Shown here piece by piece: positions 1 through 52,805 of a stretch of DNA of 52,805 nt. The translations under genes were made by a program, and so were the position numbers. The stretch is from a virus. Below the pieces are notes generated by a model. That model was given only the letters and a program-made list of their open reading frames with translations, was not told the origin of the DNA and ran no database searches. How positions within the stretch are numbered: position 1 is the stretch's first letter; the number at the start of each line of letters is the position of its first letter. The stretch is taken from positions 1-52,805 of the IMG/VR virus record IMGVR_UViG_3300034375_013195; one strand, 5' to 3'.

Positions 1-156
1 GTTGAATAGCAAAATATCATCATGAATAATTTCTTCATGATCATCCCATCCTTGGTCATCTGCTGGATGGATAGAGGGGTTTGCCTTTTGATTTATTATT
101 GATAAGCCAATAAAGTGTAATGTTCTATGGGTTTCTGTTTCGGTGAAATTTTTCAT
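1..156 (-). CDS. Truncated copy of the small 79-residue phage protein
   Basis: The first 52 codons of a gene starting at 156 and running off the window edge. The protein begins MKNFTETETHRTLHFIGLS and differs from the full copy at 32540-32779 only at residues 9-10 (TH against VK). The family is not recognised; it is acidic (HPADD, DDHEE, HDD) with no membrane segment. Its upstream neighbour is the methyltransferase at 192-851, whereas the full copy has a different upstream gene. The left edge coincides with the start of the exact repeat, so the truncation is more likely a contig boundary than a biological break. Confidence 0.7.
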   Translation of the reverse strand, partial: MKNFTETETHRTLHFIGLSIINQKANPSIHPADDQGWDDHEEIIHDDILLFN

Positions 157-190
157 GATTTTTAGTTTGTAGTGTTATTAAAATAGGAAG
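1..190. repeat. Direct repeat, left copy (pairs with 32624-32813)
   Basis: Bases 1-126 are identical to 32624-32749. Positions 127-132 carry five mismatches, then the match resumes to base 190. It spans the start and leader of the 79-residue gene. The two copies are 32,623 bp apart, which would be the unit length if element A is a circle. Confidence 0.95.
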
Positions 191-191
191 G

Positions 192-851
192 TTAAAAAAG
201 CATCTGTTGTTTTATCCTTGTTTTAAATCTCTTTTTTGCGGCTAAAAAATATTCTTCATCTATTTCATAGCCTGTTAAATTTCGTTTTAACTCATGACAA
301 GCAATAGCAATGCTGCCACTACCTAAATGCGTATCAAGTATATTATCCCCTTCATTAGTGTAGTTTTCCAAAAGCCATCTATAAAGCGCGACGGGTTTTT
401 GTGTTGGGTGAATCCTTGTTTCTTTGTTTTTCATGTTCTGTTGAAGCATCCCATTCCATCTCCATTTAAAAAGCTTTGCAGCTCCTTTTTTGCTACACCA
501 CGCGCTTTCACAATCTGCAAAGTCTCCGGAATTATCTTTATCCCAGACAATGTATGAAGGGCAAATATTTAGATAAGATATGAAGTAATTCCAGCCCCAA
601 ATAATCTGATTTTTTGATACCCTTTTCAATTCATCAAAATAGGCTCTTTCGGGAATTTGGTTATCCCAATTTTTAACGGTGTATTTATCAGCTGCAGCAA
701 GATTCGACCTCGAAGCAAAGTTTTTAGAACTTTCGCCAATTCCATAAGGTGGATCAACTATTGCCCAATCAAATGAATTATCTTTCATTCCTTTCATGGC
801 CTCTAAGCTATCCCCATGAATTAAATTTATATCTGCTCTATTACTATTCAT
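192..851 (-). CDS. DNA methyltransferase, N4/N6 type
   Basis: A 219-residue enzyme of the N4-cytosine/N6-adenine methylase family, which transfers a methyl group from S-adenosylmethionine to an amino group of a DNA base. The catalytic motif DPPYGIG is at about residues 33-39. The cofactor-binding motif follows late (THLGSGS, about 174-180) after HPTQKP, so the order is catalytic then SAM-binding, as in the beta class. The length fits a stand-alone phage enzyme without a large recognition domain. No restriction partner is visible, so self-protection or anti-restriction is likely (inference). Its start overlaps the end of the 56-residue gene upstream. Its CpG content is higher than that of the genes to its right, suggesting later acquisition. 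The target sequence cannot be predicted. Confidence 0.85.
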   Translation of the reverse strand: MNSNRADINLIHGDSLEAMKGMKDNSFDWAIVDPPYGIGESSKNFASRSNLAAADKYTVKNWDNQIPERAYFDELKRVSKNQIIWGWNYFISYLNICPSYIVWDKDNSGDFADCESAWCSKKGAAKLFKWRWNGMLQQNMKNKETRIHPTQKPVALYRWLLENYTNEGDNILDTHLGSGSIAIACHELKRNLTGYEIDEEYFLAAKKRFKTRIKQQMLF

Positions 852-1014
852 CTGTTTTGTTATGGTTTATGGGAAGCTGTTTCCAGCCTTCAGAATCATC
901 AGGATGAAGAACCCGATCTGCTGAACCTTTAGAAATTACAATTGATTTGCCCAGAATATGAAGAAGCATTTTTGCTTCTTCAGGGCTGATTGTTAGTTGA
1001 TTCATTTTTGCCAT
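844..1014 (-). CDS. Small 56-residue hypothetical protein
   Basis: Reading from an ATG at 1014 to a TAG at 844-846 gives 56 residues beginning MAKMNQLTISPEEAKMLL and ending NKTDE. The family is not recognised. It is a soluble protein with a helical start. Its last codons overlap the methyltransferase start (ATGAATAG), pointing to coupled translation. Codon choice matches the CpG-poor genes to the right, so it probably marks the left limit of the original element A gene block. Confidence 0.6.
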   Translation of the reverse strand: MAKMNQLTISPEEAKMLLHILGKSIVISKGSADRVLHPDDSEGWKQLPINHNKTDE

Positions 1015-1041
1015 CTGTTTTATTATTAGAGTACCTTAAAT

Positions 1042-1851
1042 TTACTTTCTTTTTGATTCTCCCAGGATTGCAATCTTGTTGAACATTTGCTTACATCTAT
1101 CAGCAAGCATTGTTGAATAATTCTCCCTTAAATCATCAAAATCTGCAAGGTTTGTTGTTATGTGGGTTTTCATCCCATTCTTCAGCAAAAGCCTGTATCT
1201 TCCCAGAATTACAAGCTGCATTACATTAATGACTGTTCCAAAGTTGTTTACAGGGCCTGTAAGCAATTCTTCCCCCAATCCATCAAAGCCCTTAATAATT
1301 GGCTTCTCAGATCTGCCCAACCCCTGCTTCTTCTGATAGAAACTTTTTGTTGTATGTTGGGCAATTATTTCTTCTTCTGTCTGATCCTTTAGCTTTGTAA
1401 ACTTTCTATAATTTTCAGTTACAGCATCACAAGAAAAAACCCTGAACCTTTGCTGCTCCAATTCTGGGAAATGCCTTGTTATTTCAGAGAGTATTTCAAG
1501 CAGAAGGCTTTTTCCTGTTCCTACATTTCCGCAAAGCATCAACCCTTTTCTAAGGGAGGCCCCTGGAATTGGGGAAGAACTTCTTTCAAACAGGGGGTTT
1601 TTAAATAAATACAATGCTAATTCTGGGAGAATCCAATTATTAACTGAATCCCATTCATAGAATGAATATTTAACTTCAAAAAGGTTCTGAAAGAACTGCT
1701 GCTGAAGCCCTGCAAGTTCCTCCCATTCTTTTTCAGATTTACCACCCGTTTGAATATCGTTCTTCAGATTTTGCTGTTGAATTGTCCGTTCCTTTTTTAG
1801 CTGCTGAATATAGCTTTGAAGGGCCTGCTGTTCTGTTTTTTGCTGTTTCAT
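1042..1851 (-). CDS. DnaC-like AAA+ helicase loader
   Basis: A 269-residue ATPase with a Walker A motif GNVGTGKS (about residues 108-115), a Walker B-like stretch FDGLGEE (about 189-195), a sensor-1 segment THITTN (229-234) and a DR pair near 251 like the arginine finger of DnaC/IstB loaders. The N-terminal 60 residues are glutamine- and lysine-rich and helical, where DnaC proteins contact helicase. It probably loads a replicative helicase at the phage origin; no phage helicase is seen here, so the host DnaB is the likely partner (inference). The start at 1851 has the recurrent AAAGCAAAATGAA context, which fixes an unusually long overlap of 113 bp with the upstream initiator-like gene. Confidence 0.8.
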   Translation of the reverse strand: MKQQKTEQQALQSYIQQLKKERTIQQQNLKNDIQTGGKSEKEWEELAGLQQQFFQNLFEVKYSFYEWDSVNNWILPELALYLFKNPLFERSSSPIPGASLRKGLMLCGNVGTGKSLLLEILSEITRHFPELEQQRFRVFSCDAVTENYRKFTKLKDQTEEEIIAQHTTKSFYQKKQGLGRSEKPIIKGFDGLGEELLTGPVNNFGTVINVMQLVILGRYRLLLKNGMKTHITTNLADFDDLRENYSTMLADRCKQMFNKIAILGESKRK

Positions 1852-2563
1852 TTTGCTTTCTATTTACTGTTGTATTCAGGTAAGAATCAAAGCCTGCCTG
1901 AAGTGCTACTTCTGAAGGGCTGTATTCCTCCCTGATAGCTTTATTAATGAAGGCAATTTGCAACTCTTTAACATCAACCCCAACTGCCTGGGCTTTCTGT
2001 TGCCATTGATGAACCCTGATTGAATTATTCTCAATAATCTTCTGAAGATATTCTTCTTGAATTGCTGCAAGCGTATCTTCATTTTTTTCCTTTTCTATAC
2101 TTTCCTTTTCTATACTTTCCTTTGTTGCATTCTCGCTGCGAGAATTGGCATTCTCTCTGCGATAATTGCCCCTTAACCCTGTATTCTCGCTTCGATATTT
2201 CCGTTTTTGCCTGCTTCTGTCTTTCTCCCTCTTTTCAAACATTGGCTTCAATCTTTCCTTCAATGAAAGGCTAAAGATGAATACTTCATTCCTTTGAAGC
2301 AGCCCCAGAAGTATGCAATAAGTCCATATTTCAGAAAGAAGCTGGGGTTCAAGTCCAAAATCCCCAGCAACAAGGGTTGCTTCTTGTTCATTGAATTCAA
2401 TTCTGGTTCCTGGAGAAGCTGAAAGAAGTTCAAGGGTTTTGAAAAAAACAGCATATCCTGTTAAACCGTACTTGTTTTCAAGGGCCTTGATTTTCCTGTT
2501 GTTTCTTGCCTGGCAATCATGGCTGAACCAATCAGCCCCTTCTTTTTTGGGTCTACCTGCCAT
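1739..2563 (-). CDS. Replication initiator-like protein (DUF4373 type)
   Basis: A 274-residue protein whose first ~90 residues (MAGRPKKEGADWFSHDC, then KALENKYGLTGYAVFFKTLE) match the DUF4373 / Lin1244-like winged-helix domain found next to DnaC-like loaders in many phages. The middle is charged and low in complexity (RSENTG and RRENAN segments, then ESIEKESIEKEK), a flexible linker. The C-terminal part is helical and rich in alanine and asparagine. Pairing with the overlapping DnaC-like gene supports a role in origin recognition or helicase recruitment. The family assignment is from memory of conserved residues, not from a search. Confidence 0.65.
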   Translation of the reverse strand: MAGRPKKEGADWFSHDCQARNNRKIKALENKYGLTGYAVFFKTLELLSASPGTRIEFNEQEATLVAGDFGLEPQLLSEIWTYCILLGLLQRNEVFIFSLSLKERLKPMFEKREKDRSRQKRKYRSENTGLRGNYRRENANSRSENATKESIEKESIEKEKNEDTLAAIQEEYLQKIIENNSIRVHQWQQKAQAVGVDVKELQIAFINKAIREEYSPSEVALQAGFDSYLNTTVNRKQNETAKNRTAGPSKLYSAAKKGTDNSTAKSEERYSNGW

Positions 2564-2589
2564 TTCGTAACATTTTTTTAGTTGAAAAA

Positions 2590-2612
2590 CCCTGGGGGCC
2601 TCAGGCCCCCAG
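2590..2612 (-). terminator. Perfect GC-rich hairpin terminator
   Basis: CCTGGGGGCCT and AGGCCCCCAGG form an almost uninterrupted inverted repeat between the stop of the 293-residue gene and the initiator-like gene. On the minus strand it is followed by GTTTTTC, as in an intrinsic terminator or attenuator. Confidence 0.7.
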
Positions 2613-2629
2613 GCAACAAAAGCGAAGGA

Positions 2630-3511
2630 CTAACTGAAAAAATATTTCATTCCCTTCTGAATAAGATCTTCTGAAACTTTCCCGTAAAATTTCGGGCTGC
2701 ATTTTGTATATCTATTCCCCCACATCATAACATTCTGAAAGGGGGCATTCTCTGCTTCTGTCTTATATCGTTGATTAAGCCCAAAGGAAAAGCTTTTGAA
2801 GGCATCAGGCCCCCCTTTCTTTTCCGTAAAAGAAACCTTTGCTGAACTGCAATAAACAGCAGAAATTCCTGAGGCTGTTTCTTCAACCCAATATTCACCT
2901 GGGAAGATGGACTGAACCCCAGGAACAAAAGCCTGGGTAAGTTCCTGAATCTTTTCATCAGATAAGACTTCAAAATAAAGTTCTTCCTTTGTTCCTGGGG
3001 GATCAAAGGACAAATCAGAAATCAGCCTTTCAACCATATCTTCAGAAAGATCTATTTCCTTGTAAAATACAAAACAATTTTCAAGGGCCTCCACCAATTC
3101 AGCCCTGGGAATATCTACCAATTCAGCCCAATTCCTTTCTTCTTTTACAAGGGAATCATAACAGGCCAAAATTTCAACAGCTTTAGGGCTCTGATCCTTC
3201 CAAAGGGCATTGAAAAAATATTGAGTAGAAGTAAGCCCCTTAATTTTCTTTGCTGCTGCATCAAGTCTTTTCCTTACAGCAGCAGCCCTTGTTCTGATAT
3301 GAAGCCCCAGGCTTCTCAATTCAAGGGGCAGATAAGGGAAGGGGCAGGCAACCTTGCCTTCAAATTCTGGCAAGATATGGGGGTTGCTCCATATCTTACA
3401 GTATTTTATTTTTTCATCCTTGCAATGAATTTCAAACCGTTTTCTTCCCTTTGAATAAACCTGAATGCTTCTCCCTGGGGAAGGTTCATATTTCCAATGT
3501 AATACCTTCAT
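2630..3511 (-). CDS. Hypothetical protein, 293 residues, early block
   Basis: The family is not recognised. The protein begins MKVLHWKYEPSPGRSIQVYS. Its N-terminal third is strand-rich and basic with a Cys pair (HCKDEKIKYCKIW). A helical stretch follows (residues ~90-125), then an acidic middle (EEDLSEDMVERL-like segment), and a C-terminal region ending RYTKCSPKFYGK...KYFFS. It lies inside the recombination/replication block between the 80-residue gene and the initiator-like gene, so a DNA-metabolism role is plausible but unproven. The ATG at 3511 has a TTGATTTTGTTGG leader rather than the AAAGCAAA type. A strong hairpin lies just downstream. Confidence 0.6.
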   Translation of the reverse strand: MKVLHWKYEPSPGRSIQVYSKGRKRFEIHCKDEKIKYCKIWSNPHILPEFEGKVACPFPYLPLELRSLGLHIRTRAAAVRKRLDAAAKKIKGLTSTQYFFNALWKDQSPKAVEILACYDSLVKEERNWAELVDIPRAELVEALENCFVFYKEIDLSEDMVERLISDLSFDPPGTKEELYFEVLSDEKIQELTQAFVPGVQSIFPGEYWVEETASGISAVYCSSAKVSFTEKKGGPDAFKSFSFGLNQRYKTEAENAPFQNVMMWGNRYTKCSPKFYGKVSEDLIQKGMKYFFS

Positions 3512-3541
3512 TTTGATTTTGTTGGATTACTAAGGTAATAA

Positions 3542-3775
3542 TTAATTCTTAATTAAAGCAAGTTCAACCAATTCAAACAGCCTTGAAAAAAGCTCTGAAA
3601 AGTAAACTTCTGTTACAAATTCAAAATCTGAATCTGCCTTCCTGAACCCTACTTTGTAATAATATGCCCTTCCTTCCAGGTTGTAAGCCTCTGAGAAGCT
3701 TACAACCTGGGAAAGGTTGATTCCCCTTTTTTGAAGAATCGTTTTCAGCAGGATCTTCAACTTATCACCTTTCAT
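3542..3775 (-). CDS. Small hypothetical protein, 77-80 residues
   Basis: Unrecognised. The likely start is the ATG at 3775 (MKGDKLKILLKTILQKRG), which overlaps the stop of the upstream gene; an alternative ATG at 3784 adds three residues. The sequence is a basic N-terminal helix, then a strand-rich middle (YYYKVGFRKADSDFEFVTEVYF) and a helical end. The short size and tight coupling to the 141-residue gene suggest an accessory subunit. A perfect 13-bp inverted repeat lies within its coding sequence. Confidence 0.6.
   Translation of the reverse strand: MKGDKLKILLKTILQKRGINLSQVVSFSEAYNLEGRAYYYKVGFRKADSDFEFVTEVYFSELFSRLFELVELALIKN
3676..3710. other. Intragenic 13-bp stem hairpin
   Basis: CCAGGTTGTAAGC (3676-3688) and GCTTACAACCTGG (3698-3710) are perfect inverted repeats around a 9-nt loop. 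They lie entirely inside the 77-80 residue coding region, so the mRNA should fold strongly there. Confidence 0.7.
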
Positions 3776-4190
3776 AAAGATCATAAATTGAAAAATCTGC
3801 CTCCACTATTTCAGAAGATCCTGAAGAATTATTGAACTTTCTAAGGCTTATGCAGAAAGTTTTAAAACCCTGCTTGTATAAGTTGAATATAAGCTTCTTC
3901 AGGCCCCTTTCAGGGTCTATTCCTGAAATATGAAGATAAGGATCATGAAGGCCTTTCATTAGGCCCCCAGGCTTGAAGATGGAGGCTTCTGGGATGAATT
4001 GCAGCAGTTCTTCTTCTTCAAACTGCTTTCCAGGATAATTTAAATTATCAAGGGCCTGATTAATACCCAGAATCCTGCATTCAAATCCTTCTTGCACTTC
4101 CTGAAATTTATTCAGATCAAAAAGGGAATGAATTGGTTTTGTTGAAATTTGGTCTGGGCTCAACAAGATAAGTTCTTTTGATTTGTTCAT
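3765..4190 (-). CDS. Hypothetical protein, 141 residues
   Basis: Not recognised. The start at 4190 (MNKSKELILLSPDQIS) carries the AAAGCAAAATGAA context typical of this element. The protein is soluble and mixed alpha/beta, with acidic N-terminal and central segments and an ending EIVEADFSIYDLYER. It sits directly downstream of the ERF annealing gene, 27 bp away, and its stop overlaps the next gene, so it is part of the recombination operon. A recombination partner (single-strand binding or nuclease) would fit the position, but no such motif is visible. Confidence 0.6.
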   Translation of the reverse strand: MNKSKELILLSPDQISTKPIHSLFDLNKFQEVQEGFECRILGINQALDNLNYPGKQFEEEELLQFIPEASIFKPGGLMKGLHDPYLHISGIDPERGLKKLIFNLYKQGFKTFCISLRKFNNSSGSSEIVEADFSIYDLYER

Positions 4191-4217
4191 TTTGCTTTCT
4201 GTTAAATGATGGAAAAA

Positions 4218-4943
4218 TTATTTATTCTTCAATTCCTTATTCTGCAAAAATTTAGGCATTGCAAGCCTTGCCTTTTGCTTCTTAACTGAATTCAAGAAGA
4301 AAGAAACCTGATGAAGCTGGGGATATTTATCCCAAATCTTCTGAAGCTCTGAATCCTTCTGGGTTGCTTCAATGCTTTCTTTGATCTGAAGGGCCTCTGC
4401 TTCTGTTATACCAAATTTCTTGAAGGGATCTTCTTGAAGGGGCTGTTTCCCTTTTTGAACCGTCTGTTGCTGGGGCTGCTTCTTTGAAGCCTGGGGAGGC
4501 TGCTGGGGGGCTTCCTGCTGTTCCTGTTGGGGAAATTCCGTACTTATACAGAAAACAGTTTCTATTGCCTGAGCAATTGCAATTGAAGTTGCTGCCTTAG
4601 GCCCAAAATCCCCTGCATGATTCTTTGCAATGCTGTGATCTGAACAAACTGTTCCTTCATCACATGAAAACTTAACCCTGATTGTTGTAAGGGTTCTCCA
4701 ATTCAATTTTTGAAGGCCTGTTTTCTTGTCTTGGGTTGTATAAGTAGTTTCAGAAAGGGAAAGGCTTTCTGTTGACATAACAACCCCAAAAGATGCTAAT
4801 TCTGGTTGAAGATGGTTTTTCAGATCATCAATTGAACGGTAACTTGAACCGTAAGAACCTGAATTGCTCCTTGTTTTGGCAATTGCCCCAATATTCTGGG
4901 AAATATCTGAAAGCCTGCTGTAAATACTAATTGAATTGTTCAT
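4218..4943 (-). CDS. erf: ERF-family single-strand annealing protein
   Basis: A 241-residue protein with the ERF-family N-terminal core: ISQNIGAIAKTRSN, then SYRSIDDLKNHLQPELASFGVVMSTE, then KNHAGDFGPKAATSIAIAQA near residue 110-125. ERF proteins coat single-stranded DNA and anneal complementary strands, serving genome circularisation and recombination in phages. After the core comes a Gln/Pro linker (about residues 140-170, PQQPPQASKK) and a helical C-terminal tail that may bind partners. The linker DNA shares an exact 26-bp word with the gene at 10259-10876. The start at 4943 has the AAAGCAAAATG context. The gene is 14 bp from the upstream HTH-like gene. Confidence 0.8.
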   Translation of the reverse strand: MNNSISIYSRLSDISQNIGAIAKTRSNSGSYGSSYRSIDDLKNHLQPELASFGVVMSTESLSLSETTYTTQDKKTGLQKLNWRTLTTIRVKFSCDEGTVCSDHSIAKNHAGDFGPKAATSIAIAQAIETVFCISTEFPQQEQQEAPQQPPQASKKQPQQQTVQKGKQPLQEDPFKKFGITEAEALQIKESIEATQKDSELQKIWDKYPQLHQVSFFLNSVKKQKARLAMPKFLQNKELKNK

Positions 4944-4956
4944 TTTGCTTTTCTTT

Positions 4957-5373
4957 TTAGAATCCTACATTATTGATTTCTTCCTGCCCTTCAGCATTGA
5001 AGGGGTTGTTCTGAAAATATGTTTCCAAGTGCCGTTTCACTGTCTTTCTATGCAAGCCCGTAATTCTTGAAATTAGGGAATAATTAGGGGGGGAATTGGG
5101 ATCAATATTCTGTTCATAAGCTTCAATTACAGCTTTGTAATTATCCAAAGCTTCCTGATTTTTGAACTGAAGCTGCTGAGGCTTTGAAGGGGCTGCTGAA
5201 GCCTGGGGCTTCTGATCCAACATTTGAAGGTATCTTCTTACACAAAGCTTAATTGCCTGAGTTTGAGAAGTAACAGCTTCCCCTTCAACTCTCATTCTTG
5301 CAAGCAGAATTACAGGAAGATCGGCTTCCTGCCCCTGCCAAACAACATTAGTAAATCTTTGATCTTTTGACAT
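4957..5373 (-). CDS. Small HTH-type putative regulator
   Basis: A 138-residue protein. The C-terminal half contains a helix-turn-helix-like segment, NYSLISRITGLHRKTVKRHLE (about residues 103-123), of the kind seen in ArsR/resolvase-type DNA-binding tails. The N-terminal part reads like a small alpha/beta domain (VILLARMRVEGEAVTSQTQAIKLCVRRYLQML). A proline/glutamine linker lies between. It is the second gene of the leftward early operon and could regulate it or act in replication. The family is not recognised beyond the HTH. Confidence 0.55.
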   Translation of the reverse strand: MSKDQRFTNVVWQGQEADLPVILLARMRVEGEAVTSQTQAIKLCVRRYLQMLDQKPQASAAPSKPQQLQFKNQEALDNYKAVIEAYEQNIDPNSPPNYSLISRITGLHRKTVKRHLETYFQNNPFNAEGQEEINNVGF

Positions 5374-5375
5374 AT

Positions 5376-5765
5376 TTATTTTGAATTAATTAAATGATAT
5401 TCAACAGTTTTGAAGTGATCTTTTTCAAGGAAGATTCCTGATTGTTCCAGGCAGAGCCCTGAAGCCTGTATCTTCCAATTCCTGAAGAATTCAGGCCAAA
5501 GGTATTCCTGAAAATTTTTCTTAGATGTTACCCCCCAAACCTTTGTAAATTCCAACTTATCAAGGCCCTGATTAGCCTTAAACATTCCTTCCTTATCATC
5601 AAAGGCCTTTGAGCAATAGTAAGCAGTAAGAAGATTCATAAATCTTTCTTTGTGATGCTTTTCAATGATTGAAATGTGCTTGCATTCCAGCTTGTAATTG
5701 GTGAACCCATTGAAGCCAATGTATAAAACAGGGGGGGTTCTCATAATTCCTATATAAATCTGCAT
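5376..5765 (-). CDS. First gene of the early operon, hypothetical
   Basis: Starting from the ATG at 5765 gives about 129 residues (MQIYIGIMRTPPVLYIGFNG). Reading further upstream is possible only from a TTG at 5795. The protein is mixed alpha/beta with an aromatic C-terminal half and is not recognised. The element's usual start context (AAAACAAAATGAAC) does occur just upstream, at 5776, but in another frame, where it opens an eight-codon ORF that overlaps this start. That suggests translational coupling to a leader peptide. The gene ends 2 bp before the HTH-like gene. Confidence 0.5.
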   Translation of the reverse strand: MQIYIGIMRTPPVLYIGFNGFTNYKLECKHISIIEKHHKERFMNLLTAYYCSKAFDDKEGMFKANQGLDKLEFTKVWGVTSKKNFQEYLWPEFFRNWKIQASGLCLEQSGIFLEKDHFKTVEYHLINSK

Positions 5766-5776
5766 AATACGTTCAT
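5750..5776 (-). other. Possible 8-codon leader ORF
   Basis: An ATG at 5776 in the best start context of the region encodes MNVLCRFI and stops at 5750, overlapping the start of the following gene in another frame. It may be a coupling or attenuation leader. Chance cannot be excluded for so short an ORF. Confidence 0.3.
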
Positions 5777-5790
5777 TTTGTTTTTCTATG

Positions 5791-5831
5791 TGCAAGATCT
5801 TAATTAATTATTAATTAATCAAGTGATTGCA
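5791..5831. promoter_or_regulatory. 41-bp near-perfect palindrome before the early operon
   Basis: The arms are TGCAA, three unmatched bases, CTT, one mismatch, then ATTAATTA, mirrored about a centre at 5811 (TAATTAAT, AAG, TTGCA). It lies immediately upstream of the leftward early operon and shares the 12-mer CTTGATTAATTA with the regulatory region at 13901. It is a likely operator or origin-associated site. Confidence 0.55.
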
Positions 5832-5832
5832 C

Positions 5833-5861
5833 AAAAAAAAAGGTTGCCTGTTAAAGCAACC
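5833..5861 (-). terminator. Terminator after the fibre gene
   Basis: GGTTGC and GCAACC (5842-5847, 5856-5861) form a 6-bp stem. On the minus strand it is followed by a run of nine T (A-run 5833-5841). It would end leftward transcription of the fibre operon just before the early-operon promoter region. Confidence 0.75.
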
Positions 5862-5873
5862 CAGAAAAGCAAA

Positions 5874-5954
5874 ATGAACGAACAAGGCATCTATACAGCA
5901 GAAAGCCTTGATTTTTCGTTTGTCAAATATACGGTTTTTTATGTGTCAAATTGA
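5874..5954 (+). CDS. Possible 26-residue plus-strand peptide
   Basis: An ATG at 5874 in the context AGAAAAGCAAAATGAAC opens a 26-codon ORF (MNEQGIYTAESLDF...FYVSN) that overlaps the end of the fibre gene on the opposite strand. The start context is exactly the element's favourite one, but no other support exists. Weak call. Confidence 0.2.
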   Translation: MNEQGIYTAESLDFSFVKYTVFYVSN

Positions 5955-7423
5955 ATGCAATTTAAATCAAGGTTGTTGCCTGTTGTTATTCCAATAATGG
6001 AGAATTCCCCGTCAGATGCTTTTATCCTGTAACGATATGTTGAGCCGTTTGCAAAATCTGTTACCCCCCCATAAGTATCATATTGAGGCCGAGCCCCAGC
6101 AGGAAAATAAAAAGGAACATTTGAAGTTCCTGCTGTTCTTCTTACAAGCCCCTTACAATATAGCCTGCCCCCTGAATTAATTCTGTATTGAGCATTTTCA
6201 ACAGAATCAGAAAACAAAGATTCAAGGGTAATATCTGTATAAGATCCAGGATCAAAGCCTGAACCCCCAGCCTGATTTTCAAGCAGGGTTGTTTGCTTGA
6301 AGTTCAAGAATGAATCATCCATTATTGAAACGCTTCCTGAAATATCCCCCTGCTCAGACATCAATTCAACATAATCTGTATCAAGCAATTCCCCTTCCCA
6401 ATGAAAAAAAGCTGTTGATGTTTTTGAATTGCCATTGTTTCTTGAATATCCCCCAAAGGTTTGCCCTTCAGCTTTCAAGGCTGTTCCTGATCCGTTCTTT
6501 TGAAGCCAAAGGTTCAGGTTTATCCTTTGGCCTGAAGGGTTGTTGTAATTGATAGCAGCAAATATTTCATACCTTCCCCCCTTGCCTGTTGCAGGGCCTA
6601 TCCTTGAAGGGTTCGTTCCTGTTGAATGATTAACCCCCAAATCAATTCTAACTTGATTCTGCCATTCAACAGCAATTGCTGTTGAAGCGTTCGGGTTCTG
6701 GGTATTGCCTGAAGTTGTCAATCGGGCCCCGTTCGGGTTTGCTGCAAGGGGAATCTGAACTGCATTGTTCCAGCTTCCCGAAGCCTTTCCCGAATAAAAG
6801 ATTCGGTTCGTTTCGTCAACGTAGTGGTCCCCGTCAACCCCGTCAGAAACATCATCTGGGGGCCCTGATCCGCTTAATACAGTATTTCCGTCAGATCCGT
6901 TTGTTCCGTTTGACCCTGCTGGGCCCTGGTCCCCCTTGCTGGCTAATAAATCCCAATAGGTTGCATTCGGGGGCTGTTGGTTAATATGACTTGACTTTGC
7001 CACATAAGCAGATCCAGCGTCTTCAACAGCGTCAAATTGGTTGTAATTTGTTGCACCTGACCATACGCCCGTCCAAATAATTCCTGTGCCTGCTGGGCCC
7101 TGGGGCCCAGAATCTGCAAACAAATCCCAGAAGGCTGAACCTGGGGGATTCAAAGAAGGGGGCTGATTGTTTGAAGGGGCTGTTGCAATCCATGCTTTTA
7201 AATCATGATGAACCCCATCATTTTGCACATAATTTGTGCCTGAATCCCAAGCCCCCTTCCATGCAAGCCCTGAAGGCCCTGCATCCCCCTTAGGGCCTGC
7301 ATCTGTTATATTCATAATAACAGCCTCAGGATCTTCAATATTAATTGTTACTTCATCAGAATCTTCAATAATAATCTGAAGTTCTTCTTCATCAACAACA
7401 ATAATTGTTTCAAATGTAGACAT
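5939..7423 (-). CDS. Collagen-like tail fibre with carbohydrate-binding-type repeats
   Basis: A 494-residue tail fibre. A short acidic N-terminus (VDEEELQIIIEDSDE) is followed by Gly-X-Y segments (GPKGDAGPSG near residue 50, GPQGPAGTG near 110, KGDQGPAGSNGTNGSDG near 170). Between them are two W-x-G-x-W...Y...D-x-V...W repeats (GAWDSGTNYVQNDGV, GVWSGATNYNQFDAV) resembling family 5/12 carbohydrate-binding modules. The C-terminal ~200 residues are strand-rich and probably form the receptor-binding head (YTDITLESLFSDSVENAQYR onward). Collagen-like phage fibres trimerise and bind cell-surface sugars, which is the inferred role. CpG is more common in the Gly-X-Y part than in neighbouring genes. 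It is the last gene of the late operon, followed by a terminator. Confidence 0.75.
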   Translation of the reverse strand: MSTFETIIVVDEEELQIIIEDSDEVTINIEDPEAVIMNITDAGPKGDAGPSGLAWKGAWDSGTNYVQNDGVHHDLKAWIATAPSNNQPPSLNPPGSAFWDLFADSGPQGPAGTGIIWTGVWSGATNYNQFDAVEDAGSAYVAKSSHINQQPPNATYWDLLASKGDQGPAGSNGTNGSDGNTVLSGSGPPDDVSDGVDGDHYVDETNRIFYSGKASGSWNNAVQIPLAANPNGARLTTSGNTQNPNASTAIAVEWQNQVRIDLGVNHSTGTNPSRIGPATGKGGRYEIFAAINYNNPSGQRINLNLWLQKNGSGTALKAEGQTFGGYSRNNGNSKTSTAFFHWEGELLDTDYVELMSEQGDISGSVSIMDDSFLNFKQTTLLENQAGGSGFDPGSYTDITLESLFSDSVENAQYRINSGGRLYCKGLVRRTAGTSNVPFYFPAGARPQYDTYGGVTDFANGSTYRYRIKASDGEFSIIGITTGNNLDLNCIQFDT

Positions 7424-7435
7424 TAATTCAAGGGA

Positions 7436-7792
7436 TTATCTTGCTGAATCAGCAATTACAGTTATTCTTCCTGTTACGTAGGTTCTTATTCTGCCATCAG
7501 GCAAGGTATATTGAATATCAAAGAAGTATTCACCTGGGGAAACATTGGCTGTTTGAACCCCAGGAATTGCCAAATCAACAACAATTGTTCCCAGGGTTGA
7601 AACGTCTGGGGAAGGGGTTGCCTGAAGCAAAGCAACAGTATCTTCAGTATCTGCCTTCATCTGAAACAGAATTGAAGTTCCTGTATAATCATAAGAAGGA
7701 TCTGAATTATTATTCGTAGTGAATTTTTTTATAAAATCATCCCCCCTAAAGATTCCGTAATTTCTTGAAGTTTGGTATGTTATTGTTGACAT
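7436..7792 (-). CDS. Baseplate/BppU-like N-terminal domain protein
   Basis: A 118-residue beta-rich protein beginning MSTITYQTSRNYGIFRGDDF. The pattern rGDdF...f....TGtsilFqmK...G.......G.Y.fdiq...pdGrirTyvtGritV matches the N-terminal domain of phage baseplate upper (BppU) and related fibre-anchor proteins. It lies directly upstream of the collagen-like fibre, so it probably anchors or caps that fibre on the tail tip. The assignment is by pattern only. Confidence 0.55.
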   Translation of the reverse strand: MSTITYQTSRNYGIFRGDDFIKKFTTNNNSDPSYDYTGTSILFQMKADTEDTVALLQATPSPDVSTLGTIVVDLAIPGVQTANVSPGEYFFDIQYTLPDGRIRTYVTGRITVIADSAR

Positions 7793-7796
7793 AATT

Positions 7797-8267
7797 TTAC
7801 TTTGTATTCATTACCTGAGAAGAAGTAAAAAAGAACCCATTGCCTGAAGGGGGCATTTGCAACCATTCTAAAACAACATAGCCCCCCCCTTTCTTTCTGT
7901 ATCTGTTTTTAAACTTAGGATAATCAACAACAGGTTTTTTCTTGAATTCCTCCCATGCCTGCCTTGTAGCCTCCACATCTTCAGGATGAACAAAGGAAAG
8001 AAAATGAGAAGCCTTCAGTTCTTCCTGCTCCCAGCCTAAAACCTCTGTAAAATAGGGATTAACCAGAAGAAACCTTCCTTCAGGGGAAAGAATTACATTC
8101 AGGCAGAAATCTTGCCTGATGAACATTTGAAAAAGGGATTCTGCAAAAACAATGCTTTTTAATCTTTCAATTGATCCTGTTGAATCCATTTCTGCAATGA
8201 TGTTTGCAATCTCCTTATTAAGTCTTTGCAAGGGGCCTAATTTAAAAACGCTAAAAAACCTTTTCAT
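7797..8267 (-). CDS. PAS-domain protein
   Basis: A 156-residue protein. Residues ~1-45 are helical, and residues ~50-155 form a recognisable PAS fold: LSPEGRFLLVNPYFTEVLGW, then FVHPEDV, then FKNRYRKKGGGYVVLEW. PAS domains sense small molecules, light or redox state and usually sit in signalling proteins, but no kinase, cyclase or HTH output is attached here. It overlaps the upstream single-pass membrane protein by 4 bp (ATGA), so the two probably work together. Its location between connector and fibre genes is odd for a sensor. It may be a moron acting on the host during infection, or a PAS-like fold reused structurally. The domain call is firm; the role is unknown. Confidence 0.75.
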   Translation of the reverse strand: MKRFFSVFKLGPLQRLNKEIANIIAEMDSTGSIERLKSIVFAESLFQMFIRQDFCLNVILSPEGRFLLVNPYFTEVLGWEQEELKASHFLSFVHPEDVEATRQAWEEFKKKPVVDYPKFKNRYRKKGGGYVVLEWLQMPPSGNGFFFTSSQVMNTK

Positions 8268-8596
8268 TCCTTAATATGATCTAAAATCTTGTTCAACTTA
8301 TCTTCAAGGGCTGTTTCCTTTGAAGCATAATCCTTGAAGAAAGCTTTAACTTCAAAAATGAATTCTTTTATATCTGTTCTAAGGCCCTTATCTTCTTCAT
8401 GTGTGAACAACATTTTAGTCATTAGTTCAGTGACCTTCTGAAGAAGAACAGCCCTTTCTGCCTGCTCTTTTACAAGCCTGAGCCAAAGGGCAGCAACTGC
8501 TGCAATTAAAACAGCAACAAGAAGCCCGTAAGCATAAGCATTGAAAGGACTTGCCTTCAATGCCTGTTCTGATATTTGTAACAGCTCTAGATTCAT
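8264..8596 (-). CDS. Single-pass membrane protein with coiled coil (holin or partner)
   Basis: A 110-residue protein with one hydrophobic helix (about residues 20-42, AYGLLVAVLIAAVAALWLRLV) followed by a long amphipathic, charged coiled coil to the C-terminus (LDHIKE). A membrane anchor with a cytoplasmic coiled coil fits a holin-like or signalling adaptor protein. It lies between the connector gene and the PAS gene, which it overlaps by 4 bp. A holin role is possible from size and position, but no endolysin is recognised nearby. Confidence 0.55.
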   Translation of the reverse strand: MNLELLQISEQALKASPFNAYAYGLLVAVLIAAVAALWLRLVKEQAERAVLLQKVTELMTKMLFTHEEDKGLRTDIKEFIFEVKAFFKDYASKETALEDKLNKILDHIKE

Positions 8597-8608
8597 AAGA
8601 TCAAGAAA

Positions 8609-9079
8609 TTACGTTTTTCTTGATTGTGCAATTTTTGAACCTAACTTCCTGAAATTTCCTCTGCTGTTATAAAGGGGGAAAGATTGTTTGTTTTCCTCTA
8701 CATATTTGATGAACTTTTCAAGATAGGCAAGGCCTAAAGATCTATTATCCCCAGCTTTCTGGGAAAGTTCCTTCAGAGAAACGGGGGAAGAATATTCATT
8801 TTCCTTTTTTACAAACCCTAATTTTGTTGTGTGGTTTTGACCATTAAGAATATGCCTTGCAAAAGCATAATAAGAAACAGCAGGCTTCAACAGATCAAGG
8901 GCTGCTGCATTGTCACCTGATGCAGGGTTTGCATCAAGATCTGCAAGAAAGGCTTCCCCAATTTGGGGCCTTATATCAGCAAATTCTGCTTCCCTGATCC
9001 TGTTTGTAAGATCTGCTTCCCTGTAATTCTGGGGAATTTCAATATACTGCCTTATATCTTCAACAGTTGTTGTTGCCAT
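8609..9079 (-). CDS. Head-tail connector-like protein
   Basis: A 156-residue mostly helical protein (MATTTVEDIRQYIEIPQNY, then FADIRPQIGEAFLADL, then YYAFARHILNGQ). Position immediately downstream of the portal, size and helical pattern fit the adaptor/connector family (gp6-like or DUF6712-like). The equivalent place in element B is held by the gene at 46203-46844, which shares the helical YEVRYFSP/VEDIRQYIEIP-type opening and the late Y..L..Y... helix. It would form the ring that joins the portal to the tail. Confidence 0.55.
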   Translation of the reverse strand: MATTTVEDIRQYIEIPQNYREADLTNRIREAEFADIRPQIGEAFLADLDANPASGDNAAALDLLKPAVSYYAFARHILNGQNHTTKLGFVKKENEYSSPVSLKELSQKAGDNRSLGLAYLEKFIKYVEENKQSFPLYNSRGNFRKLGSKIAQSRKT

Positions 9080-9088
9080 TTGATTGAA

Positions 9089-10249
9089 TTATTCTTCAGG
9101 ATCTGAAGCCTGTGTTGTTTGTTCGTTCTCTGCTCCAAATCTCAAAGGAATTACCTTGTAATTCCCTGAGGCTGAAAGCCTGATTCCTGGGGCAGTATGT
9201 TTATCTATATCTGCAAGAATAGATTCAAAATCAGCCCTTTCTTCTTGTGTGTGGGTATTATACAAGCTGAAGGCTGTTGCAATCTCATTTGCTGAACCCA
9301 ATTTCCCAGGAACAAGAACCCCCTTCAGGGCAGGGGTTTGCCCAAATTTCTGCATGATAGCAGCCTTAGCATCTTCCCTTGTTTGTTTCAGCCTACCATC
9401 AAAATTTTGCTGCTCGTATTTCTCAAAGAAGGGTTTTGTTTCATCATCAACCCCAAACAGCAGAAGAACAGAATTTGCATCTTCTGTTCCTTGAAACTTT
9501 GAAACTTCATTCCTAATTGCATTTTCTTCTTCTTCAGTTTCCTGTTCTGGGAATCCCAGGATTGAAGAAGGAACAAAATTATTATCAGCAGAGTTTGCAG
9601 CAAAGGCAGCAGAAGAAGCATCTGCCCTTACATCATCAATAACAGCATCAATTGTTGATGTAACATAGGTATTGAAGCCTTCTTCTGTCCAATAAAGGGC
9701 CTGCCCCCTGTATTTTTCAAGGCCCCCAGCAAGCTCAATTTGGGCAGCAACAGCTTCAGGATCAGGATTAAAACAATCAACAACCTGGGGGGCTGTTTTT
9801 TCATTCTTATGAAGCCTTCTCATTTCCCAATCAGACCAAATATGTATTTTTGAAACAAGGCCTGCTGAATCCTTAGGACCCAATCTTGCATACTTCCAGG
9901 GAATAAATGAAATGCTTGCAATTTCAAGCAAAGCATTATAATTGAAATGAAGGCAGAACCCCCTGTTCAAGGCAATTGATCTTGTAATCTGTCTTTTTAT
10001 CTGAATGAACTTTTGCCCCTGGGAATTTACTTTTCTTTCATCAATTGAAGCATCTTCAAAGCCTTCCCCCCTTATGAATTTTGCCTTTGTAGCAACGCAA
10101 GAATCAGCCATTGGGGAGGCCCCTGCAAAAAGCTCCATTCTTTGAGGGTAGAGATTATCAGTATCAAAGGATTGAATCTTGAACCCCCAATCCTCAAAAA
10201 TATTTACCCTTCTTTTTGGGGTTCTTATTGTATGTGCCTTAATAGCCAT
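9089..10249 (-). CDS. Portal protein
   Basis: A 386-residue protein placed between the major capsid/minor genes and the connector. Features typical of portals are the early segment PMADSCVATKAKFIRGEGF (about residues 45-65), the strand-helix middle with WKYARLGP (about residues 105-115), and the late helical part DGRLKQTREDAKAAIMQKFGQTPALKGV. It is shorter than most HK97-type portals but similar to element B's portal in order of parts (439 residues). It would form the dodecameric DNA gate and dock the terminase. The acidic C-terminus (TTQASDPEE) is presumably disordered. Confidence 0.65.
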   Translation of the reverse strand: MAIKAHTIRTPKRRVNIFEDWGFKIQSFDTDNLYPQRMELFAGASPMADSCVATKAKFIRGEGFEDASIDERKVNSQGQKFIQIKRQITRSIALNRGFCLHFNYNALLEIASISFIPWKYARLGPKDSAGLVSKIHIWSDWEMRRLHKNEKTAPQVVDCFNPDPEAVAAQIELAGGLEKYRGQALYWTEEGFNTYVTSTIDAVIDDVRADASSAAFAANSADNNFVPSSILGFPEQETEEEENAIRNEVSKFQGTEDANSVLLLFGVDDETKPFFEKYEQQNFDGRLKQTREDAKAAIMQKFGQTPALKGVLVPGKLGSANEIATAFSLYNTHTQEERADFESILADIDKHTAPGIRLSASGNYKVIPLRFGAENEQTTQASDPEE

Positions 10250-10258
10250 CTGAGGGAA

Positions 10259-10876
10259 TTATTTTTTCTTTGCTGCCTTTCTTGTTGGGGTAGGGGTTTT
10301 TGAAGCCTGGGGAGGCTGCTGGGGATCTTCTGAGGAAGCTTCAGGCTGTTCTGCCTGGGGCTGTTGCTTTTTCTTGTTCAGATTTGCAATCATGCCTTCA
10401 ACATCTTCTTTAGAAAGCTGAGTCCTTAGGCCCCAAAAGATAAGATCTTCTTTTTTTATACCCATTTCAAAAGCCATTTCAAAAGCCATTGGGGTAAGTT
10501 CAAAATTCTGAAGAACCTTTGCAGAATGATTAATCCATTCTTCAGCAACCTGATCTGTTAAATTATCATTATTGAACCTTACAGGCCCATTTTGTGCTTT
10601 CCAATTGAAGCCCCTGGTTCCCTTCAGCTTGAAGATTCTGTTTGTTTGTTCGTTCATAACTTCCTTTTTAGTGAAAATTGAAATGATTTCTTCTCTGCTA
10701 AATTTACGAAAATTTCGAAAAGCATCACTTAAACAGATAATGCAATCAGTATCAAGGGGCTTTCCTGTTTGCTTGAAGTGAAATATATTCAGAACGTGCT
10801 TAAAGGAAGGGGCTTCAGAAAGTTCCCTTGCAGTTACTTTCTGAAGCCCCTCAATTGCCTTATGTAAGGCTTCCAT
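10259..10876 (-). CDS. Head-module protein with Gln/Pro linker, hypothetical
   Basis: A 205-residue protein with a helical N-terminal region (MEALHKAIEGLQKVTARELSE), a charged middle with repeated FEMAFEMG, and a C-terminal Gln/Pro/Ala linker ending TPTRKAAKKK. The linker DNA repeats a 26-bp word found in erf. The basic tail could touch DNA or capsid. It sits between the 188-residue structural gene (TAATG overlap) and the portal, a place where phages often keep a scaffold, minor head or chaperone gene. The family is not recognised. Confidence 0.55.
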   Translation of the reverse strand: MEALHKAIEGLQKVTARELSEAPSFKHVLNIFHFKQTGKPLDTDCIICLSDAFRNFRKFSREEIISIFTKKEVMNEQTNRIFKLKGTRGFNWKAQNGPVRFNNDNLTDQVAEEWINHSAKVLQNFELTPMAFEMAFEMGIKKEDLIFWGLRTQLSKEDVEGMIANLNKKKQQPQAEQPEASSEDPQQPPQASKTPTPTRKAAKKK

Positions 10877-11442
10877 TACAGCAAGGCTTCAACTTCAGCA
10901 GTTGTTGTTGCATAATCAGTATTCAAGTACTGACGAGGAAGCTTAGGTTCAGCAGGCAAATTATCAGGGGTTCTCAGAACCCCATTGAAGAGGCCGTTGC
11001 TTTCAACATCGTTCAATATACGGGTAAGTTCTTCAAGCCTCAGCCCAACATCCCAACCATAAATTTCATATTTATCCCCTAAGGTTTCTGTTACGATAAC
11101 AAACAACCCATTTGCAAGCTTTTCAAGCTCATTCTTTGTTGCTTGGTCGATCTTGAAGGCCCTGAAGCCTACCTGATGGCTGTAACGAGAAACAGAACCC
11201 TGCCTTACAAGGGAATGTTCTGGGGCAATGCTTTGATTTTGCCCTGTAATTACAAAGGCTGTTTTTGTTGCCTTCAGAGCAAGGGAAGTTACCATTCCAG
11301 CAGCATCAGTTGTTGACGCTGTTTTATCAACATCTGCTTTGTTGATGATGAAGATTCGATCAGCAGAGCCCCCAACAGGGATATTGGCGCAATCAATTTG
11401 AACGCTTGCTGCCATTTCCCCGCAAATAGTTGTATAAGACAT
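10876..11442 (-). CDS. Putative minor structural protein, 188 residues
   Basis: A strand-rich protein (MSYTTICGEMAASVQIDC; DRIFIINKADVDKT; DKYEIYGWDVGLRLEEL). Its layout matches the element B gene at 43984-44529, which occupies the same relative site: both open with Cys-containing short segments, both have a 'FIINKADVD / IYYCQKSDIS' strand followed by a G-rich turn, and both end with a '.YEIYGWDVG / IYKVMGYDVD' strand. That parallel supports a conserved head or tail-tube component. The start TAATG overlap with the downstream gene indicates coupling. Confidence 0.55.
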   Translation of the reverse strand: MSYTTICGEMAASVQIDCANIPVGGSADRIFIINKADVDKTASTTDAAGMVTSLALKATKTAFVITGQNQSIAPEHSLVRQGSVSRYSHQVGFRAFKIDQATKNELEKLANGLFVIVTETLGDKYEIYGWDVGLRLEELTRILNDVESNGLFNGVLRTPDNLPAEPKLPRQYLNTDYATTTAEVEALL

Positions 11443-11490
11443 ATCTTAATTTTTTTGAAGATTTTGATGAATTAATTGCTAATTATTGGC

Positions 11491-11700
11491 TTAGCCTGTT
11501 ACCCTGTTGAAGTTTCCTTCCCCAAAATGTTTAATTGCTGTTGATTCCCTGAAGAACCATTCTTTCTTTGACTTGCTGACAAAAGCAACAGCCCCAGGAT
11601 TTGCCTTCAGGAATGCAAACATTCCTGCAAAAGCCTTATCAGATCTTGAAGGCCCTGCCTGTTTTGGGGTTGCTGTTTTTGGGGTTGTTCCTTTTTTCAT
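11491..11700 (-). CDS. Small basic head-module protein, 69 residues
   Basis: A 69-residue protein with a Lys/Thr/Pro-rich disordered N-terminus (KKGTTPKTATPKQAG) and a small folded part (FLKANPGAVAFVSKSKKEWFF). It lies directly after the major capsid gene and a hairpin. It may be a decoration or minor capsid protein. Unrecognised. Confidence 0.5.
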   Translation of the reverse strand: MKKGTTPKTATPKQAGPSRSDKAFAGMFAFLKANPGAVAFVSKSKKEWFFRESTAIKHFGEGNFNRVTG

Positions 11701-11715
11701 TGCTTATTGAGTTTA

Positions 11716-11747
11716 AGAAGGGTAGGGGCAGAGCCCCTGGACCTTCT
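11716..11747. other. Hairpin between capsid gene and next gene
   Basis: AGAAGG...AGGGGC (11716-11729) and GCCCCT...CCTTCT (11733-11747) form a two-part stem with a 3-nt loop just after the capsid stop. It could stabilise capsid mRNA or attenuate read-through into the downstream genes. There is no long T-run on the minus side. Confidence 0.6.
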
Positions 11748-11752
11748 AGTTA

Positions 11753-12682
11753 TTATGCGTTATAAGCAACAACTTCTTCCCCCCATGAAAATTGAACGCC
11801 TCCCTTGAAGGCCATCTTCATGAATTCCATTTCAGAATTGGCAGCAAGCTTGCCTGCCTTAATCTGATTGAAATCATTTCTGAATTTGATCGCAAAATGA
11901 AGATTTGATGACATATCAGCAGAAGCAACGCAAGCAAGAATTTTATCTTTTGGAACGCCTGCTGTTGGAACAAGCTGCTTGCCTCTGAACAATCGGGGAG
12001 GCTCCTGCCAATCTTCAGAACCTTTATTTGCTTTGTTTCGCTGTGCGGTTCCGTACAAATACCAATCTTCAATGCTGCAAAAAATCTTCCAATCAGGGGA
12101 AGCTTTTACCCTTGCAGGGGCTGCATCAAATACCCTGCCCAATTCCCCTACAATGTTTGCATCTGTCAAAACAACAGGGGTTGCAACATCAATTACAGAA
12201 GCATCTGCTGAAGCAACTTTGAAGATACCATCAAAGTACTCAAGGGGATCTGAAGAAAGGGCTGTATCACCTTGCCAAATGATATTCTCAAGCTGCTCCC
12301 CATGAATTCTTAGGAATTCAGACATAATTGCCATCTGAACAGATTGGGGCAATTCCTGAAAAACAAAGGCAGAACCTTCAGGCTGAAAAGGCCTCCAAAA
12401 AGAAGCAAAAGATTCAGGATCATATTCTGCGTAAAGCATATATCCCCCCGTAATAATTGCAGCCTCATCGAAGGTAAGGGTTCCTGAATCCCCTGTTACA
12501 GGGGAAGGCTTGTAAGGCTGAACAAGGTTTGTTGCCTTAATTCTGGGAATGCTGATTTTTGAATTTACCCCTGAATGTACTCTTATGTGACCGTTTTCAA
12601 CAGTCGGATTTCCCAGGGTCATCAGGGTAACAATGGTTTCAAGAAATTCACCACCGTAAGAGCTGGTTACTGAAGCAGCCAT
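11753..12682 (-). CDS. Major capsid protein
   Basis: A 309-residue protein directly downstream of the protease, in the classic protease-capsid-portal order. It has the mix expected of an HK97-fold capsid: an N-terminal strand region (PTVENGHIRVHSGVNSKISIPRIK), a long helix (QSVQMAIMSEFLRIHGEQLENIIWQGD; spine), an A-domain-like part (RVKASPDWKIFCSIEDWYLYG) and a C-terminal strand FMKMAFKGGVQFSWGEEVV. The family cannot be named from the sequence alone. It would build the icosahedral shell. Confidence 0.7.
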   Translation of the reverse strand: MAASVTSSYGGEFLETIVTLMTLGNPTVENGHIRVHSGVNSKISIPRIKATNLVQPYKPSPVTGDSGTLTFDEAAIITGGYMLYAEYDPESFASFWRPFQPEGSAFVFQELPQSVQMAIMSEFLRIHGEQLENIIWQGDTALSSDPLEYFDGIFKVASADASVIDVATPVVLTDANIVGELGRVFDAAPARVKASPDWKIFCSIEDWYLYGTAQRNKANKGSEDWQEPPRLFRGKQLVPTAGVPKDKILACVASADMSSNLHFAIKFRNDFNQIKAGKLAANSEMEFMKMAFKGGVQFSWGEEVVAYNA

Positions 12683-12750
12683 ATTTTTTTTGTTTCGTTA
12701 AAAGATTGATTGAAAAATTGTCAATTTGATTTATTCAAAGAAGGTTGCAA

Positions 12751-13842
12751 TCAGGCCCCCAACAGTTTCTTCTGTCGTTGCTTTGCTGCCTCCCTGATTC
12801 TTCTCATTTCTTCATTCATATTCTTAAAAACAGGGGCAGGGGCTGCTTTTACAGTTTCCGTTCTGCCTGCTTTGTTCTGAATGTTGCTCCCAGGGTGCTT
12901 GAAACCATTTGAAACCTGATTCCTTGCTTGATTATCTGTTTGCTGCTGAAACAGATCAACCATTGCCAAAACAGAAACCTGAAGTTCTTCAAGATTCTGC
13001 ATCATTACTTGCTGCTGATTCTGAAGATTCTGAATCTGAGCTTCCTGATTTGGCTGCTTTTGTTCCAGGCTTTCAATTCTGCCTGCCTTCATTTGAATCA
13101 GCAGGCCTGATTGGGTTTCATGCTGTCCATCTTCCAGGGCCTGCCCTTCAACGGTTACAGAATCCCCAACTGCAATTTCTTCCCCAGCAGTTTGAACTTC
13201 TGCTGTTGTTCCGTTGACTAAGTTCAAAGCAAGGGCTTCAGGTTGAACAGGCTTCAGCCCCATTTTTGCCTTGAATTCTGATAAGAAATTCTTTTTCATG
13301 TTTTTTGAATATTTGTTTACTACTTCAACAAACCTTAATACATCAGTAACAAAACCAAGTTCAAAGGCATCATCTGCTGAAAGGATTACTGGATTATTCA
13401 TCATGAAAGCAACATCTTCTTCAGGAAGGCCTGTAAGGTTCTGGTAAACCTTATTCAGTTCTTCCTGCTTGCGCTGAAGGAAGTCTGCTGTTTTTCTGAG
13501 TTCTTCAGCATCCCCTGAAGTTGCCTCAACAAAAGGATTGTGAATGAAGTAATCAGTTAATTCAGCAATCTTTCTTTCAGTTGCTGCTGAGAAAATCAAG
13601 GTTGTAACAGATCCAATAAAACCTGATCCAAATCCTTCAATTCCCTTTCCCGTTGCCCTCTTATATTCTTGAAGTTCTTCAAAAATAGTTACCCCCTGAA
13701 ACAGGTTGCCCCCTGGGGAATCGTAGACATTAAGCAGAAGAACAGAATCAGGATCAGCTTTTGCTGCCTGAATGATAGGAACAACCCCCTGGGCTGTTGT
13801 GTCAATTCCTATTTCCCCAAAAATGTTGATATTGTAATTCAT
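12751..13842 (-). CDS. ClpP-type prohead protease fused to scaffold
   Basis: A 363-residue protein. Residues ~1-170 form a ClpP/S49-like serine protease: YDSPGGNLFQG near 40-50, the catalytic Ser in GFIGSVTT (Ser about 78) and the catalytic His in FIHNPF (His about 101). A disordered, Gln- and Glu-rich C-terminal half with predicted coiled coil (IESLEQKQPNQEAQIQNLQ) acts as scaffold in this family, being cleaved after assembly. The same two-part design is seen in element B's protease. The gene directly precedes the major capsid. The divergent regulatory region at 13843-13950 lies upstream. Confidence 0.8.
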   Translation of the reverse strand: MNYNINIFGEIGIDTTAQGVVPIIQAAKADPDSVLLLNVYDSPGGNLFQGVTIFEELQEYKRATGKGIEGFGSGFIGSVTTLIFSAATERKIAELTDYFIHNPFVEATSGDAEELRKTADFLQRKQEELNKVYQNLTGLPEEDVAFMMNNPVILSADDAFELGFVTDVLRFVEVVNKYSKNMKKNFLSEFKAKMGLKPVQPEALALNLVNGTTAEVQTAGEEIAVGDSVTVEGQALEDGQHETQSGLLIQMKAGRIESLEQKQPNQEAQIQNLQNQQQVMMQNLEELQVSVLAMVDLFQQQTDNQARNQVSNGFKHPGSNIQNKAGRTETVKAAPAPVFKNMNEEMRRIREAAKQRQKKLLGA

Positions 13843-13950
13843 GCCTCAGCAATTTATAAACTGCTGATGCTTAATATTTTCAGCTTAATCTGTAATTAAG
13901 CTTGATTAATTACTTTTTAATTATGTAATTGCTGATTAAAGAAAAGTAAA
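13843..13950. promoter_or_regulatory. Divergent regulatory region with stacked inverted repeats
   Basis: This 108-bp gap separates the leftward head operon from the plus-strand cassette. It contains TCAGCA...TGCTGA (13846-13867), a perfect AGCTTAAT-N5-ATTAAGCT (13882-13902) and ATTAATTA-CTTTT-TAATTA (13905-13923). The last has relatives at 15390 and about 31522. These look like operators of a bidirectional switch; no promoter hexamer is certain. Confidence 0.6.
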
Positions 13951-14296
13951 ATGAAACCCCTATTCCCCCCCCAAAAAAACAGCATCCATTCCCCAGGCTG
14001 TTGAAAAGTACATTGCAGGGTATAATCTTGAATTATACCCTGCTTACCCTAAGGGGAAAATAATGCTTGTTGAAACAACCCCTTCAGGGTTTCCTTTGCC
14101 CCCAGGGGCCTGCTTCATTATCTCAGGCCTGAAAGATCATGTTGCAATAAGATCTGCTTACAATCCCAGCTTCAGCCCTGTTCAATTCTACATTAACAGA
14201 ATGAAGGCAGTTAATATTGAAGAATCAACCTGGGCTTTCAGCAGAAGGATCATTGAAGAAATATACAAGCCAATAATTAGAAGCAATAATCAATGA
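13951..14296 (+). CDS. Hypothetical protein interrupted by +1 frame change
   Basis: An ATG at 13951 with the AAAGTAAAATGAA context starts MKPLFPP. After a C8-A7 run (13965-13979) the open frame continues one base over as KTASIPQAVEKYIAGYNLE and runs through METTPSGF-like coding to 14296. Removing one base would give one 114-residue protein. An internal ATG at 14063 would give only 77 residues without the leader. The likely explanations are a homopolymer sequencing or assembly slip, a real phase-variable tract, or +1 frameshifting. The product is unrecognised, with a mixed helix/strand pattern (GACFIISGLKDHVAIRSAY). Its end overlaps the next gene (ATGA). Confidence 0.55.
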
Positions 14297-14541
14297 TAAT
14301 TCATAGATTTTTAACCTGGGGCCTTTGTAGGTATGCAGATGCTGTTTCAGTTCTGGGATCTTATATCAGAACCCAGGGGAGAATTATTCAGGCAATCATT
14401 TCAATGAATCCTGCTAAGGCTGTTGAAGCCTTCTCTGATTTTGCTGCTGTTAATAAGGCCCTGAAAGGAATGGGAATTGATACAGAAACCCCCATTCCTG
14501 AGGAAGAAGGCCCCCAGGCATCTGATAAATTATTCTTTTGA
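14293..14541 (+). CDS. Small hypothetical protein, 82 residues
   Basis: Overlaps the previous gene by ATGA, so the two are translationally coupled. The N-terminus is helical and slightly hydrophobic (MIIHRFLTWGLCRYADAVSVLG), followed by a helix with AKAVEAFSDFAAVNKALKGMG and a Pro/Glu-rich tail (ETPIPEEEGPQ). Unrecognised. It belongs to the only plus-strand cassette of element A. Confidence 0.55.
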   Translation: MIIHRFLTWGLCRYADAVSVLGSYIRTQGRIIQAIISMNPAKAVEAFSDFAAVNKALKGMGIDTETPIPEEEGPQASDKLFF

Positions 14542-14602
14542 ACAGCAGGCAAATAATAATGCTATTTAACATAATGTAAATTATGAGAAAAAGTAAATTC
14601 CA

Positions 14603-14869
14603 ATGATAACAGTAAAACAAATTCAAGCTATCATCAAAGAAAATAATCTTCCTGAAGATGCAATCTTTGAATTTAAGATCAGGGAAGGAATCTCTTACTT
14701 GTATGTAAAAACCCCAAATGGATTAATGAATTACCCTGGGTTCAAAAGCTTTAAGGAAATACTTTCAGAGAAGCTTGCACAGGAAGAAGATCTTAATCCT
14801 TACGAAGCAGCAGCATCTGCTTTTGCTGCTCAATTTGGCGTATTTGGAACCTACAACCCTACCCCATGA
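14603..14869 (+). CDS. Small hypothetical protein, 88 residues
   Basis: MITVKQIQAIIKENNLPEDA opens a helical segment; a short strand region (FEFKIREGISYLYVKTPNGL) follows, then an acidic end. Unrecognised. Spacing and the ATGA overlap with the next ORF place it in the same plus-strand operon as its neighbours. Confidence 0.55.
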   Translation: MITVKQIQAIIKENNLPEDAIFEFKIREGISYLYVKTPNGLMNYPGFKSFKEILSEKLAQEEDLNPYEAAASAFAAQFGVFGTYNPTP

Positions 14870-14970
14870 AAGACAAAAAGAACAACCCCTTAGAAGAACA
14901 GGGATCAGATCCTTATGAATTGACAGAATTCAAACTTGTTTCAGCCTTTGATGATTCATCCCCAATTTAA
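14866..14970 (+). CDS. 34-residue peptide gene
   Basis: An ATG at 14866 overlaps the stop of the previous gene (ATGA) and encodes MKDKKNNPLEEQGSDPYELT...DDSSPI, an acidic disordered peptide, ending at a TAA at 14968-14970. The coupled start supports it as a real gene. A bidirectional terminator follows. Confidence 0.5.
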   Translation: MKDKKNNPLEEQGSDPYELTEFKLVSAFDDSSPI

Positions 14971-15022
14971 GACCCTTCTTAAATCAAAGCTGAAGAAACC
15001 TTCCAGAAGATCAGGGAGGCAA

Positions 15023-15054
15023 ACAAAAAAAGGCAGGAATGATTCCTGCCTTTC
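15023..15054. terminator. Bidirectional terminator between convergent genes
   Basis: AGGCAGGA and TCCTGCCT (15031-15038, 15044-15051) around ATGAT, preceded by an A7 run and followed by TTT. It ends the plus-strand cassette and the leftward tail operon. Confidence 0.8.
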
Positions 15055-15082
15055 GCCTTACTTTCTATTCAATCTTAAAGAA

Positions 15083-15364
15083 CTATTTTCTTAATCTTCT
15101 TTTAAACCTTTCAAATCTTCCTTTCATCAGCTTCTGATTCCCCCTAAAGTAATCAACCCCAACAGGCCCCAAGTTAAAACCCCAGCAAAGCCCAAAGGAA
15201 TTCATTTGTTCATATTCAGGATGCTTCTTATCAAAGAATACAACTTCAATAATTCTTCCCATGAAATTAATAAGAACTTCAATCTTCCTTGAAGGGTCAA
15301 TCTTTGAAGGCCTTGAATTAGTTATTATTAGGCCCCCTAAAAAAGAATTGTAATAATTTTTCAT
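15083..15364 (-). CDS. Small hypothetical protein, 93 residues
   Basis: The start is taken at 15364 (MKNYYNSFLGGLIITNSRP), which has the AAAGCAAAATGAAA context; the frame is open to 15391 upstream. The fold looks strand-rich (KIEVLINFMGRIIEVVFFDKKH), with a basic C-terminus (RFERFKRRLRK). Unrecognised. A palindrome at 15390 sits just before it, suggesting separate control. Confidence 0.55.
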   Translation of the reverse strand: MKNYYNSFLGGLIITNSRPSKIDPSRKIEVLINFMGRIIEVVFFDKKHPEYEQMNSFGLCWGFNLGPVGVDYFRGNQKLMKGRFERFKRRLRK

Positions 15365-15389
15365 TTTGCTTTTTTTTGTATTGGGCAGC

Positions 15390-15414
15390 AAGTTAATTAC
15401 TTTTTAATTAACTT
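15390..15414. promoter_or_regulatory. Palindromic operator-like site with CTTTT loop
   Basis: AAGTTAATTA (15390-15399) and TAATTAACTT (15405-15414) are perfect arms around CTTTT. The site overlaps the end of the 84-residue gene and lies just upstream of the 93-residue gene. It shares its core with 13905-13923 and 31522-31541. Confidence 0.6.
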
Positions 15415-15658
15415 CCAAAAATTCAGCTTCAAAAAACTTCTTTGCATCATAAATTGAAGTGATTGATTTAAGCCCAAAATCTTCTGCTGCAAACTCTGCT
15501 GCTGTTGTTTTGGGTTGCCCTTCTTCAATGTAATCCAAATATTTTTGATAATAACAATATCTATCAACAACAGAAACAGGAATAATTCCTGCCTTCAGCA
15601 GCAAGGCAAAATCTGCCCTGTTCATTGCCTTTTTTAATATTTGGAATGCTGTAATCAT
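15404..15658 (-). CDS. Small hypothetical protein, 84 residues
   Basis: A helical protein (MITAFQILKKAMNRADFALLLKAGIIP) overlapping the tape-measure stop by ATGA, so it is translated with it. It is acidic at the end (KKFFEAEFLEVN). Unrecognised. Genes just after tape measures are often minor tail-tip proteins. Confidence 0.55.
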   Translation of the reverse strand: MITAFQILKKAMNRADFALLLKAGIIPVSVVDRYCYYQKYLDYIEEGQPKTTAAEFAAEDFGLKSITSIYDAKKFFEAEFLEVN

Positions 15659-18600
15659 AACGCTGCATCGTTTTCAACCTGAACAACAAAGGCAGTTTCT
15701 TCAATAATATCCTGAACCGAAACAACAAACCTTGCAGAAGCAAGGGCTTCAGAGATATTATCAACTTCTGTTCCTGAATCAACTTGAATAGGAACAGAAG
15801 TTGAACCCGAAACAGCCCCAGCAAAGCCCCCATCAGCAAAGGGAATTACTGTTGAATCAACAGGGGCTGCTGAATCTTTTATCTGTTCAATAGTCTTAAT
15901 TATTTTCTGGGCTTCAGGATCTGTAAGAAGGGCCCCAGGAATAACATAAGAATCTGAAAGGGGGGCAATTGTAGGGGAAGAAACAATTCCCTCAGGCATG
16001 GAGGCCTGAACAGTTGCTTCCTTCAAAGATTCAATAATTGTTCTTGCTTCAGGATCAGCAGCAAGCAGGGAATCAATGAAGAAGGATTCTCTTTCTACTG
16101 ATGAAGCATCCCTTAAAGCAAAGGATTCACTTTCATTACCTTCTATTCCCTGGGGGAATCTTGGGGAATTTCTTGCTGTTGCCTTCTCTACTGATGAAGC
16201 ATCCCTTGAAGCAAAGGCAGCAAAGGAAAGTTCTGCAACCCTTGAATCTGTTACAGCAGTAACTTCCCTTGAAATGTTTTCAATGCTTTCTGAGGCCTGC
16301 TGAAGGCTTGTAAGGGCCTCTGAAGATTCCCTGCCTTCCATGCCTTCAACAGCCTGTTTTGTAAGCTGTATTGATTCCTGAAGGCCCTGAAGGATTTGAA
16401 GCCTTGTTGAATCCATATCCTGAACCTGAAGTTGCTGCTGAAGGGATCTTTCAACCTTCAGAAGCCTCTGATAAACCTTGTTTACCCTGGGGCTTGAAAT
16501 AGGAATTGAACTTGCTGCTGGGGCTGTAAGGCCCCCTGATTCAAAGGCCCTTACCTTCTTCTTCCTCATTTCTTCAAGCTGCCCAACCAATTCAGCCCCT
16601 TCAGGGCTCTTTAATACAGGGGCAGGAACAACATATTCAGGGCCTTTTTCCCCAATCAGGGCAAAAGTTGGGGCATTCTCTTTGCCCCCATCAGCAAAGC
16701 TTTTTTTCTTTCTTACAGATCTTCCTTCATAAGTCAAGGAAGCAGGCTTGATTTCCCCCTTCTCATTAATTACAAGGGGGCTTCCTTCTTCATCTGTAAG
16801 GCCCCCCAGGTTGAAGCCTGCAATTTCTGCAAGAAGGGTTCCTGCCTGAAGGGTATAAGCAGCAATGGTTGCGGCTTGATATACTGCCCCAGCAATAGGA
16901 TTTTTAATTGAAATCTTTGCCCCTGCTGTAATTGCGCTTGAAATTTGGCTTCTTAGGTTAATCCCAACTTCTGCTGCTGCTGCAACCTTCTGAACAGCAA
17001 TTGCTGCCCTCCCTGCTGCTGATTGTTCCCCAAAGGCTTCAATAATCCCCTGGGTTGAATTCTGAACAGCCCTTAACCCTATTTGTGTTAATCTTGCCCT
17101 TTCTTGTTCAAGCTTCTTTGATTCATCAATTCTTGCCTTATCTGATGCAAATTCTTCATCTTTTGCTTCCTTCCTGATGGCAATAAGTTCAAGTTCTACT
17201 TCAAGGGCCTCAGAAGATCCTTCTTCAAGATCTGCAAGCTTAAGTTCAAGGATCTGTTTCCTTGTTTCCCTGATCTGATTTTCAACTTCTGTTGCCCTCT
17301 GAACCCTTTCTTCAGCAGTAAGATCTTCAGCAAGCTCAATTTCTGCCCTTTCCTTTTCAAGGAACAACTTCTGCTGCTCCAATCTTTCAGTAAGGTATTC
17401 CTTTTGCTGGGTAAGTCTTTCATTATTGTCTTTTGCAAGTTGTTCAAGGTCAATTGCTGCTGAAGAAATCTCTGAGAAGCTTACATTCTGAACAGCATCA
17501 ACTTCAATTTTTTTTGTTGCCTTGCCTCCCCCCTGCTGCTCTGAATCAAAGCCTTCATTGAAGGCCTTTCCCAGGTTTTTGCCTGCTTCCTTATATTTGG
17601 CTTCAGCCTCTGAAACTTCATCTGCTCCCAGGCTTATCAGCCCAACCTTCTCCCTTTTTACTGTATTCCTGAAGGCATTGCCCCAGCTTTCTGCAATTTC
17701 TTTTCCTGCCTCAGCAGCCCTTTGCCTTCTTTCATCGGCCCCTTCCTTTATTATATCAGGAATGCTTCTGAATTCCCCCTTTAATACTGCCCCTACAACT
17801 TTCCCAATATCCTTGAATATGCTGAAGAAGTTCTGAATGATGGCTGAAAGGCCTGTAAAAACAGTTTTCCCAATAGCCCCCAAAGCTTCAAATGCCCCCC
17901 TTACAAGGGCTGATTCATTGTATAAATCAATAAAGTAATTAATCAGGGAAACAACCCCTGAAATTATCTTTTCAAGGCCATCAGCAGCGAATTCCAAAGC
18001 TGAAGCCTTCAGTTCTTTGAATGTGTTTGAACTTCCTTCAAAAAGCTGAAGGAATTGGGTATTAATCCTTTCAGTTGCTTCTGCTATTCTGAGATTTGCA
18101 GAAGCAGCCCCCCCAGCATTTTCAACAAGTTCATCAAGATTCAGATTAATATTCTGAAGGCTTGTAAGGTAATTCAGCCCAGCTTCCTCCCCAGGCCCCC
18201 CAAATATATCTGCAATTGCAGTTCCTACTTCTGAAGATAAGGGGGGAAGCTCTGAAAGCTTTGAAGATACCTTTTGAACAACTTCAAAAGCTGTTGTTGA
18301 ACCTTCTTCAAGGCTTTTTTGAATCTCAGAAGATGAAAGGCCAATTCCTTCAAGGGCATCAATTGTTGCTGGGGTAAATTCCCTAATTCTGAACAAGGAT
18401 TCCTGAATTACATCAATTCCTTTGTCAGAAAAAACCCCTGTCTTTGGCTGCTGGGCAATTAAGGCTGCTGCCTGATCTGCTGAAAGCCCAATTTCTTGAA
18501 GCCTTGAAGGATATTCCTTATACAATTCAAGAAGCTCCCCTGCTGCATCCCCCCCTGCTGCAAAGGTTTTTCTTATTATATCCCCTGCTGCTGATTGGGA

Positions 18601-19560
18601 TTCAATTGCATCTTCCCCAGCCTTCTCATAAGCCTTAAAAAGGGCTGTTGTTGCCTCTGATATTTCCCCAGCTTCCTGATTGAAAGCAGAGGCTGTTGCA
18701 GTTGTTGTTGCTGTCAGTTCTGTAAGGGCCTGCCCCTGTTCCCCTGAAAATTGCCTTACCTTCTCCCTTGTCTTATCAAGTTCAAGCCCGTAATTAGCAA
18801 CAGCAGCCCCAGCAGCAGCAATTCCTGCAACCCCAACAACAGCAAGCCCCCCTGCCCCCAGGGCTTTGAGTTGCCTGAAGGTATCTTTGAGCCCAGAAAG
18901 GGAGGAAGTAAACCTGCCAACAGGCCCAGGCATTTCATTGAAAGCCTGAACAATAGAATTTTTATAATTGCCTACGTTGCGGCTAAAAACCTGAATTCCC
19001 TGTTCTGCCTCATTGAGTTCATCAGTAATATCATTGATCTTCTTTTCTAAAAGATCAAAATCTTCCTGAGTGCCATCAATGCTTATTCTGAATTCAGACC
19101 ATTGCTTTTTAAGCCTTGAAAGTTCAACCCTTTGTTCTGATATGCTGCCAGGAACAGCCTGAAGTTCTTTTTGGGTAAGGTTGATTTCAGATCTGAGGCC
19201 CTTCAGATTGGATTCTGCAAGCTGAAGTTCTTCTGAATACTTATCAGCAGAAGCCCTTGCTTCTTTTTGCTTATCTGTAAGCTGGGCATATTCAGCAACA
19301 AGCCTTCCAATTTCCTGCCTGTTGCTTGCTTCATCCTTCCTTAATTGTGTAATTGCTGCCTTCAGCTTTGCTTTCTGGGCAATCAATTCCCTTTCAGCCT
19401 TCAGGGATTCCTGAAGCTGCTTCTTTGCAACCTTCCTTGCTTCTGTAAGCTTCTCCCTTGTCTGAATAAGCTGTTGCAGCCTCTTTTGCGATGCCTGGGA
19501 TCTTACAGCAACATCAGCATCATCAACAACAATTTCAAATATTAATTTTTCATTTTCCAT
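15655..19560 (-). CDS. Tape measure protein
   Basis: About 1,301 residues. The start is taken at 19560 (MENEKLIFEIVV), one base after the upstream stop; an earlier start would add 8 residues. The N-terminal third is a long coiled coil (AELRK/KLTEAR..., LRSEINLTQKELQ) with a hydrophobic transmembrane-like stretch near residues 245-265 (AGGLAVVGVAGIAAAGA), typical of siphophage tape measures. The middle (TDKTREKVRQFSG..., LSELPPLSSEVGTAIADIFGG) is helical with globular blocks. Hydrophobic segments later (AISYNFFIDLY-like) fit DNA-channel formation. At roughly 0.15 nm per residue the tail would be near 195 nm, so a siphovirus is inferred. It is embedded in the leftward tail operon with overlapping ends on both sides. 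Confidence 0.85.
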   Translation of the reverse strand: MENEKLIFEIVVDDADVAVRSQASQKRLQQLIQTREKLTEARKVAKKQLQESLKAERELIAQKAKLKAAITQLRKDEASNRQEIGRLVAEYAQLTDKQKEARASADKYSEELQLAESNLKGLRSEINLTQKELQAVPGSISEQRVELSRLKKQWSEFRISIDGTQEDFDLLEKKINDITDELNEAEQGIQVFSRNVGNYKNSIVQAFNEMPGPVGRFTSSLSGLKDTFRQLKALGAGGLAVVGVAGIAAAGAAVANYGLELDKTREKVRQFSGEQGQALTELTATTTATASAFNQEAGEISEATTALFKAYEKAGEDAIESQSAAGDIIRKTFAAGGDAAGELLELYKEYPSRLQEIGLSADQAAALIAQQPKTGVFSDKGIDVIQESLFRIREFTPATIDALEGIGLSSSEIQKSLEEGSTTAFEVVQKVSSKLSELPPLSSEVGTAIADIFGGPGEEAGLNYLTSLQNINLNLDELVENAGGAASANLRIAEATERINTQFLQLFEGSSNTFKELKASALEFAADGLEKIISGVVSLINYFIDLYNESALVRGAFEALGAIGKTVFTGLSAIIQNFFSIFKDIGKVVGAVLKGEFRSIPDIIKEGADERRQRAAEAGKEIAESWGNAFRNTVKREKVGLISLGADEVSEAEAKYKEAGKNLGKAFNEGFDSEQQGGGKATKKIEVDAVQNVSFSEISSAAIDLEQLAKDNNERLTQQKEYLTERLEQQKLFLEKERAEIELAEDLTAEERVQRATEVENQIRETRKQILELKLADLEEGSSEALEVELELIAIRKEAKDEEFASDKARIDESKKLEQERARLTQIGLRAVQNSTQGIIEAFGEQSAAGRAAIAVQKVAAAAEVGINLRSQISSAITAGAKISIKNPIAGAVYQAATIAAYTLQAGTLLAEIAGFNLGGLTDEEGSPLVINEKGEIKPASLTYEGRSVRKKKSFADGGKENAPTFALIGEKGPEYVVPAPVLKSPEGAELVGQLEEMRKKKVRAFESGGLTAPAASSIPISSPRVNKVYQRLLKVERSLQQQLQVQDMDSTRLQILQGLQESIQLTKQAVEGMEGRESSEALTSLQQASESIENISREVTAVTDSRVAELSFAAFASRDASSVEKATARNSPRFPQGIEGNESESFALRDASSVERESFFIDSLLAADPEARTIIESLKEATVQASMPEGIVSSPTIAPLSDSYVIPGALLTDPEAQKIIKTIEQIKDSAAPVDSTVIPFADGGFAGAVSGSTSVPIQVDSGTEVDNISEALASARFVVSVQDIIEETAFVVQVENDAAL

Positions 19561-19561
19561 C

Positions 19562-21583
19562 TTACACAATCTTTGTAAGAACAACCCTTGTAAAATCCTT
19601 TGCTCTAAATTGTTTTATCTGCTTGATTACCCAATAAAATCCCTGTAAATAAATAGGAACAATATCTTCAGCAGTTTTCTGATATTGCTCAATAACCTGG
19701 GAAACATCTGCTGCTGTAAGCTTCAGGTAAACTTCAATTTCAACAAAGTCTGAAAGGCTTTCCTTCAGTTCTTTCCAATATCGGGCTTCAAGGTCATTAT
19801 CCCAGGCAAGGCCCCCATTTGTAGCAGATGCAGATTCAAGGGCAAAATTAGCAACATAAGGGGTAATTACAGGGCCTGTTGCCCCCCCTGAAGGGGCATC
19901 TGTTAAAGTTATGCTGAAGCCTACATCTAAGGGATCAAGGATCAGCAGCCTGGGTTCCAATTCAACAGGCTTCAAATCTTCATCATATTTATCCAAAAAA
20001 GCGGAAACTTTGCCAGAAATAAGCCTTGATTCAGTTGCTGCAAAAACATTTGATGCAATATCCCCTGATTTATCAAGGGCTTCATTTTCAAGGGAGAAGG
20101 AACCATTCCCCAGGCCCTTCAAAACAGTTTCATCTTCAACCCATTCAAACCTTGATTCTTGAAAGAAGCCTGAAGGCCTTGTTTCCTTGCTGATATACCA
20201 AAAAGGTTGCCCTTCCTTTCTTACAAGCTTTGAATTCCAATCTATTGCCTGCCCCTTCCTTTTTACAATCTCTGAAAAAGGTTTCATTGTCCATCTTTTA
20301 CTAATAGGATCTGCAACAATATAAGAAGCTGTAATTGTTCCCAGGGTTCTCAGGAATTCAGATTGCTTGATTTCAGGAAGCTGATTTGCTACATCAACCC
20401 AACCTTCAGGGAAGATTTCTTCTTCAACTGATTGGGTATAAAACAAAGCATCTTCAATTGTTGCATCAACTTCAACTTCATCCCCTAAGGCAAGGGATTC
20501 AATTGCTGAAACAAAAGCAACCTGAATATCTTCCCCTTGAGAAGCCTGAACTTCAACTTCAATTTTATAGGTTCCCAAAGGCAGGGAGGCCCCTACCCCT
20601 ATCTGTTCTGAAGCTATTATTGCCCCATCTTTCAAGATGGCAATATAATGAACTGCTGAAGGGGGGTCTGCTGGGGGATTGTCAACAATTGAATAAGAAA
20701 AAGAAGCAACCCTGAATTCTGCATGATACAAGATCTTTGAAGCATTCGGTTCCTCAAAACCTGATGCAGAATAATTTGGGTTGCTTGTTGCCTCTGAAGC
20801 AATATCAATTGCTTGAATTTCATTGACATTTTCAAGGCTTCCTGAAGTATTTTCATAATCGAAATTTACAACAGTAATTATTCCCCCTGAATTTGCCCTG
20901 AAGGTATGTTCTTCAATGTAAGCTTCTCCATTCTTGAAAAGCTTATTAGTAAAAGGAATTATAAGATTTGTGAAAAAGGAATCAGCCCAGGCATTTGCTG
21001 CTGTATCAATTTGAAACCCCTGATCCTGAAGCATTAGGTTCAGCAAGTCATAAGCATACCATGAAGGGAACATAAAGTTATAATTCCATTCCCCCCCAGC
21101 AGCCAAAACAAGCTTGTAATTAATTGCAGCATAAAGGGGGGCATTATCCCCAGCAGCAGAAGCTGAATATTCTTCAACTTCTTCCATGTTCCAAAAATGA
21201 TTAAAGGCAGCAAGGCCTGAGATCTGAGGAAGCTTCAGGGTTTTTAGGACCTTAAATAAGGCTGATTCCCCAGAAAAAACAGTTGCTTGAATTTCATCTG
21301 TAATATCTTCAATCCTGAGAACCCCAGAAGGCACAATCTGAAAGCCTTGAATTTCATAAGAGCAAGGAAGAAGCTTGTAACAGGATTTTTCTTCTGAAGC
21401 AATTGCTTCAGGGTTCCCCAGCTTTTGAAGGTTCTGGGGGGTTGCTGGGATCTTCAGCTTACTTGAATAGTTAGATCTTTGAACAGTAACATCTGAAATA
21501 TCAATTCCATTGATTGTATATCCCCCAGGCTTCTGGGGATCAAGATCTATTTCAAAGCCATTTACAAACAATCTATCTTGCAT
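19562..21583 (-). CDS. Large tail/baseplate protein
   Basis: About 673 residues, starting with MQDRLFVNGFEIDLDPQKPGGYT. It overlaps the upstream stop (TGATG). The N-terminal region is beta-rich (INGIDISDVTVQRSNYSSKLKIPATPQ), followed by EIQGFQIVPSG. The middle is strand-rich, and the C-terminal third has a basic, extended region ending ARDFTRVVLTKIV. Position next to the tape measure and the size fit a distal-tail or baseplate hub. Compare element B, where no gene of this size lies in the tail cluster. Family not recognised. Confidence 0.55.
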   Translation of the reverse strand: MQDRLFVNGFEIDLDPQKPGGYTINGIDISDVTVQRSNYSSKLKIPATPQNLQKLGNPEAIASEEKSCYKLLPCSYEIQGFQIVPSGVLRIEDITDEIQATVFSGESALFKVLKTLKLPQISGLAAFNHFWNMEEVEEYSASAAGDNAPLYAAINYKLVLAAGGEWNYNFMFPSWYAYDLLNLMLQDQGFQIDTAANAWADSFFTNLIIPFTNKLFKNGEAYIEEHTFRANSGGIITVVNFDYENTSGSLENVNEIQAIDIASEATSNPNYSASGFEEPNASKILYHAEFRVASFSYSIVDNPPADPPSAVHYIAILKDGAIIASEQIGVGASLPLGTYKIEVEVQASQGEDIQVAFVSAIESLALGDEVEVDATIEDALFYTQSVEEEIFPEGWVDVANQLPEIKQSEFLRTLGTITASYIVADPISKRWTMKPFSEIVKRKGQAIDWNSKLVRKEGQPFWYISKETRPSGFFQESRFEWVEDETVLKGLGNGSFSLENEALDKSGDIASNVFAATESRLISGKVSAFLDKYDEDLKPVELEPRLLILDPLDVGFSITLTDAPSGGATGPVITPYVANFALESASATNGGLAWDNDLEARYWKELKESLSDFVEIEVYLKLTAADVSQVIEQYQKTAEDIVPIYLQGFYWVIKQIKQFRAKDFTRVVLTKIV

Positions 21584-22038
21584 CAAATGAACGGTTTTGG
21601 GGGTCTTTCAAAAGTAAGGGTAAAATCTGCAATAGGATGAAATTCAGCAACCTGAGATTCAACCCCTGTAATTATAATTTCAACATATTTGAAGCCCCCT
21701 GTATATCCTGAATCCTGGGTAATTTCCCAAACCTTTTCAGCGTGAATAAGGTAATTCAAAGCTTTTACTTCTTGATTTTCAAGGCCCTTTGCTGATACCT
21801 GAACAACCTCCTTGAATGAGCCCCTTGTTTTGGCGTAAATATTTGAAGCATCTTCATAATAATCAATTCCCTTCTTAAATACCTGGGGCTTCTCTGCTGC
21901 TGGGGTAAGAATAATTTCCCTGGGGAATACCCAGGAATCAAATCCCCCTTTTGAATTCTTCCATCTTATACAAACAGGGTTGCAGTTCTCAGGAAGCCTT
22001 GTATAAGATATTTCAATTTGATTGATGACTTCAGACAT
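21583..22038 (-). CDS. Tail-module protein, 151 residues
   Basis: A strand-rich protein (EVINQIEISYTRLPENCNPVCIRWKNSKGGFDSWVFPREI) with a C-terminal strand pair (VEIIITGVESQVAEFHPIADFTLTFERPP). It overlaps the next gene by TGATG. It could be a distal tail or receptor-tip component; unrecognised. Confidence 0.5.
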   Translation of the reverse strand: MSEVINQIEISYTRLPENCNPVCIRWKNSKGGFDSWVFPREIILTPAAEKPQVFKKGIDYYEDASNIYAKTRGSFKEVVQVSAKGLENQEVKALNYLIHAEKVWEITQDSGYTGGFKYVEIIITGVESQVAEFHPIADFTLTFERPPKPFI

Positions 22039-22049
22039 AATTCAAAATA

Positions 22050-23783
22050 TTAAGAGCCTCCACCCCCTGTTGTATAATTGACTGTTACCCCATTACCTGA
22101 AAGGCCTGCAAGGGCAGCAGTTACTGAAGGATTAATCAGATTGGGGCCTGCATTACTGCCATTAATATGAATTACCCTTCCTGTATATCCTGAACCAATC
22201 ATCCTATTCAGATCAATGATATAAGCATTAACTTCAGATTGATTCATTCCATTATCTGAAAGATCAATTACTGCTGAATTCTGATCTGCAATATTTGGAA
22301 AGGCTGTTGCAAGGTTGATATAGCCCAGGCTATTATTGGAAAGATCAAAGCTTGAAAAGGAATTTTGGTTGTTATTGGGGAATTGAACAGCCCCTGTTCC
22401 CAGGTTGCAATTGGAAAGGTTCAGGATTCCCTGAAGGCTTGTCCATTTGCTAATATTTACAGCAGCAAGGGTTCCATTCCCTGAAAGGTCTAATTCTGTT
22501 ACTGTTCTATCATTCCCCCCTTCAAAGGTTGTAATCTGATTATTTGAAAGCCTGTAAATAGGACAATTTACAAGGTTGCTTGCATCAAATCTTCCTGAAA
22601 TAACATCATCAACAAAATCAATTGCTGTAATTACAGAAGGATCAAGGTTAACAATTTCAACAGTTTGTTCTGTTCCATCAAGGCCATTTCCTGAAGTGCT
22701 TATTGAATTACCATTCATTATTGAGAGATCTTCAAAAAACCAGGTTGCAATTCCTGAAGAAGTGCTTATTGCAGGGTCAAAGGTTCCTGAAATAGGGTCA
22801 TAAGAAGTAAGGAAAGAAAAGGTTGAAGATCCTGTAATTGCAAACAGAATTGAATCTGTATTCTGCTGCTTTCCTGAGGGAAAAACAGGAACCTTAATAA
22901 CCTCAGTAAGATCTGAAACAGAAATTGCAATATCTGATGAATTCAATTCTGTTTTATTAATATCATATTCTTCCCCAGAAGCAAACAGATTATCAATCAA
23001 CCCATTAGGTACATACATGAAAGAAAGGCTGAAAGGCCATCCTTCAAAGATCCTGGGCTTCTCAAAGTCTGTAAGGAAGGCCCCCTGCTGAAGGCCTGGG
23101 GTTGCCCCTGCAAAGCCCAATTCTTCCCCCATATTTGCCCCCCTAATTCTGAAGATAGGATCAGCAGCAACAGCAAAGAAGTTATTTGAATTGATTCTTA
23201 CAGGGCTTGTTGTTGTTGTAAGGTATGTTTCCCCAATCTTAAAGTAAAAGGGAACCATTACAGCAAGATCATTTGCAGAATCCGCAAAATCAAAGCTTTC
23301 AACAAGCTCAAAATCTCTGAGAAAAGCAGAAGCATCAAATCTTATTACCCCTTTTGAATCAGGGGATCTTGATTCTGCTGCTATCTTTGAATCATCTCTT
23401 GCAGACAAATATTCAATATCTGCTTCATAATTATAATAAACTTCAACAAGGTTGATAAACTGTTCTGAAGGGGTAATTGCCACATAAGGAAGATCAAGAA
23501 CAACAACTGTATAAGTTGTTACTGTTGCAGATAAGATTTCAACATTGCCTTCAACAACTGTTGAAGATTGAACAGCTTTAAAGTAAACCTTTTGCCCTGC
23601 CTGAAAAAGGCTTGTATCTGTTGTTGCAATTCTTATCTCAATATTGCCCCCATTATTAGCATAATTAGTTGTATCAAAATCTTTTCTTTGAAAGGTGAAA
23701 ATCATGGGGGCAAGGGCTGAATTATGCCTGCTTATTGCGGTTCCTGTAAGCAGGGCAGCAGGGGTTGAAAGTTCTTGTATCAT
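22050..23783 (-). CDS. Tail protein with leucine-rich repeats
   Basis: A 577-residue protein. The first half is strand-rich and tail-like (FTFQRKDFDTTNYANNGGNIEIR; PFYFKIGETYLTTTTSPVRI). From about residue 370 the sequence turns into leucine-rich repeats: LSNNQITTFEG, VTELDLSGNGTLAAVNIS, LQGILNLSNCNLG, FSSFDLSNNSLGYINL, AVIDLSDNGMNQSEVNAYI. Each has the LxxLxLSxNxL pattern. It ends GVTVNYTTGGGGS, a flexible tip. LRRs bind proteins or sugars, so a receptor-binding role is inferred. It lies between the tail-completion genes and the 151-residue gene. Coding is almost free of CpG. Confidence 0.7.
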   Translation of the reverse strand: MIQELSTPAALLTGTAISRHNSALAPMIFTFQRKDFDTTNYANNGGNIEIRIATTDTSLFQAGQKVYFKAVQSSTVVEGNVEILSATVTTYTVVVLDLPYVAITPSEQFINLVEVYYNYEADIEYLSARDDSKIAAESRSPDSKGVIRFDASAFLRDFELVESFDFADSANDLAVMVPFYFKIGETYLTTTTSPVRINSNNFFAVAADPIFRIRGANMGEELGFAGATPGLQQGAFLTDFEKPRIFEGWPFSLSFMYVPNGLIDNLFASGEEYDINKTELNSSDIAISVSDLTEVIKVPVFPSGKQQNTDSILFAITGSSTFSFLTSYDPISGTFDPAISTSSGIATWFFEDLSIMNGNSISTSGNGLDGTEQTVEIVNLDPSVITAIDFVDDVISGRFDASNLVNCPIYRLSNNQITTFEGGNDRTVTELDLSGNGTLAAVNISKWTSLQGILNLSNCNLGTGAVQFPNNNQNSFSSFDLSNNSLGYINLATAFPNIADQNSAVIDLSDNGMNQSEVNAYIIDLNRMIGSGYTGRVIHINGSNAGPNLINPSVTAALAGLSGNGVTVNYTTGGGGS

Positions 23784-24259
23784 GATAATCTTAATCCTTT
23801 TACAAATTCTGATTTCCAGGCCAAAGCAGCCCTTCTTGCAACTTCTGGTTTGTATTTCTTAATCATTTCATTGATGCTTTCCTGCAAGCCTACCTTCTGG
23901 GCTTCTCCCTTGAATAACAGGGTTCCTTCTTCATGAATCTTCCTTGAAATCAAGTAAGCAAGGGAATCCTTTGTTATATCAACAGGGATAATAGCTTTAT
24001 CATCAATCCAGGCCCTGATCCTATCTCTGAGGCTGATTCCCTGGGAGGCCCCTTCAGCCTTTGAAGGCCCTCTGCCATATTCTTGAAAAAAGAAATACCC
24101 TGCCCCATACAATCTAAAACCTTTTCCCCCAGGTAGGTATTCAATCCTAAGGGATTCAGCAGAAGCCCCTGAAGCCTTGATTCCTCTGCTTTTTTGCCTT
24201 TGAATAATCTTTTCCTGAAGATCTTCAGCCCAGGCTTTGAAGGTTTGTTGCTGATTCAT
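23780..24259 (-). CDS. Tail-completion-like protein (HK97 gp10 type)
   Basis: About 159 residues; the start is taken at 24259 (MNQQQTFKAWAEDLQEKIIQ), which overlaps the upstream stop (ATGA). The pattern (AESLRIEYLPGGKGFRLYGAGYFFFQEYGRG, then SLRDRIRAWIDDK) fits the HK97 gp10 / neck-type family, small proteins that finish the head-tail joint. The C-terminus is basic. The gene lies between two other tail genes with ATGA coupling on both sides. Confidence 0.55.
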   Translation of the reverse strand: MNQQQTFKAWAEDLQEKIIQRQKSRGIKASGASAESLRIEYLPGGKGFRLYGAGYFFFQEYGRGPSKAEGASQGISLRDRIRAWIDDKAIIPVDITKDSLAYLISRKIHEEGTLLFKGEAQKVGLQESINEMIKKYKPEVARRAALAWKSEFVKGLRLS

Positions 24260-24693
24260 GGGCAAACTGTTTTCCTGTAACTAAACAGCTTTGCTTCAAG
24301 ATAATAGCCATCTGTTACAGCATCAAAATTGTTTCCAACAGGCAGCAACTTGAATTGAATATCAGTGAACTTTTTCAGCCTCATTGAAAGCTTCTTTTCA
24401 AGCCTTGCAATAAATTCTTCAATCAATACTTCAAGGGCCTCCACTATTGGCAATTTCTCTGCTTCTGAATCCCCCAGGAAGTTTGAATTCTGAACAAAAA
24501 CCATTTGAATGAAGTGTTCAGTTTCAATTTCCCCAACCTGATTTTTCTTCTTTGTCATCAGAATGGGAAGCAGGCAGATTGCAGGCCATGTTTCAACATT
24601 ATCAAGATCAATATTCAGTTCATACTTCTCAGCATAAGAAAAAGTATTTGCTTTTGATAATTCGCTGCAAGCTGATTCAATTATTGATTTCAT
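24256..24693 (-). CDS. Tail terminator-like protein
   Basis: A 145-residue mixed alpha/beta protein (MKSIIESACSELSKANTFSYAEKYELN; NVETWPAICLLPILMTKKKNQVGE; a helix FIARLEKKLSMRLKKF; then a strand-turn-strand end). Position right after the frameshifted tail-chaperone gene and before the gp10-like gene fits a tail terminator or completion protein. Element B's 252-residue gene at 39179-39937 follows its own chaperone gene in the same way. ATGA couples it to both neighbours. Confidence 0.5.
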   Translation of the reverse strand: MKSIIESACSELSKANTFSYAEKYELNIDLDNVETWPAICLLPILMTKKKNQVGEIETEHFIQMVFVQNSNFLGDSEAEKLPIVEALEVLIEEFIARLEKKLSMRLKKFTDIQFKLLPVGNNFDAVTDGYYLEAKLFSYRKTVCP

Positions 24694-25552
24694 TTTCTGT
24701 TTTTAAGTGAATCTTTCCATTCATTGAACTTCAATTCCTTATACTTTGCTTCAAATTCGTTTCTTCTCTGATTGAAGATTGCTTTCATGAAAACAACATC
24801 AATTGAAAGATTGAAGATTTCATCCCATTTAGTAACATCATTTTTGGCTAAATCATCAACAAGATTGATAATACCAAAAACTTTTAGCTTATCAGCCCCA
24901 GCCGCCTCAGCAATGGAATCCTTCTTTTTGTTTGTGTTGTATGCTTTAAGCCAATTTGTAAAAGCCTCAGAAACATTGACAAAAAAAAACGCGCCAAAGG
25001 AATGCCTTCAGTTGCAGGAAGCTCCTTAATTGCTGGGATCAGATCCTTACTTGCTTCTTCATCAAAAATATCTTCATCAAAATCAGGCTGAACAAATATT
25101 GCAATAACCTCTGAAGCATAAGGAAGTAATTCTGCAAGCTTTCCTTCCTTCAAAAGATCCTGATCTGCCCAGGCCTTGAACTTCTGATTCATCGCTTCAA
25201 CTTGTGCAAGGCCATACTGCCCAGGCTTCTGCTTAATCTTAATCTTCTTCCCCTTCAATTCAATTTCCTTAGGGGGAGGAAGCTTCAGGAAGTTGGGGTT
25301 TTTTTCTGAATCATCCCAGAATCTTTGAACGATCTGAAGAACAGGGGCTGCTTCATCTAATGAAACCCCTTGCCAGAAGCCCAATTCTATGCCTGTTACC
25401 CCTGAAAGCAGTTGCCTGGGGTTCAGGGGGCCTTGAAGCATGAAGCCCTTCAGAGCTTCAAAAGAGCCCGTTGAAAGTTCCTCCCAGGTTTCAGGAACAG
25501 TAAACTTAATTGCAGCCTTTGTTTTCTTAGATCTAATTTTCAAATCTTTCAT
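24690..25552 (-). CDS. Tail assembly chaperone-like, -1 frameshift product
   Basis: In frame 0 this encodes 222 residues (MKDLKIRSKKTKAAIKFTVPETWEEL, ending at 24884). At a T9 run on the minus strand (A-run 24981-24989), written CGT TTT TTT TTG, a slip back by one base leaves a clean frame of about 97 codons (VNVSEAFTNWLKAYNTNKK... to ELKFNEWKDSLKNRK), ending at 24690 and overlapping the next start. The total length is exactly a multiple of three only with a -1 shift. The heptamer T TTT TTG is a canonical slippery site. Many siphophages make their tail assembly chaperone this way (G and G-T in lambda). Element B has a matching gene. Order differs from lambda, since it lies just after the large terminase, far from the tape measure. 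Confidence 0.7.
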
Positions 25553-25557
25553 TTTGC

Positions 25558-26952
25558 TTATGTTGCTTTTGCTTTTATTCTGCCTGATGGCTTCAATTCA
25601 AAATACATTCGCATGTGAAAGGCATCAGATATATCAGGTGATCTTCCCAAAATCAGCTTCAACTGTTCCTTCCCAATCACTTGCTTCCTTTTGTCTGTTC
25701 CTGGGTATTTCTCCCTGATATTCCCAATTTCCTCCTTAGCATCTGCAAGAAGGCCTTCATCATTACAAGGCCAATATACCAAATTTTGTCTTATTTTTTC
25801 TGCCAGCAGATAGCAACATTGGGTTTTTAAATTGGCATAAAATTTATTTGCAGGAATGTTTTTCCCCTGGGGGGTTTCGACTGTTCCCAAAGCAGCCCCC
25901 CCATTAACAAAGGCCTGAACTTTCAGGGAATCAACAGGCCCTGCCCCTACCCCATCTGAGTCAACAACAACCCTTCTTCTAGGTATATTGAACTTATTCA
26001 TTAAGAACTTCAGCCTTCTTGAAAATTCATCTAAGGGGGCCTTCTTAATCTTTTCAAGATGGATTACCTGAAGGCCCTGCCAAACAACTATTATTGAAGC
26101 ATCCCTGCCAAATCTTGCAACATCTGCTGAAATGTATCTTGTTGCCTTTGAATATTTAACTTCAAGAAATTCATTTGTAAACATATCAGAAAGGGCTTCC
26201 TGATCTACAATTGCAGAAGGATCTGAAGCATAATCCCAGGAACCGTTTACCCTTCTTTCATATTCTGTTGGATTGACTGTTCTTAGCTGTTCAAGGTTTT
26301 CAAGATATGCCTTAGGCACAAAAGGATTATCAGTAATTTTAGCAGGAATATACAACCAATCTTCAGGAAGCCTTCCCTTCAAATATCTTTCATAAATCAA
26401 GGATCTTACCCAATTATTTGCTGGGTTCAAGGTGCAAATTATCAAAGGTTTGGGCTGCTCTGCATTCTCCCCAGGTATAAAATAAGATCCAACCCTTTCA
26501 ATACATTTTGAAAAACCTTGAAGGGAAAGTTCTTCAATCTGATCTAAGAAGAAGTAATTCACTTCTAAACCATCAAATCTTTGGAGCTCCTTATCCTTAT
26601 CAATATTTTCCCCAAAGAAGAAAGCTTCAGAATCAAGCTCTGCCCCATATTGTTTACAATCTGCCTTCCAAACATACCTTGAAGCATTAATCAGCTTCAT
26701 GAAGTTAGAAGGAAAAACCTTTTTACAGGTAGGAAGGGTATTATCAACAAGCCTTTTGAAGTTTGCCCTTACAATTGCAAGCCTGCTGCCTGGGTATCTT
26801 CTTAGAAGAATTGTCTTAACTGCAAGCCCGTTGAAAGACTTGCCCCCCCTGATTGCACCCCCGTAAAATATTATTTTATACTTACCTGAAAGGGCTGCTT
26901 CAAGCAGTTCAATTGCCTTAGGGAAATTTGACCAATCAACAACATTTGCCAT
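25558..26952 (-). CDS. terL: Terminase large subunit
   Basis: A 464-residue packaging motor. The ATPase has a Walker A-like GGAIRGGKS (about residues 31-39) and a Walker B region VNYFFLDQIEEL (about 145-155). The C-terminal nuclease shows the expected acidic motifs ISADVARFGRDASIIVVWQG, RRVVVDSDGVGAG and SPDISDAFHMRMYF, matching a Terminase_6C-type RNase H fold. The length is normal for the family. It follows the small subunit by 4 bp and precedes the chaperone-like gene by 6 bp. The Walker A reading GGAIRGGKS instead of GxxxxGKS is a common terminase variant, so function is expected. Confidence 0.88.
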   Translation of the reverse strand: MANVVDWSNFPKAIELLEAALSGKYKIIFYGGAIRGGKSFNGLAVKTILLRRYPGSRLAIVRANFKRLVDNTLPTCKKVFPSNFMKLINASRYVWKADCKQYGAELDSEAFFFGENIDKDKELQRFDGLEVNYFFLDQIEELSLQGFSKCIERVGSYFIPGENAEQPKPLIICTLNPANNWVRSLIYERYLKGRLPEDWLYIPAKITDNPFVPKAYLENLEQLRTVNPTEYERRVNGSWDYASDPSAIVDQEALSDMFTNEFLEVKYSKATRYISADVARFGRDASIIVVWQGLQVIHLEKIKKAPLDEFSRRLKFLMNKFNIPRRRVVVDSDGVGAGPVDSLKVQAFVNGGAALGTVETPQGKNIPANKFYANLKTQCCYLLAEKIRQNLVYWPCNDEGLLADAKEEIGNIREKYPGTDKRKQVIGKEQLKLILGRSPDISDAFHMRMYFELKPSGRIKAKAT

Positions 26953-26955
26953 TGC

Positions 26956-27390
26956 TTAGAAGCTTAATTCAAGGCCCCCAGGAAGCTTAAAGGTTTGCCT
27001 TTCAAGCTGCTCCCCATTACTATCTATTTTTTCAATTACTGTTGCAGGCCTTCCTTCAGCCCTATCATAAATTTCTTTGATTGCTGAGAAGGCTGTTTTT
27101 GGGTCATCTCCTAAGGCCATCATTACAAGCCTTAGATTAATTGCTTCCTGAAGTCTTACCTTTTTCCCGTTGAATCTGTCTGGGAAGATCTGCTGAAGCC
27201 TTCTCAATACAGCATTAGTTGAAGCATCAATTTCTTCAGCAAGTACTGCCCTTAATATTGTTTTCAGGTTCTTAGAACCTGGGGGCCTACCTGCTGGGTT
27301 GCCTGATTCCCCAGGTTTGAATTGGGTTTCTTCTGGGGGCCTTTTGTAACCTACCTTTTTTTTCTTCTTGTTTTCTTCTTTGCTTTTCAT
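26956..27390 (-). CDS. terS: Terminase small subunit-like protein (DUF5681)
   Basis: A 144-residue protein. A basic, disordered N-terminus precedes the DUF5681 core: KRPPEETQFKPGESGNPAGRPPGSKN, then a helical segment (LKTILRAVLAEEI) and a C-terminal tail with EGRPATVIEKIDSNGEQL. Genes of this family lie directly upstream of large terminases in many phages, where they bind the packaging site. Here it precedes terL by 4 bp. A tandem pair of 11-bp repeats just upstream may be its binding or control site. Confidence 0.75.
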   Translation of the reverse strand: MKSKEENKKKKKVGYKRPPEETQFKPGESGNPAGRPPGSKNLKTILRAVLAEEIDASTNAVLRRLQQIFPDRFNGKKVRLQEAINLRLVMMALGDDPKTAFSAIKEIYDRAEGRPATVIEKIDSNGEQLERQTFKLPGGLELSF

Positions 27391-27430
27391 TAGAAACTAA
27401 TTATAATTTAATCCCTGTTTTATCCCTGTA
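27391..27430. promoter_or_regulatory. Tandem 11-bp repeat before the small terminase gene
   Basis: TTTAATCCCTG (27407-27417) is followed directly by TTTTATCCCTG (27418-27428), an almost perfect direct repeat in the leader or promoter of the terminase operon, downstream of a terminator. It could be a pac-type recognition site, an operator, or promoter-linked. Confidence 0.45.
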
Positions 27431-27446
27431 AAATACACAATAAAAA

Positions 27447-27483
27447 ACAAAAAACCCCAGGCCTTGAAGCTGGGGTTTTCACT
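27447..27483. terminator. Bidirectional terminator
   Basis: AAAACCCCAG and CTGGGGTTTT (27451-27460, 27470-27479) with a 9-nt loop, A-rich on the left and T-rich on the right. It separates the 87-residue membrane-protein gene from the terminase operon. Confidence 0.8.
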
Positions 27484-27513
27484 CACTACCTTAACAATAT
27501 ACACCTAACAAGC

Positions 27514-27777
27514 CTATTCAGAAGGCCCCTTTTCTACTACCTTTATTTTTTTTGAAGCCCAAATTGAAGCAAAGGTTGCCCCAATAGAAAGCAAGATTGT
27601 AATCACATAAGCAGGGCTTCCCCAGGTAAACAAAGAACTTGCAATTGCAATTCCTGCCCCAATAAAGAAAAACCCCATCAGGCCCCAGGCAAACATTAGA
27701 GCAGCAGAGCCATATTCAGCAATCAAATCCCAAAGGGATTTTTCATCATTAAGATTCTTGAATTGTTGTTCGTTCAT
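27514..27777 (-). CDS. Small two-TM membrane protein
   Basis: An 87-residue protein with two clear hydrophobic helices (about residues 22-43, AALMFAWGLMGFFFIGAGIAIA, and 50-73, PAYVITILLSIGATFASIWA), then a short polar tail (KVVEKGPSE). Two-helix phage membrane proteins include holins. Nothing else supports that here. It starts the operon with MNEQQFKNLNDEKSLWD. Confidence 0.5.
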   Translation of the reverse strand: MNEQQFKNLNDEKSLWDLIAEYGSAALMFAWGLMGFFFIGAGIAIASSLFTWGSPAYVITILLSIGATFASIWASKKIKVVEKGPSE

Positions 27778-27793
27778 AATCTGTTGATTTGTA

Positions 27794-28249
27794 TTAAAAA
27801 TGCAATAATAATTCCAAATTTAAAACAATGTTAGGAATTAATTCATTTGGTTCTGTTTGTATCATCCAATAAGCAACCCCAACAATTCCTGCTGCCTTAA
27901 TCAGAATATTCATCTGCCAGCTACCCCCCAACCTATCAAAAGGGCTGTTGTTATCTTGCAAGCTGGGATCTTGCCAAAGCTGAGGCTTCCCAGCATAAAC
28001 AGGAAGCAGAATATCAAAGGAAGCCCAGAATATAAAGTTTTGAAAAAGGAATACCCTTGTTACCTCTGATAGATAACAAGGGCCTTGTTCCTTTAATGTT
28101 ACGTAAAATGCAGAAAATAAAAAGAATATGAAAAGCCTGATGATTGCCCAAGCTGTTTTTTCTTGTTTGCTTATCCAATCCCCTGCCTTCCATTTCTCCC
28201 CATGAATGAAAACTTGCAGAATCAAAAAAAATAATATGGGGAATATCAT
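27794..28249 (-). CDS. Membrane protein with about four TM helices
   Basis: A 151-residue protein with hydrophobic segments near residues 1-15 (MIFPILFFLILQVFI), 30-50 (AWAIIRLFIFFLFSAFYVTL), 65-82 (RVFLFQNFIFWASFDILLPVY) and 110-130 (ILIKAAGIVGVAYWMIQ). Unrecognised. The group of small membrane genes (27514-28452) could be involved in lysis or superinfection control. Confidence 0.55.
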   Translation of the reverse strand: MIFPILFFLILQVFIHGEKWKAGDWISKQEKTAWAIIRLFIFFLFSAFYVTLKEQGPCYLSEVTRVFLFQNFIFWASFDILLPVYAGKPQLWQDPSLQDNNSPFDRLGGSWQMNILIKAAGIVGVAYWMIQTEPNELIPNIVLNLELLLHF

Positions 28250-28260
28250 GCTGGGGAATG

Positions 28261-28452
28261 TTAGTTCAAGGAAGGGATCAGAGCCCCAATCTTTCCTGCT
28301 GTCAATCCCTGCTGAAATACTTGCTTGTAGGAATCAGCAAGAATTAAAATCATCTGAGCTTGTTCAGGATTGCAATTAACAGGCAAGCCCAGAACCTTCC
28401 TTGCTAGTTCCTTGAATTCTGGAATTATATTTGCTGAATTAATTGCTTGCAT
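28261..28452 (-). CDS. Small protein, 63 residues
   Basis: MQAINSANIIPEFKELARKVLGL, then VNCNPEQAQMILILADSYKQVFQQ, then KIGALIPSLN. Mostly helical and soluble, unrecognised. It is the first gene after the terminator at 28514 and precedes the membrane gene cluster by 11 bp. Confidence 0.5.
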   Translation of the reverse strand: MQAINSANIIPEFKELARKVLGLPVNCNPEQAQMILILADSYKQVFQQGLTAGKIGALIPSLN

Positions 28453-28513
28453 TGTCTATAAATTACGGTTCAATATAGCATTAAACGAATTAAAATTCAA
28501 TTAGTTTTAAATT

Positions 28514-28550
28514 AAAAAGGCTTCCCCTTGAGAGTTGGGGAAGCCTTTTT
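28514..28550. terminator. Strong bidirectional terminator
   Basis: AAAAAGGCTTCCCC and GGGGAAGCCTTTTT (28514-28527, 28537-28550) form a perfect 14-bp stem around a 9-nt loop, with A and T runs at the ends. It ends leftward transcription from the zinc-ribbon gene. Confidence 0.9.
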
Positions 28551-28579
28551 CAACCTCTAATTTCTTTTTTCATGAATTG

Positions 28580-28759
28580 CTAATTTAGCAGAATTTTCCT
28601 TTGTCCGCAAGGGCAAAGGCCTCCCTGAACCTGATTCCTTACATGAATTGTTTTTTTGCATCCATACCTTGAACATAAAACAGGAACAGGGGCCTGGGGC
28701 TTCAGAATATTAACTGAAGGAAGATTGATTGTTCGTTCTTTGCTTTTCTGGGTTGCCAT
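28580..28759 (-). CDS. 59-residue Cys-rich zinc-ribbon-like protein
   Basis: An ATG at 28759 starts MATQKSKERTINLPSVN and ends GGLCPCGQRKILLN, with four cysteines: C-x4-C (CSRYGC) and C-x-C (CPC). The spacing fits a small zinc ribbon, as in phage transcription or DNA-associated proteins. The N-terminus is polar. It follows the T9SS protein stop by 2 bp, so it may be co-expressed. Gene choice rests on a full-length open frame and an element-typical start. Function not assignable. Confidence 0.55.
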   Translation of the reverse strand: MATQKSKERTINLPSVNILKPQAPVPVLCSRYGCKKTIHVRNQVQGGLCPCGQRKILLN

Positions 28760-28761
28760 GA

Positions 28762-29940
28762 TTAGAGCTTAATGAAATGTTTAGTTGTATAAATGAAATC
28801 AAGCCCCTTTAGCCTGAGGACAAAAACCCCAGAAGGCAAAGATGAAAGATCAACCTTATTTGCCCCCCTATTGCTACCAACAGCAACAACAGCCCCTTTC
28901 ATGTTTATAACTTCAAAGGCCTCCACTTCAAAAGGGGCTTCAAAGTATAATTGGCTTCCTGCTGGATTGGGATATAAAAGAACCTGATCTGCCTGGGGGC
29001 CTGCAAGCCTGGGGGCAGATGGCTGAACAGTAATAAAGAAATCCTGAAGCTTTCCTGCACAATTCCCAGCATAAGGAATTACACGAATTTTAGCAGTAAG
29101 ATCTGATCCTGAAGAATTGCTTGCAATGAATGATAAATTCCCAAGCCCTATTTCAGGCCCAATTCCTATTTCAGGATTATTGAAGGAAGCATGATCTGCC
29201 CAAATTATGAAGCTTGTTTCAGGGTCGGGGCTGCTGAAGGCAATGCTTACTGCATCCCCTGCTGTTACTGTATCATTAGGGATTGAATCCAATGATACAA
29301 AAGGGGCTGTTGAAAATACTTCTTCCAATGTATCAGAACAAGATTGAAAGCCTTCATTGATTCCTATTATTTGATAATTGTTTGAACCTGGGGAAGGGGC
29401 ATCAATGAAATAGGAAACAGGATTGCCTTTTGTGGCCTCCACATTCCCCAGGCAATTGCCATTTCTTGAAAATAGATAATTATCAGCAACCTTTCTTGAA
29501 TCTGAAAGGCCTGAAGCAAGATCAAAGGAAGCCCCTGAACAAAAGGTTCCTGAAGGGAATGTTGCAGAAATGTTTGGGCTCTTTCTTACTCTTACTTTTA
29601 CCTTCCTTGCAGGGCCTGCTGTTCCATCAAATTGAGCAACCCAATAAAAGGAAGTAGAAGGGGAAGCCATTGAAGGCAAAACAGGCTGCTCCCCTGTTCC
29701 GTTGAAAAGGGCTCCTTTGCTGCCTGAGTTATCTTCATACCAAACAAGGGAATTCCCTGGGATAAATGCAGAGTTCATTTCAACAACTTCATTCATATCT
29801 GCTGGGGCTGTTTCCCCTTGACAATAAAATATACTGATCTGATTGCAGGAATTACAATTCTGGGGCACAAGTTTTGGATTTGCAGCAAAGGCAATCAAGC
29901 CCCAGGCAAAAACCGACATAAAGAGAAAAAGGTTTTTCAT
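28762..29940 (-). CDS. Secreted protein with T9SS C-terminal sorting domain
   Basis: A 392-residue protein with a signal peptide (MKNLFLFMSVFAWGLIAFA) and a Cys-rich start of the mature part (NCNSCNQISIFYCQG). The middle has beta-rich, adhesin-like repeats (WYEDNSGSKGALFNGTGEQP, FWVAQFDGTAGPARKVKVRV). Residues ~320-392 are a type A T9SS sorting domain: VLLYPNPAGSQLYF, VINMKGAVV, LPSGVFVLRLKG and the terminal KHFIKL. Such domains direct Bacteroidota proteins across the outer membrane to the cell surface. In a phage it would alter the infected or lysogenic host's surface, for example receptor masking, adhesion or exclusion (inference). It lies in the accessory membrane-gene block. The host must therefore carry T9SS if this is functional. 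Confidence 0.75.
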   Translation of the reverse strand: MKNLFLFMSVFAWGLIAFAANPKLVPQNCNSCNQISIFYCQGETAPADMNEVVEMNSAFIPGNSLVWYEDNSGSKGALFNGTGEQPVLPSMASPSTSFYWVAQFDGTAGPARKVKVRVRKSPNISATFPSGTFCSGASFDLASGLSDSRKVADNYLFSRNGNCLGNVEATKGNPVSYFIDAPSPGSNNYQIIGINEGFQSCSDTLEEVFSTAPFVSLDSIPNDTVTAGDAVSIAFSSPDPETSFIIWADHASFNNPEIGIGPEIGLGNLSFIASNSSGSDLTAKIRVIPYAGNCAGKLQDFFITVQPSAPRLAGPQADQVLLYPNPAGSQLYFEAPFEVEAFEVINMKGAVVAVGSNRGANKVDLSSLPSGVFVLRLKGLDFIYTTKHFIKL

Positions 29941-29961
29941 GATTATTTATTCATTAATTAA

Positions 29962-30147
29962 TTACAGATTATTTTTTGAAGGGCTGCTTTTAGATTCCTG
30001 ATCTGCCAAAACAAGCAGGGCCTGCCCTACCCCTTCCAACAGCAGCAGGGCCTTCCTTATTGCCTCTGCATATTCAAGATCAGAAGCAACATCAAAATCA
30101 ATTACTATTCCCTTGTATAAGGGGGCAGGGTTCTTTTCTAAGGGCAT
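29962..30147 (-). CDS. Small protein, 61 residues
   Basis: MPLEKNPAPLYKGIVIDFDVASDLEYAEAIRKALLLLEGV then QALLVLADQESKSSPSKNNL. Unrecognised, soluble, short alpha/beta. It overlaps the upstream gene by 10 bp, so both are probably translated together, just upstream of the T9SS protein. Confidence 0.5.
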   Translation of the reverse strand: MPLEKNPAPLYKGIVIDFDVASDLEYAEAIRKALLLLEGVGQALLVLADQESKSSPSKNNL

Positions 30148-30296
30148 ATTTTTGAACCGTTATAAGGACTAACAAAACATACTTCAATTATTCCTGAGGC
30201 CATCAGCAGCCCCAGAACAACAACAAAAACAAAAAAGGCAATAAGATACATTCCCAGCCCCTTGAAAGGGATCTTTGAAAATAGATGTTTAAACAT
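30138..30296 (-). CDS. Small single-pass membrane protein, 52 residues
   Basis: The start is taken at 30296 (MFKHLFSKIPFKGLG), which overlaps the stop of the membrane-HTH gene. A hydrophobic helix (MYLIAFFVFVVVLGLLMAS) precedes a short end with Cys residues (CFVSPYNGSKIC), perhaps disulfide-linked outside. Unrecognised. Confidence 0.55.
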   Translation of the reverse strand: MFKHLFSKIPFKGLGMYLIAFFVFVVVLGLLMASGIIEVCFVSPYNGSKICP

Positions 30297-31482
30297 ATTG
30301 TTTAACCTTTTTACGAACATTCTTAACTGTTCCCTGTGAAATATTGTAATCTTTTGAAAGGGTTGTAATTGAAGCCCCTTTCAGATAATCCTGAACAACC
30401 CCCTTATAAGTTTGAAAATAAGTAAGATCTTTTGCCTGCTGAGGGTTCTGGGTATCTATTCCAGCAACAAGATCAGAAAAAGAAATTACCTGGGCTGCTG
30501 CTGGGGCAGGGGTTTGCCTGGGCATATTTTTTGCCCGAGGGCCTGGGGCATTTTGCCCTGTTTTTTCATTTTCAAGAAGATCTTTTGCCTGGGTAGGGGA
30601 GGGGATTGCCCCAAGCTTTATTTCAAGAAAAGTATAATACAGATATTGCCTTCTTGAAAAGATCAGTATTAAAATCATTGCCTCAACTATTGAAGAAAAT
30701 ATCAAAGCAATAGTTGAATAATAATCTGTATCAATTGAAGCTGCTGCCTGAAGTTTTGAATTGTCTGTTCTTGCATTCTGCTTATCAAGTGCCTTCAAAT
30801 CAATCAGCTTATCAATTCGCTTTTCTTTTGTTGCAATGGTTTTTCTTGTAATCCAGGATCTTTCATATTTACCCCCAGAAAAAACCAAATTAGCAGGATC
30901 TTTTTTCAGGGCTTCAATATTCTTTTTTTCCTGTTTTATCAGTTCATCATAACCCCCAGCAATAGAAGCTTCATCTTTTAGGGCCTCAGGATCAACGGAT
31001 GAACGCATTTCAGCAAGATCAACTGCCCCGTTAACTGAAGAACCTATTGAAACCCCCATTAATACCACTATAAAGAACATTGGTCCAATTAATACCTTCC
31101 TTGATTTTAGGAAGGTATCAGAAAAAACATTTCCTAATGCAACCTTCCCTGCTTCCACTATTACAAGAATTGATGCTGTTATAAGCATTCCAGCAATAAG
31201 CAGGAAGATCTGAGCATTTGAGCTAAAATCTATTTCTTCAAGGGGAATTCCTGAAATCATCTTCAACACGTAGCCAAAAACAAACAGCCCTGCAAAGGCA
31301 ATGCTTAAAACATGGAGAAGATGAAGGGAAGCATTACTGATTGAATAAAGGGGCTTTCTTTGCTCAGCATAAGTCTTTTCCTTGAATTCATTGAAAGACT
31401 TATCAACAACAATCTGAAGCCTTTCCTGCTTCAGAGCCCCTTTCAGGGGCTTTTTACGGGGGGTTAATTTTTTTTTCTTCAT
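30289..31482 (-). CDS. Four-TM membrane protein with C-terminal HTH
   Basis: A 397-residue protein. A basic N-terminus (MKKKKLTPRKKPLKG) is followed by TM helices at about 52-77, 90-112, 130-153 and 253-276. A charged loop of about 100 residues between TM3 and TM4 contains coiled-coil-like heptads (IKQEKKNIEALKK, KRIDKLIDLKAL). After TM4 comes a Pro/Ala-rich linker (about 300-345) and then a helix-turn-helix: YLKGASITTLSKDYNISQGTVKNVRKKVKQYV. Membrane-tethered HTH proteins exist (ToxR/CadC types), but their architecture differs. Here the HTH is C-terminal. A membrane-linked regulator or partition-like role is possible. Not recognised. It heads a leftward operon. Confidence 0.65.
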   Translation of the reverse strand: MKKKKLTPRKKPLKGALKQERLQIVVDKSFNEFKEKTYAEQRKPLYSISNASLHLLHVLSIAFAGLFVFGYVLKMISGIPLEEIDFSSNAQIFLLIAGMLITASILVIVEAGKVALGNVFSDTFLKSRKVLIGPMFFIVVLMGVSIGSSVNGAVDLAEMRSSVDPEALKDEASIAGGYDELIKQEKKNIEALKKDPANLVFSGGKYERSWITRKTIATKEKRIDKLIDLKALDKQNARTDNSKLQAAASIDTDYYSTIALIFSSIVEAMILILIFSRRQYLYYTFLEIKLGAIPSPTQAKDLLENEKTGQNAPGPRAKNMPRQTPAPAAAQVISFSDLVAGIDTQNPQQAKDLTYFQTYKGVVQDYLKGASITTLSKDYNISQGTVKNVRKKVKQYV

Positions 31483-31521
31483 TTGTTTTTCCTTTAGATA
31501 AAAATATTACCTGGGAAGGTA

Positions 31522-31545
31522 AATTAATTAGCTTTTCATTAAAAA
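31522..31545. promoter_or_regulatory. Operator-like AT palindrome upstream of the membrane-HTH operon
   Basis: AATTAATTAG, CTTTT, CATTAAAAAG: the same core as 13905-13923 and 15390-15414, though less perfect. It lies 40 bp upstream of the membrane-HTH gene. Confidence 0.45.
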
Positions 31546-31569
31546 GCAATCAAATGTAATTAACTAATA

Positions 31570-31609
31570 AAGAAAAAGCCTGGGGCAGGCCTTTCAGCAT
31601 ACCCCAGGC
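31570..31609 (-). terminator. Terminator after the 157-residue gene
   Basis: GCCTGGGG (31578-31585) pairs with CCCCAGGC (31602-31609) around a 16-nt loop, followed on the minus strand by TTTTTCTTT. Confidence 0.75.
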
Positions 31610-31663
31610 AAGAAAATCAAATAGGATATAACAAGTTTCTTCCAACCTGTTATGCTTAAAAAT

Positions 31664-32137
31664 TTAAGGCTTATGCAATTTAAAAAAATTGAAGGCTGTT
31701 TCAAATACCATCTTATAACCTTGTTTCAAATACAGCTTGCTTCCTGAATATCTTATCAGATAGGCAATTGCAAAAAATGAAGCAAGTTCAAAATCTCTGA
31801 ATATTGCCCTGAGTTCTGGGAAGGGTTCCCCAGGCAATTTTTCAATAACAAGTTCAGATGCAGCAGGCCCCATTCCTGAAACGATTCTGAAGGAAACTGA
31901 ATACTTATCAAAAACCCCCTTTGAATCAAGAACCTGAATTGCTGCCTTCCTCAATTCCTGAATTTCATGAAAATCCCCTGAAGAAGGGATCTTCCCCCCA
32001 AGCCTGAAGAAAGGATAAATTGTTTTTTCCTTCCCCCTGTTTCTCTGCATCCCAATATCATCTGCAATAAATTCATTAAGAATATTGATTGCAGTTTTTA
32101 CTTCCTGGGGGTTGCCCCCTGTTCCTAGTGGCTTCAT
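31664..32137 (-). CDS. Hypothetical protein, 157 residues
   Basis: MKPLGTGGNPQEVKTAINILNEFI, then a basic segment (RNRGKEKTIYPFFRLGGKI), helices, and a C-terminal region with hydrophobic parts (ASFFAIAYLIRYSG; FETAFNFFKLHKP). Unrecognised. Its ATG overlaps the stop of the small basic protein (ATGA), so the two are coupled. Confidence 0.55.
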   Translation of the reverse strand: MKPLGTGGNPQEVKTAINILNEFIADDIGMQRNRGKEKTIYPFFRLGGKIPSSGDFHEIQELRKAAIQVLDSKGVFDKYSVSFRIVSGMGPAASELVIEKLPGEPFPELRAIFRDFELASFFAIAYLIRYSGSKLYLKQGYKMVFETAFNFFKLHKP

Positions 32138-32250
32138 TTTGCAGCCCTGCTTCTTCTTCTTGAATTTGCTGCAAGCTTTGATCTTCTAAGGGCCTTCAGG
32201 CTTCTGCCTTTCTTCTTGCCCCTTCTTCTTTTTTTGTTACTTATTGGCAT
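32134..32250 (-). CDS. 38-residue highly basic peptide
   Basis: An ATG at 32250 encodes MPISNKKRRRGKKKGRSLKALRR... ending SRRRSRAAK, 17 of 38 residues Arg or Lys. Its stop overlaps the next gene (ATGA). Such charge would bind nucleic acid, as protamine-like or ribosomal-type peptides do. The family is not recognised and it may be a nucleic-acid chaperone or a toxin-like peptide. It is the last CpG-poor gene at the right side of element A. Confidence 0.55.
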   Translation of the reverse strand: MPISNKKRRRGKKKGRSLKALRRSKLAANSRRRSRAAK

Positions 32251-32299
32251 AATTTTAAAAATTAAAATGAATGATAAGGTTTTGATTTTTGAGCAAGCG

Positions 32300-32506
32300 T
32301 TAAATAAAATCTTCTAAATCCTTTGTTACCTGGAAAAGTAGCTGCCTTTTACCATCAATCATCTTCCTTTCATTTGCGGCCTCTTCTGCATCATTGTAAA
32401 TGGATAGTTCGCCCCTTCTTATTTTTCGGATTTCTTCTGTCAAATCATTGATTTGTTTATCAAATTCTTGAACCCTCTTTTGGTATTTTTCAATTAGTTT
32501 TTCCAT
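32300..32506 (-). CDS. Small coiled-coil protein, 68 residues
   Basis: MEKLIEKYQKRVQEFDKQINDL then EEIRKIRRGEL, and later KQRQLLFQVTKDLEDFI-like segments: a long amphipathic helix with heptad spacing. Unrecognised. It lies just downstream of the 79-residue gene. Confidence 0.6.
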   Translation of the reverse strand: MEKLIEKYQKRVQEFDKQINDLTEEIRKIRRGELSIYNDAEEAANERKMIDGKRQLLFQVTKDLEDFI

Positions 32507-32539
32507 GATTTCCGTTTTGTTTTAATTGGTTGGCAAGGT

Positions 32540-32779
32540 TTAAGCCTTTGTTCTTTTTACCACCCCTCCCCAAAATTTTTCAAACTCATAAAATGGAGGA
32601 AGGTTTTTTGTGGTCGCTATTTTGTTGAATAGCAAAATATCATCATGAATAATTTCTTCATGATCATCCCATCCTTGGTCATCTGCTGGATGGATAGAGG
32701 GGTTTGCCTTTTGATTTATTATTGATAAGCCAATAAAGTGTAATGTTCTTTTTACTTCTGTTTCGGTGAAATTTTTCAT
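32540..32779 (-). CDS. 79-residue protein, full copy
   Basis: MKNFTETEVKRTLHFIGLS, an acidic middle (DDQGWDDHEEIIHDDI) and a C-terminal half (LPPFYEFEKFWGGVVKRTKA). Family not recognised. It is the gene present, in part, at window start, and its promoter/leader and first 52 codons form the repeat. Only its upstream neighbours differ. This makes it the joint between elements A and B. Confidence 0.65.
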   Translation of the reverse strand: MKNFTETEVKRTLHFIGLSIINQKANPSIHPADDQGWDDHEEIIHDDILLFNKIATTKNLPPFYEFEKFWGGVVKRTKA

Positions 32780-32813
32780 GATTTTTAGTTTGTAGTGTTA
32801 TTAAAATAGGAAG
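32624..32813. repeat. Direct repeat, right copy
   Basis: Matches 1-190 with five mismatches in a six-base block; the first 126 bases are identical. It covers part of the 79-residue gene and its leader. Confidence 0.95.
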
Positions 32814-32816
32814 CCC

Positions 32817-33002
32817 TTACGAGCTTTTAGTTTCTAAATATCTTTTTATTGCTTGCTGAATAACTGCGATAGCATTGATGCCATGTGCGTAGCTACCATC
32901 ACCCTTTTTGTAGTTGATGAAACAATGAAGCTGCATATCTTCCAGCCTGACTATTTCAACCTTATTTTGCTCACAGAAATTTGTAATTTCTTTTAGTGTC
33001 AT
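32817..33002 (-). CDS. Small protein, 61 residues
   Basis: MTLKEITNFCEQNKVEIVRLED, then HCFINYKKGDGSYAHGINAIAVIQQAIKRYLE. The start at 33002 gives 61 residues; the frame stays open upstream to 33110 but overlaps the next gene. Strand-helix pattern, unrecognised. Confidence 0.55.
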   Translation of the reverse strand: MTLKEITNFCEQNKVEIVRLEDMQLHCFINYKKGDGSYAHGINAIAVIQQAIKRYLETKSS

Positions 33003-33021
33003 TGTTCTGTTTTTAGGAAGG

Positions 33022-33936
33022 TTAAAAAATAGAAAGTTGCTGATTGTCGTATTCTGTTGAATCCTGGCGAAATATCTCGTTTTCGGTTTCGCTTTTTTCT
33101 GATAGGTCATTTATGCCACAAAACCCGTTGCAATCAATTAGCGGCTTTGGGGGCTTATTAATCCCCTTCATATCAAACAGGCATTTGTGATTTGGATAAT
33201 TTGGATTAGGAAGTAAAAACACATTCCACATACCTGACTGCTTTGCCGCTTTTGATTGGTCTTTATTTATGGTAACTGGCTTCCCTTTTAGTTCAGATAT
33301 TTTATGCTCAATAATCCCCATTATTAAGTAACCCCAAGGATTGATTTTAGAGAATAAATACCAATAGGAAAGTCCACCTTGAACACAACCTGTCTGCAAA
33401 CAATTATTGTTGTGTAAACCTAATTTATAGGCTACGGGAATTTCTATTCCTGCATCCTCAACAAACTTTATGCAATCGGGCTTATCGTACCCGTACATCA
33501 AAAGAGGGTAAATAGCTTTCGCGTCTGGATAATTCAGAGACATTCCCGAAGCTCGATTAAATTCTTTTTTACCAAATTCATACCCAAATACCTGGTAATC
33601 ATAATTGTTTTCTTTCTGCCATTGCTTGCGAACGGCCCGTTTTAATTCACTAGAACAAATAGCGCCAAAGGCAAAATTCATTCCTTGGAATTTATACCAG
33701 ACATCAACAATGCTATCATATTTGGGGTTCCAAATCCTTTCGATTTTTACCCCATACCATTTTTCGCAATCTTTCAGAAATCTGTAAGTATCTTTATGTT
33801 CGTTTTTTGTGTCAATCATTATTACACGAACATTCTCTTTGCCAAATAGCTTGATTGCTAAATAGCAAGCAACCGCTGATGTAATACCACCAGACCACCA
33901 ACAAACAACAACCGTTTTATTTATACATTTAGTCAT
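33022..33936 (-). CDS. PAPS reductase-like PP-loop enzyme
   Basis: A 304-residue protein of the adenine-nucleotide alpha-hydrolase superfamily. The PP-loop motif SGGITS is at residues 15-20, and the FLKDCEKWYGVKIERIW and AICSSELKRAVRKQWQ segments match the PAPS-reductase/DndC-like group. Cysteines cluster later (NNCLQTGCVQGG, DCNGFCGIND) and could hold an iron-sulfur cluster, as in DndC. It may reduce a sulfur-adenylate or feed a DNA/tRNA modification; phage members of this family are usually unassigned. A methyltransferase occupies the equivalent upstream position in the other repeat copy, so the two genes look like alternative cassettes. CpG content is ordinary. Confidence 0.75.
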   Translation of the reverse strand: MTKCINKTVVVCWWSGGITSAVACYLAIKLFGKENVRVIMIDTKNEHKDTYRFLKDCEKWYGVKIERIWNPKYDSIVDVWYKFQGMNFAFGAICSSELKRAVRKQWQKENNYDYQVFGYEFGKKEFNRASGMSLNYPDAKAIYPLLMYGYDKPDCIKFVEDAGIEIPVAYKLGLHNNNCLQTGCVQGGLSYWYLFSKINPWGYLIMGIIEHKISELKGKPVTINKDQSKAAKQSGMWNVFLLPNPNYPNHKCLFDMKGINKPPKPLIDCNGFCGINDLSEKSETENEIFRQDSTEYDNQQLSIF

Positions 33937-33970
33937 AGTGTGTTACTTTTAGTCAAGGTTATTATTTGAG

Positions 33971-34192
33971 TTATTCATTTTCAAATACTAACATTTTCTC
34001 AAATGGATTAGGTAGCTCGCTTATCTCCGAATTATCGGCAGCGTCACGAAGTTGGCAGGGGATCCCAAAATCTTTGTCAGTAAGGATAAACCCCATACCA
34101 TCATGCCCAATTTCAAGGCCAATATCCTCTAAAAAATCTTCAAGCTTTTTAAGTTTCTTCGCTAGTGTGTGCGTTGGTAGTAGTCTTTTCAT
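33971..34192 (-). CDS. Small protein, 73 residues
   Basis: MKRLLPTHTLAKKLKKLEDFLED then GMGFILTDKDFGIPCQLRDAADNSE. A basic helix, then a mixed region with a Cys, acidic end. Unrecognised. It lies upstream of the PAPS reductase-like gene. Confidence 0.5.
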   Translation of the reverse strand: MKRLLPTHTLAKKLKKLEDFLEDIGLEIGHDGMGFILTDKDFGIPCQLRDAADNSEISELPNPFEKMLVFENE

Positions 34193-34229
34193 AGTGTTTT
34201 GTTTTAATTCCTAATGCAAGGTTGAAAAA

Positions 34230-34250
34230 GGGCGGATTACATACCGCCCT
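34230..34250 (-). terminator. Hairpin terminator
   Basis: AGGGCGG (34230-34236) and CCGCCCT (34244-34250) with a 7-nt loop, A5 on the left (T-run on the minus strand). It ends the operon of the 118-residue gene. Confidence 0.75.
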
Positions 34251-34335
34251 CATTCCTTTCTGAATTTTCCGGTGCTGCCTGCACTCGGTTGAACTTAATT
34301 TTGAAAGAACGTTGTATCTTTAGGGTAGCCTATTC

Positions 34336-34692
34336 TCAGACAGCTACCGCCTTCTTAGCATCTTCCAGGGCGCTGATATGGGCCTCGAAAAAGGCGCAAG
34401 CTTCCTCGGCTTCCTCAAAGCATATAGCAAATTTACCCATATCCATTAGGCCGCTGTGGGGCTGTATCTTCACGCATTTGAAATCGTGAGATCCGTACAC
34501 GCCCTGTGTCATTTCATAATGACCGATTACGATTCGGTCATAATAATCGTCCGTCCAGTCAACGGACACGCCAGATCGCTTTGCTTTCTGCTCGACACCA
34601 TCTACCACTTCCCACAGGAGGCGGTTTTCATGTCGGCTTTCTGCTTCGGGATCTCTGTCATCGTATCGGGGGTCGTTGCTGTAATATACCAT
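34336..34692 (-). CDS. Hypothetical protein, 118 residues
   Basis: MVYYSNDPRYDDRDPEAESRHEN, then EQKAKRSGVSVDWTDDYYDRIVIGHYEMT, then a helical C-terminus (CFEEAEEACAFFEAHISALEDAKKAVAV). Acidic and polar, unrecognised. Upstream there are TTTGCAAA boxes shared by other element B promoters. CpG content is ordinary. Confidence 0.55.
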   Translation of the reverse strand: MVYYSNDPRYDDRDPEAESRHENRLLWEVVDGVEQKAKRSGVSVDWTDDYYDRIVIGHYEMTQGVYGSHDFKCVKIQPHSGLMDMGKFAICFEEAEEACAFFEAHISALEDAKKAVAV

Positions 34693-34742
34693 ACTATTGC
34701 TTAATGTTTAACTTACCTGCAAATAAATACATTTTGCCCATT

Positions 34743-34771
34743 TTTGCAAATTTTTATTAAACTTTTGCAAA
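34743..34771 (-). promoter_or_regulatory. Two TTTGCAAA boxes, likely promoter
   Basis: TTTGCAAA occurs at 34743-34750 and 34764-34771 upstream of the 118-residue gene. The same word precedes the 178-residue gene and the plus-strand gene at 48918. Confidence 0.45.
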
Positions 34772-34782
34772 TTTCGTGCAAT

Positions 34783-34811
34783 AAAAAAGCCTAGCGTAAT
34801 GCCAAGCTTAG
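34783..34811 (-). terminator. Terminator after the nuclease-like gene
   Basis: AAGCCTAGC / GCCAAGCTT (34787-34809), an imperfect hairpin with two mismatches, followed on the minus strand by TTTTTT. It overlaps the stop of the MmcB-like gene. Confidence 0.6.
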
Positions 34812-35276
34812 CTTGCTATATCGTTTATCTAGCTTCTGTGTGACTCTCAGTAGTACCTTGTCCCTCTGCGGCCTTCTCTGGATGCGTTTAGGCTCTTTCT
34901 TGCGCCTAACTGTCCCGTCCTGGTATATCCATAGCAGCCCAGCATACTTAGGACATTCTGAGGGCTGTATGAGGCCCGCAGGACAGGCGTAGTAGAAAAA
35001 GTTAGCCGGGTACTTACCCCTCTTTATCATTCGGTGCTTACGCTTCCGAATATCCCTAGCAAAATCGCCCCGGCTAATCTTAACCTCTACATCAATAACG
35101 TTCTTTACCTTTATGCTAAAAATATCAACCTCAACCCCTCGCACGATATACACATTTGGTATAACTGCCCAGTGGCCCTGACCTCTCAAATATTTACAAA
35201 CTATCTCTGTAACTCGCTTGGTGTCGAGTTCCACCCTTCGAGGTGTTCCAAATAGTCGGTAGATATATCCAAACAT
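34791..35276 (-). CDS. MmcB/PD-(D/E)XK-like nuclease
   Basis: A 161-residue protein. The core VEVDIFSIKVKNVIDVEVKISRGDFARDIRKRKHRMI has the E-x-D ... E-x-K arrangement of PD-(D/E)XK nucleases and matches MmcB-type DNA-repair proteins, in which EVK.S..DF..D.. is the signature. The segment WIYQDGTVRRKKEPKRIQRRPQRD is very basic, consistent with DNA contact. It would cleave or repair DNA; the substrate is unknown. It overlaps the upstream gene by 76 bp. Confidence 0.6.
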   Translation of the reverse strand: MFGYIYRLFGTPRRVELDTKRVTEIVCKYLRGQGHWAVIPNVYIVRGVEVDIFSIKVKNVIDVEVKISRGDFARDIRKRKHRMIKRGKYPANFFYYACPAGLIQPSECPKYAGLLWIYQDGTVRRKKEPKRIQRRPQRDKVLLRVTQKLDKRYSKLSLALR

Positions 35277-35515
35277 GGCTCAGGGAATTGGCTTTTTATT
35301 TCTTCGATGTGTTGTTGGTACATTTCTTCGAGGTCATCTATTAGTTCGTAAATGGCTTCGGCCTTCGCTTGCAGTATCATCTTTCCTTTCTTGTTCTTGT
35401 GTTCGGCTGCATACTCTGTAAAAGCATTCGCCCGGTCTAGCATCCGGCTTTTCATGCCGCCCCACACTCTCCCCTTCCCCTCAATTAAGAGACGGCTTAA
35501 TATCTGGTTTATCAT
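35201..35515 (-). CDS. Hypothetical protein, 104 residues
   Basis: MINQILSRLLIEGKGRVWGGMKSRMLD then helical ALKEYAAEHKNKKGKMILQAKAEAIYELIDDLEEMYQQHIEEIK-type region, ending SPSELQR. Mainly helical with a basic half. Its end overlaps the next gene, and its start overlaps the upstream gene's end. Unrecognised. Confidence 0.5.
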   Translation of the reverse strand: MINQILSRLLIEGKGRVWGGMKSRMLDRANAFTEYAAEHKNKKGKMILQAKAEAIYELIDDLEEMYQQHIEEIKSQFPEPCLDISTDYLEHLEGWNSTPSELQR

Positions 35516-36017
35516 ATTTATCCTTGAAGTAATAAGCGAAATTTTTAGGCTTACTTAGATCTTGCTCCTCGCCAGGATCGCCCACGCTTTTTAGTTTCTC
35601 ATTCTCCCACAAAAACACCTCAATATCACCCTTTGCCTCTGGGCCATAGATTAGCCCGAAAAGATCTAGTAAGAAGGCTTCGTAATGGTCATTTAGATTA
35701 ATTATGTCAATACCATAATCATATAGGTCATTCCAATCCCTATTAACTGTTAGTAATCTCCATCTTTTAAAGAAGCTTTCCCATTCATCAACAAAGCGAT
35801 TATTTCTTTGTCTAATATCTAGCTTCGCCCAAGTTTCTGGCTGAAATAATACACCCATAACCATCGCACCAAATAGGCTTAGTAATCGCTTGCTTTCTGT
35901 TAGCACCCCTGTTATATCCAGTCCAAGTCTACGGATGGCTATTTGCTGCATTTGACCATCGTTAAAATCATCAAGGGCTGACCATATAGGGCAATGTATT
36001 TCTTCGTGCTGTGCCAT
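35481..36017 (-). CDS. Hypothetical protein, 178 residues
   Basis: MAQHEEIHCPIWSALDDFNDGQMQQIAIRRLGLDITGVL, then helical middle parts (DIRQRNNRFVDEWESFFKRWRLLTV), and an acidic end (VGDPGEEQDLSKPKNFAYYFKDKYDKPDIKPSLN). Soluble; unrecognised. Promoter-like motif upstream at 36031-36051. It ends by overlapping the 104-residue gene. Confidence 0.5.
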   Translation of the reverse strand: MAQHEEIHCPIWSALDDFNDGQMQQIAIRRLGLDITGVLTESKRLLSLFGAMVMGVLFQPETWAKLDIRQRNNRFVDEWESFFKRWRLLTVNRDWNDLYDYGIDIINLNDHYEAFLLDLFGLIYGPEAKGDIEVFLWENEKLKSVGDPGEEQDLSKPKNFAYYFKDKYDKPDIKPSLN

Positions 36018-36030
36018 ACGTAAAAATACG

Positions 36031-36051
36031 TAAAATTATCTGTTTTGCAAA
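36031..36051 (-). promoter_or_regulatory. Promoter-like TTTGCAAA with TAATTTTA
   Basis: On the minus strand the sequence reads TTTGCAAA, then a short gap, then GATAATTTTA. The plus-strand site at 48889-48909 has the same two parts with similar spacing, which supports a shared promoter or operator type. Confidence 0.55.
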
Positions 36052-36088
36052 TTTTACAAATAATGTTGCAAATATTATGCAAAAGATA

Positions 36089-36120
36089 AAGCCGCTGTAC
36101 CAATTAAGGCGCAGCGGCTT
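36089..36120 (-). terminator. Hairpin terminator
   Basis: AAGCCGCTG and CAGCGGCTT (36089-36097, 36112-36120) are perfect 9-bp arms with a 14-nt loop. A T-run on the minus strand is weak (ATCTTTTGC). Confidence 0.7.
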
Positions 36121-36143
36121 ATTCCCTCTGTTTTAGGCAAGCG

Positions 36144-36221
36144 TTACTTCACTACCTTTTTCCAGGTTCCTTCTGATGAATCAATGTAGATATAGGTTCC
36201 TCTCGGCAGCGCTTTGATATT
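36144..36221 (-). other. In-frame continuation past a TGA
   Basis: Immediately after the TGA that ends the 203-residue fibre gene, the same reading frame continues 25 codons as NIKALPRGTYIYIDSSEGTWKK... to a TAA. The wording resembles a C-terminal fibre end. It could be a read-through extension, a decayed C-terminus (pseudogenic tail), or a fibre end moved after a point mutation. No ATG opens it in frame. Confidence 0.4.
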
Positions 36222-36833
36222 TCATGATCTATAAAAAATATTGATGTAAAGTATATCATCCACCGCAGGAGTTACACCGCTTGGTGGATAGTATTGAATT
36301 GTACCGTCAGTGTTTATCTTAATCGTGGCAATATGGTAAGTGCCAGCGCTATCGTCATAGTAGCTGATAGGCTTAATAACCGCCCCCGAAGGTCTTCGAG
36401 CTGGTGGTATAGGGTCGATATCAACGATCGTATTGCCGGTATACCCTGTCGAATTAGTTAGCGCTTGACTAATTAACATTAACTCCCCATCAAAAAAGTA
36501 GACAATAGCCGCAGCGCTCCAATCTGCCGAGCTGTCAAACGTCCCGGCGATGAAATTCACATTAGATCCGCTTATCGCATCATCGACGTACTTCTTGGTA
36601 GCCGCATCGTAATTACTGGTCGGTGTTGCAAGTCCTGTAATCTTATTACTTCCTGCTGCTAGGCTAGTAGTCATTGGGTTAGTAACCCCGCCCCCTGTCC
36701 ACTCCGTGATAGTCCCATCATTGTCATACCATATTTTAGGGGGGGTTACATTCATCTGCCATGCGTATGTACACCCTGAAGGGATGCTTACTGGCTTCCT
36801 GTCTACCTTATATATTTTCTCGTATTCTGCCAT
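36222..36833 (-). CDS. Tail fibre protein, 203 residues
   Basis: The N-terminal ~50 residues (MAEYEKIYKVDRKPVSIPSGCTYAWQMN, then KIWYDNDGTITEWTGGG) are almost identical to those of the gene at 38559-39179. The C-terminal part differs, with a NYDAATKKYVDDAISGS segment common in phage fibre (chaperone-like) proteins and strand-rich end parts. Identical N-terminus and different C-terminus is the mark of fibres anchored the same way but binding different receptors. A second reading frame part continues past its TGA stop. Confidence 0.65.
   Translation of the reverse strand: MAEYEKIYKVDRKPVSIPSGCTYAWQMNVTPPKIWYDNDGTITEWTGGGVTNPMTTSLAAGSNKITGLATPTSNYDAATKKYVDDAISGSNVNFIAGTFDSSADWSAAAIVYFFDGELMLISQALTNSTGYTGNTIVDIDPIPPARRPSGAVIKPISYYDDSAGTYHIATIKINTDGTIQYYPPSGVTPAVDDILYINIFYRS
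36688..36833. repeat. Repeated fibre N-terminus, copy 1
   Basis: This 146-bp stretch matches 39034-39179 with only a few mismatches; it encodes the shared fibre N-terminus. Confidence 0.9.
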
Positions 36834-36838
36834 TTCTC

Positions 36839-37012
36839 TTACTCATTATGTTTTATTCTTAACTTATTTGTCGTCATAGTCTGGCGTGACTCCGCTTGGT
36901 GTCCAGTTAATTTCATGATTAGCCCTGATATAGCCTTATACATCTTTTTTGTCACCTCTTCCTGAGATGATGTGATAAATACCAGATACTCTCCTACCTT
37001 GATCTGATTCAT
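36839..37012 (-). CDS. 57-residue protein between fibre genes
   Basis: An ATG at 37012 encodes MNQIKVGEYLVFITSSQEEVTKKMY, then AISGLIMKLTGHQAESRQ, to a TAA at 36839. It has a helical middle; unrecognised. The start overlaps the end of the LamG gene (TAG-C-ATG) and the end lies 5 bp before the fibre start. A chaperone or small fibre-associated protein is possible by position. Confidence 0.5.
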   Translation of the reverse strand: MNQIKVGEYLVFITSSQEEVTKKMYKAISGLIMKLTGHQAESRQTMTTNKLRIKHNE

Positions 37013-37013
37013 G

Positions 37014-38111
37014 CTAAAATATGGAGGTTTTAGCGGTAAAGGTGTCTGCCGTTGGCTGTGCTTCTTCGCTTCCTACGGTGTAGAATGTTGATGGGGAGTT
37101 TTGGTTATTGTAATCAGTAACAATATAGTCGTCGCTTAATAATGCGTCAAAAACCCGAAACTCATCAAGTTTAATATCCGCATACCTCGGATTCCCATTC
37201 GCACCATCCCTGCCTTTAAACATTGAGTTAGTAAAAGAGGTTATTCCGTGTGTGTAGCCTACTGTACCACTGCTCACCCCATCCTTATAACATTCCAAGG
37301 TTGAAGTGTCATCATGTTTTAATACAATATGATGCCAATTTGTATCCGTAATAGTTGGTCCTAACGGCACGTTCCTCCAGCCCCCCGAATAGCAATTAAA
37401 AACTAACTCTGCATTGCTGCCAGAAGACCCGTTATCCAACATCATAGACCATTGTTGTTTGTCTCCCCCGGCACTATTCCTTTTTGAAAAAATAAATTCG
37501 GCAGAAGACAGTGTGCTACTATTATTCCTTTTTAACCAAAAGCTAAAAGTAAAGTCTCCCGTCAGGTTGTTAAGAACACTAACGTCTGTGCCTGAATTGA
37601 AGTAATCATTTGTCCCATCAAAATCAGAGCCATTGCCAGATAATGCCCCCTCAACACTTGTTGGGCCAGTCCTGGTCAAGCTTATGCCATTGGATGACGA
37701 ATCTACAATATTTCCGCTTGTTTCTTCATGATGCCACGCTCCAATCACATTATCAGTCCACACATTTTCGCTTCCATAGGTATCTGTTGCAGCATAAGCA
37801 CTAGCACTAGGATTACCGTAGTAAATCTTAAAACTTGTGTCAGAACTAGATGATAAGAAATTAGCCTTAAAATGTAGCTCCCCCGTTTTGGCGCTTGTGT
37901 CAATCGCTACTATCTCAAAAGCACATTCTGTAGTCCCGTCTGCCCTGGTAATCCTGATGTCTGCCCCTGCACTATCTACATTTGTGAAGAAGCTTTCAGG
38001 CATCTCAGATAGATCTACATAAACAGGGAAGTCAGATACATCTCCATTTACTTGAGTATTATCTACTGTGATCTCTACCCTATAGTCCCAGTCTGTGTCA
38101 TACCAACTCAT
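37014..38111 (-). CDS. LamG/DUF2341 tail adhesin
   Basis: A 365-residue protein. Residues ~1-110 match DUF2341 (WYDTDWDYRVEITVDNTQ, then FPVYVDLSEMP, then FKIYYGNPSAS), and residues ~130-345 a laminin-G/concanavalin A-like jelly roll (AWHHEETSGNIVDSSSNG, FDGTNDYFNSG, DFTFSFWLKRN, NWHHIVLKHD). Such domains bind sugars on cell surfaces. In this tail cluster it is probably a receptor-binding or accessory adhesin. It overlaps the upstream gene (TAATG). Confidence 0.75.
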   Translation of the reverse strand: MSWYDTDWDYRVEITVDNTQVNGDVSDFPVYVDLSEMPESFFTNVDSAGADIRITRADGTTECAFEIVAIDTSAKTGELHFKANFLSSSSDTSFKIYYGNPSASAYAATDTYGSENVWTDNVIGAWHHEETSGNIVDSSSNGISLTRTGPTSVEGALSGNGSDFDGTNDYFNSGTDVSVLNNLTGDFTFSFWLKRNNSSTLSSAEFIFSKRNSAGGDKQQWSMMLDNGSSGSNAELVFNCYSGGWRNVPLGPTITDTNWHHIVLKHDDTSTLECYKDGVSSGTVGYTHGITSFTNSMFKGRDGANGNPRYADIKLDEFRVFDALLSDDYIVTDYNNQNSPSTFYTVGSEEAQPTADTFTAKTSIF

Positions 38112-38554
38112 TAGACATAGTCTTTAATCTGCCATGTGCTTCCAGCAAGCTGAATGTATTTTTTTATTGATTCCTTATTCGCTCCTGCATTCTGATAGAC
38201 AGTAACCAAGGCAAACTGTACCTGCTCATCTACTTCATCAATTTTGTATTTTGTATATCCTGCAAGCTTGAGTTGTTGTTCTACTTGCTGCTCAAATACT
38301 TCAGGAATCTCTGATTCCTTCCATGCAGATTCATTTTGCTGCCCAGGTCGCAGAATGAATACTTTTATTGTGCTTTTACTTGTCCTTCTTCGTAGCCTGA
38401 TAAGGAGATTAATCTGCCAGGTCTGAAAATTTACATTTACCTCACTGAGAGGGTCAGTAAGGTTTTTAGATAGGTTTTCTACTCTTTCGGTAGTAAGTCG
38501 AGTTACTCCTGCGAGTGTGTCTATTTCTGTGAGAATATCTTGAAAAGTTGCCAT
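38111..38554 (-). CDS. Tail-cluster hypothetical protein, 147 residues
   Basis: MATFQDILTEIDTLAGVTRLTTERVENLSKNL, then a beta-rich middle (FQTWQINLLIRLRRRTSKSTIKVFILRPGQ) and a helical end (ESIKKYIQLAGSTW). Unrecognised; position among fibre genes suggests a tail role. Confidence 0.5.
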   Translation of the reverse strand: MATFQDILTEIDTLAGVTRLTTERVENLSKNLTDPLSEVNVNFQTWQINLLIRLRRRTSKSTIKVFILRPGQQNESAWKESEIPEVFEQQVEQQLKLAGYTKYKIDEVDEQVQFALVTVYQNAGANKESIKKYIQLAGSTWQIKDYV

Positions 38555-38558
38555 ATTT

Positions 38559-39179
38559 TTATTCGAAAATTAAGTTAACTATTAAGCCCTTTGGGGTTGT
38601 GGTAAAAGTTGAAGCACCTATCTGTAGCTCTAGTCTATCATTTGTGACTACATCATCTGCCGCTGTATTGATTGAGCCTGTAGATGAGTCTATTCCTCCT
38701 GCTGCTATAGTCAAGTTTGCAGAGAGCATATTTGCGGTGTCTGTTCTATTGTATAGCATCGCGTTGGTGCTGTCTCCTGCTCCTGCTACATCATGATGGT
38801 ACGTGATTTCTATCAAATCCATGCCTGTAAAAAGGGAAGGAATAGGCCCTATTTTGTAATCAGTAGAGACAGTGATGTCTGTTGCTGCATCAACAAGTCT
38901 CACCATCAACCCTTTTTGTTTGGTGATAGCAGGCAGTTCTGCAACGGGAACAAGTGCCGATCCATCTAGGGAAGCATATCCAGATGCTGCGCTTTTTTCA
39001 GATAGAAGCTGATATGTGCCTGGTGCAACTCCCCCGCCCCCTGTCCACTCCGTGATAGTCCCATCATTGTCATACCATATCTTAGGAGGGGTTACATTCA
39101 TCTGCCATGCGTATGTACACCCTGAAGGGATGCTCGCTGGCTTCCTGTCTACCTTATATATTTTCTCGTATTCTGCCAT
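38559..39179 (-). CDS. Second tail fibre with shared N-terminus
   Basis: About 206 residues; the start is taken at 39179 (MAEYEKIYKVDRKPASIPSG), because the codon further upstream is TTG. It carries the same N-terminal ~50 residues as the gene at 36222-36833, then its own C-terminal region (STDYKIGPIPSLFTGMDLIEITY..., DRLELQIGASTFTT). The start overlaps the upstream stop (TGATG). Confidence 0.65.
   Translation of the reverse strand: MAEYEKIYKVDRKPASIPSGCTYAWQMNVTPPKIWYDNDGTITEWTGGGGVAPGTYQLLSEKSAASGYASLDGSALVPVAELPAITKQKGLMVRLVDAATDITVSTDYKIGPIPSLFTGMDLIEITYHHDVAGAGDSTNAMLYNRTDTANMLSANLTIAAGGIDSSTGSINTAADDVVTNDRLELQIGASTFTTTPKGLIVNLIFE
39034..39179. repeat. Repeated fibre N-terminus, copy 2
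   Basis: Matches 36688-36833 and includes the ATG and 145 bases of coding sequence. Confidence 0.9.
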
Positions 39180-39937
39180 CAATTAAGTACTTTTTGAGGT
39201 GTGTCCGGTAATTTTCGGTATGTATCGTAGTTATAATCAAAGTCTACTGCCGCTGGGCACGGATCAATCTTGATAGTAAGGAAAAACGGAAGCTCCGCTA
39301 AATTGTCTCCCCAAAAGCCATACCTAGGGGTAGTGGTTAATTCCCTATCTACAATCTTTGTCTTTAGCCAGTTTTGGCGCTCAATGGTATATCCTTCTGC
39401 TTGCATCCAGCGATCAGAATACCAGCCCCATGCAGAGAACCCGCCGCCATCATCATATCGGGAATAAACAAACTGGGCCAGCTCATTGGTTAGCTCCGTG
39501 AGTAGCTGCCTGAGATCCGCTCCTATTTGCTCGAAAGTCCTTTGCTCGGAAATGTCGGTTACCTCGCTTGTCTTTTGCGGCATTAAGTCTGTAAGGTAGA
39601 AAGCCAGGTTTACCGTATGGCCTTCTGTCGGCTGGAATAGATTGGTAATATTGTCTCGGTTTTCGATAACCTTTAGGGCTGGATAGTCAAAGTTTAGGGC
39701 AGAATCCTTAGATCCGTTTAGCTCCCATCTGCGGGAGTAGAAATAGGCTTTATCTTTGTACCGTGAATCTTTGTCTAGGTTCGGTGTATTTTGCCCAGCC
39801 TTTGGCGATATTACTGCAAATGTGTTTATGCGCTTGTGCCGGTAATATACGCCATCCGTGACCGTTTCGGGCCAAGCTTTAATGATCCTTGCAAGTATCT
39901 GGTAAAAGTCTATTGTGTTGGTTAGCGTTCCTGCCAT
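39179..39937 (-). CDS. Tail completion-like protein, 252 residues
   Basis: MAGTLTNTIDFYQILARIIKAWPET, a strand-rich core (INTFAVISPKAGQNTP; FYLTDLMPQKTSEVTDISEQRTFEQIGADLRQLL) and a late Trp/Phe-rich part (WGWYSDRWMQAEGY). It follows the chaperone-like gene via the small membrane gene, as does the tail-terminator-like gene in element A. It may serve as tail terminator or baseplate part. Unrecognised by family. Confidence 0.5.
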   Translation of the reverse strand: MAGTLTNTIDFYQILARIIKAWPETVTDGVYYRHKRINTFAVISPKAGQNTPNLDKDSRYKDKAYFYSRRWELNGSKDSALNFDYPALKVIENRDNITNLFQPTEGHTVNLAFYLTDLMPQKTSEVTDISEQRTFEQIGADLRQLLTELTNELAQFVYSRYDDGGGFSAWGWYSDRWMQAEGYTIERQNWLKTKIVDRELTTTPRYGFWGDNLAELPFFLTIKIDPCPAAVDFDYNYDTYRKLPDTPQKVLN

Positions 39938-40062
39938 CGCCTCATAAATCTATAACTGCGAACTATATCATTGATGGCTACTGCAAAGATAAAGCCAAAT
40001 ATAATAGCGAATGATATTATTTGTATATCGAATGCTAACGGGTATAGTTTCCAATGGATCAT
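39922..40062 (-). CDS. Small membrane protein, 46 residues
   Basis: An ATG at 40062 encodes MIHWKLYPLAFDIQ, then a hydrophobic helix IISFAIIFGFIFAVAI, then a basic end (VRSYRFMRRWQER). It overlaps the start of the next gene and lies 1 bp after the frameshift product's stop. Role unknown; perhaps a small lysis or tail-membrane protein. Confidence 0.5.
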   Translation of the reverse strand: MIHWKLYPLAFDIQIISFAIIFGFIFAVAINDIVRSYRFMRRWQER

Positions 40063-40063
40063 T

Positions 40064-41085
40064 TTATCCTCTTCCTAAATCAGTTGTTTCTGCCAGCCAG
40101 GTAAGCGCTTCCAAGAAGTTGGCCCTATATGCTGACTCTATGGGTGTCAATCCCTCCTGGTTAAATACCCCTCCCTCTGCGATGTGATGAACTATTGAAT
40201 ACCATCCCCACCGCTTCCACTTAGCCTCGAACTCCTTCTTTCTTCTGGCATAGTCTTCCAATGCTGTGCCAGTCAAGCCGCTGGGCTTGCTTGCATTAAA
40301 GAGGACAGCGATAAGGGGATGCTCTGTGATAAAGCCTTTAAGCCTGTTGAAAAAAAAACCACGTCCAAAGCTATGTCCATTGGTATATCCTCAAAAAGCT
40401 CCTGCCGCTCCCATTGCCATTGCAAATAAGCAGGGCCATCAACGGGGGGCTTCTCCACCTTTCCGCCCTTCAATACCTCGCGGCTGAGTGCCGCTAATAC
40501 CCCAACGTTGATATTGTACTCGTTGGCCCTGTTTTCTGTATGGTTCTCCCAGCTGTGTTCTATCTGTAAAGCGTTGATCGCATCCCTAACCGTCATATCC
40601 GCCCCCGGCATTTCCTGTCCTGCTATTGACTTCGAAACGAAAGCTTTGAACTTGCGCCCCTTATGCTCAAAGTATTCTCTCTCCTGTGGCTGGTAGCCAT
40701 ATACGGTATTAATCGTAAGCAGGAAAAGGGAAAGAAGGCTATCCACGCCTTCGGGTTCTTTTGGGCTACCTAGCGGCATTTCTAGCAAGTCATCTAGTCT
40801 CGCATTATTAACAAATGTTAATGATAGCTTAGCAAATAGCACATAGCTTTCCGCCCATTGCTCGGAAGTCCATTCCTTTTGTAGTTCTACCCTCTCGGCT
40901 TCATCCTTGGCATTGTGAAAGGCTTTGAACCAATCAGGCATCTTATCCAACCTCTGGAAATAGGAACCCCATCGCTTCAGTGTAATCTCTGATGGGTGAG
41001 TTAGTACATGGGCTTTGACCGTTTCAACCTCGGTCGTACCGTTGTCTAGCTCCGTTGATATGTCGATAGCGAAATCTAAAGGCAT
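40064..41085 (-). CDS. Tail assembly chaperone-like, -1 frameshift product
   Basis: In frame 0 this encodes 270 residues (MPLDFAIDISTELDNGTTEVET), ending at 40273 after a run written GTG GTT TTT TTT TCA. The minus-strand T9 (A-run 40350-40358) is a canonical slippery site (T TTT TTT). A slip of -1 continues as FNRLKGFITEHPLIAVLF..., through DYARRKKEFEAKWKRWGWYSI and ends ALTWLAETTDLGRG at 40064. The total is a whole number of codons only with -1. The extension resembles that of element A (RRNEFEAKYKEL there, RRKKEFEAKWKRW here). It fits a frameshifted tail assembly chaperone. Confidence 0.7.
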
Positions 41086-41433
41086 TTACTTGGCCTCAGC
41101 AATCAGTCTCTCCAATGTCTCTACCTTCATCGTCTTACGTACCTTCAGCCCCATCGCTTTGGCTTCAGCATAGAGCTTTTCCTGTGGTGTCTGTACGGGT
41201 TCCTTCACAATCTCATGAATAGCTTCCTTCAATCTATCTTTCGCAGCCTGTGGACTGGCCATAAATTCCTTGGCGCGAGCTTGGTGTAACCTTGTTCCGG
41301 CCCTTTTGATGTCTCCTGCGATAACTGCCCAGTTTGGATGAATGTCATTCTGGTACATCCATATACCGATATGTGCCTCCTTCATCAAGTCAAAAAGCTC
41401 GTTTTTGTTTCTCAGTCGTTCCGTATCTGTCAT
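41086..41433 (-). CDS. Hypothetical protein, 115 residues
   Basis: Start taken at 41433 (MTDTERLRNKNELFDLMKEAHIG); the frame is open further upstream without an obvious start. A helical first half, then a basic helical C-terminus (LYAEAKAMGLKVRKTMKVETLERLIAEAK). The gene abuts the chaperone-like gene by one base. Unrecognised. Confidence 0.5.
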   Translation of the reverse strand: MTDTERLRNKNELFDLMKEAHIGIWMYQNDIHPNWAVIAGDIKRAGTRLHQARAKEFMASPQAAKDRLKEAIHEIVKEPVQTPQEKLYAEAKAMGLKVRKTMKVETLERLIAEAK

Positions 41434-41551
41434 GTCGGATAAAAATATTAGTAAAAATATACAATCGTGTGCAAACATTGTGCTAAAAATAGGCAAAAGG
41501 CCCAAAGACAGCATTTTTTTTGCGTTTACCCTACTAAATTAATTAGCGGGG
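41434..41551. promoter_or_regulatory. Divergent promoter region of head and tail operons
   Basis: The 118-bp gap lies between the leftward tail cluster and the rightward head operon. It is AT-rich and has TTTGCA-type words (TGTGCAAAC at 41470-41478, TTTTTTTTGCG at 41514-41524) plus TATA-like stretches, like the other element B promoters. The exact start sites cannot be placed. Confidence 0.5.
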
Positions 41552-42778
41552 ATGGACACAGCGGTGATCGACAGACGTATAAACTCCTTTTATAATATCC
41601 AGAACAAGGGCGAGGACACAGCAGTAATCGACCTTATCGGTGTTATAAATGACTTCTGGACAGGCGATAACTCGAAAGAGGTTTTTCTGGCCCAGCTCAA
41701 AGGCATTAAAGCCTCCAACATTACAGTAAACATTTCTAGCCCTGGGGGCGACTCTGCCGATGCGATGGCGATATATGATGCTCTGAAGGGTCACCCTGCC
41801 AGAGTTACAGCGCGCCTCTCTGGCTTGGTGGCTTCAGCCGCTACTACCGTAGCCTGTGGCGCTGATGTAGTAGAGGCAAGTCCTACCTGTATTTACATGA
41901 TCCATAATCACTGGATTTTTACAGCTGGGAATAAGAAGGAAATGGAAAAAACCATGAAGGCGTTAGACACCTTCGATAAGGTCGCGGCTGGTATCTACAA
42001 GAAAAGAACGGGACAGAGGCTAGACACCATCAAGCGAATGATGGATGAGGAAACCTACATGACAGCACAGGAAGCAAAAGACTTTGGCTTTGTAGATAAG
42101 ATCATAGAGGGTATCACTTTCGAGAACCAAGTAACGCTTGAAGATCTCGAAGTAAGGAACTACATGAGTAGTACCCTAAACTGTGCTAAGCTACCGCCAG
42201 TCGCAGCAGGGGAAGCCCCCGAAATACCAATCAATAGTCAAACTGATAATAATATCATGGATAATCTTAACACAGAGCAGCAGGGCGCTTTTGTCCGCTT
42301 TGTCAATAGCCTTATCGGCAAGAAAAACGACGAAGCAGAAATCGCGGAAACGCCCCAAGCAGAAACCAACGAACTTGAAGCCCTTCGCAATGAAGTGGCA
42401 GACCTGAAACAGCAACTTTCAGAAGCTAAGAACACTGAGACCTTCGATGTCCAGGCTTTTGCTAATTCTATCGCTAATGCCATCAACGGCAAAGTTGAAG
42501 AGGTAGCCAAGGAGGTGGTAAACGAAGCGACCGAGGCTGTAAAAAACGAAGTAACCGAGCTTAAAGCAGAGGTGGAAAAAGTAGCCGACAAGGTTAACAA
42601 CAGCACCGAAGTAGAAGCCCTCACCGAAAAGGTGGAAGAAGTAGCCAAAGCAGTCAACAAAACAAAGACGCTCGAAGCGCAGCCTGAGACTCCGACCAAT
42701 AATGGTGAAGGGTTGGAGAAGGTAGTCGCGCCCGAAAATACCTGGCTTCACACTGTCAAAAATTTCTCCAAGAACTAA
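41552..42778 (+). CDS. ClpP-type prohead protease with scaffold tail
   Basis: A 408-residue protein. Residues ~1-190 are a ClpP-like serine protease: SSPGGDSADAMAI near 62-74, the catalytic Ser in GLVASAAT (Ser about 95) and the His in MIHNHW (about 118), with the Asp probably near DKVAAGIYKKR. The remaining half is a long Glu/Lys coiled coil (EVADLKQQLSEAKN, EVEKVADKVNNSTEVEALTEKVEEVAKAVNK), the scaffold part. It starts the head operon, just before the capsid. The same two-part design occurs in element A. Confidence 0.82.
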   Translation: MDTAVIDRRINSFYNIQNKGEDTAVIDLIGVINDFWTGDNSKEVFLAQLKGIKASNITVNISSPGGDSADAMAIYDALKGHPARVTARLSGLVASAATTVACGADVVEASPTCIYMIHNHWIFTAGNKKEMEKTMKALDTFDKVAAGIYKKRTGQRLDTIKRMMDEETYMTAQEAKDFGFVDKIIEGITFENQVTLEDLEVRNYMSSTLNCAKLPPVAAGEAPEIPINSQTDNNIMDNLNTEQQGAFVRFVNSLIGKKNDEAEIAETPQAETNELEALRNEVADLKQQLSEAKNTETFDVQAFANSIANAINGKVEEVAKEVVNEATEAVKNEVTELKAEVEKVADKVNNSTEVEALTEKVEEVAKAVNKTKTLEAQPETPTNNGEGLEKVVAPENTWLHTVKNFSKN

Positions 42779-42795
42779 TAATAAAAAATAGCAAG

Positions 42796-43938
42796 ATGGG
42801 AATGGTAAATACTGGTGGAACGCTTAACGCAGGATACCAATTAGAGGAAAGCAGGGAATTGCTATTGAAGCCGGTTTTCGAGTCAGAGAATGTTCTGGCC
42901 CAGGCTGCAAATGCCCTCAATATTAACGTGTATGATGTATCGTATGGCGTTAAGAACAAAAAGAAATTTAAGCGTATCGGCAAAATGGGGCCGATCGCCA
43001 AAGCAAGAACGAACTGTTCCACATGGGATCCTGTGGTTATCCAGTCAATGGTCGATGACGAGTTTACTGTACACGCTTTTGAGGTGGAAGGGGAGCTTTG
43101 TGCTGACGAGTTTACTGGCATCTGGGAAAACATCCGAGGCGCAGGAAACAACATGAACAGCACAGAAGGCGATCTTGCAAATCAGTTGGAGCAAGCTTTA
43201 ATTACCCGCGTTCGCGGTGCGCTCAAAGATGATATCTTCCGTCAGGTATGGTTCTCAGAAACAACTTTTACTACCACTTACGCTACTGGGCTTTCACAGC
43301 TTGATATGCGTACTCGCGGAGTCCTGGAAACGCAGATGGCCCAGTTTGATGGCCTGTGGGAGCAGATTGAGGACGGTGTAACCGCTACCAATATCGCTTA
43401 TGTGGACAGCTACGATGGCGCTACTCGCTATGCTACCAGCGCAAATATCTCCTCATGGTTCGAAGCTATGCTCGACGCAGCAAGCAACGAACTGCGTCAC
43501 TTCGTTAACCAGGGACAGGCTGTATTCTTAGTACAGCGTGCATTCCTTAAAGCATACCGCCAGTATTTACAGGGATTGGGTACTGAGATGTCTAACCGCT
43601 TCATCGTTGAAGGTAACGGACAGCCGCTTCGTACAGTCCTGTTTTATGATGGCATTCCGGTGATAGAAGTCCCTGAGTGGGATGACTTTGATTCAATGTT
43701 GCCTATTTCCGGCAAAGCAAAAGAGCGCGGCCTGTTGGTAGCCCTCGAAAATTTGCAGATCGGTACTGATGCTGATAGCTCCGCTTCTACTGGAAACGGT
43801 CGCGGCTTGGTTATCTACCAAAACCCTGAGCCAAGCGCGAAAGGTCGCGTTGAGATGTATAGCGCCTACCGTATAGGTTGTGGTGTTGCTTATGACAATC
43901 TGATTGTAGCGTCTTACAACGGTACAGTACTGCCATAA
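42796..43938 (+). CDS. Major capsid protein
   Basis: A 380-residue protein directly after the protease. MGMVNTGGTLNAGYQLEESREL leads to an N-terminal arm; KFKRIGKMGPIAKAR and VDDEFTVHAFEVEGELCADEF are strand-rich; SWFEAMLDAASNELRHFVNQGQAVFLVQRAF is a long helix. End strands (AYRIGCGVAYDNLIVASYNG) fit an HK97-type fold. The family cannot be named. It is about 70 residues longer than element A's capsid. Confidence 0.7.
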   Translation: MGMVNTGGTLNAGYQLEESRELLLKPVFESENVLAQAANALNINVYDVSYGVKNKKKFKRIGKMGPIAKARTNCSTWDPVVIQSMVDDEFTVHAFEVEGELCADEFTGIWENIRGAGNNMNSTEGDLANQLEQALITRVRGALKDDIFRQVWFSETTFTTTYATGLSQLDMRTRGVLETQMAQFDGLWEQIEDGVTATNIAYVDSYDGATRYATSANISSWFEAMLDAASNELRHFVNQGQAVFLVQRAFLKAYRQYLQGLGTEMSNRFIVEGNGQPLRTVLFYDGIPVIEVPEWDDFDSMLPISGKAKERGLLVALENLQIGTDADSSASTGNGRGLVIYQNPEPSAKGRVEMYSAYRIGCGVAYDNLIVASYNGTVLP

Positions 43939-43983
43939 TGAACCCCCAAGACAATTTTATTAACCTAATATCAAGATAAAAAA

Positions 43984-44529
43984 ATGGCTTTTTTACCAGC
44001 TTGTTTACCCGCAGCCGTATCTCTGGCATCTTGCCCAGATGGTAGTCCGGGGGTAGCTAATATCTACTACTGCCAGAAGTCTGATATCTCTGCCGTTACC
44101 GTTACTAGCGGTGACATCACAGGGTTCACCATGACAACAGGCAAAATTTTCTACGAAATCCAGTGCGATGACCAGGTTTCTACTCTCGTTGAGGAAAGCG
44201 CAGATATTCGCTACGCTTCCAAAATTACGCAGACGTTGACAGCGCAGATTCCTGGCCTATCTTCTTCCATTCAGCAGCAGCTTCTGAGCATCAAAAATTG
44301 CTGTGAGTTGGTTCTGGTTCTGAAGTTCAATAACGGTATCTATAAAGTGATGGGCTACGATGTAGACTACGCAGCCGATACCGCGACCTATAAGAACTGC
44401 CAGGTAAACGTCCTCGGATGGGATTCAAAGGCGACACAGGACGACGACTACGCGACATTCAACTTAGGTACTACCTGTACCACTACCGGACTCGCTCCGA
44501 TCTTTACGGGTACGTTGACCTTATCATAA
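43984..44529 (+). CDS. Minor structural protein, 181 residues
   Basis: MAFLPACLPAAVSLASCPDGSPG opens a Cys-containing start. Then VANIYYCQKSDISAVTVTSGDI and a chain of strands (KVMGYDVDYAADTATYKNCQVNVLGWDSK). It occupies the same relative position as element A's 188-residue gene and shares its pattern of a mid strand plus 'VMGYDVD/IYGWDVG'. Likely a head or tail-tube component. Confidence 0.5.
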   Translation: MAFLPACLPAAVSLASCPDGSPGVANIYYCQKSDISAVTVTSGDITGFTMTTGKIFYEIQCDDQVSTLVEESADIRYASKITQTLTAQIPGLSSSIQQQLLSIKNCCELVLVLKFNNGIYKVMGYDVDYAADTATYKNCQVNVLGWDSKATQDDDYATFNLGTTCTTTGLAPIFTGTLTLS

Positions 44530-44542
44530 TTTTTAGCTGACT

Positions 44543-44869
44543 ATGGCTAAAAGAAAGAACGAGGAAGGAGTATTTAACCGTACTTCTTCCCCTTCCAAAA
44601 ACCAGGACGCTGAGCGTAAAGCGCCAGCAAAAAAGGTGAGTAGGAAGCAGCAGTTTGAGGTGGTCGGGACTCCGGGCCGAAACTTCGCAATCGGTGGACG
44701 ATATTTCAACACTAGTAGCGAGGATTGGTACAGCCCTGGGGGCCGCAAGTATGCCGGAATTGCCAACAGCCAGGAGCTTCTACAATGGATCTTCGACTGG
44801 GGGCCGTTAGGCGCAACATGGGTAAAAGCACCCGAAGGCCACGAAGCACCCTGGGCTAAGTTCATCTAA
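44543..44869 (+). CDS. Small head-module protein, 108 residues
   Basis: MAKRKNEEGVFNRTSSPSKNQDAERKAPAKK, a disordered basic start, then a folded part with WYSPGGRKYAGIANSQELLQWIFDWGPLG. Unrecognised; between the structural gene and the portal, a site often used for a minor capsid or neck protein. Confidence 0.5.
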   Translation: MAKRKNEEGVFNRTSSPSKNQDAERKAPAKKVSRKQQFEVVGTPGRNFAIGGRYFNTSSEDWYSPGGRKYAGIANSQELLQWIFDWGPLGATWVKAPEGHEAPWAKFI

Positions 44870-44886
44870 AAAAAAAGGTATCTGCT

Positions 44887-46206
44887 ATGTCTAACCTGGA
44901 TTGTACCGATTGTGCGAAGATTACCGCAAAGACGCTATCGAATATCGGCAGCGGGTATGGCACTAACTGTTTAGCGGTTGGTGATGTTTGCAATCCAATC
45001 CAAGATGAACTAACGCCCTCGGAGAATGAAGCCCGTAGCAGTTGGTACGGTGGTTTGCACATCGTTCCCTATATGGGCGAAAACCATACAGCGCTGAAGC
45101 TATTCAACCGCCTAAGCACGCTTAGCCCTACGCAGGGCGCTTGCATTCAGTCGATAAAAGACTATGCTTTAGGTGGTGAAATGGTTGTTAAGCGCCGAAA
45201 GCGTGACGGCTTTGCCAATACACGCGAAATACAGGAGGTCAGCCCACAGGAGGCTAACACGTTCATTGATTTTCTCGAAAGCTTTACCAGCGGAAGGGAG
45301 CTTTATGCCTTGTCAAATCAGTCATATAACAACCTTCAGGAAAACGGTAATGCTTGGATTCAGGTAATCTTTACGGAAACTGCGGGTGTGCGAAGCGTTG
45401 AGCTAAGGGGCTATGACCAGCTTAATGTGCGATATAAGTATAGTAAGCTAGGTGAGGCCCGAATGGCCTATGTTTCGGATGAGTGGAACACTACCTATCT
45501 AGCAGCAAATCCGGCAAGGCTATTACCTGTCTACCCTTATATCGGTGATATGGGGGAAGGAGTATTTACTACCCTCATTCATGAAGCCAACCTTACCACC
45601 TCCAGGAATTGGTACGGAGTGCCCTTCTCCATTAATTCTATCTATTTTCAATGGCTAGAAGTGATGCGCGGGGATTACACCCAAAAGGAGTACGGAAACG
45701 GATTTACAGGAAAGCACTTTGTAGAGGTTGAGGGTGATGTCGACAGCTCAGACTATGCAGACGTAGCCGCAAGCTTTAAACGCGTTTTTTCCCGGAAGGG
45801 CGAAGCCAATAGCGTAGTATTGAGGCAAAGGGCCGAAAGTCAGGAAAAAGCTTTTATCCATAGCTTTAAGCCCAATACAGACGAAAAATTTCAGAAGTAT
45901 GTAGCTGAAGATTGCGAGGCCCAGATAGTGAAGTCTCACAACTGGGATGGTTCTCTCATGGGACAATCGAAGGCGGGAACGCTCGGTAATACTCAGGAGC
46001 TAAACAGGCTGTACAGATGGAAATATCAGACGGTCGTTAAGCCCTGGCAGAACCGGACTCTAGCGCCCATCAATTTGGCAGTAATGCTTGCAGCTGAATA
46101 CATGGGGCAACCAGAGATGCAGCAGTACAGCATAGGCTTCACCAATCCAATGGCTGAGCTATTGGAGCAGGAAGCAGAAGCGCAAAGCAGGGAGGGCGTG
46201 GCATGA
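44887..46206 (+). CDS. Portal protein
   Basis: A 439-residue protein. MSNLDCTDCAKI opens with three Cys; the core has LFNRLSTLSPTQGACIQSIKDYALGGEMV, WIQVIFTETAGVRSVELRGY, WYGVPFSINSIYFQWLEVMRGDYTQKEY and the helical C-terminus (LNRLYRWKYQTVVKPWQNRTLAPINLAVMLAAEY). Position before the connector and size fit an HK97-like portal. The final gene overlap is ATGA with the connector. Confidence 0.65.
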   Translation: MSNLDCTDCAKITAKTLSNIGSGYGTNCLAVGDVCNPIQDELTPSENEARSSWYGGLHIVPYMGENHTALKLFNRLSTLSPTQGACIQSIKDYALGGEMVVKRRKRDGFANTREIQEVSPQEANTFIDFLESFTSGRELYALSNQSYNNLQENGNAWIQVIFTETAGVRSVELRGYDQLNVRYKYSKLGEARMAYVSDEWNTTYLAANPARLLPVYPYIGDMGEGVFTTLIHEANLTTSRNWYGVPFSINSIYFQWLEVMRGDYTQKEYGNGFTGKHFVEVEGDVDSSDYADVAASFKRVFSRKGEANSVVLRQRAESQEKAFIHSFKPNTDEKFQKYVAEDCEAQIVKSHNWDGSLMGQSKAGTLGNTQELNRLYRWKYQTVVKPWQNRTLAPINLAVMLAAEYMGQPEMQQYSIGFTNPMAELLEQEAEAQSREGVA

Positions 46207-46844
46207 GTAGCTTGATAAATGCATACGAAGTGCGATACTTCAGTCCTGCCGGGCCTAACTATGATGTCAACCTATTCAATAGGCTGATTAATACCCGCGA
46301 AAGGTATGTTGCCAACAAGTGCTTGGGTTGGACTTTCTATGACAAGCTGGTAACTGATGTGATAAGCTATGCCGGGACTGATTGGAGCAATGCCGCCACC
46401 TACTCAACGGGTGACGATGTTAACAACAACAGCAACGGACTCGTTTATACCGCCCTGCAAAACGTGCCAGCGGCCACCCCTTTGAGTGATACCAACTACT
46501 GGGAGCAATCGAAGAAGTTCAACACAACGGCTTACAATAACCTTTGGAATGGTGGCCTACGTGATTACCTGGCAATAAGCGTCTACCGTGCTTCGCTTGC
46601 GATGTCAACCTTTAGGGGTGAGTCTCAGGGCGTACTTCGTGGTAGTGATCTGACAGTAACAAAGGAGGAATTGAGCTATACCGTAAGTGCTGCGAAGGAA
46701 GCGGAAACGGAGGCATACAGCAACCTGGTAGACTACCTGAAGCGAAATGCTACTGCCCTTAGTTGGGCTAGCTGCGATGATGATGCTGACTGTGAGGCAT
46801 TGAGGACTAAAAATTTAGGTTTCATGTTCTATGCAGACGACTAA
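46203..46844 (+). CDS. Head-tail connector-like protein
   Basis: A 213-residue protein (MSSLINAYEVRYFSPAGPNYDVNLFNRLIN, then helical WSNAATYSTGDDVNNNS... and AVYRASLAMSTFRGESQGV). It overlaps the portal by ATGA. Its position and helix pattern match element A's connector gene. The end overlaps the next small gene by 14 bp. Confidence 0.55.
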   Translation: MSSLINAYEVRYFSPAGPNYDVNLFNRLINTRERYVANKCLGWTFYDKLVTDVISYAGTDWSNAATYSTGDDVNNNSNGLVYTALQNVPAATPLSDTNYWEQSKKFNTTAYNNLWNGGLRDYLAISVYRASLAMSTFRGESQGVLRGSDLTVTKEELSYTVSAAKEAETEAYSNLVDYLKRNATALSWASCDDDADCEALRTKNLGFMFYADD

Positions 46845-47094
46845 ACTACTACTAGCAAAGGCCGGAAGCAGGGCGCTGAAGATGGTGTCCGATGGCTTCG
46901 ACTTTGAGCAAGTGAGCGAAGAGAAAGCCCAAGAACGGCTAGCGATTTGTAAGGACTGCAAGCATTTACAAGGCGATCAATGCGGTGTATGTGGATGTGA
47001 GGTAGAGTTTAAGGTAACATTGAAAACTAATCCTGTATTGACAGTATTTAAAGCAAAGAAAAAAGAAAATAAATGCCCTAAGGGGTTTTGGTAA
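46831..47094 (+). CDS. Cys-rich small protein, 87 residues
   Basis: A 87-residue protein with CKDCKHLQGDQCGVCGC (C-x2-C, then C-x2-C-x-C) and a final CPKGFW. This matches the DUF6171-like zinc-binding pattern found in phages. Overlaps the connector by 14 bp. A structural or regulatory zinc-ribbon role is possible. Confidence 0.6.
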   Translation: MQTTKLLLAKAGSRALKMVSDGFDFEQVSEEKAQERLAICKDCKHLQGDQCGVCGCEVEFKVTLKTNPVLTVFKAKKKENKCPKGFW

Positions 47095-47112
47095 TATTAA
47101 TAATTAGAAATC

Positions 47113-47577
47113 ATGATTGTAGCAAATTTAGCAGCTGGAAACAGCAACCCCGGAAACGCAATCAAAATCGTTTCGGGTATCAATGACGATAGCGGCACAG
47201 TGGATACCTCTACTGATGTAAAAAGCTATACAATGACTCACGACGTATCAACAAAAGGCAGCTTTACAGGCGTTAGCCTGGCCGGAACTGTTTATCACTT
47301 CGACCCTGTATTGGATGGTGACGATACAGCCAAATTGACAGCAGCCATCGAGGGCGCTATCCTGGACGCTGGATTCACTTACGATAACGGTGATGTTCGA
47401 GTAAGCAAGTCCAGTAATGAAGTTACTATTCAAGCCTATCCGTCATCTTTGGTATTTACTGAAATGAAAGGGGCGACAAGCGATACCAGCTTCACCGCAG
47501 CCAACTCTAAAAAGATCAATGTGATCTATGACGAGTTCAACAAGAAAGGATACACCCAGTCGGCAGCGGCTATTTAA
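47113..47577 (+). CDS. Structural protein, 154 residues
   Basis: MIVANLAAGNSNPGNAIKIVSGINDDSGTVDTSTDVKSYTM, strand-rich with repeated S/T/D segments and an acidic surface (HFDPVLDGDDTAKLTAAIEG). A possible head decoration or tail-tube protein by location; unrecognised. Confidence 0.45.
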   Translation: MIVANLAAGNSNPGNAIKIVSGINDDSGTVDTSTDVKSYTMTHDVSTKGSFTGVSLAGTVYHFDPVLDGDDTAKLTAAIEGAILDAGFTYDNGDVRVSKSSNEVTIQAYPSSLVFTEMKGATSDTSFTAANSKKINVIYDEFNKKGYTQSAAAI

Positions 47578-47656
47578 GGTAATCTTCCTAGTTCATTTCA
47601 TAGTAGAATCTCCAAGGGGGTAGGGTGTATTCTCTACTCCCTAATTTTTTGACAAT

Positions 47657-48862
47657 ATGCCAAGCTATTATTTTTGGGAAAGTGGGAATGTAGGCCCGGT
47701 CAACTTCGAGACAGGGCTTACTGAATCTGTTAACCAGGTAGGGCACGGCTTTACCTTGCCCTCGTTTGGGTTTATTCCTGTCTATGACAATGCCGGAACA
47801 TGGACAAAGGCGATAGGCTCCGCCAGTTCTACCTATCAAGATGCTGTCATTATAGAGGTGACTGATATAGATAACTTTGTCATCCAGCGCCAAGGGTATG
47901 TAAATATTGCCAATCACGGCCTAGCAGTAGGCCGCGATTACTACCTTTCGGATGATGACGCTGGGGAGATCTCGCAAGTGCCTACCACTAATCTGGTAAA
48001 GTGCGTAGCTCCTGTAAATGATAACTACCTTTTTATCTACAATGTAGGCAACCCTTACTTGGTTAATGGGCTGCAAATGGATAGCACGACTGGGCAGGGA
48101 AAGTTGGGAGGTACTCTTATAGAAAATACGCTAATAAACGGGAACTCGTCATATAGTATGCTATATGCTTTGCTTTCGTCTTTTGTTATTTCATCTGCCG
48201 ATAATATTATAATAAGGGCTACAAATTCATCACCAGGTACTGCTTTTTTTGGAGCAAATACAGAAGTAACACTATCAGGCGGAACAAAGGTATTGATAGT
48301 TACTCCTGCCGTAACCGGTGCTACCGCCAGCATAAACGATGTCCTCACACTAACCAATGCCACTACCGGAGAATGTGAATGGAGCGCACCAACGGGCAGT
48401 AGTAGCCCATTAACTACAAAAGGTGATTTATTTGGATTCAGTACAGTAGATGCTAGGCTTCCAGTAGGGACAAATAACCAAGTATTAACAGCTGACAGTA
48501 CTCAGTCCCTCGGTATAAAGTGGGCCGATATATCAAGCTTTAGCGGTGGCACTTATGGCGCATCATCATCCTATCATACCAACCTTACCGGAACAACAGA
48601 CAGTAGAAAAGATGATGCTGACCAAATTTATGTAAAGGGGAGCGTAACGGCAACGGCTTCTATCTCCGCTGGTACTACGCTTTTTCAGCTTTCCGAAACT
48701 CCTAGCAGCACGATGCATTTCCCGATGATTTACCTATTCGGAGGGTCTAGCAAAATAGCCATCGTCGGAAGCTGCGACAGCTCCGGAAATGTATCTATTA
48801 GCGCGGGGCTTTCAAATACAGACGTAGTGCCTTTTGATGGGGCTAACTTTTACGGAGGATAA
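47657..48862 (+). CDS. Tail or head fibre, 401 residues
   Basis: MPSYYFWESGNVGPVNFETGLTESVNQ, then a strand-rich middle (DAVIIEVTDIDNFVIQRQGYV) and repeats typical of fibre proteins (GLQMDSTTGQGKLGGTLIENTLINGNSSYSM, TTKGDLFGFSTVDARLPVGTNNQ, TDSRKDDADQIYVKGSVTATASI). Beta-structured fibre, receptor-binding role inferred. Confidence 0.6.
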   Translation: MPSYYFWESGNVGPVNFETGLTESVNQVGHGFTLPSFGFIPVYDNAGTWTKAIGSASSTYQDAVIIEVTDIDNFVIQRQGYVNIANHGLAVGRDYYLSDDDAGEISQVPTTNLVKCVAPVNDNYLFIYNVGNPYLVNGLQMDSTTGQGKLGGTLIENTLINGNSSYSMLYALLSSFVISSADNIIIRATNSSPGTAFFGANTEVTLSGGTKVLIVTPAVTGATASINDVLTLTNATTGECEWSAPTGSSSPLTTKGDLFGFSTVDARLPVGTNNQVLTADSTQSLGIKWADISSFSGGTYGASSSYHTNLTGTTDSRKDDADQIYVKGSVTATASISAGTTLFQLSETPSSTMHFPMIYLFGGSSKIAIVGSCDSSGNVSISAGLSNTDVVPFDGANFYGG

Positions 48863-48888
48863 AAAGAAATAAAACCATTGTTCAAAAT

Positions 48889-48909
48889 TTTGCAAACGGT
48901 ATAATTTTA
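48889..48909 (+). promoter_or_regulatory. Promoter-like site before the coiled-coil gene
   Basis: TTTGCAAA (48889-48896), a 3-bp gap, TATAATTTTA (48900-48909), 9 bp before the ATG at 48918. It matches the minus-strand site at 36031-36051. Confidence 0.55.
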
Positions 48910-48917
48910 GCAGAAAA

Positions 48918-49205
48918 ATGACAAACGACCAGATATTGAGCGCATTTAACGAAAGCGTAAAGGAAATTAAGAGAGATATAGCAGAAGTGAGCGAGAAGTT
49001 AACCAGGGTTAACACTATCCTGGAAGGTGCTGGTGATGGTGGTATTATAGGCGACCTGAAGCGCGTCGAGCGTAAGGTAGATAAATTAGAGTCTGAGTTC
49101 AGGGAAGATATTGACACGTTGAAGCGGAGAATGTGGCAGTTAGTCGGTGGCATTTCTGTTGTTACCTTTCTAGCTGGGTTCCTGCTTCCCAAAATTTTGG
49201 GATAA
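48918..49205 (+). CDS. Coiled coil with C-terminal membrane helix
   Basis: A 95-residue protein: an amphipathic coiled coil (IKRDIAEVSEKLTRVNTILEG..., KRVERKVDKLESEFREDIDTLKRRM) and one hydrophobic C-terminal helix (LVGGISVVTFLAGFLLPKILG). This is the layout of XhlA-type hemolysin-linked proteins and some holin-associated proteins. It starts the last plus-strand pair. Confidence 0.6.
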   Translation: MTNDQILSAFNESVKEIKRDIAEVSEKLTRVNTILEGAGDGGIIGDLKRVERKVDKLESEFREDIDTLKRRMWQLVGGISVVTFLAGFLLPKILG

Positions 49206-49206
49206 T

Positions 49207-50100
49207 ATGAACGAATATAGACCTCGATGGGGTGATGAGTGGAGAGGGATAATAGACCAGGTGCGAAAGCTCGGCCCTGATCGCGTACAGCTGATGTTAG
49301 AAGAAATGCAGACGCATAACTTCGCACCCAAAGAACCGATATATAGGGAGGAATACACGGTAACAGAGGGAAGAAAGAGGGGATTGATATTGCCGTGTGT
49401 TCATGCTCCCTTCCATAATGTCAGGCAGATGGATGCCAACCTAAAATTAATCCGGTATATAAAGCCGGATTTTGTTGTTATTATGGGTGACTTCCTAGAT
49501 GCCTTTTCGGTGTCGTCGCATAATCGCGGTCAATGGGAAATCCCTGGGCTTACCTTGCAGCAGGAATACGATGAATCAAATGTAGTTTTAGACGTTCTGG
49601 ATCAAGCTATGGGCGACTGTGAGAAGGTCTACTTGGAAGGCAACCACGAAGAACGTATTAGACGCTTCAAGAAGCCCGTAGACAACGCTAAATTAGGCGG
49701 TGCTATAATAGACTACCATCAAGGGCTAAGACTCGCTGAGAGGGGCTATATCAGCCTCGCACCATACCGGGAAGCCAGGTGCTTCATTGGCGATCTTTGT
49801 ATCATTCATGGCGTTTATTGGGGTGTCCATGCAGCCGCCAAACACCTGAAGGAATTAAACCAGAATGTAGCCTTTTGCCATACCCACCGCTGGCAGCAGT
49901 TTAGCAACGGCAGAAGCACAGCATATAATATCGGGTGGGGTGGAGATCCCGAAGCGAAGGTATTCAGATATAAAGCATGGTGGGAGCGCAAGACCTGGGT
50001 AAACGGCTGCGCTGTCATCGACCAGCACGAAAATGCAATGACCACCGTTACGCCCTTGCGCTACGATGGTCAATACTTTTTTGAGGGGAGGGGCTTTTAG
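49207..50100 (+). CDS. Calcineurin-like metallophosphoesterase
   Basis: A 297-residue protein with MGDFLDAF (about 93-100), LEGNHEERIRRF (about 143-154), IHGVYWGVHAAAKHL and a C-terminal CHTHRW (about 224-229), matching the metal-binding motifs of the phosphoesterase family. The first motif reads CVHAPF where D-x-H-x-P is typical, so one metal ligand may be Cys. It probably hydrolyses nucleotides or nucleic acid ends. It lies 1 bp after the coiled-coil gene. The position at the end of the head operon is unusual, as such genes are more common in replication blocks. Confidence 0.7.
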   Translation: MNEYRPRWGDEWRGIIDQVRKLGPDRVQLMLEEMQTHNFAPKEPIYREEYTVTEGRKRGLILPCVHAPFHNVRQMDANLKLIRYIKPDFVVIMGDFLDAFSVSSHNRGQWEIPGLTLQQEYDESNVVLDVLDQAMGDCEKVYLEGNHEERIRRFKKPVDNAKLGGAIIDYHQGLRLAERGYISLAPYREARCFIGDLCIIHGVYWGVHAAAKHLKELNQNVAFCHTHRWQQFSNGRSTAYNIGWGGDPEAKVFRYKAWWERKTWVNGCAVIDQHENAMTTVTPLRYDGQYFFEGRGF

Positions 50101-50101
50101 C

Positions 50102-50725
50102 CTACTCCGGAAACAATACCTCCTGTCCTGTTGTTATACTTTCAGGCATCTGATATAGGGCTTCGGTATTCGCACGTATTTTACGGTTTTCGAGGTATCG
50201 CGTCACCTTCCCCCATCCCTTATAATCCTCAATAAGATGGCGAAGCTCGTTTGCATTGAGTGGGAGCCTATCAAAGTATTCGATAGCCTGGTCGGCAGTC
50301 ATAGCCAGAGGCATATACACCGTTTGTCCGTTTCTCTCCATGCGGATTTTTACATCTCTAATCTCAGTATCTATTGCGGGGATAATCGGCTCATTGTGGC
50401 TCATAATCGGCTCATGGTAGCCCTTTTGTAGCTCATGTAGGTATGTGCTTTCCCGGTACTCCCTCCGAGCGTAAAGGGCGCTAACCGCAAGCAATACAGC
50501 AAGGATAAGAAAGCCTATGCTGATGGTAGTCGTCAGGTGTAGCCCTGATTCTGTCAGATTGAAATATCCCTCATGGCTAGGAGTTGTCTGCCAGTTAATC
50601 CAGCGTATTACTACCCAGTATCCAGCCGCAGCTGGGATAAACAGGAATACCAGGATGATCCATGCCTTTGCCTTTTCCGCTTTGTTGGCTTCGCGGTCTG
50701 CGATGCTCATAATTCTTTCAATCAT
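50102..50725 (-). CDS. Two-TM membrane protein, 207 residues
   Basis: MIERIMSIADREANKAEKAK, then TM helices near residues 24-42 (AWIILVFLFIPAAAGYWVV) and 68-87 (LTTTISIGFLILAVLLAVSAL), then a charged cytoplasmic part (RREYRESTYLHELQKGY... DAAQAIEYFDRLPLNAN-like). A strong Shine-Dalgarno (AAGGAGG) lies just upstream of the ATG, rare in this window. Role unknown. It converges with the phosphoesterase gene with only one base between. Confidence 0.55.
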   Translation of the reverse strand: MIERIMSIADREANKAEKAKAWIILVFLFIPAAAGYWVVIRWINWQTTPSHEGYFNLTESGLHLTTTISIGFLILAVLLAVSALYARREYRESTYLHELQKGYHEPIMSHNEPIIPAIDTEIRDVKIRMERNGQTVYMPLAMTADQAIEYFDRLPLNANELRHLIEDYKGWGKVTRYLENRKIRANTEALYQMPESITTGQEVLFPE

Positions 50726-50806
50726 AGCGCCCTCCTTTTATTTGGCGCTTACAGGCTTTGTTAGTAGCTTGTTCGCGCTGTTTGTTATCTCCAATAGCAA
50801 TATAGC

Positions 50807-50841
50807 AAAAACCCTGCACTTTTTGAAGGTGTAGGGTTTTG
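50807..50841. terminator. Bidirectional terminator
   Basis: AAAACCCTGCAC and GTGTAGGGTTTT around TTTTTGAAG, A-rich left and T-rich right. It separates the zinc-repeat gene from the membrane gene. Confidence 0.75.
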
Positions 50842-50868
50842 TTTTTAAAGGACTTGTATTCGAGGGGT

Positions 50869-52263
50869 TTAAAACAGCCTTAGTTGTGATTCTTGTTTAT
50901 TGCTTGATTGTAAACGGGCTTTCTTATTTTTCTCAAACCACTTTTTTAGCCTGTCTAGTTCTGATATGTCAATGCACTCAGTTTCCCCGCCAAAAGATTT
51001 TTTTGGTTGGTATCGTTTAAGGTTTGGGATTCTGAAAGCTTCTTTTTCTAGGTTGTAAATATGTTTTGCTGTACCCGCTATTTTGGAAATTAGCGTGTAT
51101 TCATAAGGAAGGGTGGCAGAGCCAGAAAACCGCATATTTACATTATAGAATGTCCTGCCTACTTTCAGGAAAGATTCGCCATCTCCATCACATAAGATAA
51201 GGTACAGCTTAAATCCAGTAAAATATTTTGACTTTTTTGACGCATGCCTCCATGCCGTAAGCGTCCACCCGCTATTTTTACACCCTGAACATCCCCTCCC
51301 CTGCAAATGACTCCCAGGTGTCTGATAAAACGGGCCGTGAAACTTACATTTTATTAGAACCTTTATACGCGAGCTCTCCCATTCGGTGCCAGAATAATCA
51401 TACCTGTCTCCATGAATAATTTTTGCTTTATTTATGAAGTCATTAGTAGAGACCGTGCCCGAACAAGCGGGACACCCGCTCCCTCTTAGATGGCTATTTG
51501 GGACTTGCTTAAACACTCCGTGTTTTTTGCAAATAATAGAAACTTTGCTTTGCGCTTTTATGTATCTTACTATTGAGTAATCATATATGTCCCCATGTAC
51601 AGACCTAGCATTTCCCACAAAAACATCTTTTGGTATACGGTTCTTCTCTGCCATCGAAATATCGCCGCACTTCGGGCACCCCTTCCCCTGTAAATGACAG
51701 CTGGGCCTTTGGTTAAATACCCCGTGTTTTTTGCAAATTATTAAAACTTTAGTGCTGTTATTTTTGTATTTGACTTTAGAATAATCATACCTATCTCTAT
51801 GTATTTTTTTTGCTCTGGCCGTAAACCCAGATTTAGATAGCCGTCTTTTTGATGCCGTCGAAATACCACCGCACTTCGGACACCCTTGGCCCTGTAAATG
51901 GTGTGCAGGCATCTGAAGGAACAAGCCATGAACATCACAAAGTATTGAAATTTTTATATTTGATTTTTTATAGTCTACTTCTGAATAGTTGTATTTTCCC
52001 CTGTGTATCAATGATGCTTTTTCTATAAATGAGCCTGTTGTATATGTTTTTATTATTGCCCTCCTTTTTGATCCGCACGCCCTGCATCCACGTCCGCGTA
52101 AATGATCCTGCGGCAACTGCCTAAACACACCATGTTCCTTGCAAACTATATCAACCTTAATAATCGCCTTCTTATACTCAACCCTCGAATAATCATACCT
52201 ATCCCCGTGAACCCTTCTGGCCCTTTCAATAAATAGTGCGGTTTTATCCCTTTTCATGGCCAT
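50869..52263 (-). CDS. Zinc-repeat protein with GIY-YIG-like C-terminus
   Basis: A 464-residue protein built of five ~60-residue repeats. Each reads roughly F..KA..iHgdrYDYS.v.Y.......i.CkxHGvF.Q.P..HL.GxGCpxCg, a Cys/His pattern fitting zinc binding (DUF723-like). The C-terminal ~100 residues (FKLYLILCDGDGESFLKVGRTFYNVNMRFSGS, then IYNLEKEAF) match the GIY-YIG/T5orf172 nuclease layout seen in Hef-like homing endonucleases. Thus a homing or DNA-cutting mobile gene is inferred; the repeats would recognise DNA. It stands next to, and overlaps the stop of, a RecB-type nuclease. Confidence 0.65.
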   Translation of the reverse strand: MAMKRDKTALFIERARRVHGDRYDYSRVEYKKAIIKVDIVCKEHGVFRQLPQDHLRGRGCRACGSKRRAIIKTYTTGSFIEKASLIHRGKYNYSEVDYKKSNIKISILCDVHGLFLQMPAHHLQGQGCPKCGGISTASKRRLSKSGFTARAKKIHRDRYDYSKVKYKNNSTKVLIICKKHGVFNQRPSCHLQGKGCPKCGDISMAEKNRIPKDVFVGNARSVHGDIYDYSIVRYIKAQSKVSIICKKHGVFKQVPNSHLRGSGCPACSGTVSTNDFINKAKIIHGDRYDYSGTEWESSRIKVLIKCKFHGPFYQTPGSHLQGRGCSGCKNSGWTLTAWRHASKKSKYFTGFKLYLILCDGDGESFLKVGRTFYNVNMRFSGSATLPYEYTLISKIAGTAKHIYNLEKEAFRIPNLKRYQPKKSFGGETECIDISELDRLKKWFEKNKKARLQSSNKQESQLRLF

Positions 52264-52805
52264 TCAATCCTTTTTATCTCCTTTATACTTCAAATAAAAT
52301 TGTTCAATCTTTCTAGCCGTTTCCAGCGTTTCCCAGTACACCCGTTTTAGCTCTTGCATACTGATGTCAATATCGAAAAGCTGAGGCGCTTCGTTAGCTA
52401 CCGTCAGGGCTTCGCCTAATTGCGGGTTTCCTGCGCGTCTAATGAAGTTAACCTGTGCTTTGCTTGGTGTTATACCTGTCTCCTGTCGCAGCGCCAGGGC
52501 GTAGATATGGAGCTGGGAGTAATGGCCTGAAGTGTACTGCGCTTCCTTACCCTCGCCTCCTGTCTTGTAGTCGATGATGTGGGAGAGATCCGCCAAGTTG
52601 CTGTCAATGAATCCAAGCACATAAAAGCCATAACTTGGATAGTGCAGCCTTACCTCTCGCTCAAATTCATCCAGCCTAACGCATTGCTTCAGTACCGACT
52701 GTTCAACTGGTGTGAACTGGTTGAACTGGTTACGCTCCAAAGCCTCTCCTACCTTACTTCCAAACTCGGTGTACTCATTCCCCTCGAAAGGCTTATCCAG
52801 GATAT
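52264..52805 (-). CDS. RecB/Cas4-type nuclease (5' end outside window)
   Basis: The reading frame runs to the window end without a start codon, so the N-terminus is missing. In it ILDKPFEGNEYTEFGSKVGEALERN precedes FYVLGFIDSN..., and IIDYKTGGEGKEAQ holds the D...Y-K of the PD-(D/E)XK motif, typical of YqaJ/RecB/Cas4-like exonucleases. The TSGHYSQLHIYALALRQETGI segment matches the QxxxYa motif. A role in DNA end processing or degradation is inferred. Confidence 0.7.
   Translation of the reverse strand, partial: ILDKPFEGNEYTEFGSKVGEALERNQFNQFTPVEQSVLKQCVRLDEFEREVRLHYPSYGFYVLGFIDSNLADLSHIIDYKTGGEGKEAQYTSGHYSQLHIYALALRQETGITPSKAQVNFIRRAGNPQLGEALTVANEAPQLFDIDISMQELKRVYWETLETARKIEQFYLKYKGDKKD

Follow-up and report, generated by a model that had tools for sequence, protein, structure and literature searches.

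The gene at positions 28762 to 29940 (minus strand) of the window, that is, of the whole 52,805-nt stretch of DNA that was analysed, is phage DNA and encodes a 392-aa protein with an ATG start, a predicted signal peptide, a passenger and a type A T9SS C-terminal sorting domain (CTD). Taking the explanation as a whole, we consider it reasonably probable that this protein is a host-T9SS cargo encoded by a small tailed Bacteroidota phage, and that it is displayed on the surface and alters the cell exterior, with receptor occlusion as the favoured role. The open reading frame call was backed by profile matches and by an orthologue at L025:1151-2314, on a contig from another metagenome; this orthologous gene occupies the same place there, which excludes a chance occurrence of the architecture. 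The pairing of a signal peptide with a type A sorting domain had been put forward in the initial annotation, and both elements were borne out, the leader by rule-based assignment and the CTD by scores above curated cut-offs.

The signal peptide (residues 1-19, MKNLFLFMSVFAWGLIAFA; 29884 to 29940, minus strand) was assigned by rule from sequence and hydrophobicity. The N-terminus, MKNLFLFMSVFAWGLIAFA followed by AN, has a charged start, a hydrophobic core and an AxA-type site, and among the genes examined in the phage that carries it, the left-hand one of two described below, only this gene combined a strongly hydrophobic N-terminus with the absence of a later membrane segment. The orthologue begins with a likewise hydrophobic N-terminus (MKKIISLFLLLSAFALTFA); since a Cys lies close to the point of cleavage there (TFAC), a lipoprotein is a less likely alternative for the orthologue.

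The CTD (residues 322-391, YPNP ... VDLSSLPSGVFVL ... FIKL; 28768 to 28977, minus strand) was subjected to the profile search that the initial annotation had recommended, and both families recognised it: TIGR04183 scored 39.2 bits (E 5e-10, residues 322-391/392; 42.7 bits in a second run) against a curated cut-off of 23 bits, and PF18962 scored 30.6 bits against a cut-off of 27 bits. The CTD of the orthologue reached 48.9 bits with TIGR04183, and a profile built from the two orthologues matched chain 8glk_D, a solved CTD, and the sorting domain of the lipase 7pzj_A, each with an E value of 0.001. A search of the whole window returned no second T9SS tail, and a generic CTD query found no match among the viral contigs.

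The window consists of two phages joined at approximately position 32,530, a feature not seen in the initial annotation. The joint spans 32530 to 32813, with the right-hand phage starting at 32530 and positions 32624-32813 repeating window positions 1-190 at 97% identity. CpG o/e was 0.148 to the left of the joint, 0.834 to its right and 0.077 in the cargo gene, and two head-protease/capsid sets were present (12751-13842 with 11753-12682, and 41552-42778 with 42796-43938). An independent contig (L008) matched window positions 32530-34204 at 99.94% and then continued into different DNA; another (L005) was identical to positions 6930-22682 and backs the left phage over that stretch. The simplest reading is that the assembler joined two phages through a short shared stretch, and the left phage is probably circular, with a length of about 32.6 kb. 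Because the record is chimeric, whole-record statistics and completeness estimates are unsafe. The cargo gene lies in the left phage, 2.6 kb clear of the joint.

The relatives of the left phage point to a Bacteroidota host, as far as homology can indicate: its capsid protein (MCP) had relatives only among Bacteroides, Cellulophaga or unnamed phages, and the best-covered named relatives of its terminase large subunit (TerL; 25558 to 26952, minus strand; PF04466 at 26.6 bits, phrog_2 at 1e-21) were phages of Flavobacterium, Cellulophaga, Polaribacter and Bacteroides. TerL gave no match among the genome contigs. None of the genes scanned was recognised as an integrase, and this was counted against our preferred explanation; lysogeny is the setting in which exclusion pays most. 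Within the virion gene cluster, a 156-aa gene (7797-8267, minus strand) carries a PAS-fold domain (PF08447, 45 bits), which is unusual for a phage. CpG o/e was 0.15 over positions 1-32500 and 0.52-0.58 in the related contigs L025, L002 and L006, which share the low TpA of the left phage. Does the CpG depletion of the left phage reflect a recent shift of host or of a CpG-directed pressure?

Five closely spaced genes run from 31482 to 28580 on the minus strand, and the cargo gene is number four among them. The first (30289 to 31482; partial counterpart L025:2-739) encodes a membrane protein of 397 aa whose C-terminal part weakly matches an HTH, the second (30138 to 30320; counterpart L025:739-906) a 60-aa membrane protein, and the third (29962 to 30147) a 61-aa product that is 47% identical to that of L025:903-1085. 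The last gene (28580 to 28759) starts 2 nt past the cargo stop codon and encodes a 59-aa, zinc-ribbon-like protein with the pattern C-x4-C-x14-C-x-C, all four Cys being conserved in its orthologue (L025:2318-2512); the Cys-rich small gene noted earlier behind the cargo was thus found as described. An intrinsic terminator hairpin followed by a U-run closes the unit (28513 to 28552, minus strand; -24.4 kcal/mol, z -4.3), and a second, followed by T5, lies upstream of its first gene (31570 to 31610, minus strand; -25.1 kcal/mol, z -4.4). Since terminator hairpins are predicted at both ends, the unit is probably transcribed separately from the packaging genes. The cargo gene lies 1.4 kb upstream of TerL and of the gene before it (26956 to 27390, minus strand), which is taken by position as the terminase small subunit (TerS) and is 72% identical to L025:3670-4116. 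Promoter scans performed no better than chance. The intergenic stretch at 28460-28505 (minus strand), which precedes the small genes lying upstream of TerS, is well conserved with L025 and contains a sigma-70-like match, making it a candidate promoter for the packaging genes.

The second phage was found by a terminase alignment scan. Its 5.1-kb contig, L025, contains in order a membrane-HTH protein, a 55-aa membrane protein, a 60-aa protein, the T9SS cargo (387 aa), the four-Cys gene, three small genes, TerS and TerL, and this gene order up to TerS/TerL is the same as in the window. Over a 2,093-bp overlap, L025 was 99.95% identical to a contig from a third metagenome (L002), which places this phage in two samples. 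Linkage to TerS/TerL in two phages, together with the CpG composition, establishes that the cargo gene is phage DNA. When the two phages were compared, TerL was 82% identical and the cargo proteins 62% identical at the amino acid level, with 69% in the passenger, 78% in its last third and 35% in the CTD. The corresponding pN/pS values were 0.33 for the passenger and 0.60 for the CTD, both of which overstate the true ratios because synonymous changes are near saturation. By this measure the passenger is under purifying selection. In the CTD, YPNP, the D-S-L-G positions and the final IKL were kept between orthologues and the remainder drifts; a domain that is only 35% identical and still scores as a T9SS signal fits a sorting tag that needs only its motifs. 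The orthologue, the shared gene order and the selection comparison together indicate that the cargo gene is an inherited part of the phage lineage and not a fresh host capture.

The passenger itself (residues 20-312; 29005 to 29883, minus strand) matched no recognised domain in Pfam, NCBIfam or PHROGs. Its Ig/PKD-like look is an impression by eye only; Ig_7 (PF19081) and PKD_5 (PF19406) had been suggested in this way, and neither matched. AlphaFold models from one sequence (pLDDT 37) and from two sequences (pLDDT 36) were too poor for a fold search; at this low confidence they predict an all-beta cargo. Scans with the full-length cargo found no relative in viral contigs, genome contigs or named phages, and matches on Persicobacter plasmids were set aside, as they covered mainly the CTD.

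Two features, a Sec signal peptide and a conserved CTD, define T9SS substrates (PMC12618676), and type A cargo is described as covalently anchored to anionic LPS (PMC9143113). In the proposed sequence of events, the cargo would be made during infection from its own transcription unit and would cross the inner membrane by Sec, losing its signal peptide. The host T9SS would then carry it through the outer membrane on the type A CTD, which would be removed as the passenger becomes either anchored on the surface or set free. Because two phages retain both sorting signals, it is a straightforward inference that the host T9SS exports the protein, and, on the basis of family knowledge, we regard export and surface attachment as highly probable. 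The earlier proposal that the phage uses the surface-secretion route of its host (Sec, then T9SS, then the surface) is therefore supported, as far as sorting signals in two diverged phages and a firm phage context can support it.

Once displayed, the passenger would most likely alter what the cell presents outside, and the virus thus probably redecorates the surface of the infected cell. In Flavobacterium columnare, T9SS/gliding genes are a main site of phage-resistance mutations (PMC9233685), and in Cellulophaga, T9SS-exported adhesins may act as phage receptors (PMC13288928). These two observations make the covering of, or competition for, receptors attractive: the passenger may occlude phage receptors and so cause superinfection exclusion. 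Superinfection exclusion or receptor masking is accordingly our leading putative role, held tentatively. The more specific proposal, that the gene is a dedicated core gene and not a passing moron, encoding an exclusion protein displayed by the T9SS, the same export system that delivers phage receptors, is more doubtful still.

The export evidence also fits a T9SS-exported surface protein that is carried as a moron and benefits the host, or the spread of the phage, by other means: during infection or in lysogeny it might adhere to surfaces or other cells, bind matrix or capture nutrients. This is the main rival, and known examples lend it weight, since enzymes and a PA14 protein make up the cargo of Cryophage (PMC7468147) and that of phage immuto has a cohesin, so that substrates, and not phages, would be the targets. 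No enzyme or binding domain was recognised in the present cargo, however, and a passenger identity of 69% with a constant position next to the packaging genes would suit a core phage function better; we therefore judge this rival unlikely. A role in lysis or release at the outer membrane, in partnership with neighbouring holin-like membrane genes, would draw on two membrane genes 0.5-1.2 kb downstream of the cargo (27514-27777, weakly holin-like, and 27794-28249) and on the small membrane proteins of the cargo unit itself. It appears improbable, because a strong terminator separates the unit from these genes, the resemblance to holins is weak (15 bits, the cut-off being 28), and the passenger, being extracellular, would not be on the side where a spanin-like protein acts.

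The presence of structural genes nearby and the low-confidence all-beta prediction would also be compatible with a virion protein bearing Ig-like domains on the head or tail, the CTD match then being a misleading Ig-like fold. This is very improbable in view of the signal peptides in both orthologues, the scores of both CTDs above T9SS cut-offs despite 35% identity, and the location of the gene in a separate transcription unit. That the gene might be host chromosomal DNA, a doubt which the initial annotation had itself raised, or an artefact of assembly that ended up next to phage genes, gains some colour from the window being truly chimeric. The joint is nevertheless 2.6 kb away and the CpG composition of the cargo gene fits the left phage, not the right one; the orthologue in the same gene order, on an independent contig that overlaps L002 at 99.95%, refutes this reading, which we consider practically untenable. 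The region is phage and its CTD has profile support, and host-T9SS cargo of the phage remains the preferred reading.

Phage-encoded T9SS cargo are known and rare, and the present gene is not the first case: the literature searched contained one published report, on Cryophage, in which three T9SS-tagged cargo genes were described and a hijack of the host system, with possible superinfection exclusion, was proposed in 2020 (Bellas et al. 2020, PMC7468147). Both phages encode proteins with a T9SS type A sorting domain. The Cryophage passengers comprise an endoglucanase, a GH39 enzyme and a PA14 protein, and they differ strongly from one phage variant to another, whereas the present cargo has a single passenger without recognised domains at a fixed place and, in the two lineages sampled, is the same orthologue in the left phage and in L025. 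In comparison with Bacteroidota T9SS type A cargo in general (TIGR04183 / PF18962; 8glk_D, 7pzj_A), the order of signal peptide, passenger and CTD with the family motifs is shared, and the difference is that the present gene is phage-encoded.

Among 16 named Bacteroidota phage genomes scanned, a T9SS tail was detected in one, the isolated Flavobacterium phage immuto (MW353176), suggesting that few isolates have the trait, within the limits of this small, hand-picked sample. The immuto protein (QQO91933.1; TIGR04183 45.4 bits, PF18962 36.7 bits) resembles the present cargo in its hydrophobic N-terminal leader and T9SS tail, but its passenger is a cohesin unrelated in sequence, and it is encoded by a 160-kb phage with a C-type lectin gene near. 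Its record carries no T9SS cargo annotation, an example of how annotation overlooks such genes. Three further 'phage' records with CTD matches (MT836089, MT836839 and MT839268) were rejected as unverified faecal scaffolds, and MT836089 was not counted as a phage case because host genes of the gliding/T9SS type lie on it (by eye, PorP/SprF- and GldJ-like). This scaffold (L003, MT836089.1), labelled 'Bacteriophage sp.' in GenBank, reads as host chromosome, and the label looks wrong.

What is new here is a conserved passenger, a fixed operon and evidence of selection. One passenger, fixed in two diverged phages and selected, provides a clean further case that can be cloned and tested. If the cargo blocks phages, it would represent exclusion routed through the T9SS, in a phylum where phage receptors are frequently linked to that system; if it does not, it would still show that phages can redecorate Bacteroidota cells.

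Further observations concern the two phages of the chimera. A 79-aa gene (32540-32779, minus strand) is nearly identical in both, which suggests recent exchange and a shared host range. In the right phage, a phosphoadenosine phosphosulfate reductase-like gene was found at 33022-33936 (minus strand; phrog_424, 3e-46), and a 148-bp direct repeat (97%) occurs at 36686-36833 and 39032-39179, near tail-fibre-like genes. The gene between these repeats (37014-38111) carries Laminin_G_3 and DUF2341 domains.
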